IMG/VR virus record: IMGVR_UViG_3300014913_000759 | Location: 28,465 to 92,464 of that record | Origin: a virus | Direction: 5' to 3' (one strand) | Length of the DNA stretch: 64,000 bases | Shown here: one piece after another, positions 1 to 64,000 of the stretch | Numbering within the stretch: the stretch's first letter is position 1 | Layout: every line of letters starts with the position of its first letter | Translations under genes and position numbers: made by a program | Notes under the pieces: model-generated | What the model saw: only the letters and a program-made list of their open reading frames with translations | What the model was told of the DNA's origin: nothing | Database searches by the model: none

Positions 1-346
1 CCGGCATATTCATAAGAAGATCCATATATTTAAAATACGTCTTATGAATCAAGATGTCATCCTCTATATAAACCACATAATCATCTGTCATCTTAAACGC
101 TTTGGCCATACCTTCCAGTATGTTAACAGTCAATCCGTAGCGCTGTGGTCTAAACTCAAAGACACTTTCATAAGGATATTTCTGTAATAGATTGAGTACC
201 TCTTGTGGGGTACCTGCTTCTACTAGAAAGAGTGTTATGAACTGTCCTGGTAAAGAATAATAATCCCTAGCAGCTTTTTCGTATTCTAGAGATAGATAAA
301 GCATTTCGGGGCGATTGTATATGGGTCTGAGTATAATATTCGCCAT
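1..346 (-). CDS. GT-A-type glycosyltransferase, N-terminal part (cut by left edge)
   Basis: The frame is open from the ATG at 346-344 to the window start, giving about 115 residues with no stop. The protein begins MANIILRPIYNRPEMLYLSL, a typical opening of a GT2-like nucleotide-diphospho-sugar transferase. Around residue 101 it contains YVVYIEDDILIH, where the acidic EDD is placed like the metal-binding DXD motif of GT-A enzymes. Its ATG shares one base with the TAA of the upstream methyltransferase gene (TAATG), so the two are probably translationally coupled. The acceptor sugar or base cannot be told. The C-terminal half is missing, so family assignment is by fold type only. Confidence 0.72.
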   Translation of the reverse strand, partial: MANIILRPIYNRPEMLYLSLEYEKAARDYYSLPGQFITLFLVEAGTPQEVLNLLQKYPYESVFEFRPQRYGLTVNILEGMAKAFKMTDDYVVYIEDDILIHKTYFKYMDLLMNMP

Positions 347-858
347 TATAGTTTCCTCACTTTCATCTCAAAGTTGCTGCCTATTTCTTTGTAGTCAATT
401 TCTTTTAGCCCGCAATCAGCACAAATTTTAGAGAACCATGCTCTGTCAAATCCTACATAGTGAAAGTTCTGTGCGTAATCTTGGCCGCCAAAAAGAAGCC
501 AAGAGATTGTGGCTGTGTGTGCTGGGTCTTTCTTCCTATTTACATACTGTTGACATATGTAAGCAAGATTAGGCATACGAAACTCGATTGTTCCGCCCTT
601 CTTCAACACACTTGACCATTCCTTAATAAGTCTCTTTGTCTTAGAAGCGTGTTTATCGCCCGGCGGAAAATGCTCTATGACATCGCTCGCCAGAATGTAA
701 TCCACGCTCTCTGGTTTGAAAGGCAGTGGCTTACTAAGATCTGCACGAACATCCTGTTTAGGCAGACCTTTCCTCACGTCTACGTTAAAACACCTGTTCT
801 GTGCTGGATATTTTCTATATGCGCGCTCTCCGCTTCCTAGATTAAGCGTTATCTTCAT
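346..858 (-). CDS. SAM-dependent class I methyltransferase (type 11-like)
   Basis: This 170-residue protein has a compact Rossmann methyltransferase core. Motif I is LNLGSGERAYRKY (residues 5-17), followed by an acidic strand end (NVDV). The stretch ending in ASDVIEHFPP around residues 57-66 is the post-motif region typical of Methyltransf_11 proteins, with LKKGGTIEFRMPN as the following strand. Its ATG overlaps the TGA of the upstream glycosyltransferase (ATGA), and its stop overlaps the start of the next glycosyltransferase. It is therefore embedded in a sugar-modification operon. Methylation of a sugar or an anchor lipid is plausible by context. A DNA-base substrate is also possible, but no DNA-methyltransferase NPPY/DPPY motif is visible. 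Confidence 0.78.
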   Translation of the reverse strand: MKITLNLGSGERAYRKYPAQNRCFNVDVRKGLPKQDVRADLSKPLPFKPESVDYILASDVIEHFPPGDKHASKTKRLIKEWSSVLKKGGTIEFRMPNLAYICQQYVNRKKDPAHTATISWLLFGGQDYAQNFHYVGFDRAWFSKICADCGLKEIDYKEIGSNFEMKVRKL

Positions 859-1976
859 AGAGATTTAATCTCCTTCAACATCTTCTTGCCAACTTTTTCC
901 CAGGTAAAGTTATTTCCGATGTATCTTTTCATTCTACCTGCTTTTTCCTGCGCCTCATCTGGATTCTCATACACCTGTCTCATAAGTTGCGAGGCGTGGT
1001 GTACGTCTGCAGAAGCCCATAGCTGGTCACCCGTATACCAAGGGCCCCATATCATACCAAATACCGGCTGTAGTGTGTAATCGACTAGGTAGCTATTGTC
1101 GGGCTTTGCGTATTCCAAAGCGCCGCCGAATCCCGTCACTATGATGGGCTTACTGCAGGCACCTGCCGTAAAACCAGAAAGACCAAAACCTTCGCCCCTA
1201 TCCAGAGATACAAAACAGTCTCCTCTTGCGTGTAGGCCCAAAATCTCGTTCCTCGTTAAAAGATCAAGAATTAGATAGACCTTGGCATGTGGATTTGGCA
1301 TAGGCATGACCTGCTTCAGTCTTTTAATCGTCTGCCTGACAATGTCTTTGTCCTTGTCAGAGTAGTTAGTTCTATATGTTTTCATAACTAACGCTACGTT
1401 CTCATTGCTCTGGAAAGCGTGCCAGTATGCTCTCAGCATTGAGGTAGGATTCTTTCTTTCCATGAACTGAAATATACTATAGAATACAAAAGTATCATCA
1501 TCCACACCTTTAATGTCGTACGGCTTAATGCCATCGAACTCGGCCATATCTATGCCGTGAGGAACCACACCAACTGGTACCTTTATACCGCTTTCCTTGT
1601 ATACATCAGAGTTCCAGTCACAGCAGGTGAGAATCATATCCATCTTGTTCATCATCTCTACCCAGTCTGGAGGCAGCTTAGTGGTTTCCCACACAGTGTA
1701 CCCAATATTAACCTTATCAACCTCTTTCTTTGCTTCAAAGTGGTGTGGTGTGTTGTGGTTAATGACTATATTATAATCAATGTCCTTGTTTATAAGACTA
1801 GACAGCGTCTCGCCGTACTTCTCATTGACCGGTCTGATCTCTTCAAAAGATACGGGCGCACACGTAATTGGTATGCCCATCTGATGAAGAGCCATTACAT
1901 AGCCACGCGATGCCTCGCCGTATCCTGATCCGTCTAACAACGGAGAAATATATTTAATCCCCTTTATTTCCATCAT
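855..1976 (-). CDS. GT4-family (GT-B fold) glycosyltransferase
   Basis: A 373-residue glycosyltransferase with two Rossmann-like halves. Recognisable elements are the N-terminal glycine loop GSGYGEASRG (about residues 16-25), VVPHGID (137-143), and the C-terminal nucleotide-sugar site around RGEGFGLSGFTAG (260-272). In retaining GT4 enzymes the last element is an E-x7-E motif. Here the first Glu (E262) is present but the second position is Thr270, unlike the other GT4 enzyme of this window. The gene starts with two ATGs (1976 and 1973). The GGAG of the ribosome binding site is 3 bases from the first and 6 from the second, so 1973 may be the true start. Its 5' end overlaps the preceding small gene by 23 bases. 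Confidence 0.82.
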   Translation of the reverse strand: MMEIKGIKYISPLLDGSGYGEASRGYVMALHQMGIPITCAPVSFEEIRPVNEKYGETLSSLINKDIDYNIVINHNTPHHFEAKKEVDKVNIGYTVWETTKLPPDWVEMMNKMDMILTCCDWNSDVYKESGIKVPVGVVPHGIDMAEFDGIKPYDIKGVDDDTFVFYSIFQFMERKNPTSMLRAYWHAFQSNENVALVMKTYRTNYSDKDKDIVRQTIKRLKQVMPMPNPHAKVYLILDLLTRNEILGLHARGDCFVSLDRGEGFGLSGFTAGACSKPIIVTGFGGALEYAKPDNSYLVDYTLQPVFGMIWGPWYTGDQLWASADVHHASQLMRQVYENPDEAQEKAGRMKRYIGNNFTWEKVGKKMLKEIKSL

Positions 1977-2208
1977 CGTCTCCTTTAAACAAGTCTTTTA
2001 TATCTTTCATTCGTGATGCAATCATCACCTCCGGCAACTTCTCATACATCTCGGCCAACTGTGCAAAATCAGCATCTGGGGCCATCAAATGGAACATAAG
2101 AAAAAGCTCTAAGCGTGTTATTTTATTGTCGAGGTAGCTTAGATACTCCCCCAAGGAGTACTCTATTTGCTCTCCATCAGATGTTCTGGTAATATATATG
2201 TTTGGCAT
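1954..2208 (-). CDS. Small hypothetical protein (84 aa)
   Basis: I do not recognise this family. The protein begins with a short beta-like segment (MPNIYITRTSDGEQIEYSLG), has a helical, leucine-rich middle (about residues 22-65), and ends in an acidic, lysine-containing tail (LFKGDDDGNKGD). There is no signal peptide, membrane segment or cysteine motif. Its start shares a base with the stop of the thymidylate synthase homologue (TAATG at 2208), and its end overlaps the following glycosyltransferase. This is good evidence that it is translated as part of the operon. A small accessory protein is possible, but nothing supports a specific role. Confidence 0.6.
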   Translation of the reverse strand: MPNIYITRTSDGEQIEYSLGEYLSYLDNKITRLELFLMFHLMAPDADFAQLAEMYEKLPEVMIASRMKDIKDLFKGDDDGNKGD

Positions 2209-2909
2209 TACTCTGACCTCATTGTCCTTATTTTGGCCAGTTCCCAGGCGTAGTCATATAAATGTAGGCCTTTAGTGGCGGCCACCAACTCACCATCATC
2301 CACGCCTATTTCACTAGCCATGTATTCCTTGAGTAGTTGTAAGCCCCCTAAATTGGCGGGCAATCCATTATAGAGATCCCATGACCTGAAATAAACAAAG
2401 AAATGAAGTTTGCCGTTGCTAATTCTAGTATCAATATGCCTCAGACATGGAGGGTCGCCAAGCAAAATATCAGATGGTGCTGATATAGACATAGCTGCCT
2501 GGTTAGTGCCATATCCTTTTGTTTTATACATATCAATAACTTCATCAATCTGGTTGACCATTTTCGGAGACATTATTTCGTGCGTATAATATTGCCAACC
2601 GGCGAGGCGTTCTCCGTAAGTATAATCCTCGTTTGGTTGCTTCATGTTTGTCATAAGATATGGTAAATATTCCTCTATATAACCATCTGCCACGGGGTTT
2701 GGTATACCAAGTGAAGCAGGAATATCGGGAATAAGCGGCCTAACACCTGGGTATTTTACATGTATCGTGATGTAATCAAACTCCAGGCGTTGTTGGCCTA
2801 CGTAACTACCGTGGTCAATAGTGTATTTATGGCCACGGTCTAAAATCCCATACACACACTGAAACCATGCGTCCGGCAAGTCTCTTGCTTTTACTTCAAC
2901 TAAATCCAT
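2208..2909 (-). CDS. Thymidylate synthase homologue (archaeal-type)
   Basis: A 233-residue member of the thymidylate synthase/pyrimidine hydroxymethylase superfamily. The nucleophile motif is DPPCLRHID with Cys155. The phosphate- and base-binding block RSWDLYNGLPANLGG spans 175-189, and HLYDY (216-220) replaces the usual HxYxNH element. The Asn187 that pairs with uracil in dUMP-specific enzymes is retained; T4-type dCMP hydroxymethylases have Asp at this place. A dUMP substrate is therefore the better guess. The length and the wording of the motifs resemble the short archaeal enzymes more than the bacterial ThyA of about 264 residues. It lies between two glycosyltransferases, so production of a modified pyrimidine (for example hydroxymethyl-dUMP) is an alternative to plain dTMP synthesis. 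Confidence 0.83.
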   Translation of the reverse strand: MDLVEVKARDLPDAWFQCVYGILDRGHKYTIDHGSYVGQQRLEFDYITIHVKYPGVRPLIPDIPASLGIPNPVADGYIEEYLPYLMTNMKQPNEDYTYGERLAGWQYYTHEIMSPKMVNQIDEVIDMYKTKGYGTNQAAMSISAPSDILLGDPPCLRHIDTRISNGKLHFFVYFRSWDLYNGLPANLGGLQLLKEYMASEIGVDDGELVAATKGLHLYDYAWELAKIRTMRSE

Positions 2910-4280
2910 CTATATTTCCTCCGCTTCAATAACACCCTCGTCTTCCTTTTCTTCCTCTTTCTTGGGCGCTGAGTCATTTTGAAGCTCTTCGTAAGCTTTA
3001 TCGAAAATTTCTACCCACTGTGGTGCAATGCTTCTTTGCCAATCCATCGACATATTCACCCAACGATAGGCGTTTTCTGCTCTTTCCTTGGCCTCATCGT
3101 AGTTGTTATAGATGTGTAACATCTTTGCCACCATGTCTTCCACGTCTACCAAAGGACGAACCACTTCGTTATCATTAGGTACGACGGTAAACAGGCTTGG
3201 ATTGGTGCCGCTATCAATCAGATAACCTCTCTCCTCAGTAATGAACTCAGTAAGTGCTGTGTTGTTCGGCATAAGAACCGGTGTTTTAGTTGCCATAGCC
3301 TCAATCCAGCTAAGACCAAAACCCTCACCGATACAACTACTAACAACACAATCACTGATATTATAGATCATATTCACAATTTCCCTAGGATATCCTTGAT
3401 TGGGACCAAAATTTTCAGGGAATATTACATCCTCTTTGATGCTTAAACCTTCTGCCTCTACAATCTGAGGTAGATCCCAGCCCTGGTCTTTCTTGGCCAT
3501 ATGCAGGTAGAGAATTGACTCCGGAACTTGCTTTTTGAACTCTCTAAAAGCCTTGATAGTCCTAGGAATGTCCTTGCGTTGCTGATTTCTATTTAAATTT
3601 GTCCATATAAACTTATCAGCGTGTGCACCAAAGTATTTCTTCCTAAACGCCTGTACCTCTGAGTCTGGATGTGGGTAGTACTCACGTGTATTAACGCCGT
3701 GAGGAATTACCGACAACTCCGGAACATCTGGGTACACTAATTCAGACATTTTCTTACCAAATTCACAATAGGCAACAGGATGATCTACAACACTGATGTT
3801 CTTAATCCACTGTGTCTTAGGCGTACCATCGATGGGATAATAACAAATGGACTTAAACTTCTTTCCGCCCATTCTCAAATGTGGAATGAGTTCTGGTAAG
3901 AAGTCCATTATAAAAGTATCCTGCAAGAAAAACAAAAGATCGTACTCCATCTGAGGCATCATCTTACAAATTTTCTGTCTACCATATGGATCGTTCTGTG
4001 GGTTTGTACCGGTAGGCCAAATTCTGTAGGGATATGGATGTGGGTTGCCCCAATAATTAATACCAAGGATGTCTATATCATACCTACCAGTCCTGTACAA
4101 ACCTTCAAATATGTTCCTTGAAACCGTACCAAAACCGGTGGCACAAGAAGGCGTATCACAATAAGCCAATACCTTTATCTTTTTCTCCGGCTGCTTTTGT
4201 GCTGGTGCCTTGGGTGTGGGCATCTTAAACGTCTTCTTTGGGCCCGATGTTTTCTTTTTATTCTTCTTATTCTTTGCCAT
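2910..4280 (-). CDS. GT4-family glycosyltransferase with basic N-terminal and acidic C-terminal tails
   Basis: A 456-residue GT-B enzyme. Residues 1-35 are lysine/proline-rich and the last 20 or so are strongly acidic; both tails are outside the usual GT4 core. The core holds the N-terminal loop CATGFGTVSRN (46-56), VIPHGVNTREYYP (191-203), NLNRNQQRKDI (229-239) and the intact E-x7-E motif GEGFGLSWIEAMA (318-330; E319 and E327). The gene is packed against the Cas4-like nuclease gene and the thymidylate synthase homologue, 0-3 bases from each. The substrate is unknown. The complete motif makes it the more obviously active of the two GT4 enzymes here. The basic tail could bind nucleic acid, but this is only inference. 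Confidence 0.85.
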   Translation of the reverse strand: MAKNKKNKKKTSGPKKTFKMPTPKAPAQKQPEKKIKVLAYCDTPSCATGFGTVSRNIFEGLYRTGRYDIDILGINYWGNPHPYPYRIWPTGTNPQNDPYGRQKICKMMPQMEYDLLFFLQDTFIMDFLPELIPHLRMGGKKFKSICYYPIDGTPKTQWIKNISVVDHPVAYCEFGKKMSELVYPDVPELSVIPHGVNTREYYPHPDSEVQAFRKKYFGAHADKFIWTNLNRNQQRKDIPRTIKAFREFKKQVPESILYLHMAKKDQGWDLPQIVEAEGLSIKEDVIFPENFGPNQGYPREIVNMIYNISDCVVSSCIGEGFGLSWIEAMATKTPVLMPNNTALTEFITEERGYLIDSGTNPSLFTVVPNDNEVVRPLVDVEDMVAKMLHIYNNYDEAKERAENAYRWVNMSMDWQRSIAPQWVEIFDKAYEELQNDSAPKKEEEKEDEGVIEAEEI

Positions 4281-4283
4281 GTC

Positions 4284-5453
4284 CTATTCTCCTTTTTTCT
4301 TTTTTAGCTTTCTGGTAGCTAAAAAAGGCCTTGTGAAATTTCTTTGTGCACTATCTTCTATAACGTCACGCACTCTAGGCCTCTTTTCAATGTATTTTTT
4401 CACTTGCGCTTTTTTCAGGTTAACCATCTTTGCTAGCTCTCTTTTTGGTACGTACTCGAGAACCTTTCTAACATCGTAGTCCACTCTTGAATTCGACCTG
4501 ACATATAATTCTATTTGGCCATTGTTAACCTCCTTGCCGCCTCGCTTTATCTTCTCCATTATCAACATGGCCATTTCTCTTTCTCGAGCTTCGATGATCT
4601 TCTTTATGTCACGCATCTTCGTCCACTCGTTGATCAGATCTGCGTCACGATAACCCTCTGCGGCTTGAAAACTATAATTACCCTTCTCATATGCTTTCTT
4701 ATAAGTGCGGCAGTAGTCCTTAAAATCGCACCAAGGACAAAAAAGGTTGAGGCTTGGCTCAGCTTCTCTCTTCTTTAGTGCCACCATCTCATCGTGGAGT
4801 TTCTTTATGTAGTCCGAAAAAGCCTGCCTCTCAGCGGGGGTTCTATACGTATCCATTGGATCGTGTTTCAGGAAGTCCAGCCTTAATATAATACGTTTAT
4901 ATTGTGGCCATTTTATGCTCGCAACCAAGTCATAGATAGAAAGCTGGATATCGTGCTTCATATCATCTACAGTCGGCATGGTGTTTGATGTTTTATAGTC
5001 CACCACAAGTAGCGTGTCTTCGTCTACCTCAGTTACCATGTCCATGGCTCCTATAAGAGGGACTCCTTGGTCTGTATGAACCTCGTTGTCCTCATCGGTG
5101 CCGAAAAGCTGCTCCAACCCAATAATCTTTCTACCTGACTCTTTCCAAAAATTATTTAACTTTCTCTCAACTAATTCCTTTCCTAGAATATGAAGGCCAT
5201 AATCTCCCAGGCCGTTTTTAACAGACATCTCGTCATAATAATTCAGAATTTCTGCTCTATCTTCATTATTAAATTCTTCCTTGTCTTGCCAAATTTGGCC
5301 TGCGTATTCTAACGTCTCGTGACAAACCAAACCAAGCTTAAAAGATGGGTTTGTCATCTTAGGCAATTTATCATGGTAATTATACCAATACCTAAGTTTA
5401 CACTCTAAAAACATATTTATGCGCGTTGCGCTTAACTTGACTGTCCGTGGCAT
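4284..5453 (-). CDS. PD-(D/E)XK nuclease, Cas4/RecB-like, probable Fe-S cluster
   Basis: A 389-residue nuclease of the PDDEXK_1 type. The active site reads Glu113 (IGLEQLF), Asp138 (GAMDMV) and Asp152-x-Lys154 in VVDYKTS, followed by QLSIY (170-174), the usual QxxxY motif of RecB-type nucleases. A cysteine near the N-terminus (C18 in ECKLRYWY) and a C-terminal trio CPWCDFKDYC (C239, C242, C248) match the 4Fe-4S clamp of Cas4, AddB and Dna2. About 140 residues follow this cluster, ending in a lysine-rich tail. It probably acts as an exonuclease or end-processing enzyme in replication or recombination, in line with the RuvC-like and RecA genes upstream. Confidence 0.85.
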   Translation of the reverse strand: MPRTVKLSATRINMFLECKLRYWYNYHDKLPKMTNPSFKLGLVCHETLEYAGQIWQDKEEFNNEDRAEILNYYDEMSVKNGLGDYGLHILGKELVERKLNNFWKESGRKIIGLEQLFGTDEDNEVHTDQGVPLIGAMDMVTEVDEDTLLVVDYKTSNTMPTVDDMKHDIQLSIYDLVASIKWPQYKRIILRLDFLKHDPMDTYRTPAERQAFSDYIKKLHDEMVALKKREAEPSLNLFCPWCDFKDYCRTYKKAYEKGNYSFQAAEGYRDADLINEWTKMRDIKKIIEAREREMAMLIMEKIKRGGKEVNNGQIELYVRSNSRVDYDVRKVLEYVPKRELAKMVNLKKAQVKKYIEKRPRVRDVIEDSAQRNFTRPFLATRKLKKKKGE

Positions 5454-5457
5454 ATAC

Positions 5458-5646
5458 CTACTCTCCTTCCGCCTCTACTATAGACTTTTCTTCATAATCC
5501 TCATCTAAAGCATATCGAATGAGCTTTTTGCGGCCTCCGCCTATTGCCACAGTGCCACAAGGGCACTTAACATAACTATTAGCCGATTCAGAAAAAACAT
5601 GTGCACCACAATGAATGCACTTTATACTGTTAACTAAAATTTTCAT
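5458..5646 (-). CDS. Small zinc-ribbon protein (62 aa)
   Basis: A 62-residue protein with two cysteine pairs, CIHC (C10, C13) and CPC (C28, C30), in a short beta-rich setting. This fits a single zinc ribbon. The C-terminal half is charged and ends in an acidic stretch. Its start overlaps the stop of the RuvC-like gene by 4 bases, and it lies 4 bases before the Cas4-like nuclease, so it is co-translated with nucleic-acid enzymes. The exact role is unknown; a DNA- or RNA-binding adaptor is the simplest guess. Confidence 0.6.
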   Translation of the reverse strand: MKILVNSIKCIHCGAHVFSESANSYVKCPCGTVAIGGGRKKLIRYALDEDYEEKSIVEAEGE

Positions 5647-6134
5647 TTCTTCCTCGCTTTCTTTATCTCTTGTTCATAAAAACACACCGACTGCGACAGC
5701 GCGTCCGTCACGTCGTTGTCTTTCTTAAATTCAAAATCGTTTAGGTCATAGAGATCCACCATAACCTTGAAAACATCTTCTTTCTTCTTACAACCGAAGT
5801 GTGCTCTTGGTGTATTTACATTCATTATGAATGGTTCTACACCCAATATGTCCATGCAACACATCTTCGCTACACCAGCAAATTCGCACAATACCTTCAG
5901 CGTCTTTACGTTTCTGCCGCAAAACCCGTTTTCAATGACAACGTAAGATGGTTTATATCTACTAAGCAGTACTCTTATTTCTTCCTTAAAAGAGTGTAGG
6001 CGCTCGGCCCTGCCCTTTTTAGGATTCGTTTTTATAACACCGTAGGCTTTCAGATTGTCTCGTACCGAGAAAGTCCAACCGGTGGATGCTGATGATACGT
6101 CCAGACTTAAGATACCATACTTTCTTTGCCGCAT
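5643..6134 (-). CDS. ruvC: RuvC-like Holliday junction resolvase
   Basis: A 163-residue RNase H-fold nuclease of RuvC type. The first catalytic strand is [13 protein letters not shown] with Asp12. The second acidic residue is Glu68 in VVIENGF. The C-terminal pair is in [10 protein letters not shown] (D141 and D144), which resembles the DxxD helix of RuvC. The length equals bacterial RuvC (about 170). The start at 6134 is supported by a GAAGGAG ribosome site 6 bases upstream, inside the end of the dnaJ-like gene (28-base overlap). It probably resolves branched replication or recombination intermediates before packaging. Confidence 0.85.
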
Positions 6135-6904
6135 GAGATCTCCTTCAACATTTTTATTTGTTCTTCCGTTAGATCCTCCTCTTTTGGGAGAATCATCCTA
6201 TACTTTACAAAAAGATCTCCTTTCGGGCCTTTGTTGCGGCCAGTAGTTCCTTCGCCAGGCTGGCGCTCAACGTAGCCATCTGAAATACCTTTGGGTATAT
6301 TCAATGTAATCTCTTTCTTTGTCTCTATCGAGCCTGTACCTTTGCATTCGTCACATTTTTCAACACCCAATTCGCCCAAACCCCTACAAGCGGAACAGGC
6401 CTCTGTCCTTGTAAAAAAAGTATTACCGTCTTGACTGGATTGAATTAGAACACCCTCACCATTACAATTAGGACACTCCTTCCATTCACTGTTTCCTGTC
6501 CCATTACACTTACCACATATATCGTTAAAAACCAAATCAAAAACCATTTCGCCGCCAGTAATAAAGTAATACATAGGGATATCCTTCACAAACTTTAAAT
6601 CTCGGCCCCTTGTTGGTGCGTGACGGTCTGGTCGACGTGTTCGTGGTCCTGGTCTTCCTCCGAAAAAATCAAAACCCATAGCAGAAAAGGGATCTTGTGG
6701 TCGATCATACATTCTCCTCTTCTTATCATCTGATAAAACCGAATATGCTTCCGCTACATCCTTAAACTTCTCCTCAGCCTGTTTGTTATCTGGGTTTCTG
6801 TCTGGATGATACTTTTGTGCCAATTTTCTATAGGCACTCTTAATATCTGCCTTAGAAGCATTTCGATCTACACCTAATGTTTGGTAATGATCTTTTCTAG
6901 CCAC
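6107..6904 (-). CDS. dnaJ: DnaJ-type co-chaperone, shortened
   Basis: A 265-residue Hsp40. The N-terminal J domain carries the HPD tripeptide at 33-35. A Gly/Phe region follows (about 75-90). The zinc domain has all four CxxCxGxG-type repeats (cysteine pairs at 130/133, 144/147, 170/173 and 184/187), and a first C-terminal substrate-binding segment ends around residue 240. Bacterial DnaJ is about 376 residues, so the second C-terminal domain and dimerisation region are missing. It probably recruits host DnaK to a phage target such as the replisome or virion proteins. It lies between a zinc-ribbon gene and the RuvC-like gene, overlapping both. Confidence 0.9.
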
Positions 6905-7280
6905 CGGTTTTTATTACCTCCCAAGTAAAACCACAGTCTGGACACTCCCATCTACCTGGCGCTGACTCGTGGCACACAGTCTGACAACGAAAACACTTAT
7001 GAACGTAGTCTAGCATACTCGAGCTTTTGATTTCTCGTTGATCCATATTTAGAATCATGTCAAACTCCTGAAAAAACTCGTCGTCATCAAACATTTCCTC
7101 TAAACCCATATCAAAAAATGTAGTGTTCTCAATTAACTCACCATCCACAGTCTTCCAGGCCATTCCACATTCCTTACAGACGTTATATTCAATTCTTATC
7201 TCGCCGCCGCAGTGTTTGCACGGTAGACTTTCTACTAATATTGTTCCGCCTGTATTCTTATCGCAATGAACACACCTCAT
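6897..7280 (-). CDS. Multi zinc-ribbon protein (127 aa)
   Basis: A protein with five CxxC pairs: C3/C6, C21/C24, C35/C38, C96/C99 and C113/C116, plus a single C103. The first two pairs form one likely ribbon, and the last two pairs form a second at the C-terminus (CFRC ... [10 protein letters not shown]). Between them is an acidic, phenylalanine-rich linker (about 50-78). Proteins of this kind often bind nucleic acid or RNA polymerase, but the family is not recognised. It overlaps the start of dnaJ by 8 bases. Confidence 0.65.
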
Positions 7281-7288
7281 ATGACCTC

Positions 7289-7702
7289 CTAAGCATCCAT
7301 ATCTGTAGGCTCAAGCATTTCGACCACTTGGCCAATAATATCCACTTCCTTATCCCTAAAAACCAAAGCAATGGGGGCAAACAATTGATTTGGTTTGAGG
7401 TCTGGGTATTGTTTGGTCGCAAACAAAACCTTAGAGATTGCTGGCATATACATAACATTATTCTTCTTATCCAACAAAGAAAACTCTCCATCCTTTGCGC
7501 TGTACATCTTGGGGTCAAGCTTTTCGTAAACACCCTTGCGGGGTACAGTCACCTTATACTCTTTTTTGTCTACCCTAAAAAGGTAATTTGCTGCCGGCAA
7601 TAGGGCAATCGTCGGTGTGCCCATAAGTGCGTCGTTCTTGGTTCGGTCAGCAAGTGCGACCTGAACGTCTCGATCGTTTTTATCAACTGACTTCTTAGTC
7701 AT
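7289..7702 (-). CDS. Hypothetical protein (137 aa)
   Basis: I do not recognise this 137-residue protein. It has a charged N-terminus (MTKKSVDKNDRD). Alternating beta-like segments fill the middle, with PKMYSAKDGEFSLLDKK around residues 64-80, and the end is acidic. It has no cysteines, membrane segments or nuclease/ATPase motifs. It sits between the SSB-like gene and the zinc-ribbon gene in the replication block, with about 10-base gaps and normal ribosome sites. A replication accessory role is inferred only from position. Confidence 0.6.
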   Translation of the reverse strand: MTKKSVDKNDRDVQVALADRTKNDALMGTPTIALLPAANYLFRVDKKEYKVTVPRKGVYEKLDPKMYSAKDGEFSLLDKKNNVMYMPAISKVLFATKQYPDLKPNQLFAPIALVFRDKEVDIIGQVVEMLEPTDMDA

Positions 7703-7713
7703 CTCGCAACCTC

Positions 7714-8028
7714 CTAATCATTCACCAATTTGAAATTATCAACTAGAACTTCTGTCCAATACTTGTACTCAGAATTTCCACATCCACGACAGGAACCTTC
7801 ATACCTTCTCTCTTCTATATGCCCATGAATCTTAACAAAAGTATTTGAAGGCAGCTCAGCCAAACTTTCAGCAAGATCTTGCCAGGCTGCGATCTTAATG
7901 TATTGGAACTTACCACCCTCTAGTGGTATTGCTATCTTAGCTTTGAACAATTTACTATTGTTTCCTACCGTTTTAAAATCCGGATAAACAATCTTACCAA
8001 TTAGTTCTACAAAATTTGAACCCTCCAC
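7714..8028 (-). CDS. ssb: Single-stranded DNA-binding protein-like OB-fold protein
   Basis: A 104-residue protein whose segment order matches the SSB OB fold: NFVELIGKIVYPDF (5-18), LFKAKIAIP (27-35), YIKIAAWQDLAESLAEL (43-59), FVKIHGHIEERRY (64-76) and a last strand WTEVLVDNFKL (91-101). It ends right after the OB fold, so the acidic partner-binding tail of classical SSB is absent. A single CRGC pair (C80, C83) sits in the loop before the last strand, and could bind a metal in a dimer. It lies between the primase and a small unknown gene, a fitting place for the replication SSB. Confidence 0.75.
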   Translation of the reverse strand: MEGSNFVELIGKIVYPDFKTVGNNSKLFKAKIAIPLEGGKFQYIKIAAWQDLAESLAELPSNTFVKIHGHIEERRYEGSCRGCGNSEYKYWTEVLVDNFKLVND

Positions 8029-8039
8029 AGGATCACCTC

Positions 8040-9065
8040 CTAAACATAACCATTCAAATAAGATTTAAGTGTTTCTTCATCAAGATCGGCAGGGTCCTTT
8101 CCCTCTTCAACCATAAAGATGGTATAGATATTCTCTATCTTACCTCTGAGTTCCTCTACTGCTCTAACCATTCCAGCTGCTCCAGGTGGATCACAATCAA
8201 AGAACAACACAATCCCCTTTGGTGCATACGTAAAAAGGAGATTACATTGGCCCGATGTTATGTGAGCACCCATCACGGCTCCGACATTTTTAATACCCAT
8301 CTGATGTAAACGCCAAACAGACTTAAAACCTTCCACTATTATAAGTGGCTTGTCTTTCAGATGTGCTTTGGCGTTATGTAAATTATAAATCACTTTATCT
8401 TTATCAAAACCTGTTGTGTGGATGTATTTAAAATCATCGTCGTCCACATTATCTCTTACATCACGCAGACTGTAACCTACGAGTTTTTCATTAACGTCTC
8501 TTATAGGAATAACACCTCTTATGTAACCGTGACTATCTGTATAGCCGCCGGCTATCTCAAAAAAGTCCAACGTTTCCCTGGAAAATCCTTTGCGAAGAAA
8601 ATAATCTGTCCTAAGTCCCTTGAACTGTCGGAGGCACTCTTCCGTGACTATCTCCGAATTAGATCGGGGCTTCCTTCTAGACTTTATAAACGCTTCTTTT
8701 TCTTTTTTCCTTTTATGTTCAAGATAATCACTGCTTCCAATATCACCAGTTATCGATTTTAGGTGGCGAACGGCGTCCATGAAATCTACGTTCATTCCGC
8801 CCTTTACCAAACCAATTATATCATTACCAAAGACTTCGTGACAACGGTGTGAAAAACAAACCCAAGTCCTTGTGTCTTTGTTAAATCTAAACGAGGTTTG
8901 GTTGTCGCCTCCGTGTATCTTACAGGCACCCCTAATCTCTTTTCCAGACTCACGTGTTACACTAAAACCCAACGACTCGAGCAGATATCTAGGATCTACA
9001 CTCTCCTTGAGTTTGTCCAACATCAATTTAAAATCTTCTTTATTTGAGTTCTTCATCACTGCCAT
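8040..9065 (-). CDS. dnaG: DnaG-type DNA primase (CHC2 zinc finger plus TOPRIM)
   Basis: A 341-residue primase. The zinc finger uses C48, H51, C70 and C75. A charged linker (about 115-140) leads to the RNA-polymerase-like core. The TOPRIM domain shows IIVEGFKSVWRL with Glu245 and LFFDCDPPGAAG with Asp290 and Asp292. It stops shortly after the TOPRIM part and lacks the C-terminal helicase-binding domain of full-length DnaG (about 580 residues). Coupling to DnaB may therefore be by other contacts. Its 5' end overlaps the end of the helicase gene by 26 bases, a sign of tight co-expression. Confidence 0.9.
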   Translation of the reverse strand: MAVMKNSNKEDFKLMLDKLKESVDPRYLLESLGFSVTRESGKEIRGACKIHGGDNQTSFRFNKDTRTWVCFSHRCHEVFGNDIIGLVKGGMNVDFMDAVRHLKSITGDIGSSDYLEHKRKKEKEAFIKSRRKPRSNSEIVTEECLRQFKGLRTDYFLRKGFSRETLDFFEIAGGYTDSHGYIRGVIPIRDVNEKLVGYSLRDVRDNVDDDDFKYIHTTGFDKDKVIYNLHNAKAHLKDKPLIIVEGFKSVWRLHQMGIKNVGAVMGAHITSGQCNLLFTYAPKGIVLFFDCDPPGAAGMVRAVEELRGKIENIYTIFMVEEGKDPADLDEETLKSYLNGYV

Positions 9066-10425
9066 GGTTTACTACTTTCTCCCCGTAGGGTATAAGCTGA
9101 TCAGTTATATCGGCCTCTTTGATAAGAAGCTTGGTCTTTTTAAATTTATAACTGATGCCTTGCTCTGGAGTCCTACCTCCACGCCTCGAATCCTTAATAA
9201 CCAGCTTCATCTGACCACTATTTGGGCCGGCGTCTTCTATTTCTTCCGGCGGACGCTCCATCCAATGCATTATTATGTCAGCAAACCAAGAAATTCTATC
9301 GCTGCCTGCGACGTCGCCATCTCTGTTGATCTGTGCTGCGGCGAAAAACGGAATGCTCAAACGACCTGCCAAATCCTTAAGTCTTGTAGTTACATCACCA
9401 AGAATCTGCCACTCTCTGCGGGCACGATCTATGCTGCTTGTGTCTGGTTCTTTAATGTAATCAAAGAAACCCACACCAATATTCTCTTTTATTTTATATT
9501 TCTTATACAACGCGGTCAACTTGTCTATTGAATAACCAGGCATGTGCTCATGGAAAAGCTTTCCTTTTTTAATTATTCGCACGCCTTGTTTGATTTTATT
9601 ATATGTCTCAGCGTCGTAACCACCGTGTTTAATAACACGCTCCTCCACACCAGTTAACATGGCAATTATTCTTGGTCGCCACTCTTCAAAGTTCATCTCT
9701 GTATCAACATATAGCACTGGGATCTGAAGCCTGTACGCTATGTGGGCAGCCACGTTGGATAAAAATGTACTTTTACCCATCTTTTTCCTGGCTGATATAA
9801 CCGTGAGTGTTCCGGGGACTAGACCATCAATTTGGAAATCCAAAATTCGATACCCAGTGGAGATACCACTCATCTCTACTGGATTGGATCTTCTTTCTTC
9901 TATGTAGTCCATCAAACCATCTGCCATGTCTCGTGGCTCTGCAATAGACTTGGCACGTGTGGAGAGATCCATAACCTTGGACTCTACTAACCCTATTAAA
10001 TCCTCGCTGGTTTTGCCGGTTTTAGCGTTCTCAGCGAGGGCATCCATGCTCATAAGCAGATCTCTGTGAAGTCTGTACTTGGTGCTGGACTCCATAACCG
10101 TATCTACATAGTGATTTAGATTCGCCTGCTCGAGGGGCATGTCAGCAATGCTTTCTATATAATCATACCCACCTATGTTTTTTAAAACACCGTTTGCTGT
10201 TGCTTCGTTCACAATGGTGGACACATCAAACTTTTCCAATCCACCCTTGTCGACCAGCATCTTAAGTATGGTATAAATTGCACGGTGGTCTGGATATAGA
10301 AAGTCGCTCTCTTCTACCTTAGAGCAGATCGTGTAAAAATTGTCTGCCCTTTTAATCGCATAACTCAGTAGAGCACGCTCATCGCCTGGCTTACAGAATA
10401 ATTCTCTTGCTTCTTCTGCCGTCAT
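9040..10425 (-). CDS. dnaB: DnaB-family replicative helicase
   Basis: A 461-residue two-domain helicase. The N-terminal helical domain (about 10-120) has the typical DHRAIYTIL segment at 46-54. The C-terminal RecA-like ATPase has the Walker A SARKKMGKST (211-220, Lys218), DTEM (241-244), a Walker B region VGFFDYI, and FAAAQINRDG as motif H3. The C-terminal DSRRGGRTPEQG carries the likely arginine finger. Length agrees with E. coli DnaB (471). It should unwind DNA 5' to 3' at the phage fork with the adjacent primase and SSB. No helicase loader is recognised, though the unknown gene just upstream could be one. Confidence 0.92.
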   Translation of the reverse strand: MTAEEARELFCKPGDERALLSYAIKRADNFYTICSKVEESDFLYPDHRAIYTILKMLVDKGGLEKFDVSTIVNEATANGVLKNIGGYDYIESIADMPLEQANLNHYVDTVMESSTKYRLHRDLLMSMDALAENAKTGKTSEDLIGLVESKVMDLSTRAKSIAEPRDMADGLMDYIEERRSNPVEMSGISTGYRILDFQIDGLVPGTLTVISARKKMGKSTFLSNVAAHIAYRLQIPVLYVDTEMNFEEWRPRIIAMLTGVEERVIKHGGYDAETYNKIKQGVRIIKKGKLFHEHMPGYSIDKLTALYKKYKIKENIGVGFFDYIKEPDTSSIDRARREWQILGDVTTRLKDLAGRLSIPFFAAAQINRDGDVAGSDRISWFADIIMHWMERPPEEIEDAGPNSGQMKLVIKDSRRGGRTPEQGISYKFKKTKLLIKEADITDQLIPYGEKVVNHGSDEELK

Positions 10426-10892
10426 TATGAATACCTTTCTTTCCTGACCGTATAAAGCTCGTTCTCTCTCCTTGTTAGTTCACGTTTTAGTGTTGCAACA
10501 AGATCTGATATGGTTTTATCTATGCCTTCTACCAAAACCAACTCATCTCTTATGCTATTAATCGCCTTGCTTATAACTTTTAACGTGTCAGATGTATCTA
10601 TAATATGTATCGTCGCTGCTTGTTTAGTCTTACATTTCTTTAAAATCTCTTTGTTCTCCAAAATAATTTTATTTACTTCTGAGTCCAAAACTCTCTGTTT
10701 TTGATGCATATTAACTTTAGATTGATTTATCTCAGATCTAAAATATACTAAATACTGCGAAAGTGCTGTTGCATATTTGCTGACAGTGGCGCTGTCCAGC
10801 GTGTCTAATTTCCTAACGTCGAACGCCATTATTGATTCTATGTACTCAATATCTGGTTTTATATTCATATGTAACAACATTCCTTTATCCAT
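10425..10892 (-). CDS. Helical hypothetical protein upstream of dnaB (155 aa)
   Basis: An almost entirely alpha-helical protein with heptad-like leucine/isoleucine spacing over residues 50-150, consistent with a coiled coil (for example LKRELTRRENELYTVRKERY at the end). No enzymatic motif is visible. Its stop and the dnaB start share a base (TAATG at 10425), so the products are made in a fixed ratio. A helicase-associated or loader-like role is a reasonable inference from coupling only. The annotated ATG at 10892 is followed by two in-frame ATGs (codons 5 and 9), which could also serve. Confidence 0.6.
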   Translation of the reverse strand: MDKGMLLHMNIKPDIEYIESIMAFDVRKLDTLDSATVSKYATALSQYLVYFRSEINQSKVNMHQKQRVLDSEVNKIILENKEILKKCKTKQAATIHIIDTSDTLKVISKAINSIRDELVLVEGIDKTISDLVATLKRELTRRENELYTVRKERYS

Positions 10893-11173
10893 TATGACAC
10901 CTCTTCATCAACGCCTTGGATCTCGACATAACTTTCTGGATAGATTCCCGTACAAAAGTAATCAAACGCCTCTTCTCCGGTTTCCATGTCCCTGAACTTA
11001 TGCCAATGTGATATATACCCTTTTTTATTTCCGTCCATTTGTCGACAACCCAAAGAAAACTCGCAATATATTGGGTCGCCCGTCTTGGTTCCATCTTTTA
11101 ATGGGCACCAATCAGGACAGTCCTTACCGCGTTTAATTGGATCTCTTTCTTCTGGAATTAATATATTACTCAT
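10892..11173 (-). CDS. Small cysteine-containing hypothetical protein (93 aa)
   Basis: A 93-residue protein with C19, C23, C37, C43 and C74 (for example DCPDWCPL and YCEFSLGC). This suggests a small metal-binding or cysteine-stabilised fold. A central histidine/tryptophan stretch (SHWHKF) could add ligands. The C-terminus is acidic. Its end overlaps the start of the next gene and its start overlaps the nuclease gene, so it lies in the recombination operon between the small nuclease and the pre-dnaB gene. Family not recognised. Confidence 0.58.
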   Translation of the reverse strand: MSNILIPEERDPIKRGKDCPDWCPLKDGTKTGDPIYCEFSLGCRQMDGNKKGYISHWHKFRDMETGEEAFDYFCTGIYPESYVEIQGVDEEVS

Positions 11174-11519
11174 AGAACCCTTCCTCTAAGGCCATATACA
11201 GCTTGTGCCTTATTAATTCCTCTGTTATTTCTTCGTAGTGATGAAATCTCGTAAATGAGATATCATTCTCCTGTGCATACTCGATCTTAATATTGTCACG
11301 ATTTTTTTGTGCGATAAGTTTTTGCTTATCACCGTGAAAATACTTAATAAACCGAGTATGCTGTTCTCCTTGAACTTCTACTAGAATTCCAAGGTCTCGT
11401 ATAAAGAAATCAAAAAACAACTTCTCTCCCTTATACTTGACATAATACTCTTTTAAGATGACATTTCGAGGAAAAACTTTCCTGATCAGTTTGTAAACTT
11501 TGTCACTAATTCGACTCAT
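11166..11519 (-). CDS. Small Vsr/DUF559-like PD-(D/E)XK endonuclease
   Basis: A 117-residue protein with the compact core of Vsr/DUF559 nucleases. The key part is LFFDFFIRDLGILVEVQGEQH (positions 34-54), where Asp37 and Glu48 with the V-x-G-x-QH pattern match the usual EVDGxxH active site. RDNIKIEYAQENDISFTRFH follows as the typical helix-strand (about residues 73-92). It has no added DNA-recognition domain. It lies directly after recA with a 14-base overlap. It could be a nicking or mismatch-type enzyme serving recombination, or a host-DNA nuclease. A free-standing homing-endonuclease relative is an alternative. Confidence 0.7.
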   Translation of the reverse strand: MSRISDKVYKLIRKVFPRNVILKEYYVKYKGEKLFFDFFIRDLGILVEVQGEQHTRFIKYFHGDKQKLIAQKNRDNIKIEYAQENDISFTRFHHYEEITEELIRHKLYMALEEGFYE

Positions 11520-12564
11520 AATACTCCTTTAAACCAGTCATGAAAATAATTTTTTCTCTTATGTCCTCGTACAGATCTGTGTCTTCTTTCAATAATTCCT
11601 TGACATTCTCCTCACCTTGACCAAGCTTTCGATCACCATAACTATACCAAGAACCGTTTCTATCGATGATACCAAGACTTATTCCCAACGTGAGTGCCTC
11701 CCAATGCAAGTCAAAGCCCTTGCCGTAAATCAAAGGGACTTGTGCCTTCCTATAAGGAGGTGCTAGTTTGTTCTTTACTACTTCAATCTTAGAGTGGTGG
11801 CCAATGGCTTCACCAGAGACGGGATCTATAATTCTATTGGACTTATATTCGGCTCCCTTAATAGATATCCGGCCTGTTGCGAAGAAAGGAAGCGCTTCGC
11901 CGCCGGTTGGAGTTTCTGGATTGCCCATACCTCCAACCTTATATCGGATTTGGTTGATAAAAATAACAAGTGTGTTTGTTTCATTAGCAATAGGTGTAAT
12001 TTTTCTTAGTGCCTTGCTCATGAGGCGTGCGTGTAAGCCGATGAATGTATCATCCATATCGCCTTCCGCTTCTGCCTTTGGAATTAATGCACTTACAGAG
12101 TCGATTACCACCAAATCTACTGATGATGTCTTTAGGAGCGTTTCAGCCGCGTCAAGATTGTCCTCACCTGAATAGCCTTGAACAACGAGAATATCATCCA
12201 AGTTAGCCCCCATTTTCTTAACCAATGATGGGTCTAATGCGTGTTCAGCATCTATAATAGCAGTGATTAGGCCACGGTTCTGTGCTTCGATCAGTGTGTG
12301 TAGTGCTAATGTGGTTTTTCCGCCAGATGGATTACCATAAATCTCATAAACTCTTCCTCTTGCCATCCCACCTCTTCCCAAAGCTATGTCCACGCTTAAA
12401 CTGCCTGTGGATATAGTAGGGATGATCATATCACTATGATCACTAAGATAGCTTACAATGCTCCCATACTTCTTCTGTATCGCTTTTTTGGCGATGTCAA
12501 AACCAGTTGGGGTTTTGGCAGCGGAGCCCTTCGGCTCCGCCGCTGCTTTCTTCTTTTTAGGCAT
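11506..12564 (-). CDS. recA: RecA recombinase
   Basis: A full-length 352-residue RecA. A lysine/alanine-rich N-terminal extension of about 20 residues precedes the core. Walker A is GNPSGGKT (77-84), the catalytic Glu is in AEHALDP (E107), and Walker B is LVVIDSVSAL (D155). The NTPase-DNA switch Gln205 is in FINQIRYKVGG, and ETPTGGEALPFF is the L2-region signature. It would form filaments on SSB-coated DNA for recombination-dependent replication or repair. The Walker A differs from the usual GPESSGKT, with N-P-S-G. A strong GC-rich hairpin lies in the first codons (see 12521-12540). Confidence 0.95.
   Translation of the reverse strand: MPKKKKAAAEPKGSAAKTPTGFDIAKKAIQKKYGSIVSYLSDHSDMIIPTISTGSLSVDIALGRGGMARGRVYEIYGNPSGGKTTLALHTLIEAQNRGLITAIIDAEHALDPSLVKKMGANLDDILVVQGYSGEDNLDAAETLLKTSSVDLVVIDSVSALIPKAEAEGDMDDTFIGLHARLMSKALRKITPIANETNTLVIFINQIRYKVGGMGNPETPTGGEALPFFATGRISIKGAEYKSNRIIDPVSGEAIGHHSKIEVVKNKLAPPYRKAQVPLIYGKGFDLHWEALTLGISLGIIDRNGSWYSYGDRKLGQGEENVKELLKEDTDLYEDIREKIIFMTGLKEYYESN
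12521..12540 (-). other. GC-rich hairpin within the recA 5' coding region
   Basis: A perfect 8-bp inverted repeat (gcggagcc / ggctccgc) flanks a 4-base loop. In the mRNA it reads GCGGAGCC-GAAG-GGCTCCGC and lies 24-44 bases after the recA ATG. The surrounding DNA is AT-rich, so this stem stands out. It encodes the alanine-rich linker of RecA (AAAEPKGSAA). It could slow early elongation or protect the message, but codon choice for an alanine-rich linker is a simpler cause. Confidence 0.55.
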
Positions 12565-12578
12565 TTAGGGTATGCTCC

Positions 12579-13427
12579 TTATTCGCCTTTACCAGCTTCG
12601 TCACGAGAGGTGTCGATAGCCATGGTATGCTCGTCTCTATCTCTTTTACTCTTTCTCATATCGGCGCACTTCACGGATGTGTAGTTGTCGTCGAACAAGA
12701 AATTGAACACCTGATCTTCCAAGAAGCTGTAGATCGAGGTGATCGGAATAAAATAGGAAAGATGCGTGATAGCATCAGCGGAGAAGCCGCCCATGTTAAC
12801 AGCGATTCTACTTGGAATACCGATAAATTCATACGTATCGGCCAAGTAAAGTGATCCACCAGAATTTCCGTAGATCGTAGGAGCAGTAGACAACCAATAT
12901 GGATAGTTGTCGATGATGTCAGTAAAACCTGTGAGATTACCCTTGGTCGCCAGCGGTGGATGCCCCATGCCACAACCAACAGCGTAAACGTCCATAAACA
13001 TCTTAAGACGTTTTTTGTGTTCGTCTTTAGGGAACACGGTCGCTACAAACTCAAAAGGCTTGGTGCTTCTTACCCTGAGCAACGCGAGGTCCATGTCCTT
13101 ATCGTAACACATAATTTCCGCTTTGTAGGCACTGTGGCCACTTTCCCAAGAACCGTACTCAAAATCAAACAACTCTACCGTACAGTCGGCCAGGACGTCA
13201 GTCTTGACCTCTCTCTTAAGTAGTGTGCTCCACTTCTTCTCAACGCGAATATTGTCGTTGATGACGTGGCAATTTGTCAGAACATAAGTTTCATGTCCTT
13301 CTTCGGGGCTCCCTTCAGGAACTGGTTTACTATAAATGACCGTACCAGAGCCGCCGGCCTTGTCAGTTCTTACTCTAACCGTCGGATAGAGTAGATTTTC
13401 ATGTCTCTCTTTCAAAAGATCGTCCAT
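12579..13427 (-). CDS. Trypsin-like (S1/HtrA-type) serine protease
   Basis: A 282-residue chymotrypsin-fold protease. The catalytic triad is His54 in TNCHVIND, Asp113 in DMDLALLRV and Ser189 in YGNSGGSLY; the spacing is normal for HtrA-like proteases. Substrate-entry GSGTVIYS (27-34) is the usual start of the fold. There is no signal peptide and no PDZ domain, so it should act in the cytoplasm as a free catalytic domain. The C-terminal part (after 240) is charged. It sits between recA and an unknown gene in the replication operon. That context suggests cleavage of a host or phage regulatory protein rather than capsid maturation, though a maturation role cannot be excluded. Confidence 0.85.
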   Translation of the reverse strand: MDDLLKERHENLLYPTVRVRTDKAGGSGTVIYSKPVPEGSPEEGHETYVLTNCHVINDNIRVEKKWSTLLKREVKTDVLADCTVELFDFEYGSWESGHSAYKAEIMCYDKDMDLALLRVRSTKPFEFVATVFPKDEHKKRLKMFMDVYAVGCGMGHPPLATKGNLTGFTDIIDNYPYWLSTAPTIYGNSGGSLYLADTYEFIGIPSRIAVNMGGFSADAITHLSYFIPITSIYSFLEDQVFNFLFDDNYTSVKCADMRKSKRDRDEHTMAIDTSRDEAGKGE

Positions 13428-13442
13428 AGTGTTCTCCTTTCA

Positions 13443-14048
13443 TTAATCCAAATTTCTTTCAATTTCATCCAAATCCCCGAAGCCGTCTGGCTCGGCATCG
13501 TATACTTTTTCCAAGTCTTCGATGTATTTCTTCCTCCTTTCTTCAGCGGTTTTTAGTTTGTTCTTATTTATTATCTGTATCGCTTTATCAGTTATCCAAC
13601 CACAATTCTTTTGACCCAATATACCAAACGATATAGGAACAGTAAAATTAAACTCAGCTTCGTGATTAAAAATAGTGTCTATTATTTCGGCACACTCTTG
13701 AAGAGCGGCCTTGAAACCATAACCACAAGCATCCATTCTAGATTTCACCAAAGCGCTGGCAAGTTTTCTGTGTTGTGCAAGATTTCTGTAACTGGTTTTC
13801 AGCTCAGGATGGAGCCTGTCAGATAAACCATAGAAATGAAATATAAGATCATCCAATTTACTTATATTTGTGTGTGTTGGCTTGTCTGGTTCGACTACCT
13901 TAAACCCTTTGTACCTTAGATACTTTACACAGGCCTGCGACAACACTTTGTGCTTCTCTTCCACACTAGTGAACAAAGCACCTTGCTCCAGATCTTTAAG
14001 GGCCTCGGAAATTTCTTCTAAGATTACCTCAAGTGGTTTTTTGGCCAC
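13443..14048 (-). CDS. Hypothetical protein (201 aa)
   Basis: A 201-residue, mostly helical protein that I do not recognise. It begins with an amphipathic helix (MAKKPLEVILEEISEALKDL). It includes a middle segment DDLIFHFYGLSDRLHPEL (about 66-83) and ends in a charged helix followed by an acidic tail (DAEPDGFGDLDEIERNLD). No catalytic or metal motif is seen. It lies 2 bases after the sliding clamp gene and 15 bases before the protease, so it is the second gene of the promoter-proximal replication operon. A clamp-associated function is possible by position only. Confidence 0.6.
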   Translation of the reverse strand: MAKKPLEVILEEISEALKDLEQGALFTSVEEKHKVLSQACVKYLRYKGFKVVEPDKPTHTNISKLDDLIFHFYGLSDRLHPELKTSYRNLAQHRKLASALVKSRMDACGYGFKAALQECAEIIDTIFNHEAEFNFTVPISFGILGQKNCGWITDKAIQIINKNKLKTAEERRKKYIEDLEKVYDAEPDGFGDLDEIERNLD

Positions 14049-14050
14049 GG

Positions 14051-15181
14051 CTATCTCCTCCTGATTGGTGTAATCAGGGCTTTCTGATCCTGGAAATTGC
14101 CGGAATCAAATATAAAAACGCCTTTTTCGTCTGAGAATTTTATGAGTACTTTATCGTCATTGATGGCTTCTACTGTTTGATAGAGGAACTTACCATTAAT
14201 ATCGATAACAAATCCTTGTGTGTACTCAACATCAAAATCACATTCGAAGCTGGCGTCATCATTGTACAGCTTTATTTTTCCATTTTGAATCTCAAATGTT
14301 AATCGATGATTATCATCACTATTTAACAGCTCTGTGAACGGAGAGATCACGCCCATCAAAGCCTCCTTGTCTGCCGAGATGGTGTGCTCAAAAGTATCCA
14401 GAACCTGTTTATACTGCGGATAGTCCTGACCAATAACCAACCAACCATGAAAAACCACGTCTTCAAACTTGGCTTTTATTTCTCGGCCATCTATCTCAAA
14501 AAATATCTGTGTCTCCTCACCCAAGGCTCTCCTCAAACCCATTATAAAATCGTATCTTAGAATAAAACTTTTGCCAACTAGGTCATTGTTATTCTTAACA
14601 GAATACTCCGAAAGAATACGGCCGTTGGTGCCACAAAAATAGATGTCATCCTCACTAAAAGAAACACTCATTCCTTGGATAAACGTCCTCTGCTCTGTCG
14701 GATCCATCGCATAAATAACTTTGCTGACTGCTTTTTTAAAGATACTTGAATTTAGAATGAAGTTTGCTTTGCCGAATGGCTTAGGCTTTTGCAGTCTCAT
14801 GTCGTTGAAGGTGTCTAACTTCAGGCTTCCTCGGGACTTCTTTCCGTTCTCATGGACAGTCTTGACTGTGACTTTAAGATGCTCATCATAAACAAAACGC
14901 ACATCTTTGGTGCCATATTCGCCGTCCCATGGAGTAAAAGAACTTGCAAAAGACTTGATCTTACCATAAAGGGTGGTAACAGAGCCAGGCTTGCTGACCT
15001 CTGCCTTTTCGGAGAGAACCGTGATGGCCGTAGAGCTATTATTCGAGACAAAAAGGACGGTATTGTCCTCTTTGGCCTCAATAAAAACTTGACCGGTAAA
15101 GTCGTTGACATTGACTTTAGCGGTCACGGCTAACAACCTAATAATCCTCTGTAACTCCTTAGTCTCAATACAAAAATCCAT
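14051..15181 (-). CDS. dnaN: DNA polymerase III beta sliding clamp homologue
   Basis: About 376 residues, equal to bacterial DnaN (366). The N-terminus MDFCIETKELQRIIRLLA matches the first strand and helix of the clamp. The segment GMSVSFSEDDIYFCGTNGRI resembles the domain 2 core (the GVLFE...ATDGHRL pattern). The end FDSGNFQDQKALITPIRRR corresponds to the C-terminal IMPMRL-like tail. I chose the ATG at 15181 rather than the in-frame GTG at 15187, because AAAGGA (15191-15196) is 9 bases from the ATG but only 3 from the GTG. It is the first gene after the only strong promoter region. It should tether the phage polymerase, which is not in this window. Confidence 0.87.
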   Translation of the reverse strand: MDFCIETKELQRIIRLLAVTAKVNVNDFTGQVFIEAKEDNTVLFVSNNSSTAITVLSEKAEVSKPGSVTTLYGKIKSFASSFTPWDGEYGTKDVRFVYDEHLKVTVKTVHENGKKSRGSLKLDTFNDMRLQKPKPFGKANFILNSSIFKKAVSKVIYAMDPTEQRTFIQGMSVSFSEDDIYFCGTNGRILSEYSVKNNNDLVGKSFILRYDFIMGLRRALGEETQIFFEIDGREIKAKFEDVVFHGWLVIGQDYPQYKQVLDTFEHTISADKEALMGVISPFTELLNSDDNHRLTFEIQNGKIKLYNDDASFECDFDVEYTQGFVIDINGKFLYQTVEAINDDKVLIKFSDEKGVFIFDSGNFQDQKALITPIRRR

Positions 15182-15190
15182 GCTCACAAA

Positions 15191-15196
15191 TCCTTT
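15191..15196 (-). promoter_or_regulatory. Ribosome binding site deciding the dnaN start
   Basis: AAAGGA on the minus strand stands 9 bases before the ATG at 15181 and only 3 bases before the GTG at 15187. It favours the ATG as the clamp start. Confidence 0.6.
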
Positions 15197-15250
15197 CTCT
15201 ATCGTTGTCTTCTACCTTAATAAGGTTAGTTTATTCGTGCCCTTATCTAC

Positions 15251-15278
15251 ATTATAAGCATAATTCGACTTTTGTCAA
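15251..15278 (-). promoter_or_regulatory. Strong sigma70-type promoter for the replication operon
   Basis: Reading the minus strand, a perfect -35 TTGACA (15278-15273) is followed after 16 bases by a perfect -10 TATAAT (15256-15251). The start point would fall near 15243-15245, about 60 bases before the dnaN start. The DNA just upstream of the -35 is almost pure A/T and could act as an UP element. Its consensus quality suggests early or middle transcription by host RNA polymerase of the genes from dnaN leftwards. Confidence 0.85.
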
Positions 15279-15282
15279 GGGC

Positions 15283-15314
15283 TTTTTTAATTTTTTTTTA
15301 AAAAAAATTTAAAA
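15283..15314. repeat. AT-only near-palindrome / A-tract
   Basis: A 30-base run with no G or C after the first few bases contains T9 followed by A8 (15291-15307), framed by further T6AA and TTTA4 blocks. It forms an imperfect self-complementary stretch. It lies directly upstream of the promoter -35. An UP element or intrinsically rigid/bent DNA is the simplest reading. An easily melted element used in replication is a weaker alternative. Confidence 0.55.
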
Positions 15315-15332
15315 CACTAACCCATGGTTTAA

Positions 15333-15360
15333 AACATAATACAGGATTTGTATTTGTCAA
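15333..15360 (-). promoter_or_regulatory. Second, weaker candidate promoter
   Basis: On the minus strand a perfect TTGACA (15360-15355) is followed 16 bases later by TATGTT (15338-15333), 4 of 6 matches to TATAAT. It points the same way as the strong promoter about 80 bases downstream. It starts just after the stop of the 863-residue repeat protein. It could be a tandem promoter or a chance match in AT-rich DNA. Confidence 0.4.
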
Positions 15361-15368
15361 GAAAAATT

Positions 15369-17960
15369 TTAAACAAATTCAGCCCGGTCATCATAACCCA
15401 AGATGAATTTCTGTGGTTGCGGTGAAATTGAGGCAGATAGGCCGTCGTTTTCAGGCGTGAAATACTTCGGAACTATACGGCATGCCAGGTCTGAGTATGT
15501 TCCGACGGCCTTAATCATACTTGATAGTTCTGCGGAGTCATAAGACGTTACATAGTGTATGGCAAAACGTATAGCCTCATCTAAATTGTTAAACTTGGAA
15601 AGGTCGTATAGTGTCTTGAGACGGTGGAGTTTCCTTCTGACATTAAGTTCGATATCTTCAGGTATATATGAGGCCACGTCTATTTTCCATCTATTAGTGA
15701 TGTCATATTTATATACTTTATTTTCGGCCTCTACCCAGAAATACTCAGGAACTATAGTCTGGAAATAGAGCTCCACCACATTATACCAATTGACCTGCTT
15801 GGCATGATTCAAATCATAAACCAGCTCCCTAACTTTAATATTATCAAACTCATACTCTTGTAACCATACCGGTGTTAATGTAGCACCCATATCGGTGTAC
15901 ACATATGTTCCAGTTATAGTGGCAGACAGGTAGGCACGTTGTTTATAAACATCTATAACTATAGGTATTTTATCCTCAATTCTATAACCCGTACCTATAG
16001 TTAAGGACACCGGTATTCTATCTGCGTGTACATATGAGGCGGCGTAACCCACCGTTGCTCCAAGGTTGGCTTCGTATGTTGGAATATCTTTTCCTGTTAT
16101 CTGTGCTGCCAACTCTTTGAGATATGAAAACTCCATTGTTGCACTCATATCCTTGTGGCCCGAGCCTCTGCATATGAAGTTTATTATACCTCCCAAATTG
16201 GAATGTTCCATAGTAACAACAGACAATGCTGCCGTCATAAATATCATCTTTGGATTAATAAACGCAGACAAAGATCTTGTGTAGCCTTGTGGTGTCAAAT
16301 AGGCACCTAAATTTCCAGGACTATGTGCCGCTATAGATAGTGCCAAATCGCCCTGCTGCATGAGAATTGTCGCTGGGTAGAGATATGCTGTTAAGTCTGA
16401 GGACACCTCTACTGCCTTCGCTGCCTTTATATATGCCGGCAAATCTTTAGGTTCACCGGTGATATTTATATAAGCTTGTAGATCATTTGGGCCATATTTA
16501 CCATTAAGATATGCTGGCAGGTCTTTCGTGTCCCAACCATGGATAAATCCTGACAGGTCTTCCGGCTCTATACAAAACACGTATGCTGTCAAATTCTCAA
16601 GATACGTTCCTCGAATGTAACCACTAAGGCCTTCATATTGCAGCGCTCTAATCCAACCGGCTAGATCGAACGTGGCCTCTCTAACCCACCCTTTAATAAG
16701 TGCTGTAATGTTTTTAGGTGGATGTGCGGCTACGTACGCTGGCAACTGGCGCATGTCGTTCCAGTCTATAAATGCGCCTAGATCAGACTGCTGCCAACCA
16801 TGAATATGGCCAGGAAGATGACCCATTGGCCACACCTTCAAATAGCCCGGCAAATCCTGTGGCGGTACTGGGTGTAGCTCCGCTGGAAGGTCGATGTACT
16901 GTAGCGCATTCAAGAAAGCAGGAAGATCTGCATCTCCTGGGTACATCTGTCTTAAGAAACCACCCAGATCTCGGAATTCTCTAGGCTGCGCAAAGATATA
17001 TGCTGGCAAATCTTCAGAGAAAATTTTAGAAATTATAGCTCCCAAGAAATCAACACACCTATAGCGCTGCCTACCTTGTACGTACTGCGGTACGCCATCA
17101 TCATAACCTATAAAATAGGCTTTAGGCGTCAGTGCCTGACAGTAAGAACCAACAACACTTGCTCCAAGGCTGCTGGGGTGCGTTACTCCGCCAACAATAT
17201 TAGCCGTTAAATCTCTATATTCACTAAATATTTCATGACCTGCTATGATAAAAGAGCCCAGATCAGCCTGAGAGGATGTCCAGCCTCTAATCGTACTTGG
17301 TAAATCTTCTTGTGATGTTTTCCAAGCTCTTATGAAAGCAGGCAAAAAATCAACACATCTGTATATTGGCCTGCCACCCAGGAACTGCGGAACACCTTCA
17401 TCGTATCCTATAAAATACTGCTTTGGTGAGAGTTGCTGACAACGTACACCCGTTATAGCGGTTGTCATGCCACCTATAACCCCGTACTCCGCGCCTCTAA
17501 TGAACCCTGACAAATCTTTTTGGCCGTGAAAAAACTCCTCTTCTAAACCGGTAATCTCGGCTGTTATATCTTTTGTGGATTGCTGTAAAGAGCGCAGTCT
17601 TGCCGACAGAAAATCAACACATCTAAATTCCTGTTTAGTTTCTAAGAATTGTGGCTCGCCACTGTCATAACCTATAAAATAGCTCTTGGGGCCAAGCGAC
17701 TGACATCTCACAGCCGCTATTGATGCGGTTAAATTGCTTGGTAGGTGGCCTGTGATTGAGGAGCCAAGCGAGCCTTGTGCCGTAATGGTAGAATATCCTA
17801 AAATAGACGCGCCTAGATTGCCATGACTATATAGTCCTGCATCGCCTGCAGGATAGAGCTTCTGGTATGAGCCATCCTTAAGTGCCCATCTAAGCACCTG
17901 GGAACCAGAATAGCCAGCAGGAAAGATCTTAGGGTATGTAGTTTGTCCTAATATTGGCAT
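15369..17960 (-). CDS. 863-residue repeat protein, probable virion surface/fibre protein
   Basis: I do not recognise this family. Two repeat systems are visible. First, three long repeats at about 86-117, 174-206 and 274-306 share C-Q-x-L-x-P-K-x-YFIGYD and YRCVDFL, each with two conserved cysteines. A degenerate fourth piece (KFILGYDD) is at the C-terminus. Second, between about 130 and 600 are some twenty short units of the form [D/N]-L-[P/S/G/T]-[A/G]-[Y/F]-[I/L] (for example DLPAYL, DLSGFI, NLGASI) at 12-20-residue spacing. The C-terminal third (about 690-800) is different, charged and partly helical. Similar short units occur in the gene at 48792-49625. A beta-stranded fibre is likely. 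TAATG overlap with the upstream gene. Confidence 0.72.
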   Translation of the reverse strand: MPILGQTTYPKIFPAGYSGSQVLRWALKDGSYQKLYPAGDAGLYSHGNLGASILGYSTITAQGSLGSSITGHLPSNLTASIAAVRCQSLGPKSYFIGYDSGEPQFLETKQEFRCVDFLSARLRSLQQSTKDITAEITGLEEEFFHGQKDLSGFIRGAEYGVIGGMTTAITGVRCQQLSPKQYFIGYDEGVPQFLGGRPIYRCVDFLPAFIRAWKTSQEDLPSTIRGWTSSQADLGSFIIAGHEIFSEYRDLTANIVGGVTHPSSLGASVVGSYCQALTPKAYFIGYDDGVPQYVQGRQRYRCVDFLGAIISKIFSEDLPAYIFAQPREFRDLGGFLRQMYPGDADLPAFLNALQYIDLPAELHPVPPQDLPGYLKVWPMGHLPGHIHGWQQSDLGAFIDWNDMRQLPAYVAAHPPKNITALIKGWVREATFDLAGWIRALQYEGLSGYIRGTYLENLTAYVFCIEPEDLSGFIHGWDTKDLPAYLNGKYGPNDLQAYINITGEPKDLPAYIKAAKAVEVSSDLTAYLYPATILMQQGDLALSIAAHSPGNLGAYLTPQGYTRSLSAFINPKMIFMTAALSVVTMEHSNLGGIINFICRGSGHKDMSATMEFSYLKELAAQITGKDIPTYEANLGATVGYAASYVHADRIPVSLTIGTGYRIEDKIPIVIDVYKQRAYLSATITGTYVYTDMGATLTPVWLQEYEFDNIKVRELVYDLNHAKQVNWYNVVELYFQTIVPEYFWVEAENKVYKYDITNRWKIDVASYIPEDIELNVRRKLHRLKTLYDLSKFNNLDEAIRFAIHYVTSYDSAELSSMIKAVGTYSDLACRIVPKYFTPENDGLSASISPQPQKFILGYDDRAEFV

Positions 17961-19936
17961 TATCCGCTCGTAGTTGCCACTGGTGTCATGAACATCGCAC
18001 CAGCAACGTCGTAGTCTAATCCATATCTTCCTGGTTTATAGAAGGTAACCACAAACCTCTCGTCGGGCGAAGCCGGAACTCCAATCTCAAAATGGCCGTT
18101 AGCATCCGTAACATCAGAGACTACAAACTCGCCATCTAAATCAGAAACTATAACATTACAAGGTTCTGTTAATAATCTACTATATTTATCGTGAACTGTT
18201 CCAGAAATAACACTCGGTGGATAATTTTGTTCTGGACCGTAGGACACTAACGTATCCCAGGTAGAGTTATAGCTGGCCTTTATATACGACCCCGACCTAT
18301 CTGTTTTTGAAATTCTGACCTCATCTAATATACCATCAAAAGAATAATAACCATCCATATATCCTATATAATTATACCCATCCGTATTGGCCACAGTGGT
18401 TGTGTTTGTTGCCACCTGGCTACCTGCCCACTCACCATCTTTATATCTTTGTAGATTATCGCCAGTCCAGACAAAATCTATAGCTGTCCACACATCCTGT
18501 GATATAGATATGGTTCTGGAAGGCTGTGATGCGTCCGCCATCTCACACTGACAAACTATAACACTGCTACCACTGTTGCAGTAAACCCAAGGCACTCTTT
18601 GCCCACCACTGCCTCTAGCAAATATGGCCCTATATTGGTCGAATGGTACAACATCGGCTTTAAGAACAAAAGATAGTGTAAAAGATGATTTGCCATCTAA
18701 TTCCGAAAGGTTGCCTCCCATATTCACATATTCGGTTGACGAAGGATCAAAATTCAAGCCGCGGCCTGCTTTAGCGGTTAACAAATTTGGCGTGCTGTTT
18801 GGTGTGCCATGATTGACTAAACTAGTAGAATCTTTTACACTATTTGATCCGCTTGGACTAGAACCATCATTTTCCATATGGTACACACCAATGTAATCAC
18901 TATCCCACACGTTTTTTGCTGCAGCATCTCCTAGTTCTCCAATATAATCAGTATTATCTGTTTTAGTGTAATCGTAGTATAGATATAGTTTAGTATCCCT
19001 ATCTGCGTAAACCGTTGGTACCTTAGTCCATGCTATACACCTATTTAATCTAAATTGAAGGTCTTCCAGCTCGACAGGTAACTGTGTTCCATTTTCGTCT
19101 GTTATAGCCATCTTTTGTCGACCATAAAAATGCCGTATGGTTCCTGAGTTTACAACAAAATTATCCACATACGCAACTAGTGTTGTATCTCCGCTTGAAT
19201 AGTCGTAATTATATAGAAGGTGGAATGTTTCAGTGTTTGAACTCCAACTCCCAATTGAAGAGGAGCCTGCGGTTATCCATCCACCTCCTACATCATAGTA
19301 CAGTGTCATAGTGCTTCCGCTTCTTATGTGCCGTGTTTTCCACGAGGTCGGATTGTGATAATAGGATGTACCATAAGTGCTTGCACCACCATTTACTATT
19401 CTAGATCTAAACATCATAGGGTTTGTTGGGCCATAAGAGGCGGAATCATATATTACCTGCATCATGGCGTAGTTGGTGCTTGGATTGTCTTTATCTCTTG
19501 TATAGGTATATAGTAAGAAATATTCAGAATCTGTTTCTGCAGCATCATAACCCGAATGATATTCTAGACTAAAAGAAGTTGTTATGAAATTCCATCTCGT
19601 ATAGGCTCTAAGTTGTGCGTAAAGATTAGTACCTACGGTGGTGCCACTCATGGTGAGTTTATTATCTGCTACATAAAAACTTGCACCAGTCGGTGTGCCG
19701 AGTGACCATGTTTTTAGGTTTATTTCGCCGCTAGTAAAATCATCACTAAAATCATAGTCGGCCTCACTAAGCTCAGCCTTCATACCCGACATTACATCAG
19801 CACTGTTGGTGCCGCAACTGTTTCTGAGATTTAAAAACAGAGGAAAATCATTAATGTCTTCATCAATAAGATCGTGATCTATGGTTATCTCTATTCTTTT
19901 TGCCCAATCTGATAACCAACTACTATTGAATGTCAT
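17960..19936 (-). CDS. Modular surface protein: DUF2341-like, LamG-like, carboxypeptidase-regulatory-like
   Basis: A 658-residue beta-rich protein. Residues about 8-360 form the DUF2341-type unit: WAKRIEITID at the start, then DFPLFLNLRNS, a long inserted jelly-roll segment, and finally QLPVELEDL and TKLYLYYDYTKTDN. Residues about 375-565 form a LamG/concanavalin-like lectin domain (YIGVYHMEND, GRGLNFDPSSTEYVNMGG, FDGILDEVRIS). Residues about 575-650 resemble a carboxypeptidase-regulatory-like (CarboxypepD_reg) unit. The C-terminal AGAMFMT element is shared with the next gene product, indicating paralogy. No signal peptide is present, as expected for a virion protein. Binding of host or mucus glycans is inferred. 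Confidence 0.78.
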   Translation of the reverse strand: MTFNSSWLSDWAKRIEITIDHDLIDEDINDFPLFLNLRNSCGTNSADVMSGMKAELSEADYDFSDDFTSGEINLKTWSLGTPTGASFYVADNKLTMSGTTVGTNLYAQLRAYTRWNFITTSFSLEYHSGYDAAETDSEYFLLYTYTRDKDNPSTNYAMMQVIYDSASYGPTNPMMFRSRIVNGGASTYGTSYYHNPTSWKTRHIRSGSTMTLYYDVGGGWITAGSSSIGSWSSNTETFHLLYNYDYSSGDTTLVAYVDNFVVNSGTIRHFYGRQKMAITDENGTQLPVELEDLQFRLNRCIAWTKVPTVYADRDTKLYLYYDYTKTDNTDYIGELGDAAAKNVWDSDYIGVYHMENDGSSPSGSNSVKDSTSLVNHGTPNSTPNLLTAKAGRGLNFDPSSTEYVNMGGNLSELDGKSSFTLSFVLKADVVPFDQYRAIFARGSGGQRVPWVYCNSGSSVIVCQCEMADASQPSRTISISQDVWTAIDFVWTGDNLQRYKDGEWAGSQVATNTTTVANTDGYNYIGYMDGYYSFDGILDEVRISKTDRSGSYIKASYNSTWDTLVSYGPEQNYPPSVISGTVHDKYSRLLTEPCNVIVSDLDGEFVVSDVTDANGHFEIGVPASPDERFVVTFYKPGRYGLDYDVAGAMFMTPVATTSG

Positions 19937-19937
19937 C

Positions 19938-22169
19938 TTAGTATCCTCCTCCGCTTATTGTTGTACCGCTTAGTGTTGTCATATATTCTGCACCAGCCAG
20001 GTATGTAAGACCTTGATACGTTCCAGGAAAACTATAAGTTACTAGAACAGTGTCGCCAGGTTCTTTGCCGAAAATCTTCATGGAAAATAGGCCTGTACCG
20101 GAAGCTGCTGTTGTGTGTGCCAAAACTTTCCCTCCGACCTCATCGAGTGCAACTACATAACATATGTCATCCATATGTAGACCGTATCTATTAGTACATT
20201 CACCTTCCACATAAGAATATGGGTCAAATGAAATCAACCCATTAAATGTGTTGTGATGCTCGGCCTTCAGCCAGGCTGCTGATCTGGAGCCATTTGTTAT
20301 TCTTACCTCATCTATTATTCCGTCCCAATACATACCAGAACCATCAATCCTTGCTCCTATATCCAATTCATTAGTTGTGTTTTCTTTAAAAACATCGACT
20401 AAAGAAGTAGTAGCTGAAACCGGCTGACCATCAATATACAAGGTTGCAGTGTTGTTACCTTGTGTCGCTGTGTCCGTCGTAGCTACGACAGCAACGCTTT
20501 TAAATTCGCCATTGTTGATGGCGCTGGCCGTCGTATATATTTGTGAAACACCGCTAGTATTACCATAGTTATAATTTAAACATCCGGCTCCGTGGACGTA
20601 ACCCATGTACAAACCCCAACCACCATTTGCATTGTTAGTTCCATGTCCAAGGATAGCTCTGCCGTCCGTGGCTGTGGTCTTAACAATAGCTGAAGCAGTA
20701 AAGGTTTTGTTGGAAAAGTTCATTGGGTCGCCTAGGTCTATATAATCGTCATTGCCATCAAAATCCAAAGCTTTGCCGGCTCTTCCGTCTACCAAATCGC
20801 CAGTCAACATAGATCCGCCAGATGTTCCGTGATGCAATCTACCGGAAGAATCTTTTATAGCGTCTGTTCCGCCTGAAGGGTCTTGACTAAGACGATAAAC
20901 ATATTGAAAATCTATCCATACGCCGACAGCAGCGTTACCAAATTGCCATCTTTCGGCATTTGTATTTGAATGTGTATACAATATAGAATACGGGTGAGTA
21001 GTGTCCCACCCACCATACCATAATCTATATACACCATCATCATTTATAATACTAGCGGAATAGGTGCGTGTCGCGTCATAAGTTCCTTCTAGGCCGACAT
21101 CAAAAACTCTCAGCGGTGTTGACCAGGACGTTCCATTAGTAGACGTGGTGTGCAATAACCTGAAAACATTAGAAGAATCATTTCCAGAAGGGTACATTGT
21201 ATAAGTTGTGCCTTCTTTTATAACGGGACCTGGGTAAATTTGTGAATAGGCATCGGAGGTTCCGAAGTTTATAACTTGCTGATGGCCTGTCCAAGTCGTG
21301 CCGTTAGTAGATTGTGCATAACAAACTCTATAAGCAAAGCCGTCTTGACCTCCATACCACATCTTATATGTGGTGCCATCTTTAATTACATAAGGGGTTG
21401 AGCAATGTACACTATCTGCCGATATATTTCCTGGCGCCATAACTTGTTGGAAATTTGACCAGCTTTCGCCATCTGTCGATGTACAGTAGATTATGCTCCA
21501 ATATGACCCACCATGGCCAGCGTACCACATCTTATATGTAGAGCCATCTTTAATGACTGTCGGAGATGTGGTGTGCACGGTATCGTAGGTGCCCTCTGAG
21601 CCTAAATCTATAATCATTTTATGGCCTTGCCAGTTATTAAGAGTGCCTGACGAGACACAATAACCAATTCTCCATCTATCAGGCGTAATCGTTCTCATAC
21701 CGTACCACATCTGGTAATCATCATTGTTTTTTAAAACCGTGGGCCAGGACGCTGTTTTGTCGTCATATGTTCCTTCGGTGTTTGCTTGAACCTCCACAGT
21801 AGCGTGTACATCTGTAGCCTTACTCACGTAATCTACGTTATCCGCTTTCGTAGAATCATAATATAAATACAATGTTGTATCTACACTAGAATACAGTGTC
21901 GGTACTTTAGTCCATAGGTGTGCAATCTCTTCCGTCGCATCCCAATACTCGACCTCCACCGGTAGTTGTGTTTCGCCGTCTGCGGATGTGATCGCTATTT
22001 TCTTATAAGAAGGCCCGACCTCATCAAACACAGGGGTAGCATCAAAGTCGCCTGCCGTACCCGTACCACTAGAGAGTGTAATCAAGACGGGAAAATCTGT
22101 TAGATTACTATCTATCTTGCTGCTGTCTAGTGTAAGACGCATTATGTTTGACCAGTCTAACCAAGCCAT
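19938..22169 (-). CDS. Modular surface protein with embedded five-bladed beta-propeller and LamG domain
   Basis: A 743-residue protein. It has a DUF2341-like N-terminal unit (about 1-130; LTDFPVLITL, QLPVEVEYWD, TTLYLYYDSTKADN). Then five similar blades lie between about 135 and 430, each with a [Y/T]-x-M-W-Y-x-G core and a following [I/V]-x-Y-[C/A]-x-S-[S/T]-[D/N]-G strand. This is the pattern of five-bladed GH43/GH32-type propellers. A LamG domain (about 445-655; GRAGKALDFDGNDDYIDLG, WDGIIDEVRI) and a C-terminal regulatory-like domain ending AGAEYMTTLSG follow. I could not identify a catalytic acid triad, so the propeller may only bind glycan. It is paralogous at both ends to the preceding and following genes. 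Confidence 0.78.
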   Translation of the reverse strand: MAWLDWSNIMRLTLDSSKIDSNLTDFPVLITLSSGTGTAGDFDATPVFDEVGPSYKKIAITSADGETQLPVEVEYWDATEEIAHLWTKVPTLYSSVDTTLYLYYDSTKADNVDYVSKATDVHATVEVQANTEGTYDDKTASWPTVLKNNDDYQMWYGMRTITPDRWRIGYCVSSGTLNNWQGHKMIIDLGSEGTYDTVHTTSPTVIKDGSTYKMWYAGHGGSYWSIIYCTSTDGESWSNFQQVMAPGNISADSVHCSTPYVIKDGTTYKMWYGGQDGFAYRVCYAQSTNGTTWTGHQQVINFGTSDAYSQIYPGPVIKEGTTYTMYPSGNDSSNVFRLLHTTSTNGTSWSTPLRVFDVGLEGTYDATRTYSASIINDDGVYRLWYGGWDTTHPYSILYTHSNTNAERWQFGNAAVGVWIDFQYVYRLSQDPSGGTDAIKDSSGRLHHGTSGGSMLTGDLVDGRAGKALDFDGNDDYIDLGDPMNFSNKTFTASAIVKTTATDGRAILGHGTNNANGGWGLYMGYVHGAGCLNYNYGNTSGVSQIYTTASAINNGEFKSVAVVATTDTATQGNNTATLYIDGQPVSATTSLVDVFKENTTNELDIGARIDGSGMYWDGIIDEVRITNGSRSAAWLKAEHHNTFNGLISFDPYSYVEGECTNRYGLHMDDICYVVALDEVGGKVLAHTTAASGTGLFSMKIFGKEPGDTVLVTYSFPGTYQGLTYLAGAEYMTTLSGTTISGGGY

Positions 22170-22177
22170 ATATCCTC

Positions 22178-24664
22178 CTACTCACCTACAATTAGGTCTG
22201 TTGGGCTTCCTGTAAATGTTTCTGTAGCCACCAACACATTATTTTCTATGTGACTTATAACATTATTAACCAAATAAAGATCCAAATTATCAAAAGTTGA
22301 ATCTGAACTGGCCCAGATGCTGCCATAGTTGTCATTAGATCCTGCCGCAACGCGAGATGTATATGCTTCAGAGTTTTTCTCTTGCATCTCCCACTCAGCA
22401 ATACATATTTTGCCGGTGTTGGCGTTCCAGTTGCCGATCGCCTTCAGCTTATATTGATAATAATACGTGTTGTTAGTAAATGTATATTCTTGCCAGTTTG
22501 TATTACGTGGTGTATATGTGTTCTTTAAACCGATAAGCTCAGTCCAATTTGTTAGATCGTTCGAGCCATAGAATACGATTTGTTTTGGAAAATACGCATA
22601 CATAGAATCAAAACCTACGGGTTTTAATCTCAGCTTTGATACTATTTTCTTGCCCACGCTAGCACTATTGCGTGACATTTTCCATTCTTGTAGTGCTATA
22701 TTGGAACCATAGGTGTCAACAACATAAAGTCTATAACTTCTGTATGCAATGTTGTTATCAAATACAACAGTTTGCCAAGTCGCAGACTGAGAGAACTGGC
22801 CGGTATGAAGAGTAACCCATTCCTCATCACGTGGATGTAAAAAAGAACCCTCTATTCTATAATTTTTAGGCATTCCACTAAGTGTGTCTGACACACCTTT
22901 AACTGATAAAACCGCTACCTTGTAAATCTTAGATTCAAAATCTATGGCAGCCCAACCACTGGTAGTTGTAGACCGCCAAAAAGCGTTGCCAGACTCATCA
23001 GTATCATTGTCGGATAATTTGGACGCGTTTCTGTATCTTACGTGTCCATCGTCATAATGTAAATAGTTTGTGTCAGTAACATCACCATTGTAGGAACCAA
23101 AATCTATAGTCAGCTCTATGCCTGCGCCGGCGGCGTCTCCGTCATCACTACACCAAATGTTATCTAGAGCGTTTATAATGTTGTCTGATAATTTTGTTGG
23201 GTCTCCGCCCGACACAGAGGTAGATGTGTGCTCATAGTTTACGAGTGTTAGATCTGGGCCATAATCATACTCTAGTACATCAGGGTCTATACGTTCCTCT
23301 GTCAAGAGATTACTAACGTCAAACTCCGGTTCTGGGGAAACATACTCTCTAATAATAACCCAGTCTATTTCACCGTTACTTCCGTACGTACCTCTTCCAC
23401 GCACTCTAAAATTGTCAAGCCACGTATTGCCCTCACAGGATCTTTCCCAAGAATCTAAATAATCTGTATATGTATTTCTTCCGCTTACACCTTGGTGTAT
23501 GGTATCAGTAGGTTCATGATATGTAATTATATGTCTATTATAGCTCTGACCTTCTATACCTTTTTCAGTGCCTGTGTCTGCTCCTGCTCCTCCGCACTCA
23601 AAATTATGTGTCCTGTATGTATCGCCGTATGCGCCGTAGCTTACATAATTTTCCCATGCCCAGTCGAAAATAAAATAATCGTACGACACGTATCCTGTAC
23701 TTGGTGAAGCATCTTCTATCCAAACATATGTCTCCAGTGCCCAACTGCGCACACCATTAAATATGTTGCCTTTCGTTTGTATATAATCTGGCAACGGGCC
23801 AGGGTATACTCTAGAGCCCTTAATAGTATAAGAGCCAAAAACAGACCATTTGGAGGTATCTATAGATGTACCAAGAAAATCATCATAAAGTAAAAAATCA
23901 ATAGAATCAGGGTCAGATATTCCTGAATCATTCTCTTTGCCCCAAAAAGCATACAGCTGTTTAGTTTCGTTTGCTGACAAAGAAGGTATATTAAGCCATA
24001 CAATTGCCTCCTCATTAGCAACGTCCCACTTTTCGATCCACATTTTCCATATATGACCACCGTTCCAATCCTCACCAACCCTAAAATCACCACTTCCATG
24101 CGCAAAGAGCTGGATGATTCCCAGACTAGTATATGTGTTGCCGTGGTTACTTAACACATCAAACTTATAATACCTATATGTTTCTGAGCTATCGACATCA
24201 AATGATTGTAGGTTGCCGTTTGCTGCCGCATTTCCTGTGAGTAGCTCATACCACACGCTATTGTCGTTGGAACCACTAAGCTTAAAACTATCCACCATCT
24301 GATCGTTGCCGGCGCTATTCCAACGTTGTAATTCTAATCGGCCAACGGCCAACGATGTACCTAAATCCACTTTCCACCAAGCCGTAGAAACATTGATTCT
24401 CCAATAGTCATCAACATGGTTATAAGTAGAACAATCCTCAGGGCCACCTTGAAAAGCGGAAGACGCATAATGTGTCATATTCTCATTATTTGCCCTTGGG
24501 CCGCCAACAGAAAAACTTTTTGTCTGTGAAAAATCAAAAGTTGTAGCATCTAAAATTAACTTAACAGGATAATTCGTTAGATCCTCTCCAGATCTTTCCG
24601 TTATAGTTAACTCTTCTCTATACAAATAATGTGATGAATCTATGTTAGCAGCATAATCTGCCAT
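22178..24664 (-). CDS. Modular surface protein with discoidin-like (F5/8 type C) domains
   Basis: An 828-residue protein. It opens with a DUF2341-like unit (LYREELTITERSGEDLTNYP) that is interrupted by a discoidin-type segment (about 55-185). In that segment WWKVDLGTSLAVGRLELQ and FKLSGSNDNSVWYELLTG are classic F5/8 type C strands. DUF2341 continues with KMWIEKWDVANEEAIVWLNI and a jelly-roll part. Two more discoidin-like stretches follow (about 500-680 and 690-780), with YRIEGSFLHPRDEEWVTLHT and IVFYGSNDLTNWTELIGL as markers. Such domains bind glycans or lipids. The nesting of one module inside another is unusual. It sits in the array with 2-9-base spacing. Confidence 0.76.
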   Translation of the reverse strand: MADYAANIDSSHYLYREELTITERSGEDLTNYPVKLILDATTFDFSQTKSFSVGGPRANNENMTHYASSAFQGGPEDCSTYNHVDDYWRINVSTAWWKVDLGTSLAVGRLELQRWNSAGNDQMVDSFKLSGSNDNSVWYELLTGNAAANGNLQSFDVDSSETYRYYKFDVLSNHGNTYTSLGIIQLFAHGSGDFRVGEDWNGGHIWKMWIEKWDVANEEAIVWLNIPSLSANETKQLYAFWGKENDSGISDPDSIDFLLYDDFLGTSIDTSKWSVFGSYTIKGSRVYPGPLPDYIQTKGNIFNGVRSWALETYVWIEDASPSTGYVSYDYFIFDWAWENYVSYGAYGDTYRTHNFECGGAGADTGTEKGIEGQSYNRHIITYHEPTDTIHQGVSGRNTYTDYLDSWERSCEGNTWLDNFRVRGRGTYGSNGEIDWVIIREYVSPEPEFDVSNLLTEERIDPDVLEYDYGPDLTLVNYEHTSTSVSGGDPTKLSDNIINALDNIWCSDDGDAAGAGIELTIDFGSYNGDVTDTNYLHYDDGHVRYRNASKLSDNDTDESGNAFWRSTTTSGWAAIDFESKIYKVAVLSVKGVSDTLSGMPKNYRIEGSFLHPRDEEWVTLHTGQFSQSATWQTVVFDNNIAYRSYRLYVVDTYGSNIALQEWKMSRNSASVGKKIVSKLRLKPVGFDSMYAYFPKQIVFYGSNDLTNWTELIGLKNTYTPRNTNWQEYTFTNNTYYYQYKLKAIGNWNANTGKICIAEWEMQEKNSEAYTSRVAAGSNDNYGSIWASSDSTFDNLDLYLVNNVISHIENNVLVATETFTGSPTDLIVGE

Positions 24665-24666
24665 AG

Positions 24667-27600
24667 TTACCTCACTGACGCCAAATCAGACACCGGCTCT
24701 CTTATTTGACCAGCTATTGGTTGTGAAAATGTAATCAAATTGTCTCTTTCACTTTCGTATTGGGCAGCAATGTAAGATGCGCCCTTAGTGCTGTCGAATA
24801 CACGAACTTCATCCAATCTCCCAGTCCAAGTATTGCTCGAACCGGTACTATCGTGTCTTCTTCCTATAAACCACGTACCAGTAGTCGGTAATGTATGACC
24901 GCAGCCCGATATGTTGCTCTGAGAGCCATTAAGATATATCCTAAAATCACTTGCTTCTGTAACTACGACGACGTGGACCCACGTGCCTGTAGAAGTAAAC
25001 GTACCGTTTTGTAACAACCAGTGGTAAGTGCCTGCGTGGCCGCCTTTAAACTTGCTAGCCGGACCATCGTAAAACAGCGCAATCCTTATATTACCTGCTG
25101 ACGTGCCCTGCGTTATTAAACCACAATAGTCCGACTTGCCACCAAGACTATTAGCATAGGCCCAACAGGAGATGGTCATCTGGTTGCCGGAAAAGGTCTG
25201 AGATCCTATATCTATATATTTATCACCAAAATATAGGCATTTGCCTATACCAAGCCTTCCATCTACTAGATCTCCAGAAGTCCACGTAGCACCAGCATTA
25301 GTAGGAGTTCCGTTTCTTATAGTTGTGGAAGAATCTAAAATACAACCGGATCCTCCCGTCGGATCTTGATTTAAATGATAGACCATACCACTATCGCTGG
25401 TTCCCCAAACGGCCTTGGCAGCCGTAGAACCAATATCACCTACATATGTTGTGTTATCAGCCCAGCTGTTATTCCACTTCATATACAAGGTTGTGTCTTC
25501 CGTAGCAGAAATGGAGGGAACTTTAACCCAAAGCTCTGCTTCCTTGCCAGAATTATCCCACCTCTCTATCTCAACATAGCACTCGGTACCATCAGCAGTA
25601 ACGACCTTTAGTTTCTTACTATTGGCGCCGAGGTCATCGAAGATTGAGGTGTTATCATAATCATTTATGCCTGAAGAATCACTTAGCCTAACAAAAACAG
25701 GAAAATCTGTCTTAGTGCTGCTGATTTTTGAAGAATCTATTGTTAGTTCCAACCCCGTGTCGCTATCAATAACTTCTGGTGAGCTTAGCCAATACTGTCT
25801 TACAACATCGTTATAAATTGCATTTAGTGCAGCACCTTCGCCTCTCGATGCTACCGCAAAACTTGTATTATAAAAAGTAGAATTAGGTTCTGCTGTAATA
25901 GCTATAAAGTTTGTCGATGTTCCTTTCAAAATTCTACCTTGGTTGGTAAAAAAGTAATATGATGGTGACCACTCTTCGCTCGGTTCGCTGCCACTATAAG
26001 TTGTAAACCACCGATAGTAATGGCCGGTGAGTGGAGCGAGGCCACTCAATGTGGCAGTAAAACTACTTCCAGAAGTCTGTAGACCAATAGAAACGGAGCT
26101 TTGCCATGAGGCTTTAACAGTACCTTCATCGGAAGTACCGTAATAAACCGACACAATACCGTCATGGTTACTGCTTGGTATTGAGCCATAGAGTGTGGCC
26201 TCATCGTGTGAAGGAAACGTTGGAGATGTTGTATTAGAAATCCCTACTAAATATTCGGCATCATCAAACGTCAGTAAGTTATCAAAAATACTTTGGTTGG
26301 ATGTTCTTATCCAGTCACCGGAACGCGCCACATTAGAAATACGTACCTCGTCAATGGTTCCATCAAAATAACCGGGGTCATCCGTCTCAGCAGCGCCGAA
26401 CCGAACATTGCTGGTCGAAGAATTTAACGTACCTGTAAATGTAGTGCTATTTTCTTCGTAGCCATCTATATAAACACGCACAGTATTTCCGTCCCAGGAA
26501 CCAACTACATAATGATCAACATTGTCTGATAAATCTGTAGATCCGGTTACTGTTGTGAGCTCCGAATTAGTCCTAAAAGGTATAAAACTCAACTCTCCAG
26601 TGGCATTTTTTCTAAACTGCCACGAACGTTGGTCAGGATTATCATCTTTAGAAACTAACTGCGATGTGGCGGCTTGGTCGGTTTTTATAACAGCCTCTAC
26701 GGTTATATAGTTTACATTAAATTTACTGTCATTTCCTGCCAATAAATATTCGTCGACACCATCTAACTCGTTGCTGGCGCCTATTAATGAGTATCTATAA
26801 TCTGCAGTAACCATAGAACCTTTCGGTGTTGCATGCAACACATTTATAGAAGAATCCTCTATTCTATCTGTAACATCTTCGTAGGGCCGTTGCGACATAT
26901 GCCATACACCAACATAATTATCCTCCCAAACTCCCGATGCTGATGTCGGAGCAGCTGCTATGTAGGCAGTGTTGTTGTCCAACTCACTGTTATAATATAG
27001 ATAAAGCTGTGTGTTGGTTCCGCTGGATAGAGTGGGTATTTTTGCCCACACATATGCCATTTCACGATTTGGATCCCAATAATCTATCTCCGCCGGGCAT
27101 TGTGTCGTACCATCAGATATTGTAATGGCAATTTTTTGTTTATTTTCATCGGATCTCGCCTTAATAACTCCATCTGCAGAATTTATGGTGAAGTTGTCCC
27201 AGCTTACATCCCAAGTTGCAGCGTCTCTTCTTATGTATCTTAGGTATACGCGAGCATCACCGGTAGTGGTGGTTTCGGTGGTATAACCAGACGAACTGCC
27301 TTCCCACTGCCACATCCCGCTACTCCAATAAAACACTTTTGTAACAGTGCCAACACGTGTTATTCTAAATTTTCCTGGTCCATAGTCTGCTGTGCCGGTT
27401 TTTTCGTTAGATGGTGGGTTAGCTATGTATCTTGGAGACGTATCAGGCTTCATGGTTCTAGCAATATAAGCCGAGCCTCCACCATCATATTGTACTTGAA
27501 AATACATATAATGGTGGCTAGAAGTAGGTGCCGTATGGTTGTTCATTTGCCAATCTACTTGTATATCAAAATCTCCAACTAACTTAAAATTACTCTTTGC

Positions 27601-27927
27601 GTACAGCTGATCTGTAGTGGAACCAACTGTATTCATTCTAAGTTTGTTGCTAGATATATATGGGTAATCATCGTCGGTAAGACTCCACAAAAACCAACGA
27701 ACTTCGTTTGGAGGATCGTTGTTCGTTCCAGTAAAGGTATCATCTGAGTCCACCTCAACTAAAAACTCATTAAAAACCTTAGTTAGATCTGCATTATTTC
27801 TACCAGAGGAGCTGGAGATCTTTATAAGTGCTGGAAAATCTGTAAGGTTTTCAGATAATCCACCAGATATAGTTGTGGGGTCTATTGTAATCGGTATTCT
27901 TCTTTTCCAACCAGGTAGCCAAGCCAT
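24667..27927 (-). CDS. Modular surface protein: two DUF2341/LamG pairs joined by a fibronectin-like unit
   Basis: A 1086-residue protein that looks like an internal duplication. The first half has DUF2341 (WKRRIPITID, LTDFPALIKIS, AYVWAKIPTL) and a LamG domain (YVGVWHMSQR, ASNELDGVDEYLLAG, FDGTIDEVRISN). A fibronectin-III-like spacer follows at about 575-670 (ATLSGLAPLTGHYYRWFTTY). The second half starts with another DUF2341 copy (TDFPVFVRLSDSSG, ELWVKVPSISATEDTTLYMK) and another LamG domain (CLYFGDKYIDIG, WTGRLDEVRVFDS). Start chosen at the MAWLPGW motif common to the array. Probable carbohydrate-binding tail or decoration protein. Confidence 0.78.
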   Translation of the reverse strand: MAWLPGWKRRIPITIDPTTISGGLSENLTDFPALIKISSSSGRNNADLTKVFNEFLVEVDSDDTFTGTNNDPPNEVRWFLWSLTDDDYPYISSNKLRMNTVGSTTDQLYAKSNFKLVGDFDIQVDWQMNNHTAPTSSHHYMYFQVQYDGGGSAYIARTMKPDTSPRYIANPPSNEKTGTADYGPGKFRITRVGTVTKVFYWSSGMWQWEGSSSGYTTETTTTGDARVYLRYIRRDAATWDVSWDNFTINSADGVIKARSDENKQKIAITISDGTTQCPAEIDYWDPNREMAYVWAKIPTLSSGTNTQLYLYYNSELDNNTAYIAAAPTSASGVWEDNYVGVWHMSQRPYEDVTDRIEDSSINVLHATPKGSMVTADYRYSLIGASNELDGVDEYLLAGNDSKFNVNYITVEAVIKTDQAATSQLVSKDDNPDQRSWQFRKNATGELSFIPFRTNSELTTVTGSTDLSDNVDHYVVGSWDGNTVRVYIDGYEENSTTFTGTLNSSTSNVRFGAAETDDPGYFDGTIDEVRISNVARSGDWIRTSNQSIFDNLLTFDDAEYLVGISNTTSPTFPSHDEATLYGSIPSSNHDGIVSVYYGTSDEGTVKASWQSSVSIGLQTSGSSFTATLSGLAPLTGHYYRWFTTYSGSEPSEEWSPSYYFFTNQGRILKGTSTNFIAITAEPNSTFYNTSFAVASRGEGAALNAIYNDVVRQYWLSSPEVIDSDTGLELTIDSSKISSTKTDFPVFVRLSDSSGINDYDNTSIFDDLGANSKKLKVVTADGTECYVEIERWDNSGKEAELWVKVPSISATEDTTLYMKWNNSWADNTTYVGDIGSTAAKAVWGTSDSGMVYHLNQDPTGGSGCILDSSTTIRNGTPTNAGATWTSGDLVDGRLGIGKCLYFGDKYIDIGSQTFSGNQMTISCWAYANSLGGKSDYCGLITQGTSAGNIRIALFYDGPASKFKGGHAGTYHWLLQNGTFTSTGTWVHVVVVTEASDFRIYLNGSQSNISGCGHTLPTTGTWFIGRRHDSTGSSNTWTGRLDEVRVFDSTKGASYIAAQYESERDNLITFSQPIAGQIREPVSDLASVR

Positions 27928-27930
27928 GGT

Positions 27931-30900
27931 TTATTCCTCCAACAAGTACCATTTATATCTAGAATTTGCTTCATTTCCAGGACGTTCCTCGATTAGAGCC
28001 ACGCCACTAGACGTTGCTGCAAATATCAAGTTTGCTCCATTATATATAGATGTGCCCTCCACAACGGAGATATCATTTATCACACCTCCTGGAGGTAATA
28101 GCGTTCCAGATATTGTCGAATCATACTCATATCCGATTGTACCTTCTGTCCAATCGCATTGATGGGTGTAGATGGTTACGATTTTTGTTCCCGCTGCGTA
28201 GTAGAAACGACCACGACAAGTCTGAAAGCACTTCGTTGCTGCAGCAGTCAGTCCGCTACTGTGGTCGTAAGAGCTAGATCTTCCTAAATTAAAATGATCT
28301 ACACCTGAGGCCGTAACAGCACATACATAATCACCACAGGCACTTATATCCTTTACGTAGTTGTCCAATATGTCTGGATATTGTTTCCACAATAAAACCT
28401 CACCAGTAAGATCTTGTGGTGAATATATGTTTTCATTAGTAATAGTAGTAGTAGGTATATATAATATACCAGATGTTGTTGTACCTATCAACAGCTTCTC
28501 ATTTGATTCAGCTATAGCATTTACACCACTTAATGTAGCGTACGCTATGTAATAGTCCGTACTTACATCTACATTATATATTTCTATACCAGAGGTAGAT
28601 ACGTTATAGATAGGATTATCATATATACAGTATACGGTATCTGGACTAGATAGTGGTGTTATCTCTAATGTACCATAAGTTAATAGACTATCTGTTATGG
28701 AAGCGTAGTCTGTTTCCATCCAGTTATCTGAACGTACTGTAGAGGATATCCTTACTTCGTCTATCATACCATCGAAGTGTGCGCTACCTCCTGTTTGGCT
28801 TCCTATCTCTACTACTTGGTCATTGTCTGATTGGTTTAATGATGTATATGTTTGTGTACCCGTGAAGCCTACAGACTCTCCATTGATGTAGACAGACTCT
28901 ACACCAGTGCCGTCTGAAAACGTAAAGGCCACGTGATTCTCTCCGGCGCCGGAAATTGTACTGGCGCCTGTCAGTGCCTGTTCTGCCCAGGCCGTGCCAT
29001 CACTACTACCTATTATCACCTGTAATTGGTCACTGGCTGTGGTTTTTAGTGCCCAAATTCTCCTGTCAGACGAACTATTGAATCTGGTAATGAGCGCGGA
29101 GACTTCTGACGCGTCTGGTTTGAAAAGAGTAGACACTGTTAAATCGGTGGAGTCTAGACAGTCGTAGTCTCCTGTATATAATCTCTCGTCGGTACCGTTA
29201 AATTGCAATGCTCTGCCCAATGTACCGGTCACGGTGTTTGCCAAGCCCATATTTTCTGTTGTGACGTCTAGATGGTGTATAGAACCCTTCTGAGTTGCTG
29301 GATACCTATCCATATGCCATACGCCTATATGGTCATCATCCCATACTTCCTTCTTTACAATATCTGTACCTACTTTTATATGGCCTACATTGGTTCTTTG
29401 CAATGCGGTTGCGGCGCCATAAGCCCTAAAAAATATGTTTCCTGAAGGATACGTTTCACCTTTATTACCCCATACCTCTGTGTTCTCAACAACTTTGTGG
29501 CCATTCATGTAAACATCGACGATTCCAGAGCCCGTTGCTACCTCTGTCCAATCAACAACCCACGAGTACCAAACACCATTATCCATTGTATGTGGATAAA
29601 CAAGATTCCATGTAGCCGTATCATCATATAGATATAGCCCTTCGGCCGCAAATGTCATAAGAAGTGCGGAATCAGGGCCTCTAAAATACGCTTGAAACTT
29701 GTCATTATCGGCATAAGTTCCGATTCTTCTATGGTTTAACTCGAATTCTATTACCACTCTTTCAGCATAACCGGATGTGAATGTTTTGTGTCTGCAGGCC
29801 CTATTGCTGCTACTATAATTGAAGCCACTGAAGAATTCAAAACTGCCTCCTTCAACAGTCATCCTACTATCACCGTTAGCGTTATCTAGGTTTGTCCAAC
29901 CAGAAAGACTCGAACAGTCGTCGTCAACAAGGTTGGCAGTGCTTTGAACTATGGGCGCACCGACATAATCTGTGTCTCCTGCTTGGTTTTCATCGTAGTA
30001 TAGATATAATGTAGTATCAGTACTATTAGATAGGTCTGTTTTAGTCCATAATATAATCTCTTCGTTTTCAAAGTTCCAGCTTTCTATCTCTACTGGTAAT
30101 TGTGTCTCTCCATCGTCTGTTGTTAATGCTATATTTCCTATATTATGGTTAAGAGTGTCTGGATCACCTATTTTAGAGTAGTCCTGGTATGTTCCTGTAA
30201 GTTCGCTAACTAAATCTCCTGATAGGTCTACATCCATTATAACATTATCACCGGCGTCGAGAAATCTGCACCAGTATAATGTAAAACTTGTGTTGTACCC
30301 AGATAAATGGTCTCTTACATACCATACAAAAGTTACGTAGTCTTGTAAACTATTATCTAGATCTAGTGTATCCTTTATTGTGTGCTGTGAGCTTGAGGAT
30401 TCCTCATAGTCTAGTTGCTGAATAGTACCGTAGCCCGCTATAGACCAACTATCCTCGTAAGGGAAATTAGCTCCGTCCGTTCTATCAAACTTACCATCCA
30501 TCACTTTTGCAAAGTACCCAACGTTTCCGTAATTGCCGCCTGTTTCCCAGCTAAATTCTACTTGCGTGCCGGGAGGTAAAAGCTCCTTATGTACTGAAAA
30601 GAATATATACATCGAGCCCTGCGCTGAATTATTAGATGTTATTCGTGCCGAGGTGGATGTTGGTTTACTAAAAACAGAAGCAGGTGAGCCTGACTCGAAA
30701 ACATCATGTTCTTTCAGACTAACACCAGGAATATCTGTATAATCAAACAAAGTCCCAAATAGTTGTGTAATATCAGCATTATTCTTGCCAGACGCCGCAG
30801 ACAGCTTTACCATCAAAGGAAAATCAGACAAATCCCCTGGTATATCAGCTGGATCTATTGTAATTGGTAGTCTTTTTGACCATCCGTCTAACCAACTCAT
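27931..30900 (-). CDS. Modular surface protein: DUF2341-like, LamG-like and C-terminal propeller-like segment
   Basis: About 989 residues when started at the ATG at 30900. I prefer this to an upstream ATG at 30921 because it follows GGGAGG by 10 bases, forms a TAATG overlap with the preceding stop, and gives the array-typical beginning MSWLDGWSKRLPITID. Domains are DUF2341 with a long insertion (about 1-310), a jelly-roll segment (about 320-490), and LamG (about 510-720; HIGVWHMDRYP, GRALQFNGTDERLYTG, FDGMIDEVRISS). The C-terminal 250 residues have repeated short strands (for example YIAYATLSGVNAIAESNEKL), like a small propeller. Probable receptor or glycan binding role. Confidence 0.77.
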   Translation of the reverse strand: MSWLDGWSKRLPITIDPADIPGDLSDFPLMVKLSAASGKNNADITQLFGTLFDYTDIPGVSLKEHDVFESGSPASVFSKPTSTSARITSNNSAQGSMYIFFSVHKELLPPGTQVEFSWETGGNYGNVGYFAKVMDGKFDRTDGANFPYEDSWSIAGYGTIQQLDYEESSSSQHTIKDTLDLDNSLQDYVTFVWYVRDHLSGYNTSFTLYWCRFLDAGDNVIMDVDLSGDLVSELTGTYQDYSKIGDPDTLNHNIGNIALTTDDGETQLPVEIESWNFENEEIILWTKTDLSNSTDTTLYLYYDENQAGDTDYVGAPIVQSTANLVDDDCSSLSGWTNLDNANGDSRMTVEGGSFEFFSGFNYSSSNRACRHKTFTSGYAERVVIEFELNHRRIGTYADNDKFQAYFRGPDSALLMTFAAEGLYLYDDTATWNLVYPHTMDNGVWYSWVVDWTEVATGSGIVDVYMNGHKVVENTEVWGNKGETYPSGNIFFRAYGAATALQRTNVGHIKVGTDIVKKEVWDDDHIGVWHMDRYPATQKGSIHHLDVTTENMGLANTVTGTLGRALQFNGTDERLYTGDYDCLDSTDLTVSTLFKPDASEVSALITRFNSSSDRRIWALKTTASDQLQVIIGSSDGTAWAEQALTGASTISGAGENHVAFTFSDGTGVESVYINGESVGFTGTQTYTSLNQSDNDQVVEIGSQTGGSAHFDGMIDEVRISSTVRSDNWMETDYASITDSLLTYGTLEITPLSSPDTVYCIYDNPIYNVSTSGIEIYNVDVSTDYYIAYATLSGVNAIAESNEKLLIGTTTSGILYIPTTTITNENIYSPQDLTGEVLLWKQYPDILDNYVKDISACGDYVCAVTASGVDHFNLGRSSSYDHSSGLTAAATKCFQTCRGRFYYAAGTKIVTIYTHQCDWTEGTIGYEYDSTISGTLLPPGGVINDISVVEGTSIYNGANLIFAATSSGVALIEERPGNEANSRYKWYLLEE

Positions 30901-33800
30901 TATGTAGGTACCTCCCACCATGCTTTTAAATTCGTGTTATAACTACCAGCCCAGCCCAAATCATTATCCGGAATATCGAGCTTCATATATGCATTTTTAG
31001 CTGTATTTGGATATATATTTGGTACTTCTATACTCTTTTGTAGATATATGTTTTGCACTTTTGGTGTTACGTAGTCGTAAAAAATAACATCGTCTACATT
31101 CTGATTGAATATAAAACTATCTATGTCCACGTCATTACCTGCGCCATGGCCAGGCATATATATCCACACATAAAACGTATTTCCTATTGAATAGTTGGAT
31201 GCATTACTTAGTTGATTGTATTGCCAAATACCACTGATATAGTCGTAACATCTTAGCCTGTCGTTTGACATATCCCAATGGAGCCTGAGATATCCATAAT
31301 CATTACCAGCAGTATAGGAGTTATATGACCCATATGTAGTTCCGTCCTTATTGATGCGTGCATAAAGATCCTGGGTGCCGTTTGTGCGACGCCTTATCAA
31401 CCCCTCAATATAATCACCCTCATAGGCAGCGTCCAAAGCATAAAGCCTCATATATATATAGTGATACGTGTTAGGAGGATTCCAAGGACCGTCGAGCCGG
31501 TAATAAAATTGAAGATCTAAATCATGAGTTCCTCCGGTATCTATATACCATTTTTGAATGTCTGTGTTAGTAGGATGGCTCGACTGTATAGATTTACCAC
31601 CGCCTACAGCACCGTAAAATCTCATTCTATTGCTTAACGCGCTTATCGCCGACGTATCATCACTAACTCTCCATCGGTGTGCGTCTGGTGCTGTCCCATC
31701 TGATTGCGAAAACCAATCTTCTGGAGTCCAAATCTCACTCGAATCTACAGCATGTAAATCTGACGGTCTATTTGCTCTAAGTGTAATTCTTGCTTGTGCA
31801 TACTCGGCGTCAATCGGTACTGGGTACTTGTCTGGCATAACCTCTTTCCACTCTAAATTTTGCCAGTGATTATCAATAGGAATAGGAAAATGGAATCCAT
31901 GACCTGTATCGTCAAAAGCAAATTCTTGAACTGCTGGCAAATAACTGTAGCTTATATTGGTAGGCATAATCTCGCCTGCTGATGTTACGAATCTGTGTAA
32001 GTTGTTGCTAGTTCGAACCCACACACCGGTATCTGTGACCTGTAAAAATTTGTTTACATTTGCCACAGATGCTGTAAAATGAACAGTACCGTCAGTGGAT
32101 ATACGCTTGACGCTGTCACCATCTATGATATACATGGCATCGTCACCATCCATCGCTACTCTACGTAGACTAGATGTGCCAATACCCGTGAGTGTCTCGA
32201 CCACACTTCCATCCGAATCCAAATGGACTAGATTGCCACCATCATCATCAGTTATATTTACGAACCAACAACCACCATCAGACATGGCCGATATACCATA
32301 AGGATCTGTTGCTGGGTATTGAACTTCCTCTGTTCCACCTGACGTTATTAATTTAACAAAATCTGTGTTTCTATCTACATACCAAAGCTTATCCGTGCTA
32401 GTATCACAACTCATATCCCAGCACTGTCTTGATGTGGAGTAGTCCTCGTATGTCTGAGAGCTATATCCATTAGCAAAGTGCATGAGGTAGTAGCCAACAC
32501 CTTGATTTAATGTATAACCACTTCTTGAGTAGTTGGTATAAACTAGCCACCATGTTCCGCCACTACCGTCCCACCTTATGTCGTAACAATTGTTGGAAAT
32601 TTCTGTCGCTGCGTCTCTCTGTACCCAAACAGTGTCATAATATGAGCCTCTTGGATATATTATAAAAGCCCTCAACTGTTTCCAATCAAAACCATATTTT
32701 GTACGATATACAAAACCCACTGTCCTACCAGTTATTGGATCAGTTTCTGCGCAACGAACGTAATAATTGTACGACGTGTGTGACCCATCACTCAAATACC
32801 CAGAAGTATAAACAGTACTACCATCATCCCTATGACGGTCTATATAGTATAGCCACCTGTAACCCGCATTCGTGGCGTAGTGGAACGTCCTGATTAGAGC
32901 ATAGTCTTTCGGTTTTTGACCAGAAGATCTCATCTCTATGGTTCTAACTGAGCGTTCCGCATCTTTGGTTGCAAAAGAATCGCCCTCTTCCGAATAGATA
33001 TCTAAATAAACATAGCTGTTTTTTGAGCCGGCCTCAAATATTCTGGTCGTGTATGTACCAGACAACTCATTTTGTTGGAGCTGTAGTAGGCCTGAGCTAA
33101 CTTCTGTCGTATCTAGGTTACCGTCCGTCGACCAGGTGTCTTCGTCTGCCAAAATTTGAGCGTTTTCTTTAACTCCGTACCAAGGACCACCCGATGTGGT
33201 GGAGAGCGTAACTAGTTCGTCTATAGTTGTTCCTTGTGGCTCCAAAACTACATATGCGGTGGCCTTTTGTGTACCACTGTTATAAATAGGAATGGTTTTT
33301 ATATCTGCAGATCCACCAAGAACAGACGTGGATGCTGCAAATGAGGTTGCAGTGCCGTCCGTACCAAAATCCACTGTTTCATCCTCATTAAGAAGATTAA
33401 AGCCTTCTACGGTGCCACTAATACTAGTGCCGCTTACCGTGTGCATAACTCTTAGATATCTGGGCGCTGAAAGTGCTGGCACTGAGGTATAGTAGTACCC
33501 AGCATTAATATTAGTAGTCAAAAGAGAGTAGTCATCTGGTGCATCGTTCTTGTAATAGAACGCTATACCTGAAGCAACCGTGCCCGAAGAAGACGTGCTG
33601 GAAAAATAGTACCTCAGCTCATCAACCTTAACACGAGCACCTAAATCACAGTCTAGACACAATATGTCGTCATCAGATATGTGTGATGTGCCGGTTAGGT
33701 TGGAAATAGAAACTATCTCCGAGACCTTAAGAGCTACGTTTCCCGTTCCACTAGATGTGTTTGAATAAAGATTGCTATTTTCAGCAAGATTATAACTCAT
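30900..33800 (-). CDS. Large surface protein with NHL/propeller-like centre (966 aa)
   Basis: A 966-residue protein without the DUF2341 start. Its N-terminus MSYNLAENSNLYS resembles that of the 2373-residue neighbour (MSYNFVNEATTLE). A discoidin-like first region (about 10-150) is followed by a segment on tail proteins' typical Thr/Ser-rich strands. A propeller-like region lies at about 340-620, with repeated strands such as KLWYVDRNTDFVKLITSGG, GCWFVNITDDDGGNLVHLDS and DAMYIIDGDSVKRISTDG at a period near 40-45 residues (NHL/Vgb-like). A jelly-roll lectin-like part follows at about 690-880. The C-terminal YNTNLKAWWEVPT resembles ends seen in tail proteins. Likely a tail fibre or receptor-binding protein. 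Confidence 0.72.
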   Translation of the reverse strand: MSYNLAENSNLYSNTSSGTGNVALKVSEIVSISNLTGTSHISDDDILCLDCDLGARVKVDELRYYFSSTSSSGTVASGIAFYYKNDAPDDYSLLTTNINAGYYYTSVPALSAPRYLRVMHTVSGTSISGTVEGFNLLNEDETVDFGTDGTATSFAASTSVLGGSADIKTIPIYNSGTQKATAYVVLEPQGTTIDELVTLSTTSGGPWYGVKENAQILADEDTWSTDGNLDTTEVSSGLLQLQQNELSGTYTTRIFEAGSKNSYVYLDIYSEEGDSFATKDAERSVRTIEMRSSGQKPKDYALIRTFHYATNAGYRWLYYIDRHRDDGSTVYTSGYLSDGSHTSYNYYVRCAETDPITGRTVGFVYRTKYGFDWKQLRAFIIYPRGSYYDTVWVQRDAATEISNNCYDIRWDGSGGTWWLVYTNYSRSGYTLNQGVGYYLMHFANGYSSQTYEDYSTSRQCWDMSCDTSTDKLWYVDRNTDFVKLITSGGTEEVQYPATDPYGISAMSDGGCWFVNITDDDGGNLVHLDSDGSVVETLTGIGTSSLRRVAMDGDDAMYIIDGDSVKRISTDGTVHFTASVANVNKFLQVTDTGVWVRTSNNLHRFVTSAGEIMPTNISYSYLPAVQEFAFDDTGHGFHFPIPIDNHWQNLEWKEVMPDKYPVPIDAEYAQARITLRANRPSDLHAVDSSEIWTPEDWFSQSDGTAPDAHRWRVSDDTSAISALSNRMRFYGAVGGGKSIQSSHPTNTDIQKWYIDTGGTHDLDLQFYYRLDGPWNPPNTYHYIYMRLYALDAAYEGDYIEGLIRRRTNGTQDLYARINKDGTTYGSYNSYTAGNDYGYLRLHWDMSNDRLRCYDYISGIWQYNQLSNASNYSIGNTFYVWIYMPGHGAGNDVDIDSFIFNQNVDDVIFYDYVTPKVQNIYLQKSIEVPNIYPNTAKNAYMKLDIPDNDLGWAGSYNTNLKAWWEVPT
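30911..30916 (-). promoter_or_regulatory. Ribosome binding site deciding the start at 30900
   Basis: GGGAGG on the minus strand lies 10 bases before the ATG at 30900. It also lies inside the extra 5' sequence that a start at 30921 would need, which itself has no purine-rich site upstream. The downstream ATG is therefore favoured. Confidence 0.65.
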
Positions 33801-33808
33801 AATTTCTC

Positions 33809-36800
33809 CTAAATACTAACAAACCAGCTCGCCAGAATAGTAGCTTCTCTATTTTCTCTGCCAGTCAATGTATCCGGTAAAGAGGATCTAACATATACCG
33901 AAGCTGTGTTTCCTGGTGCTACGTCCTCATAAAGTAGCGGCAAACCAGGGTCTCCTACCCCATAAAAGGTTACATTATCCTTAGAGATCTCAATAAGTTC
34001 GTTCGGTTTCCACAATTTTTCTCGCACCTCTTCGGTGCCTGCCAATGAATCTGAGAAATCAGTTTTACAATAATTATGAATTTTGAAGTCCGAAACCACA
34101 CCATCTACGGAAGAGGATTCGAATACGTCTCTTATTGCGTGTAACCCTTTGCCGCCTATAAAAAATCTAAATTTCTTACTATCACTAACATCCCACGTAT
34201 CATATATTTTTGCAATCTCATAACCATTAAAGTAAACTCTTAACGTACTGCCATCTGTATCTATTGCGGTACCGTCATTTGAATAAACAAACGCAAGGTG
34301 GAACATATCGTCTATATTCCAATAATCCGCCTCTACGTCCATCATAATTGGTTCTTCACCAAGATTTCCAACATAAACTATGATGCCTTCGATTCCTATC
34401 ATGGCACCAAATATATCGTTTGGAACATTTGCAAAGTGGAATAGTGATCTGTATTTAATATCGCTGTATGTGTCGGCACCCATGTAAATGTAGTCTGGCC
34501 TCAACCAAAATTCCACTGTCCCCTGTGTGAGTTTGAAGTCGGCCAACGGAGCACTGACATAATCATCTCCTGAGATATACAGGCCATAATCAAATCTACC
34601 TATGTCCTGGAACTGGTTACGTTCAATCTTCATGCTGTCTATGTACATAGTTATCGGATCTCCGGTGCCTCTGAAATACATGCCAAAGGATTTCAACTCC
34701 CTATACCTTATTATTCTTGGGTCAGGCAAACTATCATCACTCTGACGAACATATAGAACGTCGGTTGCCGATTTAAACCTAAGGAACATATTATTCCAAC
34801 CGTTGAACATGAGTGGTTTAAGAAAACTGATATCCCAACGATATTCTAAATAATCTGAACTGTTTACATCGCCAAAATAAATGTAGCCATAATCATCCAG
34901 CTTGTCGACATCATCTATATACAACCAAAAGGCCAAAGCATCTCTCCATGCTGCCTTCTCATCGGTTCCAAACGTGTCACCTTCCACAAGACGTAAGTGA
35001 TCTATCCCAGAACCGGTAGGATAGTCCACTCTTAATGTTCTTACTCCATCTTTTGTTCTATTATAATCATTACTTAGAGTGCTTAAGTCGGCTCTCCACC
35101 ACCAATGATATTGTGTAGGATCTGGGTCTTCAGTAGTTAATATTTTGGCGTGCTTCAAATAATCCGGGCCACTGCCTAAATCTGTTGCCGTGTTTCTCTT
35201 TATAGCAACCCATCTATCGTGGTGCATATGTGCTCCTGCTCCCCATGAGCTAAAACTTATCTTCTTAGGATCGTCTAAAATAGAATCGGCCCAGGCAAAG
35301 TTACCTTCACTGTTATCCCAGTCTTTACTTGTATCCTCCGGATCAATACCAATTAGATTGTGGCCTGAGATCTGAAACTGATCCAAAAGATCTATAGCTA
35401 TAATGGGATACTCTTCACTGCTTATATAATCAAAACCATAGTATTCGTTAACCTCTACCTCACGCAAACAGGCTCCTTGAAAGTAGTCGTATGAACCGTC
35501 ACCTGCCTCTGGTAAATAAATTTGTTCACCAGTTTGGTAGCTGGTAATATTTATTTTTAGCGAGTTAGCATATACTGGTGCTGATAGTTCATGCTCGCGC
35601 TCATATTCCGTGTTACCTGTAATATCAAATATAGTTGTATAGTTTTCACCATCCATACTGACTTGTATATTATAGTCCTCAATCAAATAACTGTCGTCTT
35701 CACTGTAGCCATGATACATCATAACTCTATATATGGGATATGTTTTATCAAAACTAATCTCCAACCACTGTGTTGATGAGGTGTTGGAGCCCCAAGCATC
35801 TGTTATAGTATCGCCTACTATACCATCTACTACCTTGCCCAAGTATAGGCGGCCAAACTCACTAGAACCACTTACAGTGGCGTTAAAAGCCACATTTCTT
35901 CCTGCCGAATAAGCTGTTATGGCGGTGCCTAAATCATCCCACAAATGGTTGTATGCGCCTCCTTGTGGTGCTATATAGTTTGTAAGTGAGGGGTACACAC
36001 CCAGTTTTCTTATATACCTGTCTGTAGAGTCACCGCTGTACATACTAAATCTAATCCAGCGCGCATCGTCATATGAACCATCAAAAGTAACCTCATTTAT
36101 GTTGCTCGTGTCTTCATTTGAATAGGCAGTACTAGTTGTTAGTGAGCAAGTAAGTAGATCCGTTCCAGCATAATTTCTAACTATTTGTAATGCATATCTT
36201 CGGCCCAGGTCTATAGCAAAATATGAATTAAAGGGCGAGCTCCACACATTAGCAGAATCGTAATATACGTCAGGGTCATCCACTTCGTATTTGACGTCTA
36301 TGTCGCAATAGTGGCCATATGTGGAGTTATCCAAGCTTGTATATAATGAAACACCATAAAATCTGTTATAGGCGTGATCAAAGGGTGTGTTGCTATTTAT
36401 ATGATATCTGGCCCCGCCTGCATAGTTATTGTCGTCTGCAGATATGTCTCCTCTTGAAATTCTTATTTCGTCCATGCGACCATCGACATTCTTACCAAAT
36501 ATTATAGGATTGTCCGTATCCCGTAGATAATCCGCCTGTAGCTCTTGACTAATCTTCCTACTTCCATTGACATAAACTGCCCAAAAATCCCATGGATATC
36601 CACCTCTAGGACCAATCTGCAGTGCTATGTGCTGAAAATCTGTGAGTGAGGGGCTTCTAAATGTGTTGTAACTACTTAAAAGATTCCCCCAACCAGACCT
36701 ATAAAATCTCGCATAAAATTCTAACGAGCGTAAATTACCATAATCTCTCCATAAAAGTATCCAGGAATCGCTGCCTGAGGCAGAGTCCCAATCGCGCGTA

Positions 36801-39800
36801 GGATGTTTTCCTCCCCAGTTTTTTGCCAACACAAAGTCCTTATCGTCATCAATTGTTATTGCTCTTACATCGTATATATATGCGCCGCCTGGCGAGGCAC
36901 TTACTGTGAGTCTAATAGCACTATAATATTTTCTTGATTCTAAATACCAATTCTCGCTGGGGCTACCTCCTGGTTGGCCGCCTCCTGATCCAAACAGCTC
37001 CCAAGAGCCGGATGATGTTTTACCGTACCAATAATGATTGAAATTACTTTTTGGCCACCACTTAATATAAACCGTGTCTATAGGCTGGACGGTGCCCCAA
37101 TCAACTATTACGCTGGTTCCGTGGTCCATGTGAAAATAAGTATCTCTATCATGGTCATTAACGTTCAGTATGTTGCCTGAGCCGGTGCCTGTTCCTGAAA
37201 TTGTATAACACCAATCAGTTTGTTCTTGTGGATAGCTGTTAGCCTTAAACCAAAAATCGACTGCCCACCTATAGGAATTAAAATCAAAATCGTCATCGTG
37301 GTCCACCTCAAGATAAGTGTTCGGATCTCCGTCAAAAAGAGCTGCACCGTTGCCAAATTTCGTAGTATTATCTATATATGTATTTCCTCTAGCGTGTACT
37401 GTTTTAGGAAAATAACTACTGTCAAAAAAATCTGTCAGACCGTAGCCGGCTTCTTGGTTACAATGCAGACACAACCTAGTATATCTATCTATACCGCAAC
37501 CGCTGTTACTATAGTCTAATGTAGTATTATCGTTATATAGTACAATTTTAGTTACAGACTCTTGGCCTCCTACATCAAAAGTCAGATAACTGTCATTTTC
37601 TAGAACATAATAACTGCCCGTTAGAGACCCGTTGTCTAGGTGGGGAGCGTCACTAGAAACAGGGCCTGCCCAAGACACACCAGGATCATGATAAGCAACA
37701 TAATCCAGAAGGTTGCCATTCTGATCATATATACGTGTCTCTCGAATATTCATTTCTTGATCTTCACAAGAAAAACCCAGCTTCCAATATCGATCGGTAT
37801 ATTGTACCGGTATATTTATAACAGTTCTAACTTGTGACTTGAAATTAGAGAAGTCTACAGATACACCACTAGTTACGGTACCATGTAGTTCCCAATAATC
37901 TCCGTCTATAGAATTGTATCCTACAGCTCCATCGACTATGTTTTTAAGGCCATAAACAGGGCAATTTATAGCGCAATTATTGTCCCTCAGCACTAGTGGA
38001 TAGTCGTCCTTCTTTATATAGAACGCTCCTGGTCCTATTTCTGGGTTAAGGATTGATTCCGCGCTGTTCATCTTACTGTAGAAAGTCAAACCTTTAGAAT
38101 ACTCAGCGTCCTGAGGTATGTCGGCATAAAAATTAAAAGACTTATCATATACGTTCTTAAAATCTATTTTCTTAGCCTGGTTAGTAGATCCTTTCTTGGA
38201 ATGATCTAATAGAATTTGGTACTCACATCCTTTATCGCCAACGTAAACATCTTGACTGCTGATAGAAAAAGATAGATCAGAAAGCTGTAGCCCCGTAACT
38301 GGCTCAATCTCGATACGAATATACTGTGGTGTGCTGCCCACAAAGATAGTTGAGGAGCCATCCTCATTAGGCTGCGGGTCTCCGTCCAACCACAAATCCT
38401 CATACTGAGAGTATTTAACCGCCACACTATCATTAACGCCGGTTCCAACATTATCCACATAACAATAAAGCTCTAATTCGTTGATTTTAGTAGACTTGTG
38501 GTAATCTGTGAATATTCTAAAACCTTTACATCTTATTGGCCCGAACTCATGTGTCAGAACATTCCAATACACTATATCTGCGGCCCTTATAGCGTCGTTA
38601 TTCAACAGCAACGAGCCATCATCTCCGCCCCACTCAAAAGAAGCCGATGAAGGGTTTTCGAATAGGTATGCTTCCACATTCTCATAACCTTGGCTTTCCT
38701 CATGGTATCTGACCGAGTCGACTGTAACAGCGTCATATGAGGGAATATATTGAAAGTGTGAGTTGTCAGCGTTTCCACTTGTAATGTCGGGCCCCAGGTA
38801 TGTTGAAAGAGCAAACGTCCTAAAATTCATTCTATCTTTAAAATACATAACAGACTTAAAGATTGTCTTATCTTTGTTGGATGGAAACAACATTGTAAAA
38901 GCAATAGGATCTTCTTCAAAATTATCTACGTATGGGTCTGATTTATATTGTCCAACATGATATTTGACACCTACCCATTCCGCATCACCATTTACATAGA
39001 AATATTTTGGGTTTACTGGTACTAAACCAGTGGAATCTCCAGCTGAATATGCGTCTGCCGCTAAACCATTTTCGTTTCCACATATTCCATCTGTTAGGTT
39101 GTCTTTTCCATACGCCACGTTGGCGTGCACATAGTCTACCCATTGTGCGTTCCACACATCCCAATACCCAGTATTATGTGTGCCGCCGAAGAGATCTACC
39201 TGCCAATCAATATCTACACATCTAGCGATATTGTATTCTAGAATATCAGATAAGGATCTACCAGTTATGTCTATATCTTTAATATTTACACGTTTGCCTA
39301 GATCAATATCAATAAACAGTTTCTTCTGTTTGTCTTCGCCGTGAGCATAGAAGAAGAAACCAGCGTTACCATCGCCTCGTATCGTGCCGGGACTAAAGGT
39401 ACCAGTTGCTTCGCCGGCAACTTGGTAATACAGCGCATCTGGCTGTTCACTGTAGCTCTTGCCCATGTAAATATCTATGTTGTATGCGCCTAAAAAATCA
39501 CCTTTGTTTACGCGCAAATTACAATCTACGACCACATATTCCTGATTCTCAGAATACAGAGCGCCTCCGCCGGGCCGGTCTGGTACATCTATAGTATGTA
39601 CAACAGTCATCTGGCCTTCTTTGTTTTGCCTTAATATCTTTAATTTACAGCCAGTACGTATTGAACCGTCCTCGGCTTCCAAAGAGCCAACAAGATATAT
39701 TTTTGTTATCTTACCACTTGCATTAAACGGGTGATTAAAATCAATTATAGTCTTATCTTCGTTCTCTACTATGTCGTATATTAGTTGTCTGTCTGCCACA

Positions 39801-40930
39801 CCAGGCTCAGTAAATAGGTCTGCAGAGCCCAAACCATTCTCTGCCCAATCCCTTCTTCCACCTTCCACACTATGTATAAAAGGGTTAAACTCTACATAAC
39901 TATCGACACTTCCATCAAATAATTCTAATAACTGGAAAGACTTTATCTTAAAAGAAGATTTGGGCCTAAAACCAGAAGCAGGGTCTTCACCAGTAGTTTT
40001 TGTAGATGCGTCGGCTGTGCCGCTAAAAAATCCCAACGTCTCGGCTGCTGAACTACTCTCTACCGAAACAATACTATCTGAGGTATAGGTGCCTGAATAT
40101 ATTTTAAATCTGCCTAGCTCCGAATAAGTTACGTTTACTTCGGCATAGCCGCCTACGTCTACTTGTGATAATTTTTTTATAAGATCTTTTGCAAGTGAAT
40201 CGCCAGATATATTTGTGCCTGAGGCCAAAGTTATCTGCTCGGCGCCATAACCATTAATGTTCACTATCAACTCGTCGTTTGAACCTGGAATAATATCAAA
40301 GTAGTTGCTTTCTTTTGGTTGTGCCACACACGTACCGCGTTTTCCTATGCCTTGGCAGGGGTGTGAGTAGCTGTTGTAAAAGGAGCATGTTGGGTTTGAA
40401 CAACTGAACGATGAAACAGAGTCTATCTTTATAATCTTTATAAAAAATTCGTCGCCATCTCCACCATCCAATATGGGGTACAACCTTAGATCGTTTACAT
40501 CACCTTGCCACCATTGGGCGTTGCCCATATTTAAGTTGTAGGTGTGCCATGCATTGTCCGGGTATATTGTAAAATCTAGGCTTTTGTCAGAGTCCCATGC
40601 TGGGTCATTTATCGTTTGCCATTGTAATCTAGCTGTGGTAGGTGTGGTATCTGACACATTATTAATCTTCATTGAGATTTTTACTGTATAGTGCGATTCC
40701 GCAGGTACCGGCGTGAAAGTGCTCGACCTACCTATCCTGCCACTAGTACCGTAAACTGTACCAAACAAAAACCCATTCCAGGCGCCATAAGTATGTACCA
40801 ATGAGACAGAATCCCAACCGTCCAGGTTGCCATTCTCACTAAAATCAGCTTCGTATCCAGTCGAGGTGTCATATAAACACTCGTTGGATATCTCTAATGT
40901 TGTAGCTTCATTTACAAAGTTATAGCTCAT
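33809..40930 (-). CDS. Giant multidomain tail/surface protein (2373 aa)
   Basis: The largest gene of the window. Near residues 175-205 is a cysteine cluster (CSNPTCSFYNSYSHPC). It is followed by an IN-motif-like domain (about 215-310; LIVNINGYGAEQITLASGT, FKIYSGTYTSDSIVSV, ETLGFFSG) also present in two other proteins of this window. The rest is a string of discoidin-like units (for example IDVDWQVD-type strands, VMYFKDRM region, and WLEISFDKTYPIYRVMMYHG near 1740) and LamG-like domains (GAALFDGDPNTYLEVDHDDD near 1190; MDEIRISRGDI near 1500; GLYISGDDYVSAPLADFKLT near 2100). It heads the modular array and is probably a long tail fibre, side fibre or baseplate-anchored adhesin. It overlaps the preceding small zinc protein by 11 bases. 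Confidence 0.75.
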   Translation of the reverse strand: MSYNFVNEATTLEISNECLYDTSTGYEADFSENGNLDGWDSVSLVHTYGAWNGFLFGTVYGTSGRIGRSSTFTPVPAESHYTVKISMKINNVSDTTPTTARLQWQTINDPAWDSDKSLDFTIYPDNAWHTYNLNMGNAQWWQGDVNDLRLYPILDGGDGDEFFIKIIKIDSVSSFSCSNPTCSFYNSYSHPCQGIGKRGTCVAQPKESNYFDIIPGSNDELIVNINGYGAEQITLASGTNISGDSLAKDLIKKLSQVDVGGYAEVNVTYSELGRFKIYSGTYTSDSIVSVESSSAAETLGFFSGTADASTKTTGEDPASGFRPKSSFKIKSFQLLELFDGSVDSYVEFNPFIHSVEGGRRDWAENGLGSADLFTEPGVADRQLIYDIVENEDKTIIDFNHPFNASGKITKIYLVGSLEAEDGSIRTGCKLKILRQNKEGQMTVVHTIDVPDRPGGGALYSENQEYVVVDCNLRVNKGDFLGAYNIDIYMGKSYSEQPDALYYQVAGEATGTFSPGTIRGDGNAGFFFYAHGEDKQKKLFIDIDLGKRVNIKDIDITGRSLSDILEYNIARCVDIDWQVDLFGGTHNTGYWDVWNAQWVDYVHANVAYGKDNLTDGICGNENGLAADAYSAGDSTGLVPVNPKYFYVNGDAEWVGVKYHVGQYKSDPYVDNFEEDPIAFTMLFPSNKDKTIFKSVMYFKDRMNFRTFALSTYLGPDITSGNADNSHFQYIPSYDAVTVDSVRYHEESQGYENVEAYLFENPSSASFEWGGDDGSLLLNNDAIRAADIVYWNVLTHEFGPIRCKGFRIFTDYHKSTKINELELYCYVDNVGTGVNDSVAVKYSQYEDLWLDGDPQPNEDGSSTIFVGSTPQYIRIEIEPVTGLQLSDLSFSISSQDVYVGDKGCEYQILLDHSKKGSTNQAKKIDFKNVYDKSFNFYADIPQDAEYSKGLTFYSKMNSAESILNPEIGPGAFYIKKDDYPLVLRDNNCAINCPVYGLKNIVDGAVGYNSIDGDYWELHGTVTSGVSVDFSNFKSQVRTVINIPVQYTDRYWKLGFSCEDQEMNIRETRIYDQNGNLLDYVAYHDPGVSWAGPVSSDAPHLDNGSLTGSYYVLENDSYLTFDVGGQESVTKIVLYNDNTTLDYSNSGCGIDRYTRLCLHCNQEAGYGLTDFFDSSYFPKTVHARGNTYIDNTTKFGNGAALFDGDPNTYLEVDHDDDFDFNSYRWAVDFWFKANSYPQEQTDWCYTISGTGTGSGNILNVNDHDRDTYFHMDHGTSVIVDWGTVQPIDTVYIKWWPKSNFNHYWYGKTSSGSWELFGSGGGQPGGSPSENWYLESRKYYSAIRLTVSASPGGAYIYDVRAITIDDDKDFVLAKNWGGKHPTRDWDSASGSDSWILLWRDYGNLRSLEFYARFYRSGWGNLLSSYNTFRSPSLTDFQHIALQIGPRGGYPWDFWAVYVNGSRKISQELQADYLRDTDNPIIFGKNVDGRMDEIRISRGDISADDNNYAGGARYHINSNTPFDHAYNRFYGVSLYTSLDNSTYGHYCDIDVKYEVDDPDVYYDSANVWSSPFNSYFAIDLGRRYALQIVRNYAGTDLLTCSLTTSTAYSNEDTSNINEVTFDGSYDDARWIRFSMYSGDSTDRYIRKLGVYPSLTNYIAPQGGAYNHLWDDLGTAITAYSAGRNVAFNATVSGSSEFGRLYLGKVVDGIVGDTITDAWGSNTSSTQWLEISFDKTYPIYRVMMYHGYSEDDSYLIEDYNIQVSMDGENYTTIFDITGNTEYEREHELSAPVYANSLKINITSYQTGEQIYLPEAGDGSYDYFQGACLREVEVNEYYGFDYISSEEYPIIAIDLLDQFQISGHNLIGIDPEDTSKDWDNSEGNFAWADSILDDPKKISFSSWGAGAHMHHDRWVAIKRNTATDLGSGPDYLKHAKILTTEDPDPTQYHWWWRADLSTLSNDYNRTKDGVRTLRVDYPTGSGIDHLRLVEGDTFGTDEKAAWRDALAFWLYIDDVDKLDDYGYIYFGDVNSSDYLEYRWDISFLKPLMFNGWNNMFLRFKSATDVLYVRQSDDSLPDPRIIRYRELKSFGMYFRGTGDPITMYIDSMKIERNQFQDIGRFDYGLYISGDDYVSAPLADFKLTQGTVEFWLRPDYIYMGADTYSDIKYRSLFHFANVPNDIFGAMIGIEGIIVYVGNLGEEPIMMDVEADYWNIDDMFHLAFVYSNDGTAIDTDGSTLRVYFNGYEIAKIYDTWDVSDSKKFRFFIGGKGLHAIRDVFESSSVDGVVSDFKIHNYCKTDFSDSLAGTEEVREKLWKPNELIEISKDNVTFYGVGDPGLPLLYEDVAPGNTASVYVRSSLPDTLTGRENREATILASWFVSI

Positions 40931-41330
40931 TTGGTATTCTCTTTATTTTACAATCCTTATATACTTTTAAAAGGCACGTGCCTTTACCGTCGACTCCATT
41001 ACATTTACCACAATATATTAATACTCTCGGTTGTCGGCCAAGAAACGCCTCTCTTATTTCTCCTTTTGCTGCAGAATTCATAACCAGTTGCGAAAGCCTT
41101 CTTCGCTCTCTTTCCTCTATTTCTTTAAAAGTGAGCTTCTCTATAGCACCACAGTTGTTACATTCGTATACCAAATAGTTGTTGATAAAACCATCAACTA
41201 TATTGTCAACATCATCAAAGACGAAAGATTCTGGAAGTGCAAAATCAGAAAAAGAAAGTGTTCTATTATAAAGCATCCTGCCTTCACCGCAAAAAGTACA
41301 GGTTGTTGTTAGTAGTGTATTCTCTTCCAT
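40920..41330 (-). CDS. Zinc-ribbon protein in the tail module (136 aa)
   Basis: A 136-residue protein with three CxxC pairs: CTFC near residue 11, CNNC near 57 and CGKC near 112, plus a last cysteine (GTCLLKVYK). The middle part is acidic then helical (REEIEERERRRLSQ-like). The C-terminal CGKCNGVDGKGTC resembles the cysteine cluster at the start of the following giant protein (CQGIGKRGTC). Genes and products may therefore be related by recombination. It may be an assembly factor or a small virion protein; no family is recognised. Confidence 0.6.
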   Translation of the reverse strand: MEENTLLTTTCTFCGEGRMLYNRTLSFSDFALPESFVFDDVDNIVDGFINNYLVYECNNCGAIEKLTFKEIEERERRRLSQLVMNSAAKGEIREAFLGRQPRVLIYCGKCNGVDGKGTCLLKVYKDCKIKRIPNEL

Positions 41331-41332
41331 TA

Positions 41333-44300
41333 TTAACCTCTAGATCTATCATTACACATCATGTCCAAGGCACCGCCCCAGTTTGGAGAATTTGCTGCTG
41401 CGGCGGAGTCGCCGCCTACCATGAGATCTTTTTCTTGTTTCTGCAGCATATGCCAGGAACGCAATGTATAGTATGATTGTAGTCCGGTAGCGGCCGCTTT
41501 TGTTTCGCCGGTAGACATCTCTATAAATTTTAGCTGTGCGATTCGATGAATTTCATCAATAAGGTAGCACTTAGTAAGTTTGTGGTAATCTGCCCAATCA
41601 TACTCATAGCCTTTTGGGTACCACAAGCGCTGTTTTTCATATGAATCGGTACCTGGAACATTCATCCACTTTCTAAGTTCTGAGGTAAGTCTACAGGTCT
41701 GTCCCACCAATGTACCAGAGGAGGCACCGACTTCACTAAAAAATTCTCTAAGATTTGGAGGAACAATAGTCTTAAAAGTTGTAACTTTTCCTTTATCCAA
41801 ATTACGTGCCTCTGTATACAGAATTTCTTGCTCAGACTCTGCCTTGTGAACTTGACCTTCTCTTTTTATATCATAATCGAACTCCTCTTCGTCTTCACGA
41901 TCTTCGCTGCAAATGATGCTTTTCATTTTATTCCAACCCTGCCCCTGGTCGCTGCTTATGTTATTATCAAAAAAGTAAACTCCGGAATTATCATTGTTCT
42001 GTTCGTATCCTATGATTCGTTGTTCGCCATCCGGATTCCAATTACCATGAGAGCCCGTTGAAACTAAATATTTTCTTTCATATACCTTTATTCTGTCTGC
42101 ACCATCAACATATGTGGCGCCGTAAATAGTTATACCGCGGAAAGAAATAACATCTGCGGACTGAAGCTCTATACGTAAAGACTGTGTTCGTTTTGCTTTT
42201 GCTGGAGGATTCGAACCCAACATCCTGGTTGGATTGATAGGTAGTTTTAATTCTTTTGTCCATGGATCAGTACCCACACCAGCCTCTCTTTCACTTTGTG
42301 TTTGACGCGTTGCTCTTGACGAAGCGATTGTGTCCGAGTCGTCGTTTTCGTATATAGATATATTGGGCTGACTTAATGTAATTTTGCCACCATCCACAAT
42401 ATGATTGCCTTTATATCCTGTTATTTCAACCTTACTTACACAAGGAGTGCACTCTTTTTTGAAAGTTATATTTATTTCAACTGTGTAAGCATCTAACCAG
42501 CTAGCGGTAGCCGCTGGAATATCGATGTCTGGCTGCGGGTCGTAGAAAATATCATAATCGTTACCTTCTGACAGCACGCTCTCCTCGTAAGGCATGTATT
42601 TTAATGCACTTCTATATATATTCGCTATAAGACCTCTGTTATAAACATAACTACTCGTTTCATCTAGCAAACGGTCATAGGAAACTACTATTTCTCTTTC
42701 GGCATCTTTGGCTTCCTGAACTTCCTTCGTGGCCTCACTATCATAAAGCATGTTGTTTAGGCCTGGGTAAAGATCATCCTTAGAATGGATCCAATTAGAA
42801 TTTGTAGTAGTTTTTTCATATATACTAGGTTCAGAGCCGCCGCCAGAACCACCCACCTCACCCTCATTTTCATCTTCCCACTCAACTTGACTGGAGTTGT
42901 ATTCACTGTAAACACACTTAAAATATCGCTCTTTGCCGCTGCCCAACTTCATACTTGGCCACTTAGTGAGCTTGCACTCAGATTCGTCAAATTGTGGTGC
43001 CTTAAACTGTACTGTGTGGACACCCTCAGAAATTATAAATCTATGTTCCATCTTATCCTTGTCGAATATATATTCCGGTTTTTCCCAATTGACCATTGCC
43101 AACTCGCCAGACTCAACTTCTATATTTTTCCATCTTTCTTGCCACGCCCACATAACCGAATCATCTTTAAAATAATAGTAAGCTACATACGGCCTATTGA
43201 TAGATTTATCTTCTATGAAAGGTTCCGGATAAGATGCATAAGCCATCCGGCGCAAACCAAACAAAGAGTCAAAATCGTGCCTATCATCCTCAGAAGGAAT
43301 AGACTCGCCAACTAAAGTAGAACATTGCAAAAAATTCATTTGGTTGGCATAACTAAGATAATACCCATCAATACAATTAAAATCATTAAAGAAACAACTA
43401 TTATCCATAACCATTGGGGCCCATGCCACACTAGGCACTGGCTCTTGTCCTTTCAATGAGATATGAGAGATGTTGTCTATACTGCGCCATCTTTCTACTT
43501 GGTCTCTTAAAACATTACCAAATTTAGGTAGTTCCCAACCGAAACCGGCGTATATTTCAGCACTAACTCGGCCTCTTTTAAGTGCATACCCTGTAAACAA
43601 CGTTGATTGTGTTTTTATTTTATCAAAACCACACCCCCAATCCTCAGCACAATCCCACAGTGTGGAGTGTGGTTCACACCATGGCGTGCTAATTATGGGA
43701 CCCATCATCCTCATATCGCCTTCGCGTGGACAACCCTCTACGGGCTTTACTACAGAGTTTGCTCCAGTCCAAATATCATAGAAAAAATAATTATCACAAG
43801 AATCATAAGGAAACCACATCGGGCCTTGTCCACCAAACGGACTGATCTCGTGGTCTCCACATGGTGGCGTTGACCCAGCACCGGCCTGGCCAGCCAACAT
43901 CTTATAGAATGGTCCATCTTTCATTCTCCTTAAAAACCCTTGCATGGGTCTGACTTCGATTCTGGTTCCTTTTGCTGACCAGCCATAAACTATCTCTACA
44001 TCCCTACACAGTACTCTAGCCACATCCATCATTAGTTTGGTTGCAAAAACACAAACCAACCTACCATCCTCATCTGTAAACTTGCCGCAAACCGCAACTG
44101 TGTTTTGATAGATCTGGCTCGCCGTTATCGTGCTGTTTGTTGTCGTCAACTGGTAAGACGGGCCTGAAAACCTGACTAAAGGGTCATCTAACGGTGGGAA
44201 TACCACCTCCACGCCCTCACTTTCATCATCATCATTAGATATGAATAGGTACCAATAATCCAGTTTAATTTCCCATCCCGCACTCTCGAAAAAACCTTTC

Positions 44301-46636
44301 TTTACGCTTGAGTCTGCAGGAGTTATAACACAAGCGTTTGGGGGCATATTATTTTTCTGGTGTGCTCCGCCAGGATATAACCCTCTCATCTCCACAACTT
44401 CTTTTGTGCCGTCGCTTTTTTCACACTCAACTTTTATATTCGTAACTTGCCATTGAAAAATATAGTTCAAATTCATATCATCAATTTCTAACCAAAGAGT
44501 TCCAGCGTTGTCTACGCGTTTCCACTTGGTTATTTTCTTGTTTGTTACAGTTTTCTTCTTAATACAATAAGTATAATTGTAGCCATAACTGGTTCTACTT
44601 GACCACACAAACTGTCTCAAAGCGCCAAAAGAACCTGCGGATTGTGTTCTGCAGGCATATCTATTTGTTCCATGTAAAGGAAACATCTTAGCGGTTGCTT
44701 CGGCATCGGGTGTAAATGAGTGGTATCCATCATCAATGTAGGCGTTATCTCCTGCATAGTCGTGATTAAACGTGCTCTGTACAATTACACCGCCGTGCCA
44801 CTGAGACCATACTTTTCTTTTTCTAAAATACCATGTGCCGCCATACTCATAGGCCACATATAATTCATTTATCTTTTGATATGTTATATCGACGGGGCCT
44901 ACAGCAAAAAGACCATTAGCATCTGCGCTGGATTTATATATAATTCCTTTTTTAGTTAGCTCCTCAATGAGGTCATTCATCTCCTCATCTAGTTTTATTA
45001 CATCTTCTTCTTTCTGTATTGCTAATGACCCTGTGTTATCTTTTATAATACTCGGTATTGTTACACTTTCCTCTTTCAGTGTTTGTGCATTAAATACGTA
45101 CACATCCACATTCCTAACACACCACCCTATTACGGACACAGCATCGCCCTCTATAGAATGATACCTTTTAACACAAGGAACTATGTCTTCATCATTTATT
45201 TCTGAACACGGGTTCTCGTTCTTATCTTCGTCAAAAGGGTCTTTTTCAGCATAAGGATAGACTATGTTTAGCGGTGGGTACGCCCACTCCTCTACATCTC
45301 TAATTAGACTTGGAAACTGGTGCTCCGAATTATTAGGTGCTGACGTTCCTTTTGCAATATATTTGACTTCTTCTACCTGTATTAGATCTTTTGAGAATTC
45401 GTTCCTAACATTTGGTACACACAAACTACACCTTTTACCCATTAAAACTGAATCTACTGGTTTTTCTGATAGTGTGGCCCATCTACCATACGTATATATA
45501 TCAGATGTGTCTGGGTCTGTTCTGTTGGGAGGCCTTTTGAAAACAGAATCGTATTCTTCTTTGCTTTCCCAATCGTTCATCCAGAAACGTAGCTCTAGAA
45601 TCTGTTGTGCAGATATCCTGTCGCCCTTGTCCATAAGTTCGTCCACACAGTATATCCACTTACCGGTATACCCTGGGCAGTCGGTACGGCAGCCATTACA
45701 TATTACGCCGCCTGCCTCGGCCCACACATTCTCTAATATAGATTCTGTTGGTGGAGGATTTGCTACTGACTCAGTATGATAGGGTGTGGTAGCTTCATCT
45801 GGGTTAGAACATAGGTCGCCGCTTTCCAGATGTAATCCAGCCGTTTCATAAACAAAATTGCCGGACTCATCCGCATCCCAGTACGCACATTTTTGTAGTT
45901 TGGCCCTGACATTGTATATCCTGAAAGAAAATGGTAATCTTTCTTCATATTCTTCGCGCTCGTCACCAACCCACTGGCCATCAGGACCTCGAGTCGTTGT
46001 AGTTACACCTTTTGTAAGTGATGTGGTTCTGGGTTTTTTAGCTCCGAAGGCAAGGTGGTAGGGTCTGTAGTAGTTACAGACTACGGGTAGTTTAACAAAC
46101 TCTTCGTTGGAACAATCCTCTCCATTGCCTGAATAGTCCCAGCCGTCCTGGCCGCGGCCGAAGCCGCAGCCATCACAGCGACCCACAAAATCAGAATCTG
46201 CGTTATGCCCTCTTATTTCAGAAGACTTAACTGGTCTCCATGGATCATTGTCGGTTTCTCTTTTCCAGAGACCAGATCTATGTGGGCAGGTTGCTACACA
46301 TACATATTGCTCTAAATCTTCATTGCTTGCTTCATATTGGTCACACTCATATCTTCTACCAAGAAGATCACATTGTCCTGTTCCATAACCACTAGGAATT
46401 ATCTTGAGTTTAGTTTCGTTGTCTGTTTTATCAAAAGAACACTTACCAGGGTCACCGGGTTGCCAATGTGTGCATACACCAGGCAAACCTTGAACCCAAT
46501 ACTGACAAGTATTAAGTGTTTTTCGTACACCAGACCTTATATCGTCAGAGGAAGTACCATAAGGACTACGAGGTTTATCGTCTATATACTCGCCCGGCCT
46601 TGATGTATCATAATAATGTGTGTAATCACCAGACAT
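41333..46636 (-). CDS. Very large cysteine-rich protein, probably baseplate/tail structural (1767 aa)
   Basis: A 1767-residue protein with no family I recognise. The first 350 residues are very rich in cysteine: pairs such as CVATC, CDGCGFGRGQDGW and CNGCRTDC, and isolated Cys before W/Y-rich segments. This suggests several small metal- or disulfide-stabilised knots. Later parts are rich in aromatic residues and beta strands. A second set of cysteines lies around residues 920-1030 (for example WDCAEDWGCGFDK). Near 1240-1450 are carbohydrate-module-like strands and a glycine linker (GEVGGSGGGSEP). The C-terminus (after about 1680) is helical. By size and position between tail genes and the fibre array, a baseplate or fibre-attachment role is the best inference. 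Start/stop TAATG coupling with the upstream gene. Confidence 0.68.
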   Translation of the reverse strand: MSGDYTHYYDTSRPGEYIDDKPRSPYGTSSDDIRSGVRKTLNTCQYWVQGLPGVCTHWQPGDPGKCSFDKTDNETKLKIIPSGYGTGQCDLLGRRYECDQYEASNEDLEQYVCVATCPHRSGLWKRETDNDPWRPVKSSEIRGHNADSDFVGRCDGCGFGRGQDGWDYSGNGEDCSNEEFVKLPVVCNYYRPYHLAFGAKKPRTTSLTKGVTTTTRGPDGQWVGDEREEYEERLPFSFRIYNVRAKLQKCAYWDADESGNFVYETAGLHLESGDLCSNPDEATTPYHTESVANPPPTESILENVWAEAGGVICNGCRTDCPGYTGKWIYCVDELMDKGDRISAQQILELRFWMNDWESKEEYDSVFKRPPNRTDPDTSDIYTYGRWATLSEKPVDSVLMGKRCSLCVPNVRNEFSKDLIQVEEVKYIAKGTSAPNNSEHQFPSLIRDVEEWAYPPLNIVYPYAEKDPFDEDKNENPCSEINDEDIVPCVKRYHSIEGDAVSVIGWCVRNVDVYVFNAQTLKEESVTIPSIIKDNTGSLAIQKEEDVIKLDEEMNDLIEELTKKGIIYKSSADANGLFAVGPVDITYQKINELYVAYEYGGTWYFRKRKVWSQWHGGVIVQSTFNHDYAGDNAYIDDGYHSFTPDAEATAKMFPLHGTNRYACRTQSAGSFGALRQFVWSSRTSYGYNYTYCIKKKTVTNKKITKWKRVDNAGTLWLEIDDMNLNYIFQWQVTNIKVECEKSDGTKEVVEMRGLYPGGAHQKNNMPPNACVITPADSSVKKGFFESAGWEIKLDYWYLFISNDDDESEGVEVVFPPLDDPLVRFSGPSYQLTTTNSTITASQIYQNTVAVCGKFTDEDGRLVCVFATKLMMDVARVLCRDVEIVYGWSAKGTRIEVRPMQGFLRRMKDGPFYKMLAGQAGAGSTPPCGDHEISPFGGQGPMWFPYDSCDNYFFYDIWTGANSVVKPVEGCPREGDMRMMGPIISTPWCEPHSTLWDCAEDWGCGFDKIKTQSTLFTGYALKRGRVSAEIYAGFGWELPKFGNVLRDQVERWRSIDNISHISLKGQEPVPSVAWAPMVMDNSCFFNDFNCIDGYYLSYANQMNFLQCSTLVGESIPSEDDRHDFDSLFGLRRMAYASYPEPFIEDKSINRPYVAYYYFKDDSVMWAWQERWKNIEVESGELAMVNWEKPEYIFDKDKMEHRFIISEGVHTVQFKAPQFDESECKLTKWPSMKLGSGKERYFKCVYSEYNSSQVEWEDENEGEVGGSGGGSEPSIYEKTTTNSNWIHSKDDLYPGLNNMLYDSEATKEVQEAKDAEREIVVSYDRLLDETSSYVYNRGLIANIYRSALKYMPYEESVLSEGNDYDIFYDPQPDIDIPAATASWLDAYTVEINITFKKECTPCVSKVEITGYKGNHIVDGGKITLSQPNISIYENDDSDTIASSRATRQTQSEREAGVGTDPWTKELKLPINPTRMLGSNPPAKAKRTQSLRIELQSADVISFRGITIYGATYVDGADRIKVYERKYLVSTGSHGNWNPDGEQRIIGYEQNNDNSGVYFFDNNISSDQGQGWNKMKSIICSEDREDEEEFDYDIKREGQVHKAESEQEILYTEARNLDKGKVTTFKTIVPPNLREFFSEVGASSGTLVGQTCRLTSELRKWMNVPGTDSYEKQRLWYPKGYEYDWADYHKLTKCYLIDEIHRIAQLKFIEMSTGETKAAATGLQSYYTLRSWHMLQKQEKDLMVGGDSAAAANSPNWGGALDMMCNDRSRG

Positions 46637-46938
46637 TATATATCCTCTACCTCCATCCTCATCCTTCCTGTATGCTCATCAACGGTAAACCATACCTTAC
46701 TGTTATTCTCGTAGTAGCCAATTGACCTTGACTCGACACGAAACGTCTCTGGTTTGGCAGGAACCATTGAGCCTCTTTTCTTTTGTATATAGGCTTCCTT
46801 GTTATGTATATCCCACTGTCTACCATCGTAATGTAAAGTAAGGCGAATGATCCCAACCTTAGGTACTTGTTTCCATTCTTTTTGGGATTCATTTATCGTA
46901 GTGCCGTCGGCATACTCCACTTCCCAGCCTCTTCTCAT
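46636..46938 (-). CDS. Small hypothetical tail-module protein (100 aa)
   Basis: A 100-residue beta-rich protein: GWEVEYADGTTINESQKEWK, a variable middle, and FTVDEHTGRMRMEVEDI at the end. The order Y-x-DG-x-x-I ... W-K-x-[V/I]-P ... G-x-x-x-L resembles the start of the 127-residue protein at 49639-50022. The two may be paralogues. No catalytic motif. Its stop overlaps the start of the 1767-residue gene (TAATG). A small virion or assembly protein is inferred. Confidence 0.6.
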   Translation of the reverse strand: MRRGWEVEYADGTTINESQKEWKQVPKVGIIRLTLHYDGRQWDIHNKEAYIQKKRGSMVPAKPETFRVESRSIGYYENNSKVWFTVDEHTGRMRMEVEDI

Positions 46939-46961
46939 AACACATATCCTCCTCTCCTAGA

Positions 46962-47183
46962 TTATTTCTTTTTATCGGTTTGGGGCTTATTACTTTTCTT
47001 TTTTTGTTCCTTCAAACCATAGCTGTCTTTAGCCCAACCGCGACCCTTAAGTTGAAAGTTACTCGGAGACAGAACTTTCTTCATTCGTCGACCGCACTCT
47101 GGACACGTAGTAGTTTTAATAGGCCTATCGAACAGCTGCTCCATACAATTACCACATTTACATTCAAATTCGTATATTGGCAT
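46962..47183 (-). CDS. FmdB-family zinc-ribbon protein (73 aa)
   Basis: A 73-residue protein starting MPIYEFECKCGNCMEQLFD, followed by TTCPECGRRMKKVLSPSNF. This is the hallmark of the FmdB/CxxC_CXXC_SSSS family. The zinc ribbon uses C8/C10 or C13 with C27/C30. The C-terminal third is lysine-rich. FmdB-like proteins are often called putative regulators, but their function is unproven. It stands alone with 23-24 base gaps on each side in the structural block. Confidence 0.8.
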   Translation of the reverse strand: MPIYEFECKCGNCMEQLFDRPIKTTTCPECGRRMKKVLSPSNFQLKGRGWAKDSYGLKEQKKKSNKPQTDKKK

Positions 47184-47207
47184 TGTCCTGATTCCTTTCC
47201 TTAATTT

Positions 47208-48776
47208 TTACGCATAATCAAAATAGATACGATAATTTATCGTACTATTAGCTCCCACCTCACTAGCTCCGAGTTTTATGTTTAAGAAAATCGGGTCAGC
47301 TACCATACCCATATCCGGACTATTTCCTATGGTTTCGCTGCTGTCGGCATCAGCAACTACTGCCAAGTCTTCCTTGGTGGCGTATAAGTAGCTTGGTGGT
47401 GTATCACTATCTATATCAGCTGCGGAAACGTCTGTGTGCCATTCTCTTCCATCTGTAGGATTTGTTCCAGCATTATTACCAGGACCTACGGTACCAAACC
47501 TAAATTTGGTATCGTTGTTACCAGTATCGTGGTGGCTGAAACTTCCATGGTTCTGGAGCCCAAACTTAACGGTATCCATCTCTACGGCACCAGACTGGAT
47601 CTCGAAAATCACACACTTCACGCTGGACTCTGTACTGACAGTAACGTTTCCATAATTCAAGTTACTGATATCATAGCTCTGTGGTTGAGGTGCTGTACAC
47701 ACAACATAGAATTCGTCGCCTGCTCTGAAGTTATTGTTGCCGGTAAATTTGATGTACACACCCCTAGAACCCAGTCTAGTAAAAGACGACTCGCTCGTTA
47801 CTATGGCTGCTCCGCCCCAATCATCACCTCTAGTACTAGCCCAAATATACTCTGCCGTTGCTGCTGGTGCTTGTGTGTTAGCACCATTTGTATACTGGCA
47901 GTATGTACATTGGATGGTCCAAGCAGGATTTACTGTATTAAATACTGCATCAGTAAACTTAACCATTAAGCCTTTAGTTCCAACATGATACCAATAGTTA
48001 GGGTATAAAATCTCTATTGGTCCGCCATCATCAGCACTGCCAGTAGACGTCCAACTCAACGTTGGAACATTACCCGTTCCGCCCCCCATGGTAGTGCCGT
48101 TGGTAGTGTCAATAGAAAGCGTGTATTGAATATCACCAGTGTAATTAAATACACCTCCAGTTGTAATCGTCCCAGTGTAGGAGTTAGAACCACCCTTTAA
48201 AGGTGTTCCTATGTTGGTGCCTGTTCCGTTAGAACCCTTGCTGATTATTATTCGATATGTTTCATCGAAAAAACCGTCGAAGGTTCCAGAAACAGTAATG
48301 CCTCCATTGTAATTATTACCACTGGTAGTTGTCTGGTTGGTTGCTGCGGCACCTCCAGTTTCTGTTTTAGAACCAAAACCAAGCTCTATATGAGCAGTAT
48401 TAGTACCGCTCGCAACAACTACTGATGTTCCGCTTCCTATATCACCTGAGTAAACCTTAAGCTTGTTGTTTTCCCAAACACATTGTGCCTGGTCAAAAGC
48501 AACATCATTTTTACCTAGGTTGTGAAGTTTCTCGCTTATATCTCTAGCCACGAACCTCGGATCAAGATCTGTGCCGCTGGCCAAGGTAATATAAGGAGCA
48601 CTCACACCGCCTATACTCATGTGTAGGCGGTTGTTAGATGATCCAATGTCGAAAGAATCTCCAACACTAGCGTCTGCTCTGGCAAAAGCCCTAGTACCTT
48701 TACCAGCAGCGCCTCCGGTGCCGACTGTTCCGGAGACTGAGACGTTGTACTCTACCCATCTTGTAACTGCACTCAT
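47208..48776 (-). CDS. Beta-rich tail structural protein with IN-motif-like domain (522 aa)
   Basis: A 522-residue Gly/Ser/Thr-rich protein. Residues about 45-135 form the domain shared with the 2373-residue and the 358-residue-class proteins: NNRLHMSIGGVSAPYITLAS, a helix VARDISEKLHNLG, KLKVYSGDIGSGTSVVVAS and IELGFGS. This order resembles the flagellin hook IN-type motif. Next come strands of the type YTGTITTGGVFNYTGDIQYT (about 200-220), then a region with CTYCQYT (about 295). The C-terminal part is predicted beta. Likely a virion component such as a tail-tube-associated or fibre protein. The gene is preceded by a clear ribosome site (AAGGAGG). Confidence 0.65.
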   Translation of the reverse strand: MSAVTRWVEYNVSVSGTVGTGGAAGKGTRAFARADASVGDSFDIGSSNNRLHMSIGGVSAPYITLASGTDLDPRFVARDISEKLHNLGKNDVAFDQAQCVWENNKLKVYSGDIGSGTSVVVASGTNTAHIELGFGSKTETGGAAATNQTTTSGNNYNGGITVSGTFDGFFDETYRIIISKGSNGTGTNIGTPLKGGSNSYTGTITTGGVFNYTGDIQYTLSIDTTNGTTMGGGTGNVPTLSWTSTGSADDGGPIEILYPNYWYHVGTKGLMVKFTDAVFNTVNPAWTIQCTYCQYTNGANTQAPAATAEYIWASTRGDDWGGAAIVTSESSFTRLGSRGVYIKFTGNNNFRAGDEFYVVCTAPQPQSYDISNLNYGNVTVSTESSVKCVIFEIQSGAVEMDTVKFGLQNHGSFSHHDTGNNDTKFRFGTVGPGNNAGTNPTDGREWHTDVSAADIDSDTPPSYLYATKEDLAVVADADSSETIGNSPDMGMVADPIFLNIKLGASEVGANSTINYRIYFDYA

Positions 48777-48791
48777 AGTTTAATTCCTCCT

Positions 48792-49625
48792 TTAAGACTC
48801 TTCTTCAATAGTGTAGACCAAAGTGAATGGGTCCATTTCATTACCAGAAAAATCTCTAGCGCGTATGACTATCTCCATTCTTCTGCCGTAAAAATGTGCA
48901 GTCGGCGCCTGCGGTGAGATAGATGCTGGTAACCCCTCATTGTTATTCAATCCTACTATACTGCATGATAAATTACTTTGTGGTGTTGGTACCGTTTCAA
49001 ACCAGTACGCATACCCGCTTTCTTTTGTACAACTTGCATTGTTTTCGATTAGCGCTCTTACGACAACCTGACTGTCATACCCAAAATCTATATATTTGTA
49101 TGCTTGGTTATAAAAGTCTATTTGATATCCTAACGTCAGGTAGTAGTCCTCTTCTGCGATACCGCCGTAGGCGCCAAAATCATTTTCTACATGAACCAAA
49201 AACCTTGCCGGGTCATCTATAGACCCAAAATTGTCCGGTGAATTATACGACATCCTGTAAGCGACACCGGAAGCCATAACACCTGGAACAGATATTGGGG
49301 TGAACGTCCCAGACACAACGGTACCATCTATAGAAAAATACGTTCTAGATGTGTCTATGGGCCTATAGTAATCTACGATATCCACCCACACCGTGCCAGT
49401 AGCTGTTGTGTACTCCTCTCTGTCCAAAGAAAAATCTAAAATGTACGGCGGATAAAACCCATTTATGTATGAATTTACATCGCCATTGCCCGACATGGTT
49501 GGACGAACAAACGCAAATATGTCGGAGCTGCCTGAAATTGTGGGCCTAATGAAGGCCAACAAACTTCCTAAATCAGACGCTGTGCCTGTTATATTCGCTT
49601 GTAGTGAGCCACTAACAGTTGGCAT
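48792..49625 (-). CDS. Structural protein with LAFI/SIS-type short repeats (277 aa)
   Basis: A 277-residue protein. Residues 1-58 contain short repeats SLQANITG, DLGSLLAFIRPTISG, DIFAFVRPTMSG and DVNSYING. These are the same style as the repeats of the 863-residue protein at 15369-17960. A segment near 225-240 (GLPASISPQAP) closely matches that protein's C-terminal GLSASISPQPQ. The middle is beta-rich (about 65-220) and includes ILDFSLDREEYTTATGTVWV. The last part reads like an Ig-type strand set. A fibre or fibre-attachment protein that shares an assembly motif with the 863-residue protein is inferred. Confidence 0.65.
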   Translation of the reverse strand: MPTVSGSLQANITGTASDLGSLLAFIRPTISGSSDIFAFVRPTMSGNGDVNSYINGFYPPYILDFSLDREEYTTATGTVWVDIVDYYRPIDTSRTYFSIDGTVVSGTFTPISVPGVMASGVAYRMSYNSPDNFGSIDDPARFLVHVENDFGAYGGIAEEDYYLTLGYQIDFYNQAYKYIDFGYDSQVVVRALIENNASCTKESGYAYWFETVPTPQSNLSCSIVGLNNNEGLPASISPQAPTAHFYGRRMEIVIRARDFSGNEMDPFTLVYTIEEES

Positions 49626-49638
49626 AACACAATTCTCC

Positions 49639-50022
49639 CTATCCTCTGTGCTTCCAAGAACTATCCAGTGCTTTAGGCTTGGGGAGATTTCCTATGATAA
49701 TATTACCGATCTTTAATGGTGAACCTTTAATCTCCCTAAGATTTATCCTGTACACCTTTACAGCACTATCCTCTAAACCCAACACATTAATAGTATAATA
49801 TGTGTCCTCGTCACGATCAACCTCCACCGAGTAAGCTATGTGGCCTGGAATGACAACATCACTACCATCACTGAGTTCATATTTAAGATTAGAAAGCCCT
49901 TCTGGTATCTGCTTCCAAGCGTCTTCTAGCAGAGCGTTTCCCTTTATTATCCTACCATCAGGATAAGTGACTATAAAATAACACCTTTTAGGATTAACCG
50001 TTTTAACTTTTTCCTCTTCCAT
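49639..50022 (-). CDS. Small hypothetical tail-module protein (127 aa)
   Basis: A 127-residue protein with the order YFIVTYPDGRIIKG, a helix ALLEDAWKQIPEGLSNL, and then strands around GHIAYSVEVDRDEDTYYTIN. It resembles the 100-residue protein at 46636-46938 in its N-terminal half. No cysteine motif or enzymatic residues. It is placed between two structural genes, with 8- and 13-base gaps and a good ribosome site. Function unknown. Confidence 0.6.
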   Translation of the reverse strand: MEEEKVKTVNPKRCYFIVTYPDGRIIKGNALLEDAWKQIPEGLSNLKYELSDGSDVVIPGHIAYSVEVDRDEDTYYTINVLGLEDSAVKVYRINLREIKGSPLKIGNIIIGNLPKPKALDSSWKHRG

Positions 50023-50030
50023 GATGCCCC

Positions 50031-52733
50031 CTAAGAAATTCTATAAATTACAGGTAATACACGAACTTTATTAGTAACATCGTACTGATGTATCTGAACT
50101 CTAAGTGAGCTCAGATCAATCCCATTTCCCTGTCCTATTATCAATAGACTAACATCCTTAAACCTTGGGAAGCCTCTCTTACATTGTCTAGGTTCCAATG
50201 GTATAACCTCTATTGCGGCGCTTTCAACGGTGTAAAATCTATAACTATCTACTAGAGTGTTTGCAAACTCAGAAGAATCACTAACTCTAACCGATACTGT
50301 CACCTCTTTATTGTAATAAAAATACTCACCAGGATCATACGTTATCTTGTAGTGATGTGATGAAACTCTATCTATAGTTGGTATCACCGCTCTGGAATTG
50401 ACAAGAAGCTCTAAGCTTCCTATATCAACTCCGACGCCTTCATCTTTTATTTCAAAATACACATCAGTATTAACAGGAACATCAATTTGATCTCTACTAG
50501 GATTTAAGTTCTCCAAGTACGGAAATCTATAATCCGGTATAGTCATAAACCAATAATCTGTGTATATGAAATTTGGATATGGTGCCTCATCATATACTTC
50601 TATGTGTACATAAACAACGGCGTTATGGTGAAAATTGGCTGGAGGCGTACAAATAACATCCAAACCATTTATTCCGCCGCCGGCATCAAAAGAAGTTATT
50701 GTACAATATGATGTCCAGTCTCTATATCCAGTGTCTCCAGCATAAGAGCTTTCTCTTACATAGAATTTGAAGGTGTCTCTGTCTAAATCATATGCGAAAG
50801 GCCTAAGCCGAATCCATATTGTAGTATCTATAGAATTTTTTTCACTCCAAAACTTTGGTACAGCGTCCTCAACAAAAATAAACTGGTTAAGATTGACCTG
50901 TGTCCATAGATAATCATATGGTTGACCAGAAGCCCAATACGTATGGTGACCGAGCTTCATTTGATCTATCTGAAGATCACTATCCGCTAACTGTACACCG
51001 GACGTAGTAGGGTTCTGCTCACCAACTTGTTTTATCCACTGTAAAAACCCGTCGAACTCAAAATCTATCTGCCTAAAAGTATTAGAGCTTTCGAACTCCT
51101 CTAGTTGTGTTATTCGTGTTTCAAAAGAAGGCGGATCATCCTCACCAGGCTCCCAGGGCCTTTCCATGGGGGCACTTGGGCCGTCTCCCGTAGAGGTGAT
51201 TAAAGTTGGGAGATATGTAGGTACTTGGCCAGAATAAGGACTAGGATTTGACCAATGACCACCAGGTATAGTAAAAAATGTACGACAAAATATTGAATAT
51301 AATATACTAGCTTGATTATCTATCTGTCTTATTAGCTCAATATCAACTCGCACGTTCTTTCTTGCTATTATAGTGTAGTCTACATCTACATCTATTTCAC
51401 TGCGGATACTCATAAAATTCCACACATACTGGCTGCCGTGGCCAGTAAATCCACCGGTACAGTTTGCTGAAAGAACCGTCATACCTTCGTAAGTGTTTCC
51501 AGATGTATAACCAAGCTGTGCATATCCATTAGCGTCAGTAGTTACTATACCATCTATCGGATCGAACACCGCTCCGTTGTCTCCGCTGTCCACATCTACA
51601 TCAACGTCAACATTCAGTAGGCCAACGCCAAACTGATCTCGAACATATATGTCTATGTTTGTGGTGTCTGCGTCGCCAATCATCTTAGACTTTGTGGTGT
51701 ACATCTCAACACTATTTACGTAAGGTAAGAGAGTATCCTGCCTATAATTGTATGTTGCCCACGACGTAGTAGACTTTACACCACTATCGTCTCTAAGTGT
51801 AATCTTCTTAGAGAGTTTGTACACCTCATAGTCGTCAAACTCAATATCATAAATTGGATATGGAGTAGCATCATCATTTTCTAAATTATTTAAAAACATA
51901 GACTTCCAATTTTGATACCAATCATAAGGCCTAACAAACAATAAATTGGCAGATGAAACACACGCTACCGCCTGCACATATGTACACCATTTACACGCTG
52001 ATATCCCCTGGTAAAAACCTTTATTATCCGTCTCTATAACAGAACCAGTGTCTGCCTTTATTTTAAACATAGTACCTTTGGAGGTATCACCGGCATATCC
52101 GAGGGCGCTGACTAGATATATATTAGTGTAGAATGTTATATCGTCGCCGTCTACATACTGGTAATTAATGTTAGATGTTAAATTTACTCTTGTGCCAGAT
52201 ACCGTGTCGACAACTACATACTCGGATTCCCCAGGATTGTCTACATCCGAACTTGGTCCTAAAAACAATCTATCTCCAGAAGATAGTCTGGATGCACTAT
52301 TGATATCCAGGTAATCTTGTCCGCCAGGGTTGTGACCATCAAAAGATCTTCTATAATATTCTACTGCTTGACCAACCGCATCAAAATAATATGATCCGCC
52401 AGTTGTTTTTGTTATTGTATCTTTTAAATCCAGCGTAGTTCCAGTAGTATCCAACTCCCATCTCTTTATCCGGCATTGTGTTGAACTTACCTTCTCCAGC
52501 GTAAAGAAGGTGGCGCCATCTACTGGTCCTGTCTGGTCTACAGGGCCAACATAATCCAAAGACAATAAATTACTTATAGTCCCAGATGATACCGTATAGA
52601 CGGGACCTATCTGTGCACCTGTCAGGTTTTTAACTTTTAATGCTTGATCCGATAAATCAAGAGTACAAAAAGTACCTGCCTGCATACCCATACAAAAGTT
52701 TGTATCGTCTATTCGTATGTTTTCGTAAGCCAT
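50031..52733 (-). CDS. Large Ig-like tail/fibre protein, MAYENIR paralogue 1 (900 aa)
   Basis: A 900-residue protein starting MAYENIRIDDTNF. The first 430 residues align throughout with the smaller protein encoded next to it (52743-53936): shared propeller-like strands, LFLGP, NLLFVRPYDWY/NMLFLNPSTL, DDATPYPIYDIEFDD/DNATVIPLYDLAIDG. A Big_1/invasin-type unit (about 340-430; TTNIDIYVRDQFGVGLLNVD, TTDANGYAQLGYTSG) closes that part. Then follow a spacer, a discoidin-like region, and two Ig-like domains near the end (ENLNPSRDQIDVPVNTDVYF at about 755). The final one breaks off early (DLSSLRVQIHQYDVTNKVRV). Probably a tail fibre. Confidence 0.72.
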   Translation of the reverse strand: MAYENIRIDDTNFCMGMQAGTFCTLDLSDQALKVKNLTGAQIGPVYTVSSGTISNLLSLDYVGPVDQTGPVDGATFFTLEKVSSTQCRIKRWELDTTGTTLDLKDTITKTTGGSYYFDAVGQAVEYYRRSFDGHNPGGQDYLDINSASRLSSGDRLFLGPSSDVDNPGESEYVVVDTVSGTRVNLTSNINYQYVDGDDITFYTNIYLVSALGYAGDTSKGTMFKIKADTGSVIETDNKGFYQGISACKWCTYVQAVACVSSANLLFVRPYDWYQNWKSMFLNNLENDDATPYPIYDIEFDDYEVYKLSKKITLRDDSGVKSTTSWATYNYRQDTLLPYVNSVEMYTTKSKMIGDADTTNIDIYVRDQFGVGLLNVDVDVDVDSGDNGAVFDPIDGIVTTDANGYAQLGYTSGNTYEGMTVLSANCTGGFTGHGSQYVWNFMSIRSEIDVDVDYTIIARKNVRVDIELIRQIDNQASILYSIFCRTFFTIPGGHWSNPSPYSGQVPTYLPTLITSTGDGPSAPMERPWEPGEDDPPSFETRITQLEEFESSNTFRQIDFEFDGFLQWIKQVGEQNPTTSGVQLADSDLQIDQMKLGHHTYWASGQPYDYLWTQVNLNQFIFVEDAVPKFWSEKNSIDTTIWIRLRPFAYDLDRDTFKFYVRESSYAGDTGYRDWTSYCTITSFDAGGGINGLDVICTPPANFHHNAVVYVHIEVYDEAPYPNFIYTDYWFMTIPDYRFPYLENLNPSRDQIDVPVNTDVYFEIKDEGVGVDIGSLELLVNSRAVIPTIDRVSSHHYKITYDPGEYFYYNKEVTVSVRVSDSSEFANTLVDSYRFYTVESAAIEVIPLEPRQCKRGFPRFKDVSLLIIGQGNGIDLSSLRVQIHQYDVTNKVRVLPVIYRIS

Positions 52734-52742
52734 CTAAACTCC

Positions 52743-53936
52743 TTATTGCTCTGCCGTTGCCGTAATCTTTACCTCTCTAGCCTGTGTACCAGCCTTATAC
52801 GCCGTCTGTGCTACGCCGTTTGCGTCGGTAGATACTGGAGAGGTTGTTATGTAACCATTTGAGTCATCATCTGTAAAGTATACATTCTTACTAGATATAG
52901 GCTCATTAAACTGGTCTTTAACAATCGCTGTTATTGTGCTGTTGTTAACGCCGTTAGCCGGTAAAATTGCCGGCTCTGCTGCCAAACTAATGCTTGTAAT
53001 GAATGGTGTGGACGTAGATAACTGATAATTATAGGTACTATCCGAAAACGTATATGTCTGGCCATAATAAGTAGCCTTTCTTTGGAGCCTGTACATATTT
53101 GTGCCATCTATTGCTAAATCGTATAGAGGTATTACTGTAGCATTATCATCTTCCACATTATCCATTGCTAACGAACCAAAATTAGTTAGTGTGCTTGGAT
53201 TTAAAAAAAGCATATTAGTAGTTTTTACAAAACAAATCGACTCGCCCCAAGTTGGTTTGTAGGTCAGGCTGTACATATCGAAAAATGTTGCAGCTGCCAC
53301 CTGAGAATATTCGCCTCCCAATGTTCCAGTAACTGTTGCGCCAGTGTAAGCGTTTATCTGGTGAAGCTTGCCGCCGGAATTGTCGTCAAAAACCCAAAGA
53401 GATTTGTAAGAAACTATCGGGTCTCCTGATGCATAGTCGTATGTTATACCTGGGCTCACATCTATTGTACCTGCGCCCACTCCGGTGACAGTGCGTTCTT
53501 CTGATTGACCGTTTGTGTTCGGACCAAGGTAGACCGTTTCTCCATTAGATATATCAGACTCGTTTGTTACGCTCAGCGTCGTAGAGCCTGCCAACTCGGT
53601 GCCAGAGAAATCGGTATGGTAGTGTTCTACGGTAAAAGCATTAGAACTAACGTTGCTTATAGTAAAGCTGTCTCTTTGTTTACAAACGTAGTTATCTAAA
53701 TACCAGCGTCTTATTACCATGTCTGGAGAATCGGCTTCCATGCTCCAGAAATTTCTACCGTCGTGCTCCAAACTAACAATCGTGCTGGCTATGGTTGTAT
53801 CTAATGGATAAGAAAACGCCTGTGTTCCATCGTCAGTTTTAACTATCAAACTGTCAGTGTCCTCATCCATCATATAATAGTAGCCATCTACCACCGAAAG
53901 ATTTGGTTTTCGTAGCCTTATGTTTTCGTAAGCCAT
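52743..53936 (-). CDS. Ig-like tail protein, MAYENIR paralogue 2 with Big_1 domain (397 aa)
   Basis: A 397-residue protein beginning MAYENIRLRKPNLS, paralogous to the first half of the 900-residue neighbour. A propeller-like N-terminal region (about 1-305) is followed by a complete Big_1/invasin-type Ig unit at about 310-397: PAILPANGVNNSTITAIVKD, DANGVAQTAYKAGT, and end VKITATAEQ. The stop comes exactly at the end of this domain, where the larger paralogue continues for another 470 residues. This looks like a duplication with loss or gain of the distal domains. Its start overlaps the stop of the TPP-enzyme gene by one base. Confidence 0.72.
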   Translation of the reverse strand: MAYENIRLRKPNLSVVDGYYYMMDEDTDSLIVKTDDGTQAFSYPLDTTIASTIVSLEHDGRNFWSMEADSPDMVIRRWYLDNYVCKQRDSFTISNVSSNAFTVEHYHTDFSGTELAGSTTLSVTNESDISNGETVYLGPNTNGQSEERTVTGVGAGTIDVSPGITYDYASGDPIVSYKSLWVFDDNSGGKLHQINAYTGATVTGTLGGEYSQVAAATFFDMYSLTYKPTWGESICFVKTTNMLFLNPSTLTNFGSLAMDNVEDDNATVIPLYDLAIDGTNMYRLQRKATYYGQTYTFSDSTYNYQLSTSTPFITSISLAAEPAILPANGVNNSTITAIVKDQFNEPISSKNVYFTDDDSNGYITTSPVSTDANGVAQTAYKAGTQAREVKITATAEQ

Positions 53937-54577
53937 TAGTTGCCTCCATCTATACTTAAATCAAAGAAGTCTAAAGAGTAGGGGGGAACAAATAATGATG
54001 TTCCTGTGTCCTCGATAATAAAGTTAGATAACCTGTTTTTAAGGTCCTCCTTTGATATACCAACATCTTTAGTGCCCTTCTTTAGGCCCTTATCTACTTC
54101 AATCAAAATAGATGCGGGGCCCACCAAATTGTCTATTTTTTTAGACATGTTTTTTATAGATACTCTGCCTTTAAAGTGTGGTGTATAATTAAAAAATGTA
54201 AATCCCATGTTGAATAGTACGCCTGTCGCAGAATTTAATGATCTAAAAATCGTAGGAGGTCCGCCTGCAGATTGATAACAATCGTTATCTAGAATGACAC
54301 AAAATATATTTTTACATCTGCTGACTGCTATCTGCGCATATGCGCCCATTTCCATCAAAAAATTTCCATCGCCGGCAAAAATAAACACTCTTTTTCGTGT
54401 ATTCATAGCTACTCCGAGTGCAAACGCTGCCGCCACACCTCTAGACTCTGTAATATAAAAGTTTCCTTCTCTATCAAACTGATAAGCTTCTTTGCTTACA
54501 TCCTCTCCTGCAAAGATGGCAATATCATTGTCTTTTAGGCACGCAATAAAGTCTTTTATAACCTTATATCTCTTCAT
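53936..54577 (-). CDS. TPP-dependent decarboxylase, PP-domain subunit (ComE/Ppd-like)
   Basis: A 213-residue protein matching the C-terminal (pyrophosphate-binding) half of sulfopyruvate/phosphonopyruvate decarboxylase. The TPP motif starts with FAGDGNFLMEMG (G69-D70-G71) and closes with VILDNDCYQSAGG, where Asn98 is in the expected place 26 residues on. The preceding ESRGVAAAFALGVAM is the helix typical of this family. Residues after 165 are a lysine-rich linker and a hydrophobic end. It is translated with the partner subunit (ATGA overlap at 54577-54574). The reaction would be non-oxidative decarboxylation of a 3-substituted pyruvate to an aldehyde. No PEP mutase or aldehyde-using partner is in this window. 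Confidence 0.85.
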   Translation of the reverse strand: MKRYKVIKDFIACLKDNDIAIFAGEDVSKEAYQFDREGNFYITESRGVAAAFALGVAMNTRKRVFIFAGDGNFLMEMGAYAQIAVSRCKNIFCVILDNDCYQSAGGPPTIFRSLNSATGVLFNMGFTFFNYTPHFKGRVSIKNMSKKIDNLVGPASILIEVDKGLKKGTKDVGISKEDLKNRLSNFIIEDTGTSLFVPPYSLDFFDLSIDGGN

Positions 54578-55023
54578 ATTAACGTCCCCTCCTTTATTAT
54601 TGCCACAGCTGGCATCTGTTTTTTATCTATTTGATTTGTCAGATACCTGATATCCCTTTTTACGTTGCTTACGACTCTATACGGTACCTTTGCTGCTCCA
54701 GAAATTCTCTTAGAATTTATATTGTCGGTGCCATCATATGCAAGTATTAGAACTGGTATTTTATACTCGCCACTAAAACTGGAAAGGCCGTCCATCAAAT
54801 TATAAATTCTATCTAACTCAATTATAACGACAGATTTAGTACCGGCCACAGACGCTCCGCTCGTAAGTGCCAAAGCAACGTCCTCCTTTACCGCAGGTAT
54901 ATAATGAAGAAATTTTGAGCTCATTGTATCATACAACGGCTTAAACCCCTTACAGGGCACACCCGCAAAAAACCTATAGTCCAATTCCTCACATAAAAAA
55001 TGCCAAAATTCCTTTACCTTCAT
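54574..55023 (-). CDS. TPP-dependent decarboxylase, Pyr-domain subunit (ComD/Ppd-like)
   Basis: A 149-residue protein matching the N-terminal (pyrimidine-binding) half of sulfopyruvate/phosphonopyruvate decarboxylase. FFAGVPCKGFKPLYDTM (18-34) is the family opening. Glu47 in AVKEDVALALTSGA is the conserved TPP-activating glutamate. KIPVLILAYDG (88-98) is the next core strand. I use the ATG at 55023 because GAAGGGGG stands 4 bases before it. A longer reading from 55071 would add 16 residues overlapping the previous gene. With the downstream subunit it forms a split enzyme like ComDE. This is a rare cargo inside a phage tail operon. Confidence 0.84.
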   Translation of the reverse strand: MKVKEFWHFLCEELDYRFFAGVPCKGFKPLYDTMSSKFLHYIPAVKEDVALALTSGASVAGTKSVVIIELDRIYNLMDGLSSFSGEYKIPVLILAYDGTDNINSKRISGAAKVPYRVVSNVKRDIRYLTNQIDKKQMPAVAIIKEGTLI

Positions 55024-55027
55024 AAAG

Positions 55028-55035
55028 CCCCCTTC
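55028..55035 (-). promoter_or_regulatory. Ribosome binding site deciding the start of the Pyr subunit
   Basis: GAAGGGGG on the minus strand, 4 bases before the ATG at 55023 and touching the TAG stop of the previous gene (55037-55035). It supports start at 55023 rather than 55071. Confidence 0.65.
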
Positions 55036-55541
55036 TATACAGATTCTCGTATCACTAGAGAAGGTTTCCATTTTACTTTATAATCATATGGATTTCCAGT
55101 TATCTCTATTTCACTCGTAACATCCACTCCATTAACTTCTGCCTCTATAGTGCTTATATCTATTCCGGCTGAAGGCAGTGAGTCCTTTATTTCCACCCAT
55201 ATAGTGCTGTCTATATCTATTTCTGTAGCTTGGTTGGACGGATAAGTATCGTACACATACGGCTCAGATCTATCTGGGATCCTCGGTGTCCAATCAATTT
55301 CCTGACACATATCGGCAGTGGCTTTCTCTATTTCATCATCTAAGTTTTGTAGCGTCCTTAGGTGTATATACCTAGAACGCATTATACCACCGCTGACTGT
55401 GGTAGAAGGTTCCAACGTATTAATCTCTGCCGTCCAAAGATTATCACCGTCATATCCTTTCAGCATATACTGTTGTAGCGTTATGCTGAATTTTACAACT
55501 TTATATGGATTTAGTGAGTCACGAACGTGAAAATAAGCCAA
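55035..55541 (-). CDS. Small Ig-like tail protein (168 aa)
   Basis: A 168-residue protein, MAYFHVRDSLNPYKVVKFSI. Residues 1-90 are beta strands followed by a helix (LRTLQNLDDEIEKATADMCQ). Residues about 103-168 are an Ig-like unit (YDTYPSNQATEIDIDSTIWV, GIDISTIEAEVNGVDVTSEI) closely similar to the near-terminal Ig unit of the 900-residue protein. The unit stops before its last strands, as it does at the end of that protein. It lies directly before the TPP-enzyme pair. Probable virion part. The missing strands could be supplied by a partner or have been lost when the enzyme genes were inserted. Confidence 0.62.
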   Translation of the reverse strand: MAYFHVRDSLNPYKVVKFSITLQQYMLKGYDGDNLWTAEINTLEPSTTVSGGIMRSRYIHLRTLQNLDDEIEKATADMCQEIDWTPRIPDRSEPYVYDTYPSNQATEIDIDSTIWVEIKDSLPSAGIDISTIEAEVNGVDVTSEIEITGNPYDYKVKWKPSLVIRESV

Positions 55542-55554
55542 ACCTCATCCTCCA

Positions 55555-56553
55555 TTACGAACTATAATCGACCTGGTTCACGATCGATTTGATACCAAAT
55601 CTCATAAGATCGTCTGCGTTTGAATAATATAAACCAGGCTCATTCTTTGGGTCTTGTTCTCTCAGAAGCTGAACCTTGGTACCTGTACCACTAATGGCCG
55701 GAGAATATGAATAACTATGTGCGATTCCTGTATAATTGTGTGTGGCCATAGTGGGAACAACAATAGATGTATCTGTTGTACCAGATATTGCAGTAAAATA
55801 ATCTGTATTGGTACCGTCGGTTATCATCAAACAATCGCCTGCTGAAACCCAACCGGAAGAACCCAAAACACTCAGCGTTGGTGAGTCTGCAGTATAATCG
55901 GATGACAATACTGTCTCCTTCAAAGACACAGAAGATAGATCTTCGCTGTTTATTGTTAGATCAAATCCCAACATAGCAGAACAGTCGTTGGTTGTTCCTG
56001 CGGTTACCTGCACTGATGATCTATTTGTTCCTGTGTAATATTTACCTACGCTACCAGATATAATTTTAAATCTACTGCCCGACCACTCAACAGAAGCATT
56101 TTTATAAGACAACGTAAAACCCGTATCAGCGGCGTGAATACTATCAGCTATAGCACGTATCTTGTCTTCCATGTCCTGTGCTACTACCTCTGCTTCCAGA
56201 TATGTTCCATTGTCATGGTCGAGTGTAATATCGTACCAACCGCTTCCGTCAGTTCCACTAACAGTAGCATCGATCTTCACTCTCAGCTTGTTGTGTGTTG
56301 AATCGAGAGGAAATCTGCTATTAAGACCAGTAAAACCAGAACTTTTACACCAGCCTGTCTTAAAATCGGTGATGTAAATAGTCTGAATAGCAGTATTGTT
56401 GGTATTGTCACTGTAAGCTGTGGTCGAAAAACTCAATACGTATTTTTCATCACCCTCTTCGCCGGTGGGCACGATTGAGTCTTGATCCATCGTAACTACC
56501 TTTACAGTTCCTGGGTAGTTCTCTAAGTCTTGTGTGTCAATCCTTATTGCCAT
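55555..56553 (-). CDS. Structural protein with IN-motif-like domain (332 aa)
   Basis: The protein is about 332 residues from MAIRIDTQDLENYPGTVKVV. I use the ATG at 56553, preceded by AGGAGG at 6 bases. An upstream reading from 56628 would overlap the previous gene and has no such site. Residues about 90-200 form the same domain as in the 522- and 2373-residue proteins: NKLRVKIDATV, YDITLDHDNGTYLEAEVVAQ, FKIISGSVG, SSVQVTAGT and SAMLGFDLT. After that there is a Ser/Thr-rich strand set and a C-terminal SNADDLMRFGIKSIVNQVDY. Likely a tail or fibre component. Name by function not possible. Confidence 0.66.
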   Translation of the reverse strand: MAIRIDTQDLENYPGTVKVVTMDQDSIVPTGEEGDEKYVLSFSTTAYSDNTNNTAIQTIYITDFKTGWCKSSGFTGLNSRFPLDSTHNKLRVKIDATVSGTDGSGWYDITLDHDNGTYLEAEVVAQDMEDKIRAIADSIHAADTGFTLSYKNASVEWSGSRFKIISGSVGKYYTGTNRSSVQVTAGTTNDCSAMLGFDLTINSEDLSSVSLKETVLSSDYTADSPTLSVLGSSGWVSAGDCLMITDGTNTDYFTAISGTTDTSIVVPTMATHNYTGIAHSYSYSPAISGTGTKVQLLREQDPKNEPGLYYSNADDLMRFGIKSIVNQVDYSS

Positions 56554-56559
56554 AATAGA

Positions 56560-56565
56560 CCTCCT
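56560..56565 (-). promoter_or_regulatory. Ribosome binding site deciding the start at 56553
   Basis: A full AGGAGG on the minus strand stands 6 bases before the ATG at 56553. It overlaps the stop codon of the preceding gene. It supports the shorter protein (MAIRIDTQD). Confidence 0.7.
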
Positions 56566-56971
56566 AAATATGAAAGTACGGTTTCCCGTGCTGTGCCTGG
56601 TAGGGGCAGCCGGAATATGTACATTCAAACCCCCACCTAGGGCCTTTGTTTGTGGATTTCATATAGTAGTGACGCCCTTCTGCGTCCTCGTGTAAAACTT
56701 TTTGTGCGTCTGTAAAAGAAATTGTGCCTGTAATAGTTCTATAATTCGTCGCTGGGTCATAGTATGGATCTAAATAATAGCCTGTCATATTTTGAGTCCT
56801 GACGCCTGTGCACGTAGTATCATACGGGCACGGGGCCCAACAATGACCCCCATGAAGATGCTTTTTATGTTGTGGTAAATTATAGGTAGCTGTGGTGCCA
56901 TAAAGCTGTTCCCATCTTTCTGAATCAGTTCCACTTACCGTGGCACACCTTATCCTTTGTCCTCTAAGCAT
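56564..56971 (-). CDS. Cysteine/histidine-rich small virion-module protein (135 aa)
   Basis: A 135-residue protein with a cysteine/histidine centre, KKHLHGGHCWAPCPYDTTC (about 36-54), and a C-terminal group GFECTYSGCPYQAQHGK. Both could hold a metal or disulfides. In between are Tyr-rich strands (TGYYLDPYYDPATNYRTITG). The clusters resemble in style the ones in the 1767- and 2373-residue proteins. No known family is recognised. Position suggests a virion or tail-assembly protein. Confidence 0.6.
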   Translation of the reverse strand: MLRGQRIRCATVSGTDSERWEQLYGTTATYNLPQHKKHLHGGHCWAPCPYDTTCTGVRTQNMTGYYLDPYYDPATNYRTITGTISFTDAQKVLHEDAEGRHYYMKSTNKGPRWGFECTYSGCPYQAQHGKPYFHI

Positions 56972-56979
56972 GTGTCCTC

Positions 56980-57405
56980 CTAAAACTTATAAAGTTCCCC
57001 ACTCTCGTCGACCACAAAGGATTCATACACTAAATGCATGTGGTGTGTAGACGCCTCATGCTTCTTTGTGTCTATGACAATATAATCAGAATCCTTAAAC
57101 TGCGGAACCCTATTTAATTCTGTTTCGTGTGCCAAAACGGCATCCTTGAGAGTGATTGTACCGTCACTGTTATACACAACTTCTTCCCACTCTAAAACCG
57201 CAACATAAACATGTTTTACAAGTATTACATACTGCCTGTAAAAATCTAAATTTATACTATCTTTGCTGTTTATCTTTTCTGCAATCTTTAATGCCGGTCC
57301 TGAAAAATAAGCACCTTCCAAACGACATATACCTTCCCTTTCATAAACAGCATGCTTCCAATGAAGCTCTAATCTATACCTTTCCGATAACAAAAACTTA
57401 CTCAT
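56980..57405 (-). CDS. Hypothetical tail-module protein (141 aa)
   Basis: A 141-residue mixed alpha/beta protein: LSERYRLELHWKHAVYEREG, then GPALKIAEKINSKDSINLDF, YVAVLEWEEVVYNSDGTITL and a C-terminal acidic/aromatic part (VYESFVVDESGELYKF). No cysteine, membrane or enzymatic motif. Gap of 8 bases to the next gene and 13 to the previous one, with good ribosome sites. Function unknown; assigned to the tail module by position. Confidence 0.58.
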   Translation of the reverse strand: MSKFLLSERYRLELHWKHAVYEREGICRLEGAYFSGPALKIAEKINSKDSINLDFYRQYVILVKHVYVAVLEWEEVVYNSDGTITLKDAVLAHETELNRVPQFKDSDYIVIDTKKHEASTHHMHLVYESFVVDESGELYKF

Positions 57406-57418
57406 CTCTCCTCCTCTA

Positions 57419-58075
57419 CTATATCCATAGTGGTGTGTATGGAATAGTTACACTTCCTGTTCCTGTTTGACCATATGTATATGTACTTGCGCCGACCTGT
57501 ATCACCACGCCAGATTTAGTATAATCAGCCCTTCCAACGCCACCAGCAGATACACTTCCTTGGCTTCCTGTTTCCGTTACACCAGTAAAAGTTATGCCGG
57601 CATCGACCTCTACCTCCAAGTTAACGCTCCCTTCTGATATACCCCTAATAATATATGACGGGCCTGTAATATCCAAAGCAGGATCTTCGTGCCATCTTTG
57701 CAGACTCCAAGACTCTTGTGACGGATTCTGTGGATCATCTTTATTATATCCGTAACTAGTCACAACCCAATCACTATAATCTATTGCATCTACGGTGTCC
57801 TCACAGGTAGCTGGTGCAACTGAGGCTGCTACTTGGTTGGCCGTAGTACAAGAATCGTCTGGTTCGGTGCTGTATACTGGAGTGGCGCCAGACGAATATA
57901 AAGTAACGCTTAGTGTGTACGTGGGTCGTCTTATTGTTTTATCCTCATCGGGTGTCCAGGAACCTAAACAATATATCCTTTGTACATTTGGATTGTATGC
58001 CCAATTAACAGACGTGGCACACTGCCCTGAAAAAATTCCTCCGACCGTAGTTCCTGCACCAATTATAACAGCCAT
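57419..58075 (-). CDS. Beta-rich virion protein (218 aa)
   Basis: A 218-residue Ser/Thr/Gly-rich protein. Strands such as PTYTLSVTLYSSGATPVYS, a central DWVVTSYGYNK and SYIIRGISEGSVNLEVEVDA suggest a beta barrel or sandwich. Three cysteines lie in the first third (SGQCATSVNW, IYCLGSW, SCTTANQ). Its style and size resemble the 195-residue protein at 58854-59441, which also begins with a cysteine-containing part and ends in long strands. A tail-tube or tail-terminator-like role is possible but unproven. Confidence 0.6.
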   Translation of the reverse strand: MAVIIGAGTTVGGIFSGQCATSVNWAYNPNVQRIYCLGSWTPDEDKTIRRPTYTLSVTLYSSGATPVYSTEPDDSCTTANQVAASVAPATCEDTVDAIDYSDWVVTSYGYNKDDPQNPSQESWSLQRWHEDPALDITGPSYIIRGISEGSVNLEVEVDAGITFTGVTETGSQGSVSAGGVGRADYTKSGVVIQVGASTYTYGQTGTGSVTIPYTPLWI

Positions 58076-58124
58076 CTAATTTGCCTCCTTATCGTGGTCT
58101 TCTATTATTAAAGTGGTTACATTA
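58076..58124. other. Short non-coding gap in the tail module
   Basis: A 49-base interval between the 64-residue cysteine-rich gene and the 218-residue gene. It contains the ribosome site region of neither neighbour in an unusual form, and no hairpin with a T run was seen. Confidence 0.4.
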
Positions 58125-58319
58125 TTAGCTTTTAGGCTTTTTACAAGCCACATACATCTCATAATCACACCTTTCTTTTTTTTCACACTTTTGGCAATTT
58201 CTTTTTTTAAATATTTCCAATCTGGCCTTTAATTGCCTGTCGTTCAAATATTTATATTGTTCCATAATGTTGCCAGAGGTTCTTGCTGCTCTTCTTTTGC
58301 CACATCCTGAACATCCCAT
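58125..58319 (-). CDS. Small cysteine-rich protein (64 aa)
   Basis: A 64-residue basic protein starting MGCSGCGKRRAARTSGN, with a C-terminal group NCQKCEKKERCDYEMYVACK. Together that is six cysteines, in two clusters separated by a helix (YKYLNDRQLKARLEIFKKRN). It may bind zinc and nucleic acid. It is preceded by an AGGAG site and followed by a 49-base non-coding gap. Small genes of this kind in tail modules are usually unassigned. Confidence 0.58.
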   Translation of the reverse strand: MGCSGCGKRRAARTSGNIMEQYKYLNDRQLKARLEIFKKRNCQKCEKKERCDYEMYVACKKPKS

Positions 58320-58327
58320 ATCTCCTC

Positions 58328-58564
58328 CTATCGACTCGTATCACCAACAAAAGTTATGTGAGACTCGTACCATTCTGTGTTTGGTATTCTATTTACATAG
58401 GCACTGGCTATATAACCATAGAAAGTTCTATTGCCTATTCTCAACGTATCCGTTCCATAATGATGTATACCTCCAGTATCATGTACGACTGTATAGGTTA
58501 TCGTAGCCAAACCATACACATTATAGGACAAATTTACAGAGGTACAATCTATAAAAGATGCCAT
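58328..58564 (-). CDS. Small beta-rich hypothetical protein (78 aa)
   Basis: A 78-residue protein, MASFIDCTSVNLSYNVYGLA, almost entirely beta-type (TITYTVVHDTG, DTLRIGNRTFYGYIASAYV). No metal or catalytic site. Its start shares a base with the stop of the upstream gene (TAATG at 58564). Together with the next two genes upstream it looks like a run of small virion parts. Function not recognised. Confidence 0.58.
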   Translation of the reverse strand: MASFIDCTSVNLSYNVYGLATITYTVVHDTGGIHHYGTDTLRIGNRTFYGYIASAYVNRIPNTEWYESHITFVGDTSR

Positions 58565-58842
58565 TAGATGTCGTCCTCATCCACGTATTCTGGTTCATGT
58601 ACTATTTTACCTGAAAAACTATTGCCCCCTATATCTGCCAGGCGGCTAAAATTGGCAGACATATAGTTTCCGCCCTGGCCTCTAAACTCGTCGCTACCGG
58701 GCAAAGTATTGGTATAAACTATAAGATCTATCTCATTCTTTTCTGCCATGAAAGTATGTAATACAAATCTACTATTACCAACGGGCATCGGCGCGCCGGC
58801 TCTAAGCCTATATTGTTCACCTGTGTAAGAAACATCTGCCAT
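58564..58842 (-). CDS. Small hypothetical virion-module protein (92 aa)
   Basis: A 92-residue protein: YRLRAGAPMPVGNSRFVLHT, a middle with NEIDLIVYTNTLPGSDEF, and an acidic C-terminus (HEPEYVDEDDI). There is no cysteine. It overlaps the following gene at TAATG. The strand-rich sequence agrees with a virion protein, but no family could be assigned. Confidence 0.58.
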   Translation of the reverse strand: MADVSYTGEQYRLRAGAPMPVGNSRFVLHTFMAEKNEIDLIVYTNTLPGSDEFRGQGGNYMSANFSRLADIGGNSFSGKIVHEPEYVDEDDI

Positions 58843-58853
58843 GCTTTACCTCC

Positions 58854-59441
58854 TTACTGTAAAGATCCCGTAAAAACAAAAGAATAGGACGCCATAGGAA
58901 TCTGTCCTGGTGTAAATTCAACACTAAAGTTCTGTAAATACATTGTACCTATACCTAAATCTAGACCGGCGCCATCCCATATTACACCATCAGGGCCTGT
59001 AGAAAAACTTATTGGTCCACCTGTATATGTCATACCATATCCATCTGTTTGCGTCTCATCTGTATATATAGCCGCTGGTCCTGAAGATGAGGAAGCATTT
59101 ACAATCCTATAACTTCCAATTGTTCTATGCAACGATGCCAAGTCAACCACCTCACCAAATATAGACGACCTTCCCTCGCCTTGGGGTATAAAGTAAAGAT
59201 CGTTGTTATCACAATCCCATTTTCTCAGCCATGGAACTTGGACATTGGCTCTGCCAGGACATCCTATATGTATAGTATCTTGTGCGTGGCCCGTTACAGA
59301 AACTGTTCCAACAGTAGGGCCCACAATCATCTGGTTTTCTATCAAACTGGATTCTGTGCTGCTACTTACGTTTATAGATACAAAACACTCCGCAGCATTG
59401 ATTGGAAAATTTCCTACTAATTTACAGCATTCTGCCGGCAT
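58854..59441 (-). CDS. Beta-rich virion protein with N-terminal cysteines (195 aa)
   Basis: A 195-residue protein starting MPAECCKLVGNFPINAAECF. The middle has a compact loop-rich portion (HIGCPGRANVQVPWLRKWDC), and the end is made of long strands (GTMYLQNFSVEFTPGQIPMA then SYSFVFTGSLQ). The C-terminal pattern, with a barrel-like strand and a final hydrophobic strand, recalls tail-tube-type proteins. The order next to the 131-residue and hub genes supports a tail-tip or tube position. This is inference, not a family match. Confidence 0.6.
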   Translation of the reverse strand: MPAECCKLVGNFPINAAECFVSINVSSSTESSLIENQMIVGPTVGTVSVTGHAQDTIHIGCPGRANVQVPWLRKWDCDNNDLYFIPQGEGRSSIFGEVVDLASLHRTIGSYRIVNASSSSGPAAIYTDETQTDGYGMTYTGGPISFSTGPDGVIWDGAGLDLGIGTMYLQNFSVEFTPGQIPMASYSFVFTGSLQ

Positions 59442-59452
59442 CTACACACCTC

Positions 59453-59848
59453 CTAAGTTGAACTTTGATCTGCCTCATCATCACTAAAGTAGCTACCAAA
59501 TGCAGGACCACCTTGAACAATAGAGGAGTGATCATGAATAGGCACAGCCGATATGGTGCACACAGCTACCTCACCAGTGGCCGCGAAAAACCAAACTTTG
59601 TTCTCTTGTGCCATTTTATGTGTATATATAACCGCAACCTCATTGTCGCTGACTGGTTCGATTGTTCCTATCTTCTCATCCTCAACTATAAAACCCTTCT
59701 TAGGTACCTGTGGGTCTTTACTACCAACAGTCTCTTCATCCGTCGAAGGAAACCAACCCTCACCCATAATAGGACGTGCAGGTGCCGAGATCTTAGCCTT
59801 CATACCTACCAGAAGGTACAATACCGTTTCTCCAATAGTTTCAGACAT
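59453..59848 (-). CDS. Baseplate-type protein with HDHSS/GGPAFG motif (131 aa)
   Basis: A 131-residue protein: a first part LYLLVGMKAKISAPARPIMG, then SH3/OB-like strands (NEVAVIYTHKMAQENKVWFF). Near the end comes PIHDHSSIVQGGPAFGSYFS. The HDHSS-x3-GGPAFG motif is of the kind seen in small baseplate or spike-adjacent phage proteins, from memory and not by search. It is followed by an acidic tail. It directly follows the hub-like genes, which fits a tail-tip component. Confidence 0.58.
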   Translation of the reverse strand: MSETIGETVLYLLVGMKAKISAPARPIMGEGWFPSTDEETVGSKDPQVPKKGFIVEDEKIGTIEPVSDNEVAVIYTHKMAQENKVWFFAATGEVAVCTISAVPIHDHSSIVQGGPAFGSYFSDDEADQSST

Positions 59849-59853
59849 TTATA

Positions 59854-60462
59854 TTAGCCTCCAGTATCCGGTGATGTCGAATTGTCTTTGTCTGTAACGA
59901 CTTCTGCCTTTACTTTGGCTGCTCCGACCGATGATTGTGGCGCTGCAAGACCAACCGGTTGATTCATCTTCGCAGAGTTTGCTGCCGTAGTTAGTTGTGT
60001 ATTGTCCTTAAGTTCACTGTCAGTGACTAATAAAACCGGTTGGTGGCGATATTTAAATTTGCCACTCTTTAGTCCTCTCCTACTAACACCATCGATTGTT
60101 GCCCAGGCAGTCTCCGTGCCTCTACAGCGCCTAGTATATTTCTTATTCTGTAAAAGACTGAGCGCATCGGCGCCGGACATATTTACCAAAACAAAGTGCG
60201 GGTCGTCGAAACACGGCGATATCGTAGCTTTCTTAACGATACCCGTAAATATTAGATTTCTTGGGTAATCCACACCAGCATATATTTTTATTGGCCCGCC
60301 AGTCATGTCGGCCACTTCTTGTGCTCCAATTTTTACGCGAGCGTCGAATGTAGAAACCTGTCCTCGTGTTCTATTGACGTTAAAAGACAGTATATAAGGC
60401 GTCTCTACTTCAAATCTACCAACCTCTATTCGAGCCCTTATTTTTACTTTTTCTATTGACAT
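59854..60462 (-). CDS. Baseplate hub-like protein, N-terminal-type (gpD/gp27-like; 202 aa)
   Basis: A 202-residue protein. Residues 1-125 have the order of the first hub domain of phage late control D/gp27-type proteins: ILSFNVNRTRGQVSTFDARV, GGPIKIYAGVDYPRNLIFTG, IVKKATISP, LVNMSGADALSLLQNKKYT. The last 55 residues are low-complexity (Ala/Ser/Thr/Lys). The upstream 653-residue protein contains a further hub-like segment, so the hub may be split over two genes. The start is 1 base past the upstream TAA, with GGAGGG 5 bases before the ATG. Confidence 0.66.
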   Translation of the reverse strand: MSIEKVKIRARIEVGRFEVETPYILSFNVNRTRGQVSTFDARVKIGAQEVADMTGGPIKIYAGVDYPRNLIFTGIVKKATISPCFDDPHFVLVNMSGADALSLLQNKKYTRRCRGTETAWATIDGVSRRGLKSGKFKYRHQPVLLVTDSELKDNTQLTTAANSAKMNQPVGLAAPQSSVGAAKVKAEVVTDKDNSTSPDTGG

Positions 60463-60463
60463 C

Positions 60464-62425
60464 TTAACCCTCCACCGGATTGTTCTTTAATGAAACACTT
60501 ACTCTATCACCAACTCTTATGACCGATGGTGTGCAGTTTATAGCATAAACATCTCCGAAATCGTCAACGCGAACCCTATAATCCACGTGGTTTCCTCCAT
60601 CCTGTATTACCACACCTTCCGCTGAAAAAGACTCCGTTTGCTTTATATATGCGCCTCCACTTATGCCTTCAACGCCGCCAACTATATATGGGCCCTCATT
60701 GACAGAAATCGTATATGACCCTTGGTCTGAATACGAGTAAGAAATACTGTTTACAACGCCGCCGGCATCACCCCTGTCGCCCAACTCCACTGTGCTCTCT
60801 GGGCCACAGACATACGTAGTCTCGGTACCATCGCCGGCACTCATATATTCATATAATGCTTGAGAAAGCTTTTTTGTGCCGTCCTCGTCCAGAAAAGACA
60901 AAGTCATTGTAAGACCGGGACCGCCGCTCATTTCCTCTATAGCACTATTTAACGCTGTATCTTCTAGGTTTTGTGTGGTGGTTGGGTCATGATCTACGAT
61001 ACCATCTACCTGATTTATGACAGTACCATCCTTTGCAATAGGTGCTGGTTCTTCAGTCAACACCAGCGGTGCGATATACACTCTTAAGTCTTCTGCTATT
61101 AGGTTTGCTTGGCCTTGTGGATCTATTATTTTTACACATGGAGATTCCACCGACAACACCACTACTATCTGATGTACCAGGATACCTTTTGTTCCGCCAG
61201 TAGGCAATATGGTGGCCTGTCCTTCTGTAATCCCTTGCTGTCTGTATAGAGTACAATTAGGATAAACCTTAAATGGTACATTAGATCCGTATGCCGCCTT
61301 GTCATTAAATCTAGCATTACTTGAAAATTTTATCATAACTTTTTTGTTAGTTACATCGGTGCCCTCAAAGTTGGCAATGTAATGTACACCAGAGTCCAGC
61401 CTAAACATTTTTGGGCCAATATCATTTATAGCTATCCAAAGCTCTGTATTCTCGGCATTATTTTCTCCGGCCGCCGCGGCATTATTTTTTGGGACACCTT
61501 TGCATTGTACACATTCTAGACCTATGGCGTACACCATGTTGACTCCTAGAAGTTTATCCATCCTTACATTACGCGTGGTCTCAAATCTAAGCTCATCTGG
61601 TATTTCTACCTCTACGCCTCCGGTCACTTCTTTTCCTCTATCAACAAAACACGCCAAGTCCTCTGCTGTTGCGGGTCTCTCAGCCAAAGTACCAATGTCC
61701 GGAATATCTTTTTCGTTGAAAGTGCCTAAAGAAGGAAGATCTAATACGAGAGGAACTTCTGCCGTGTTGTCTATGCTTATACTAACATCATCCCTATCTT
61801 TTATGAAGGATGGTGGTATGATCTTATAAGCATAACCTAGTACTCTATCCCACGGATTATCGCTTGTTATTTCATATAAATTATCAATACCGTCGTTGTA
61901 ACTAGTAGACAGGTGGGGGTCGTGATATGTTATAACACGAGAATGTTCAAAATCATCCTTACTACAGTTAGATGTCATATCAGATGTATCCCACACCCTT
62001 CTGCCACCCGCTGCCTCAAAAAGATCAACAAACTCTACCGGCTGCCTTTCGGCCATTGGTTTTTTGCCAGTTATCATAACGCCTTTACATTCTTCTTTGT
62101 AAGTATGTGTTTGTATTGTATAGTATATGTCCAAGCTAGGGTAACTATCACCCATACGCTTAAATTCAATCTCCCCTAAATTATTCACTATTGGTTCATA
62201 TAATACGCCCGCATCGGCTGCCTCTTCCATTAACGAGAGACGTATTACTGTCATGGCATCCATTTGCTTAATGTCTATACCATCTAAAGCGCCTCCTATA
62301 GACGGCGTAGCACATTGAAGACCAAAATCGTTGCATACGTCAGCAGCAAGGCTGCCATAAAAATCACAGGATACCTGTGGCTTATTACTTTCTCCAAACG
62401 CTTCCCACGGTTCTTCGTAAGCCAT
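60464..62425 (-). CDS. Large tail-tip/baseplate hub-like protein (653 aa)
   Basis: A 653-residue protein. Near the N-terminus is a hub-like helical segment: SLAADVCNDFGLQCATPSIG, LMEEAADAGVLYEPIVNNLG and EIEFKRMGDSYP (about 25-115). These resemble the part of hub proteins that follows the first domain and precedes the cell-wall or spike attachment. Beta-rich segments continue, with cysteines at LECVQCKGV (about 305) and several Thr/Asp-rich turns. The C-terminus reads YRVRVDDFGDVYAINCTPSV, then DRVSVSLKNNPVEG. Between tape measure and the 202-residue hub-like gene, it should be part of the tail tip. Adjacent genes overlap or nearly overlap on both sides. Confidence 0.66.
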   Translation of the reverse strand: MAYEEPWEAFGESNKPQVSCDFYGSLAADVCNDFGLQCATPSIGGALDGIDIKQMDAMTVIRLSLMEEAADAGVLYEPIVNNLGEIEFKRMGDSYPSLDIYYTIQTHTYKEECKGVMITGKKPMAERQPVEFVDLFEAAGGRRVWDTSDMTSNCSKDDFEHSRVITYHDPHLSTSYNDGIDNLYEITSDNPWDRVLGYAYKIIPPSFIKDRDDVSISIDNTAEVPLVLDLPSLGTFNEKDIPDIGTLAERPATAEDLACFVDRGKEVTGGVEVEIPDELRFETTRNVRMDKLLGVNMVYAIGLECVQCKGVPKNNAAAAGENNAENTELWIAINDIGPKMFRLDSGVHYIANFEGTDVTNKKVMIKFSSNARFNDKAAYGSNVPFKVYPNCTLYRQQGITEGQATILPTGGTKGILVHQIVVVLSVESPCVKIIDPQGQANLIAEDLRVYIAPLVLTEEPAPIAKDGTVINQVDGIVDHDPTTTQNLEDTALNSAIEEMSGGPGLTMTLSFLDEDGTKKLSQALYEYMSAGDGTETTYVCGPESTVELGDRGDAGGVVNSISYSYSDQGSYTISVNEGPYIVGGVEGISGGAYIKQTESFSAEGVVIQDGGNHVDYRVRVDDFGDVYAINCTPSVIRVGDRVSVSLKNNPVEG

Positions 62426-64000
62426 TATTGTCCTCCGATATGAGTAGACACTCTGTTTATCTTGGCTTCAATAGCCTCTATCTGATAACTAAGATGTGCT
62501 TTTAGATTGTCTATCTCTCTCCTGTATTCATCTCCTGTAGATGCTCTGTTGTTTATCTCAGTCAAAAGTGGATCGGTCTTGACAGTTATCATTTCGTTAA
62601 CAACGGTCCTATCTACTATCTTACCACTTACCATCTCTATGTCACGATCTATTTTGTCTTCCAAATTACCTTTAACATCGAGCAGGGTATTGTCCATTTT
62701 TATTATGTGCTGTTCCAAAGCGTCCATTTTTTCTGCGCCAACAGCACCTGGACCAGTGATTGCGTTTTTTAATGCAGCTTCTATGCTGGCCGTAGCTGCT
62801 TCGGCGTCTAGTGGAACACTTACACCATTCGTTTCAACCTCTAGTTTAGGAAAGTTGGATGCTTCTATAGCCTCTTTTACTGCGCTTTCGATTGCGCTTG
62901 CTATCTCGTCTGTATTGACATCCACAGAATATTTGTTGTTTAGGGATGCTCTATCAAATGCCATAGATTCAACCTCGGCGCCCTGTGCAAATTTCTCAGG
63001 TATAACTACTTCTCCTCCATGAAGGTATGTTAGACCGTCTTTTTTCATGCGGCCACCGGTCATCATTTGAGGTATCTCCTCTACTGATGTCGCTTTTGTC
63101 AGAGGAACACTTAGATCTCCAAGCTCTAACCCTCTACCGTAAGTCTTACCGATTATATGCTGCAGCAAGGCGGTTGTATTGGCCGCCGTGACTGGCAAGT
63201 TTGGCGCCAAACGTCTTTGCCAGTTTATACCAAACAGATTTTGAAGTTCTTTTTCAAATGAGAAAGGAAACTTAACATCTCTAACTGCAAGATCTGTACC
63301 CAACATGTCTTTTCTGATTTGTTCTACATCCGGTGCATTAGATAGGCCAGGAGCAAGTTCTGTAATCCAGTTTTCACCATGCTTTCTTTTTTGTTCCTCA
63401 GAATACATCTCAGCGGCACGTAGATCGTATTTCTTCATAAGGTATTTAACTTTGCTGTATTCCTTATGCATGTTCTCATCCACAGGACTTGCGCCTGTGA
63501 ATCTAACCTTGTTTAGGAAACCAGCAGCGCGTGTTACATTCTTTTCCATCTCAGCAATCGCCGCTCTGTCTTCTGCAGTTCCACTCTCACTTCTTAATCT
63601 CTGTCTATATGTGTCCAGTAGATTCTTGGCAGATCTCCAGTTGCCCCACAGGGTCGTGTCAGTACCAAAAGTTTTCTGTGCCTCGCCTAAAGTTAGTTTG
63701 TGTAAGGGCTTGCTTCCAGTAGGAAGATGTACATATTCTTTCGCCTGTAATTTTTCGCGCATATGCTTAAGATAGAACGTCTCTTCCTCTACCTCCGCTC
63801 CGTCTGCATATCTTCTTTTTATTCTGCCTCCGCCACAGAAACCTAACTTCTTCATCTGACGTTCCTGCTCTGCTCTAGCTTTCTTAATCTTATCAGCGGT
63901 TTCTCTCAGCATGCCTGTGCCTAAAGGCGGTTCTTTCACATCGCCAGACTTTCTCTCGCTGCCAAATAGTGTTGCTATTTTTTTAAGAATCTCATCAACC
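62425..64000 (-). CDS. Tape measure protein, C-terminal part (cut by right edge)
   Basis: The reading frame continues upstream of the GTG at 63939 without a stop to the window edge (about 525 residues visible; the extra part reads VDEILKKIATLFGSERKSGD). That GTG also has no ribosome site. The gene is therefore 5'-truncated by the window. GGRMKKDGLTYLHGGEVVIP (about residues 296-315 counted from that GTG) has the G-x-H-x-GE-x-V-[V/I]-P motif frequent in C-terminal regions of tail tape measure proteins. A similar basic motif, GGGRIKRRYADG, occurs near the start. The last 190 residues form long helices with heptads, ending in a coiled coil (IDNLKAHLSYQIEAIEAKIN). It sets tail length and lies before the hub genes, as usual. 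Confidence 0.72.
   Translation of the reverse strand, partial: VDEILKKIATLFGSERKSGDVKEPPLGTGMLRETADKIKKARAEQERQMKKLGFCGGGRIKRRYADGAEVEEETFYLKHMREKLQAKEYVHLPTGSKPLHKLTLGEAQKTFGTDTTLWGNWRSAKNLLDTYRQRLRSESGTAEDRAAIAEMEKNVTRAAGFLNKVRFTGASPVDENMHKEYSKVKYLMKKYDLRAAEMYSEEQKRKHGENWITELAPGLSNAPDVEQIRKDMLGTDLAVRDVKFPFSFEKELQNLFGINWQRRLAPNLPVTAANTTALLQHIIGKTYGRGLELGDLSVPLTKATSVEEIPQMMTGGRMKKDGLTYLHGGEVVIPEKFAQGAEVESMAFDRASLNNKYSVDVNTDEIASAIESAVKEAIEASNFPKLEVETNGVSVPLDAEAATASIEAALKNAITGPGAVGAEKMDALEQHIIKMDNTLLDVKGNLEDKIDRDIEMVSGKIVDRTVVNEMITVKTDPLLTEINNRASTGDEYRREIDNLKAHLSYQIEAIEAKINRVSTHIGGQ

What the first reader, a model, noticed from the sequence alone, without database searches (positions are those of the whole stretch)
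15369..17960. 863-residue protein with two superimposed repeat systems
Three long repeats contain conserved C-Q-x-L-x-P-K-x-YFIGYD ... YRCVDFL blocks. About twenty short L-[P/G/S]-[A/G]-[Y/F]-[I/L] units lie between and after them. I know no family with this pattern. The paired cysteines in each repeat suggest a crosslinked or metal-bound fibre.
Basis: seen in the sequence. Interest (0 to 1): 0.62.

Follow-up and report, generated by a model that had tools for sequence, protein, structure and literature searches.

The report
New repeat family of phage fibre proteins
The gene encodes a real, heavily repetitive protein that belongs to a previously unnamed family found only in uncultured large phages, most likely a rod-like virion fibre whose hairpin knobs are pinned by cysteine pairs; it is new as a protein family but probably not as a kind of machine.

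Summary
The 863-aa ORF (minus strand) has three ~36-aa Cys blocks and about 30 copies of a 12-residue unit (29 strict matches; 0.4 expected in shuffles). No Pfam, PHROGs, NCBIfam or PDB profile matches it, and tblastn finds nothing in 50,697 phage or 72,556 plasmid records. It is not an orphan: I found a family in about 20 distinct uncultured viral loci (contigs up to 298 kb). The gene is single-copy and usually sits between the fibre genes and a beta-clamp gene. All members share the 12-residue array and a C-terminal domain of ~110 aa. The Cys block occurs 0, 1, 2 or 3 times and always has exactly two cysteines. They take one of three spacings, all symmetric about the same predicted hairpin turn, so the two cysteines move together, as a disulfide would. 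Two distant members are fused to LamG domains, and LamG/F5_F8 fibre genes lie upstream, so a virion fibre is the best reading. That function is inferred: AlphaFold gave no usable fold (pLDDT 32 and 58). New protein and repeat family; probably a variant of a known kind of structure.

The parts
15369..17960 (-). 863-aa repeat protein (the finding)
   Evidence: full-length syntenic relatives L001 (72-73% aa identity) and L086 (54% in alignment A4; 47% by blastp)
17607..17705 (-). Cys block A, residues 86-118 (C86...C114)
   Evidence: predicted beta-hairpin 93-99/102-107 in the low-confidence model
17343..17441 (-). Cys block B, residues 174-206 (C174...C202)
   Evidence: hairpin 181-187/190-195
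17043..17141 (-). Cys block C, residues 274-306 (C274...C302)
   Evidence: hairpin 281-287/290-295
16257..17012 (-). main array of 12-residue units, residues 317-568 (consensus x-x-D-L-[PGS]-[AG]-[YFST]-[IL]-x-G-x-x)
   Evidence: same array in relatives
16158..16214 (-). conserved segment TMEHSNLGGIINFICRGSG, residues 583-601; C597 invariant in all 11 rows of alignment A4
15525..15869 (-). C-terminal conserved domain, residues 698-812 (YF[YW]..., DEA.R)
   Evidence: found in 20 of 21 family proteins (the other is cut short by its contig); AF2 pLDDT 57.7
17960..33800 (-). upstream fibre module: six large genes with Laminin_G_3, DUF2341, F5_F8_type_C, CarboxypepD_reg or Vgb_lyase domain matches
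14051..15187 (-). downstream gene: DNA polymerase processivity factor (beta clamp); usual downstream neighbour in the near clade
15251..15278 (-). consensus sigma-70-type promoter TTGACA-16-TATAAT in the gap after the repeat gene; a second, 10-of-12 site at 15333-15360
   Evidence: twin TTGACA boxes in the same gap of L001, L086, L085, L054, L055

Best explanation
The protein is the last gene product of the tail-fibre module and a member of a phage-specific repeat family described here. Shown: a 12-residue repeat array and a conserved C-terminal domain present in every complete member; a Cys-block module in 0-3 copies; single copy per genome; conserved position next to the fibre genes. Inferred: the 12-residue units (alternating L-x-A-x-I, then G and a turn) are beta-strand-plus-turn rungs that stack into a rod (beta-solenoid or intertwined trimeric beta-helix). 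The Cys blocks are beta-hairpins protruding from the N-terminal part of the rod, each stapled by one intramolecular disulfide, and could present receptor-binding or partner-binding surfaces. The C-terminal domain caps or oligomerises the rod or joins it to other fibre proteins. The protein would work as a virion fibre or scaffold alongside the LamG/F5_F8 carbohydrate-binding-type proteins encoded just upstream.
For: Repeats far above chance. Family membership by full-length synteny and profile comparison: near against distant clade E=5e-49 over 516 columns. Single copy in 7 long phage records of 92-298 kb. Upstream genes carry LamG/DUF2341/F5_F8 domains, and in distant members L044 and L069 LamG domains are fused to the repeat protein itself. 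Cys pairing: every one of 18 blocks has exactly two Cys, in three spacings with midpoints within half a residue of each other; P=0.007 under a uniform null; Cys density is 36/738 in blocks against 26/8495 outside. The window-type and single-copy-type blocks are homologous by profile (P=2.8e-7, same register). Beta-strands are predicted at many units and a hairpin in each block even in the poor model. Protein constraint: changes concentrate at third codon positions.
Against: No structure: full-length AF2 mean pLDDT is 32, C-terminal domain 57.7, and Foldseek has no match with E<=0.001. Block homology between clades is not significant with a plain HMM trained on one clade (about 10 bits for the window clade, 15.5 bits for L037), only with profile-profile comparison and position. 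No virion proteomics exists, and disulfides in a protein assembled in the cytoplasm need oxidising conditions later. In L063, L069 and L037 the immediate neighbours differ somewhat, so the operon argument is not universal.
Confidence: 0.62

Rival explanations
1. The protein is a virion protein but not a fibre: a tail-tip, baseplate or capsid-decoration scaffold whose repeat array is a platform for the LamG proteins, with no receptor-contact role.
For: It is conserved and single-copy across the lineage while the genes upstream vary in content, which is more like a scaffold than a fast-evolving receptor-binding tip; the C-terminal domain is conserved.
Against: The array length and the number of Cys blocks (0-3) vary between relatives, as fibres do; fusion to LamG in L044 and L069.
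Confidence: 0.22
2. The Cys pairs bind metal or are unpaired structural cysteines rather than disulfides.
For: Cytoplasmic assembly is reducing; no direct evidence of oxidation.
Against: Only two Cys per block, with the best-conserved neighbours aromatic and glycine rather than His/Cys/Asp sets; concerted, symmetric relocation in three spacings is what a cross-strand bond predicts.
Confidence: 0.15
3. It is a secreted or non-virion phage product (for example a surface-exclusion or host-modifying factor).
For: It sits at the boundary with the replication module, just before promoter-like sites; no virion protein of this phage is experimentally known.
Against: Its start codon overlaps the stop of the upstream fibre gene, its reading direction and gene order continue the fibre module, and two distant members carry LamG domains like those genes. 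Signal peptides were not tested.
Confidence: 0.1
4. It is a diverged member of a characterised solenoid or fibre repeat family missed by the libraries (pentapeptide repeat, hexapeptide LbH, triple beta-spiral, 12-residue antifreeze solenoid).
For: The A-[DN]-L feel of pentapeptide repeats and the 12-residue period of insect antifreeze solenoids (recalled, not tested by structure).
Against: No meaningful Pfam match for P0001 or ten relatives; period 12, not 5, 6 or 15; no PDB sequence match.
Confidence: 0.15

Closest known systems
Phage trimeric beta-helical fibres and spikes (T4 gp5 C-terminal spike; PMC4576200, abstract only)
   Same: A beta-structured repetitive rod in a phage tail protein is the proposed architecture
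   Different: A 12-residue DLxAxI unit instead of the shorter repeat of gp5 (period recalled); no sequence or profile similarity; carries Cys hairpin blocks
Disulfide-crosslinked phage Milano tail (PMC10811340, abstract)
   Same: Shows that phage virion tails can be held by disulfides
   Different: Milano is reported to crosslink tail components including sheath subunits; here the symmetry argues for one bond inside each hairpin
Tentaclins (phage receptor-binding proteins, PMC10743442)
   Same: Modular phage adhesin with variable domain number and an exposed beta-hairpin
   Different: Tentaclins are defined by a C-type lectin domain plus Ig domains; Pfam found neither here; DGR not looked for
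LamG/DUF2341 fibre proteins of the same phage
   Same: Same operon; LamG domains fused to distant family members
   Different: The focal protein has no LamG, DUF2341 or F5_F8 domain

Membership tests
Family defined here (12-residue array plus C-terminal DEA.R domain) | Array of D-L-x-[AG]-x-[IL] units with a dominant 12-residue spacing | tested here: met
Family defined here (12-residue array plus C-terminal DEA.R domain) | C-terminal domain with YF[YW]... and DEA.R | tested here: met
   20 of 21 proteins, E about 1e-35 or better (these sequences contributed to the model)
Family defined here (12-residue array plus C-terminal DEA.R domain) | Position between fibre genes and the clamp/RecA/DnaB replication module | tested here: met
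   for the window and most relatives; in L037, L063 and the distant clade another gene intervenes or stands in place of the clamp
Pentapeptide repeat proteins | A(D/N)LxX repeats with period 5 and a Pfam pentapeptide model match | tested here: not met
   period 12; no Pfam match
Tentaclins | C-type lectin domain followed by Ig-like domains | tested here: not met
   no Pfam match of either kind
Triple-stranded beta-helix fibres | Trimeric intertwined beta-helix | not testable with these tools
   only monomer prediction is offered and it failed
Disulfide-bonded hairpin | Two Cys facing each other across antiparallel strands | tested here: inconclusive
   symmetry and co-occurrence in 18 blocks and hairpins in a low-confidence model; no coordinates or chemistry

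The most novel reading that the evidence does not exclude
The 12-residue array forms a beta-fold not yet seen in any solved structure, and the family marks a large unrecognised lineage of uncultured phages (92-298 kb contigs) that build fibres from it, decorating the rod with a variable number of disulfide-stapled hairpins.
Probability: 0.35. Interest if true: 0.65.

Novelty: new variant of a known kind. Interest (0 to 1): 0.48.

Why it matters
It turns an apparent orphan into a testable family with about 20 members, a defined repeat, a shared C-terminal domain and a natural series (0, 1, 2, 3 hairpin blocks) in which one can ask what the blocks do. The three interchangeable cysteine spacings are an unusually clean evolutionary experiment on cross-strand disulfides in a phage protein. 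The gene can also serve as a marker for a phage lineage whose virion genes are almost invisible to current libraries.

Tried and rejected
A fourth partial Cys block at the C-terminus: rejected as unproven (block HMM about 2 bits or less). Many hits of the 12-residue DNA pattern are low-complexity 4- or 6-residue repeats and were discarded by reading the translations. YFIGYD pattern hits other than L015 are unrelated proteins. Bacterial genome hits of the KGWVREAT pattern are false: no repeats in them. tblastn of relatives and of the array alone in cultured phages: nothing, or E about 2. An alignment of nine relatives was too diverged for a locus scan. Structure: both AF2 models too weak; Foldseek matches meaningless. 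PDB profile hits to SpaS at E 0.19-0.95 are chance. Block homology with a one-clade HMM: not significant, shown only by profile-profile comparison. Tree of the C-terminal domain: too few supported forks to count independent changes of Cys spacing. Papers on 12-residue repeats or DUF2341 in phages: nothing relevant.

Full report
What is there. The window lies in a 92,464-base viral record. The ORF at 15369-17960 is on the minus strand and encodes 863 aa. It has three blocks of the form C-x27-C around YFIGYD and about 30 units of a 12-residue repeat, x-x-D-L-[PGS]-[AG]-[YFST]-[IL]-x-G-x-x. A strict unit motif occurs 29 times against 0.4 in shuffles. In 14 family proteins 468 units were found against 52 in shuffles, with 173 exact 12-residue neighbours against 0.23.

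Known families. Pfam, PHROGs, NCBIfam and PDB searches found nothing meaningful for it, and ten relatives likewise lack any convincing match other than LamG in two of them. tblastn in 50,697 phage records and 72,556 plasmids found nothing.

Relatives. The closest is L001 (IMGVR 3300034152_001169, 71-73% identity, same gene order, three Cys blocks). A DNA pattern for three consecutive 12-residue units, then a KGWVREAT pattern and profile-based scans, gave about 20 distinct viral loci. Near and distant clades align at E=5e-49 over 516 columns (shared repeats contribute to this score). The C-terminal domain of about 110 aa is found in 20 of 21 proteins (the other is cut short by its contig), with Y, D-E-A and R invariant. 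Seven long records of 92-298 kb each have one copy. A public pattern scan of 84,980 bacterial and archaeal genomes gave only unrelated hits, so I found no prophage; that scan used one short motif and is not exhaustive.

Context. Upstream lie six large genes with Laminin_G_3, DUF2341, F5_F8 and related domains. The start codon of the repeat gene overlaps the stop of the last of them. Downstream come the beta clamp, a 201-aa protein, a protease-like protein, a RecA/UvsX recombinase and a DnaB helicase, in the same order in relatives. The gap between the repeat gene and the clamp holds a full-consensus promoter and a second one, and twin TTGACA boxes are kept in five relatives. The repeat gene therefore closes the fibre module. 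In the distant members L044 and L069 LamG domains are fused to the C-terminus of the repeat protein.

The Cys blocks. The block is present three times in the window and L001, twice in L086, once in ten others, and is absent in L112 and in the distant clade. Each block has exactly two Cys. Measured from the conserved Gly of the [IV]G[YF] motif they sit at -6/+13, -11/+17 or -16/+22: three arm lengths about one centre (sums 7, 6, 6). If the second Cys were placed at random this agreement would have P=0.007 (three spacings, so a modest test). Cys are rare elsewhere in these proteins (26 in 8495 residues), and several relatives have only three in all. The low-confidence model draws a beta-hairpin around that centre in all three blocks of the window protein. 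I conclude that the pair most likely forms a disulfide within each hairpin. The window-type and single-copy-type blocks are homologous by profile-profile comparison (P=2.8e-7, same register), although an HMM of one type does not find the other significantly. The three copies were made before the window and L001 lineages split: corresponding copies are 76-86% identical, non-corresponding ones 57-70% (37-residue comparison).

How it probably works. Shown: repeats, family, gene position, Cys symmetry. Inferred: the alternating L-x-A-x-I pattern makes each unit a beta-strand and turn; many of them stack into a rod; hairpins stapled by a disulfide stand out near the N-terminal end; the C-terminal domain caps, oligomerises or attaches the rod; the whole serves as a virion fibre or scaffold next to LamG-type carbohydrate binders. 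Neither AF2 model is good enough to test this (pLDDT 32 and 58), and Foldseek gave no match. Disulfides in phage tails have a precedent in phage Milano (PMC10811340, abstract).

Novelty and verdict. As a protein family and repeat it is new to the libraries searched; as a kind of thing it is most likely a phage fibre. I file it as a new variant of a known kind, with a minority chance (0.35) that the fold itself is new.

Noticed in passing
window 15251-15278 and 15333-15360, minus strand; same gap in L001, L086, L085, L054, L055: Twin sigma-70-like promoters (one a 12-of-12 match, TTGACA-16-TATAAT) separated by an A/T-rich tract, conserved ahead of the beta-clamp gene.
   Followed up: partly
L003:16912-18831 (minus strand; outside the window, record bases 16912-18831): Phage-encoded UDP-glucose/GDP-mannose dehydrogenase that carries intein-splicing and LAGLIDADG domain matches.
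   Followed up: no
L051:1322-3508 (minus strand): RecA of a related phage interrupted by an insert of about 360 aa with intein-splicing and LAGLIDADG matches; the window's own RecA is uninterrupted.
   Followed up: partly
window 855-4280 and L003/L004 around 15978-27000: Many sugar genes: glycosyltransferases, a PfkB-type sugar kinase, an NAD-dependent epimerase/dehydratase and a nucleotide-sugar dehydrogenase, suggesting glycan modification.
   Followed up: no
window 40920-63939: Presumed virion half of the genome: the roughly 20 ORFs scanned with PHROGs gave only three weak matches of unknown function at E<=0.01, and five large ones no convincing Pfam match; no terminase or capsid gene was recognised.
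   Followed up: partly
L004:7028-7903 and L043:1326-2372: A CapR-homology protein, 44% identical between the two phages, in different places: beside recA in L043 and far from it in the window's record; looks mobile.
   Followed up: no
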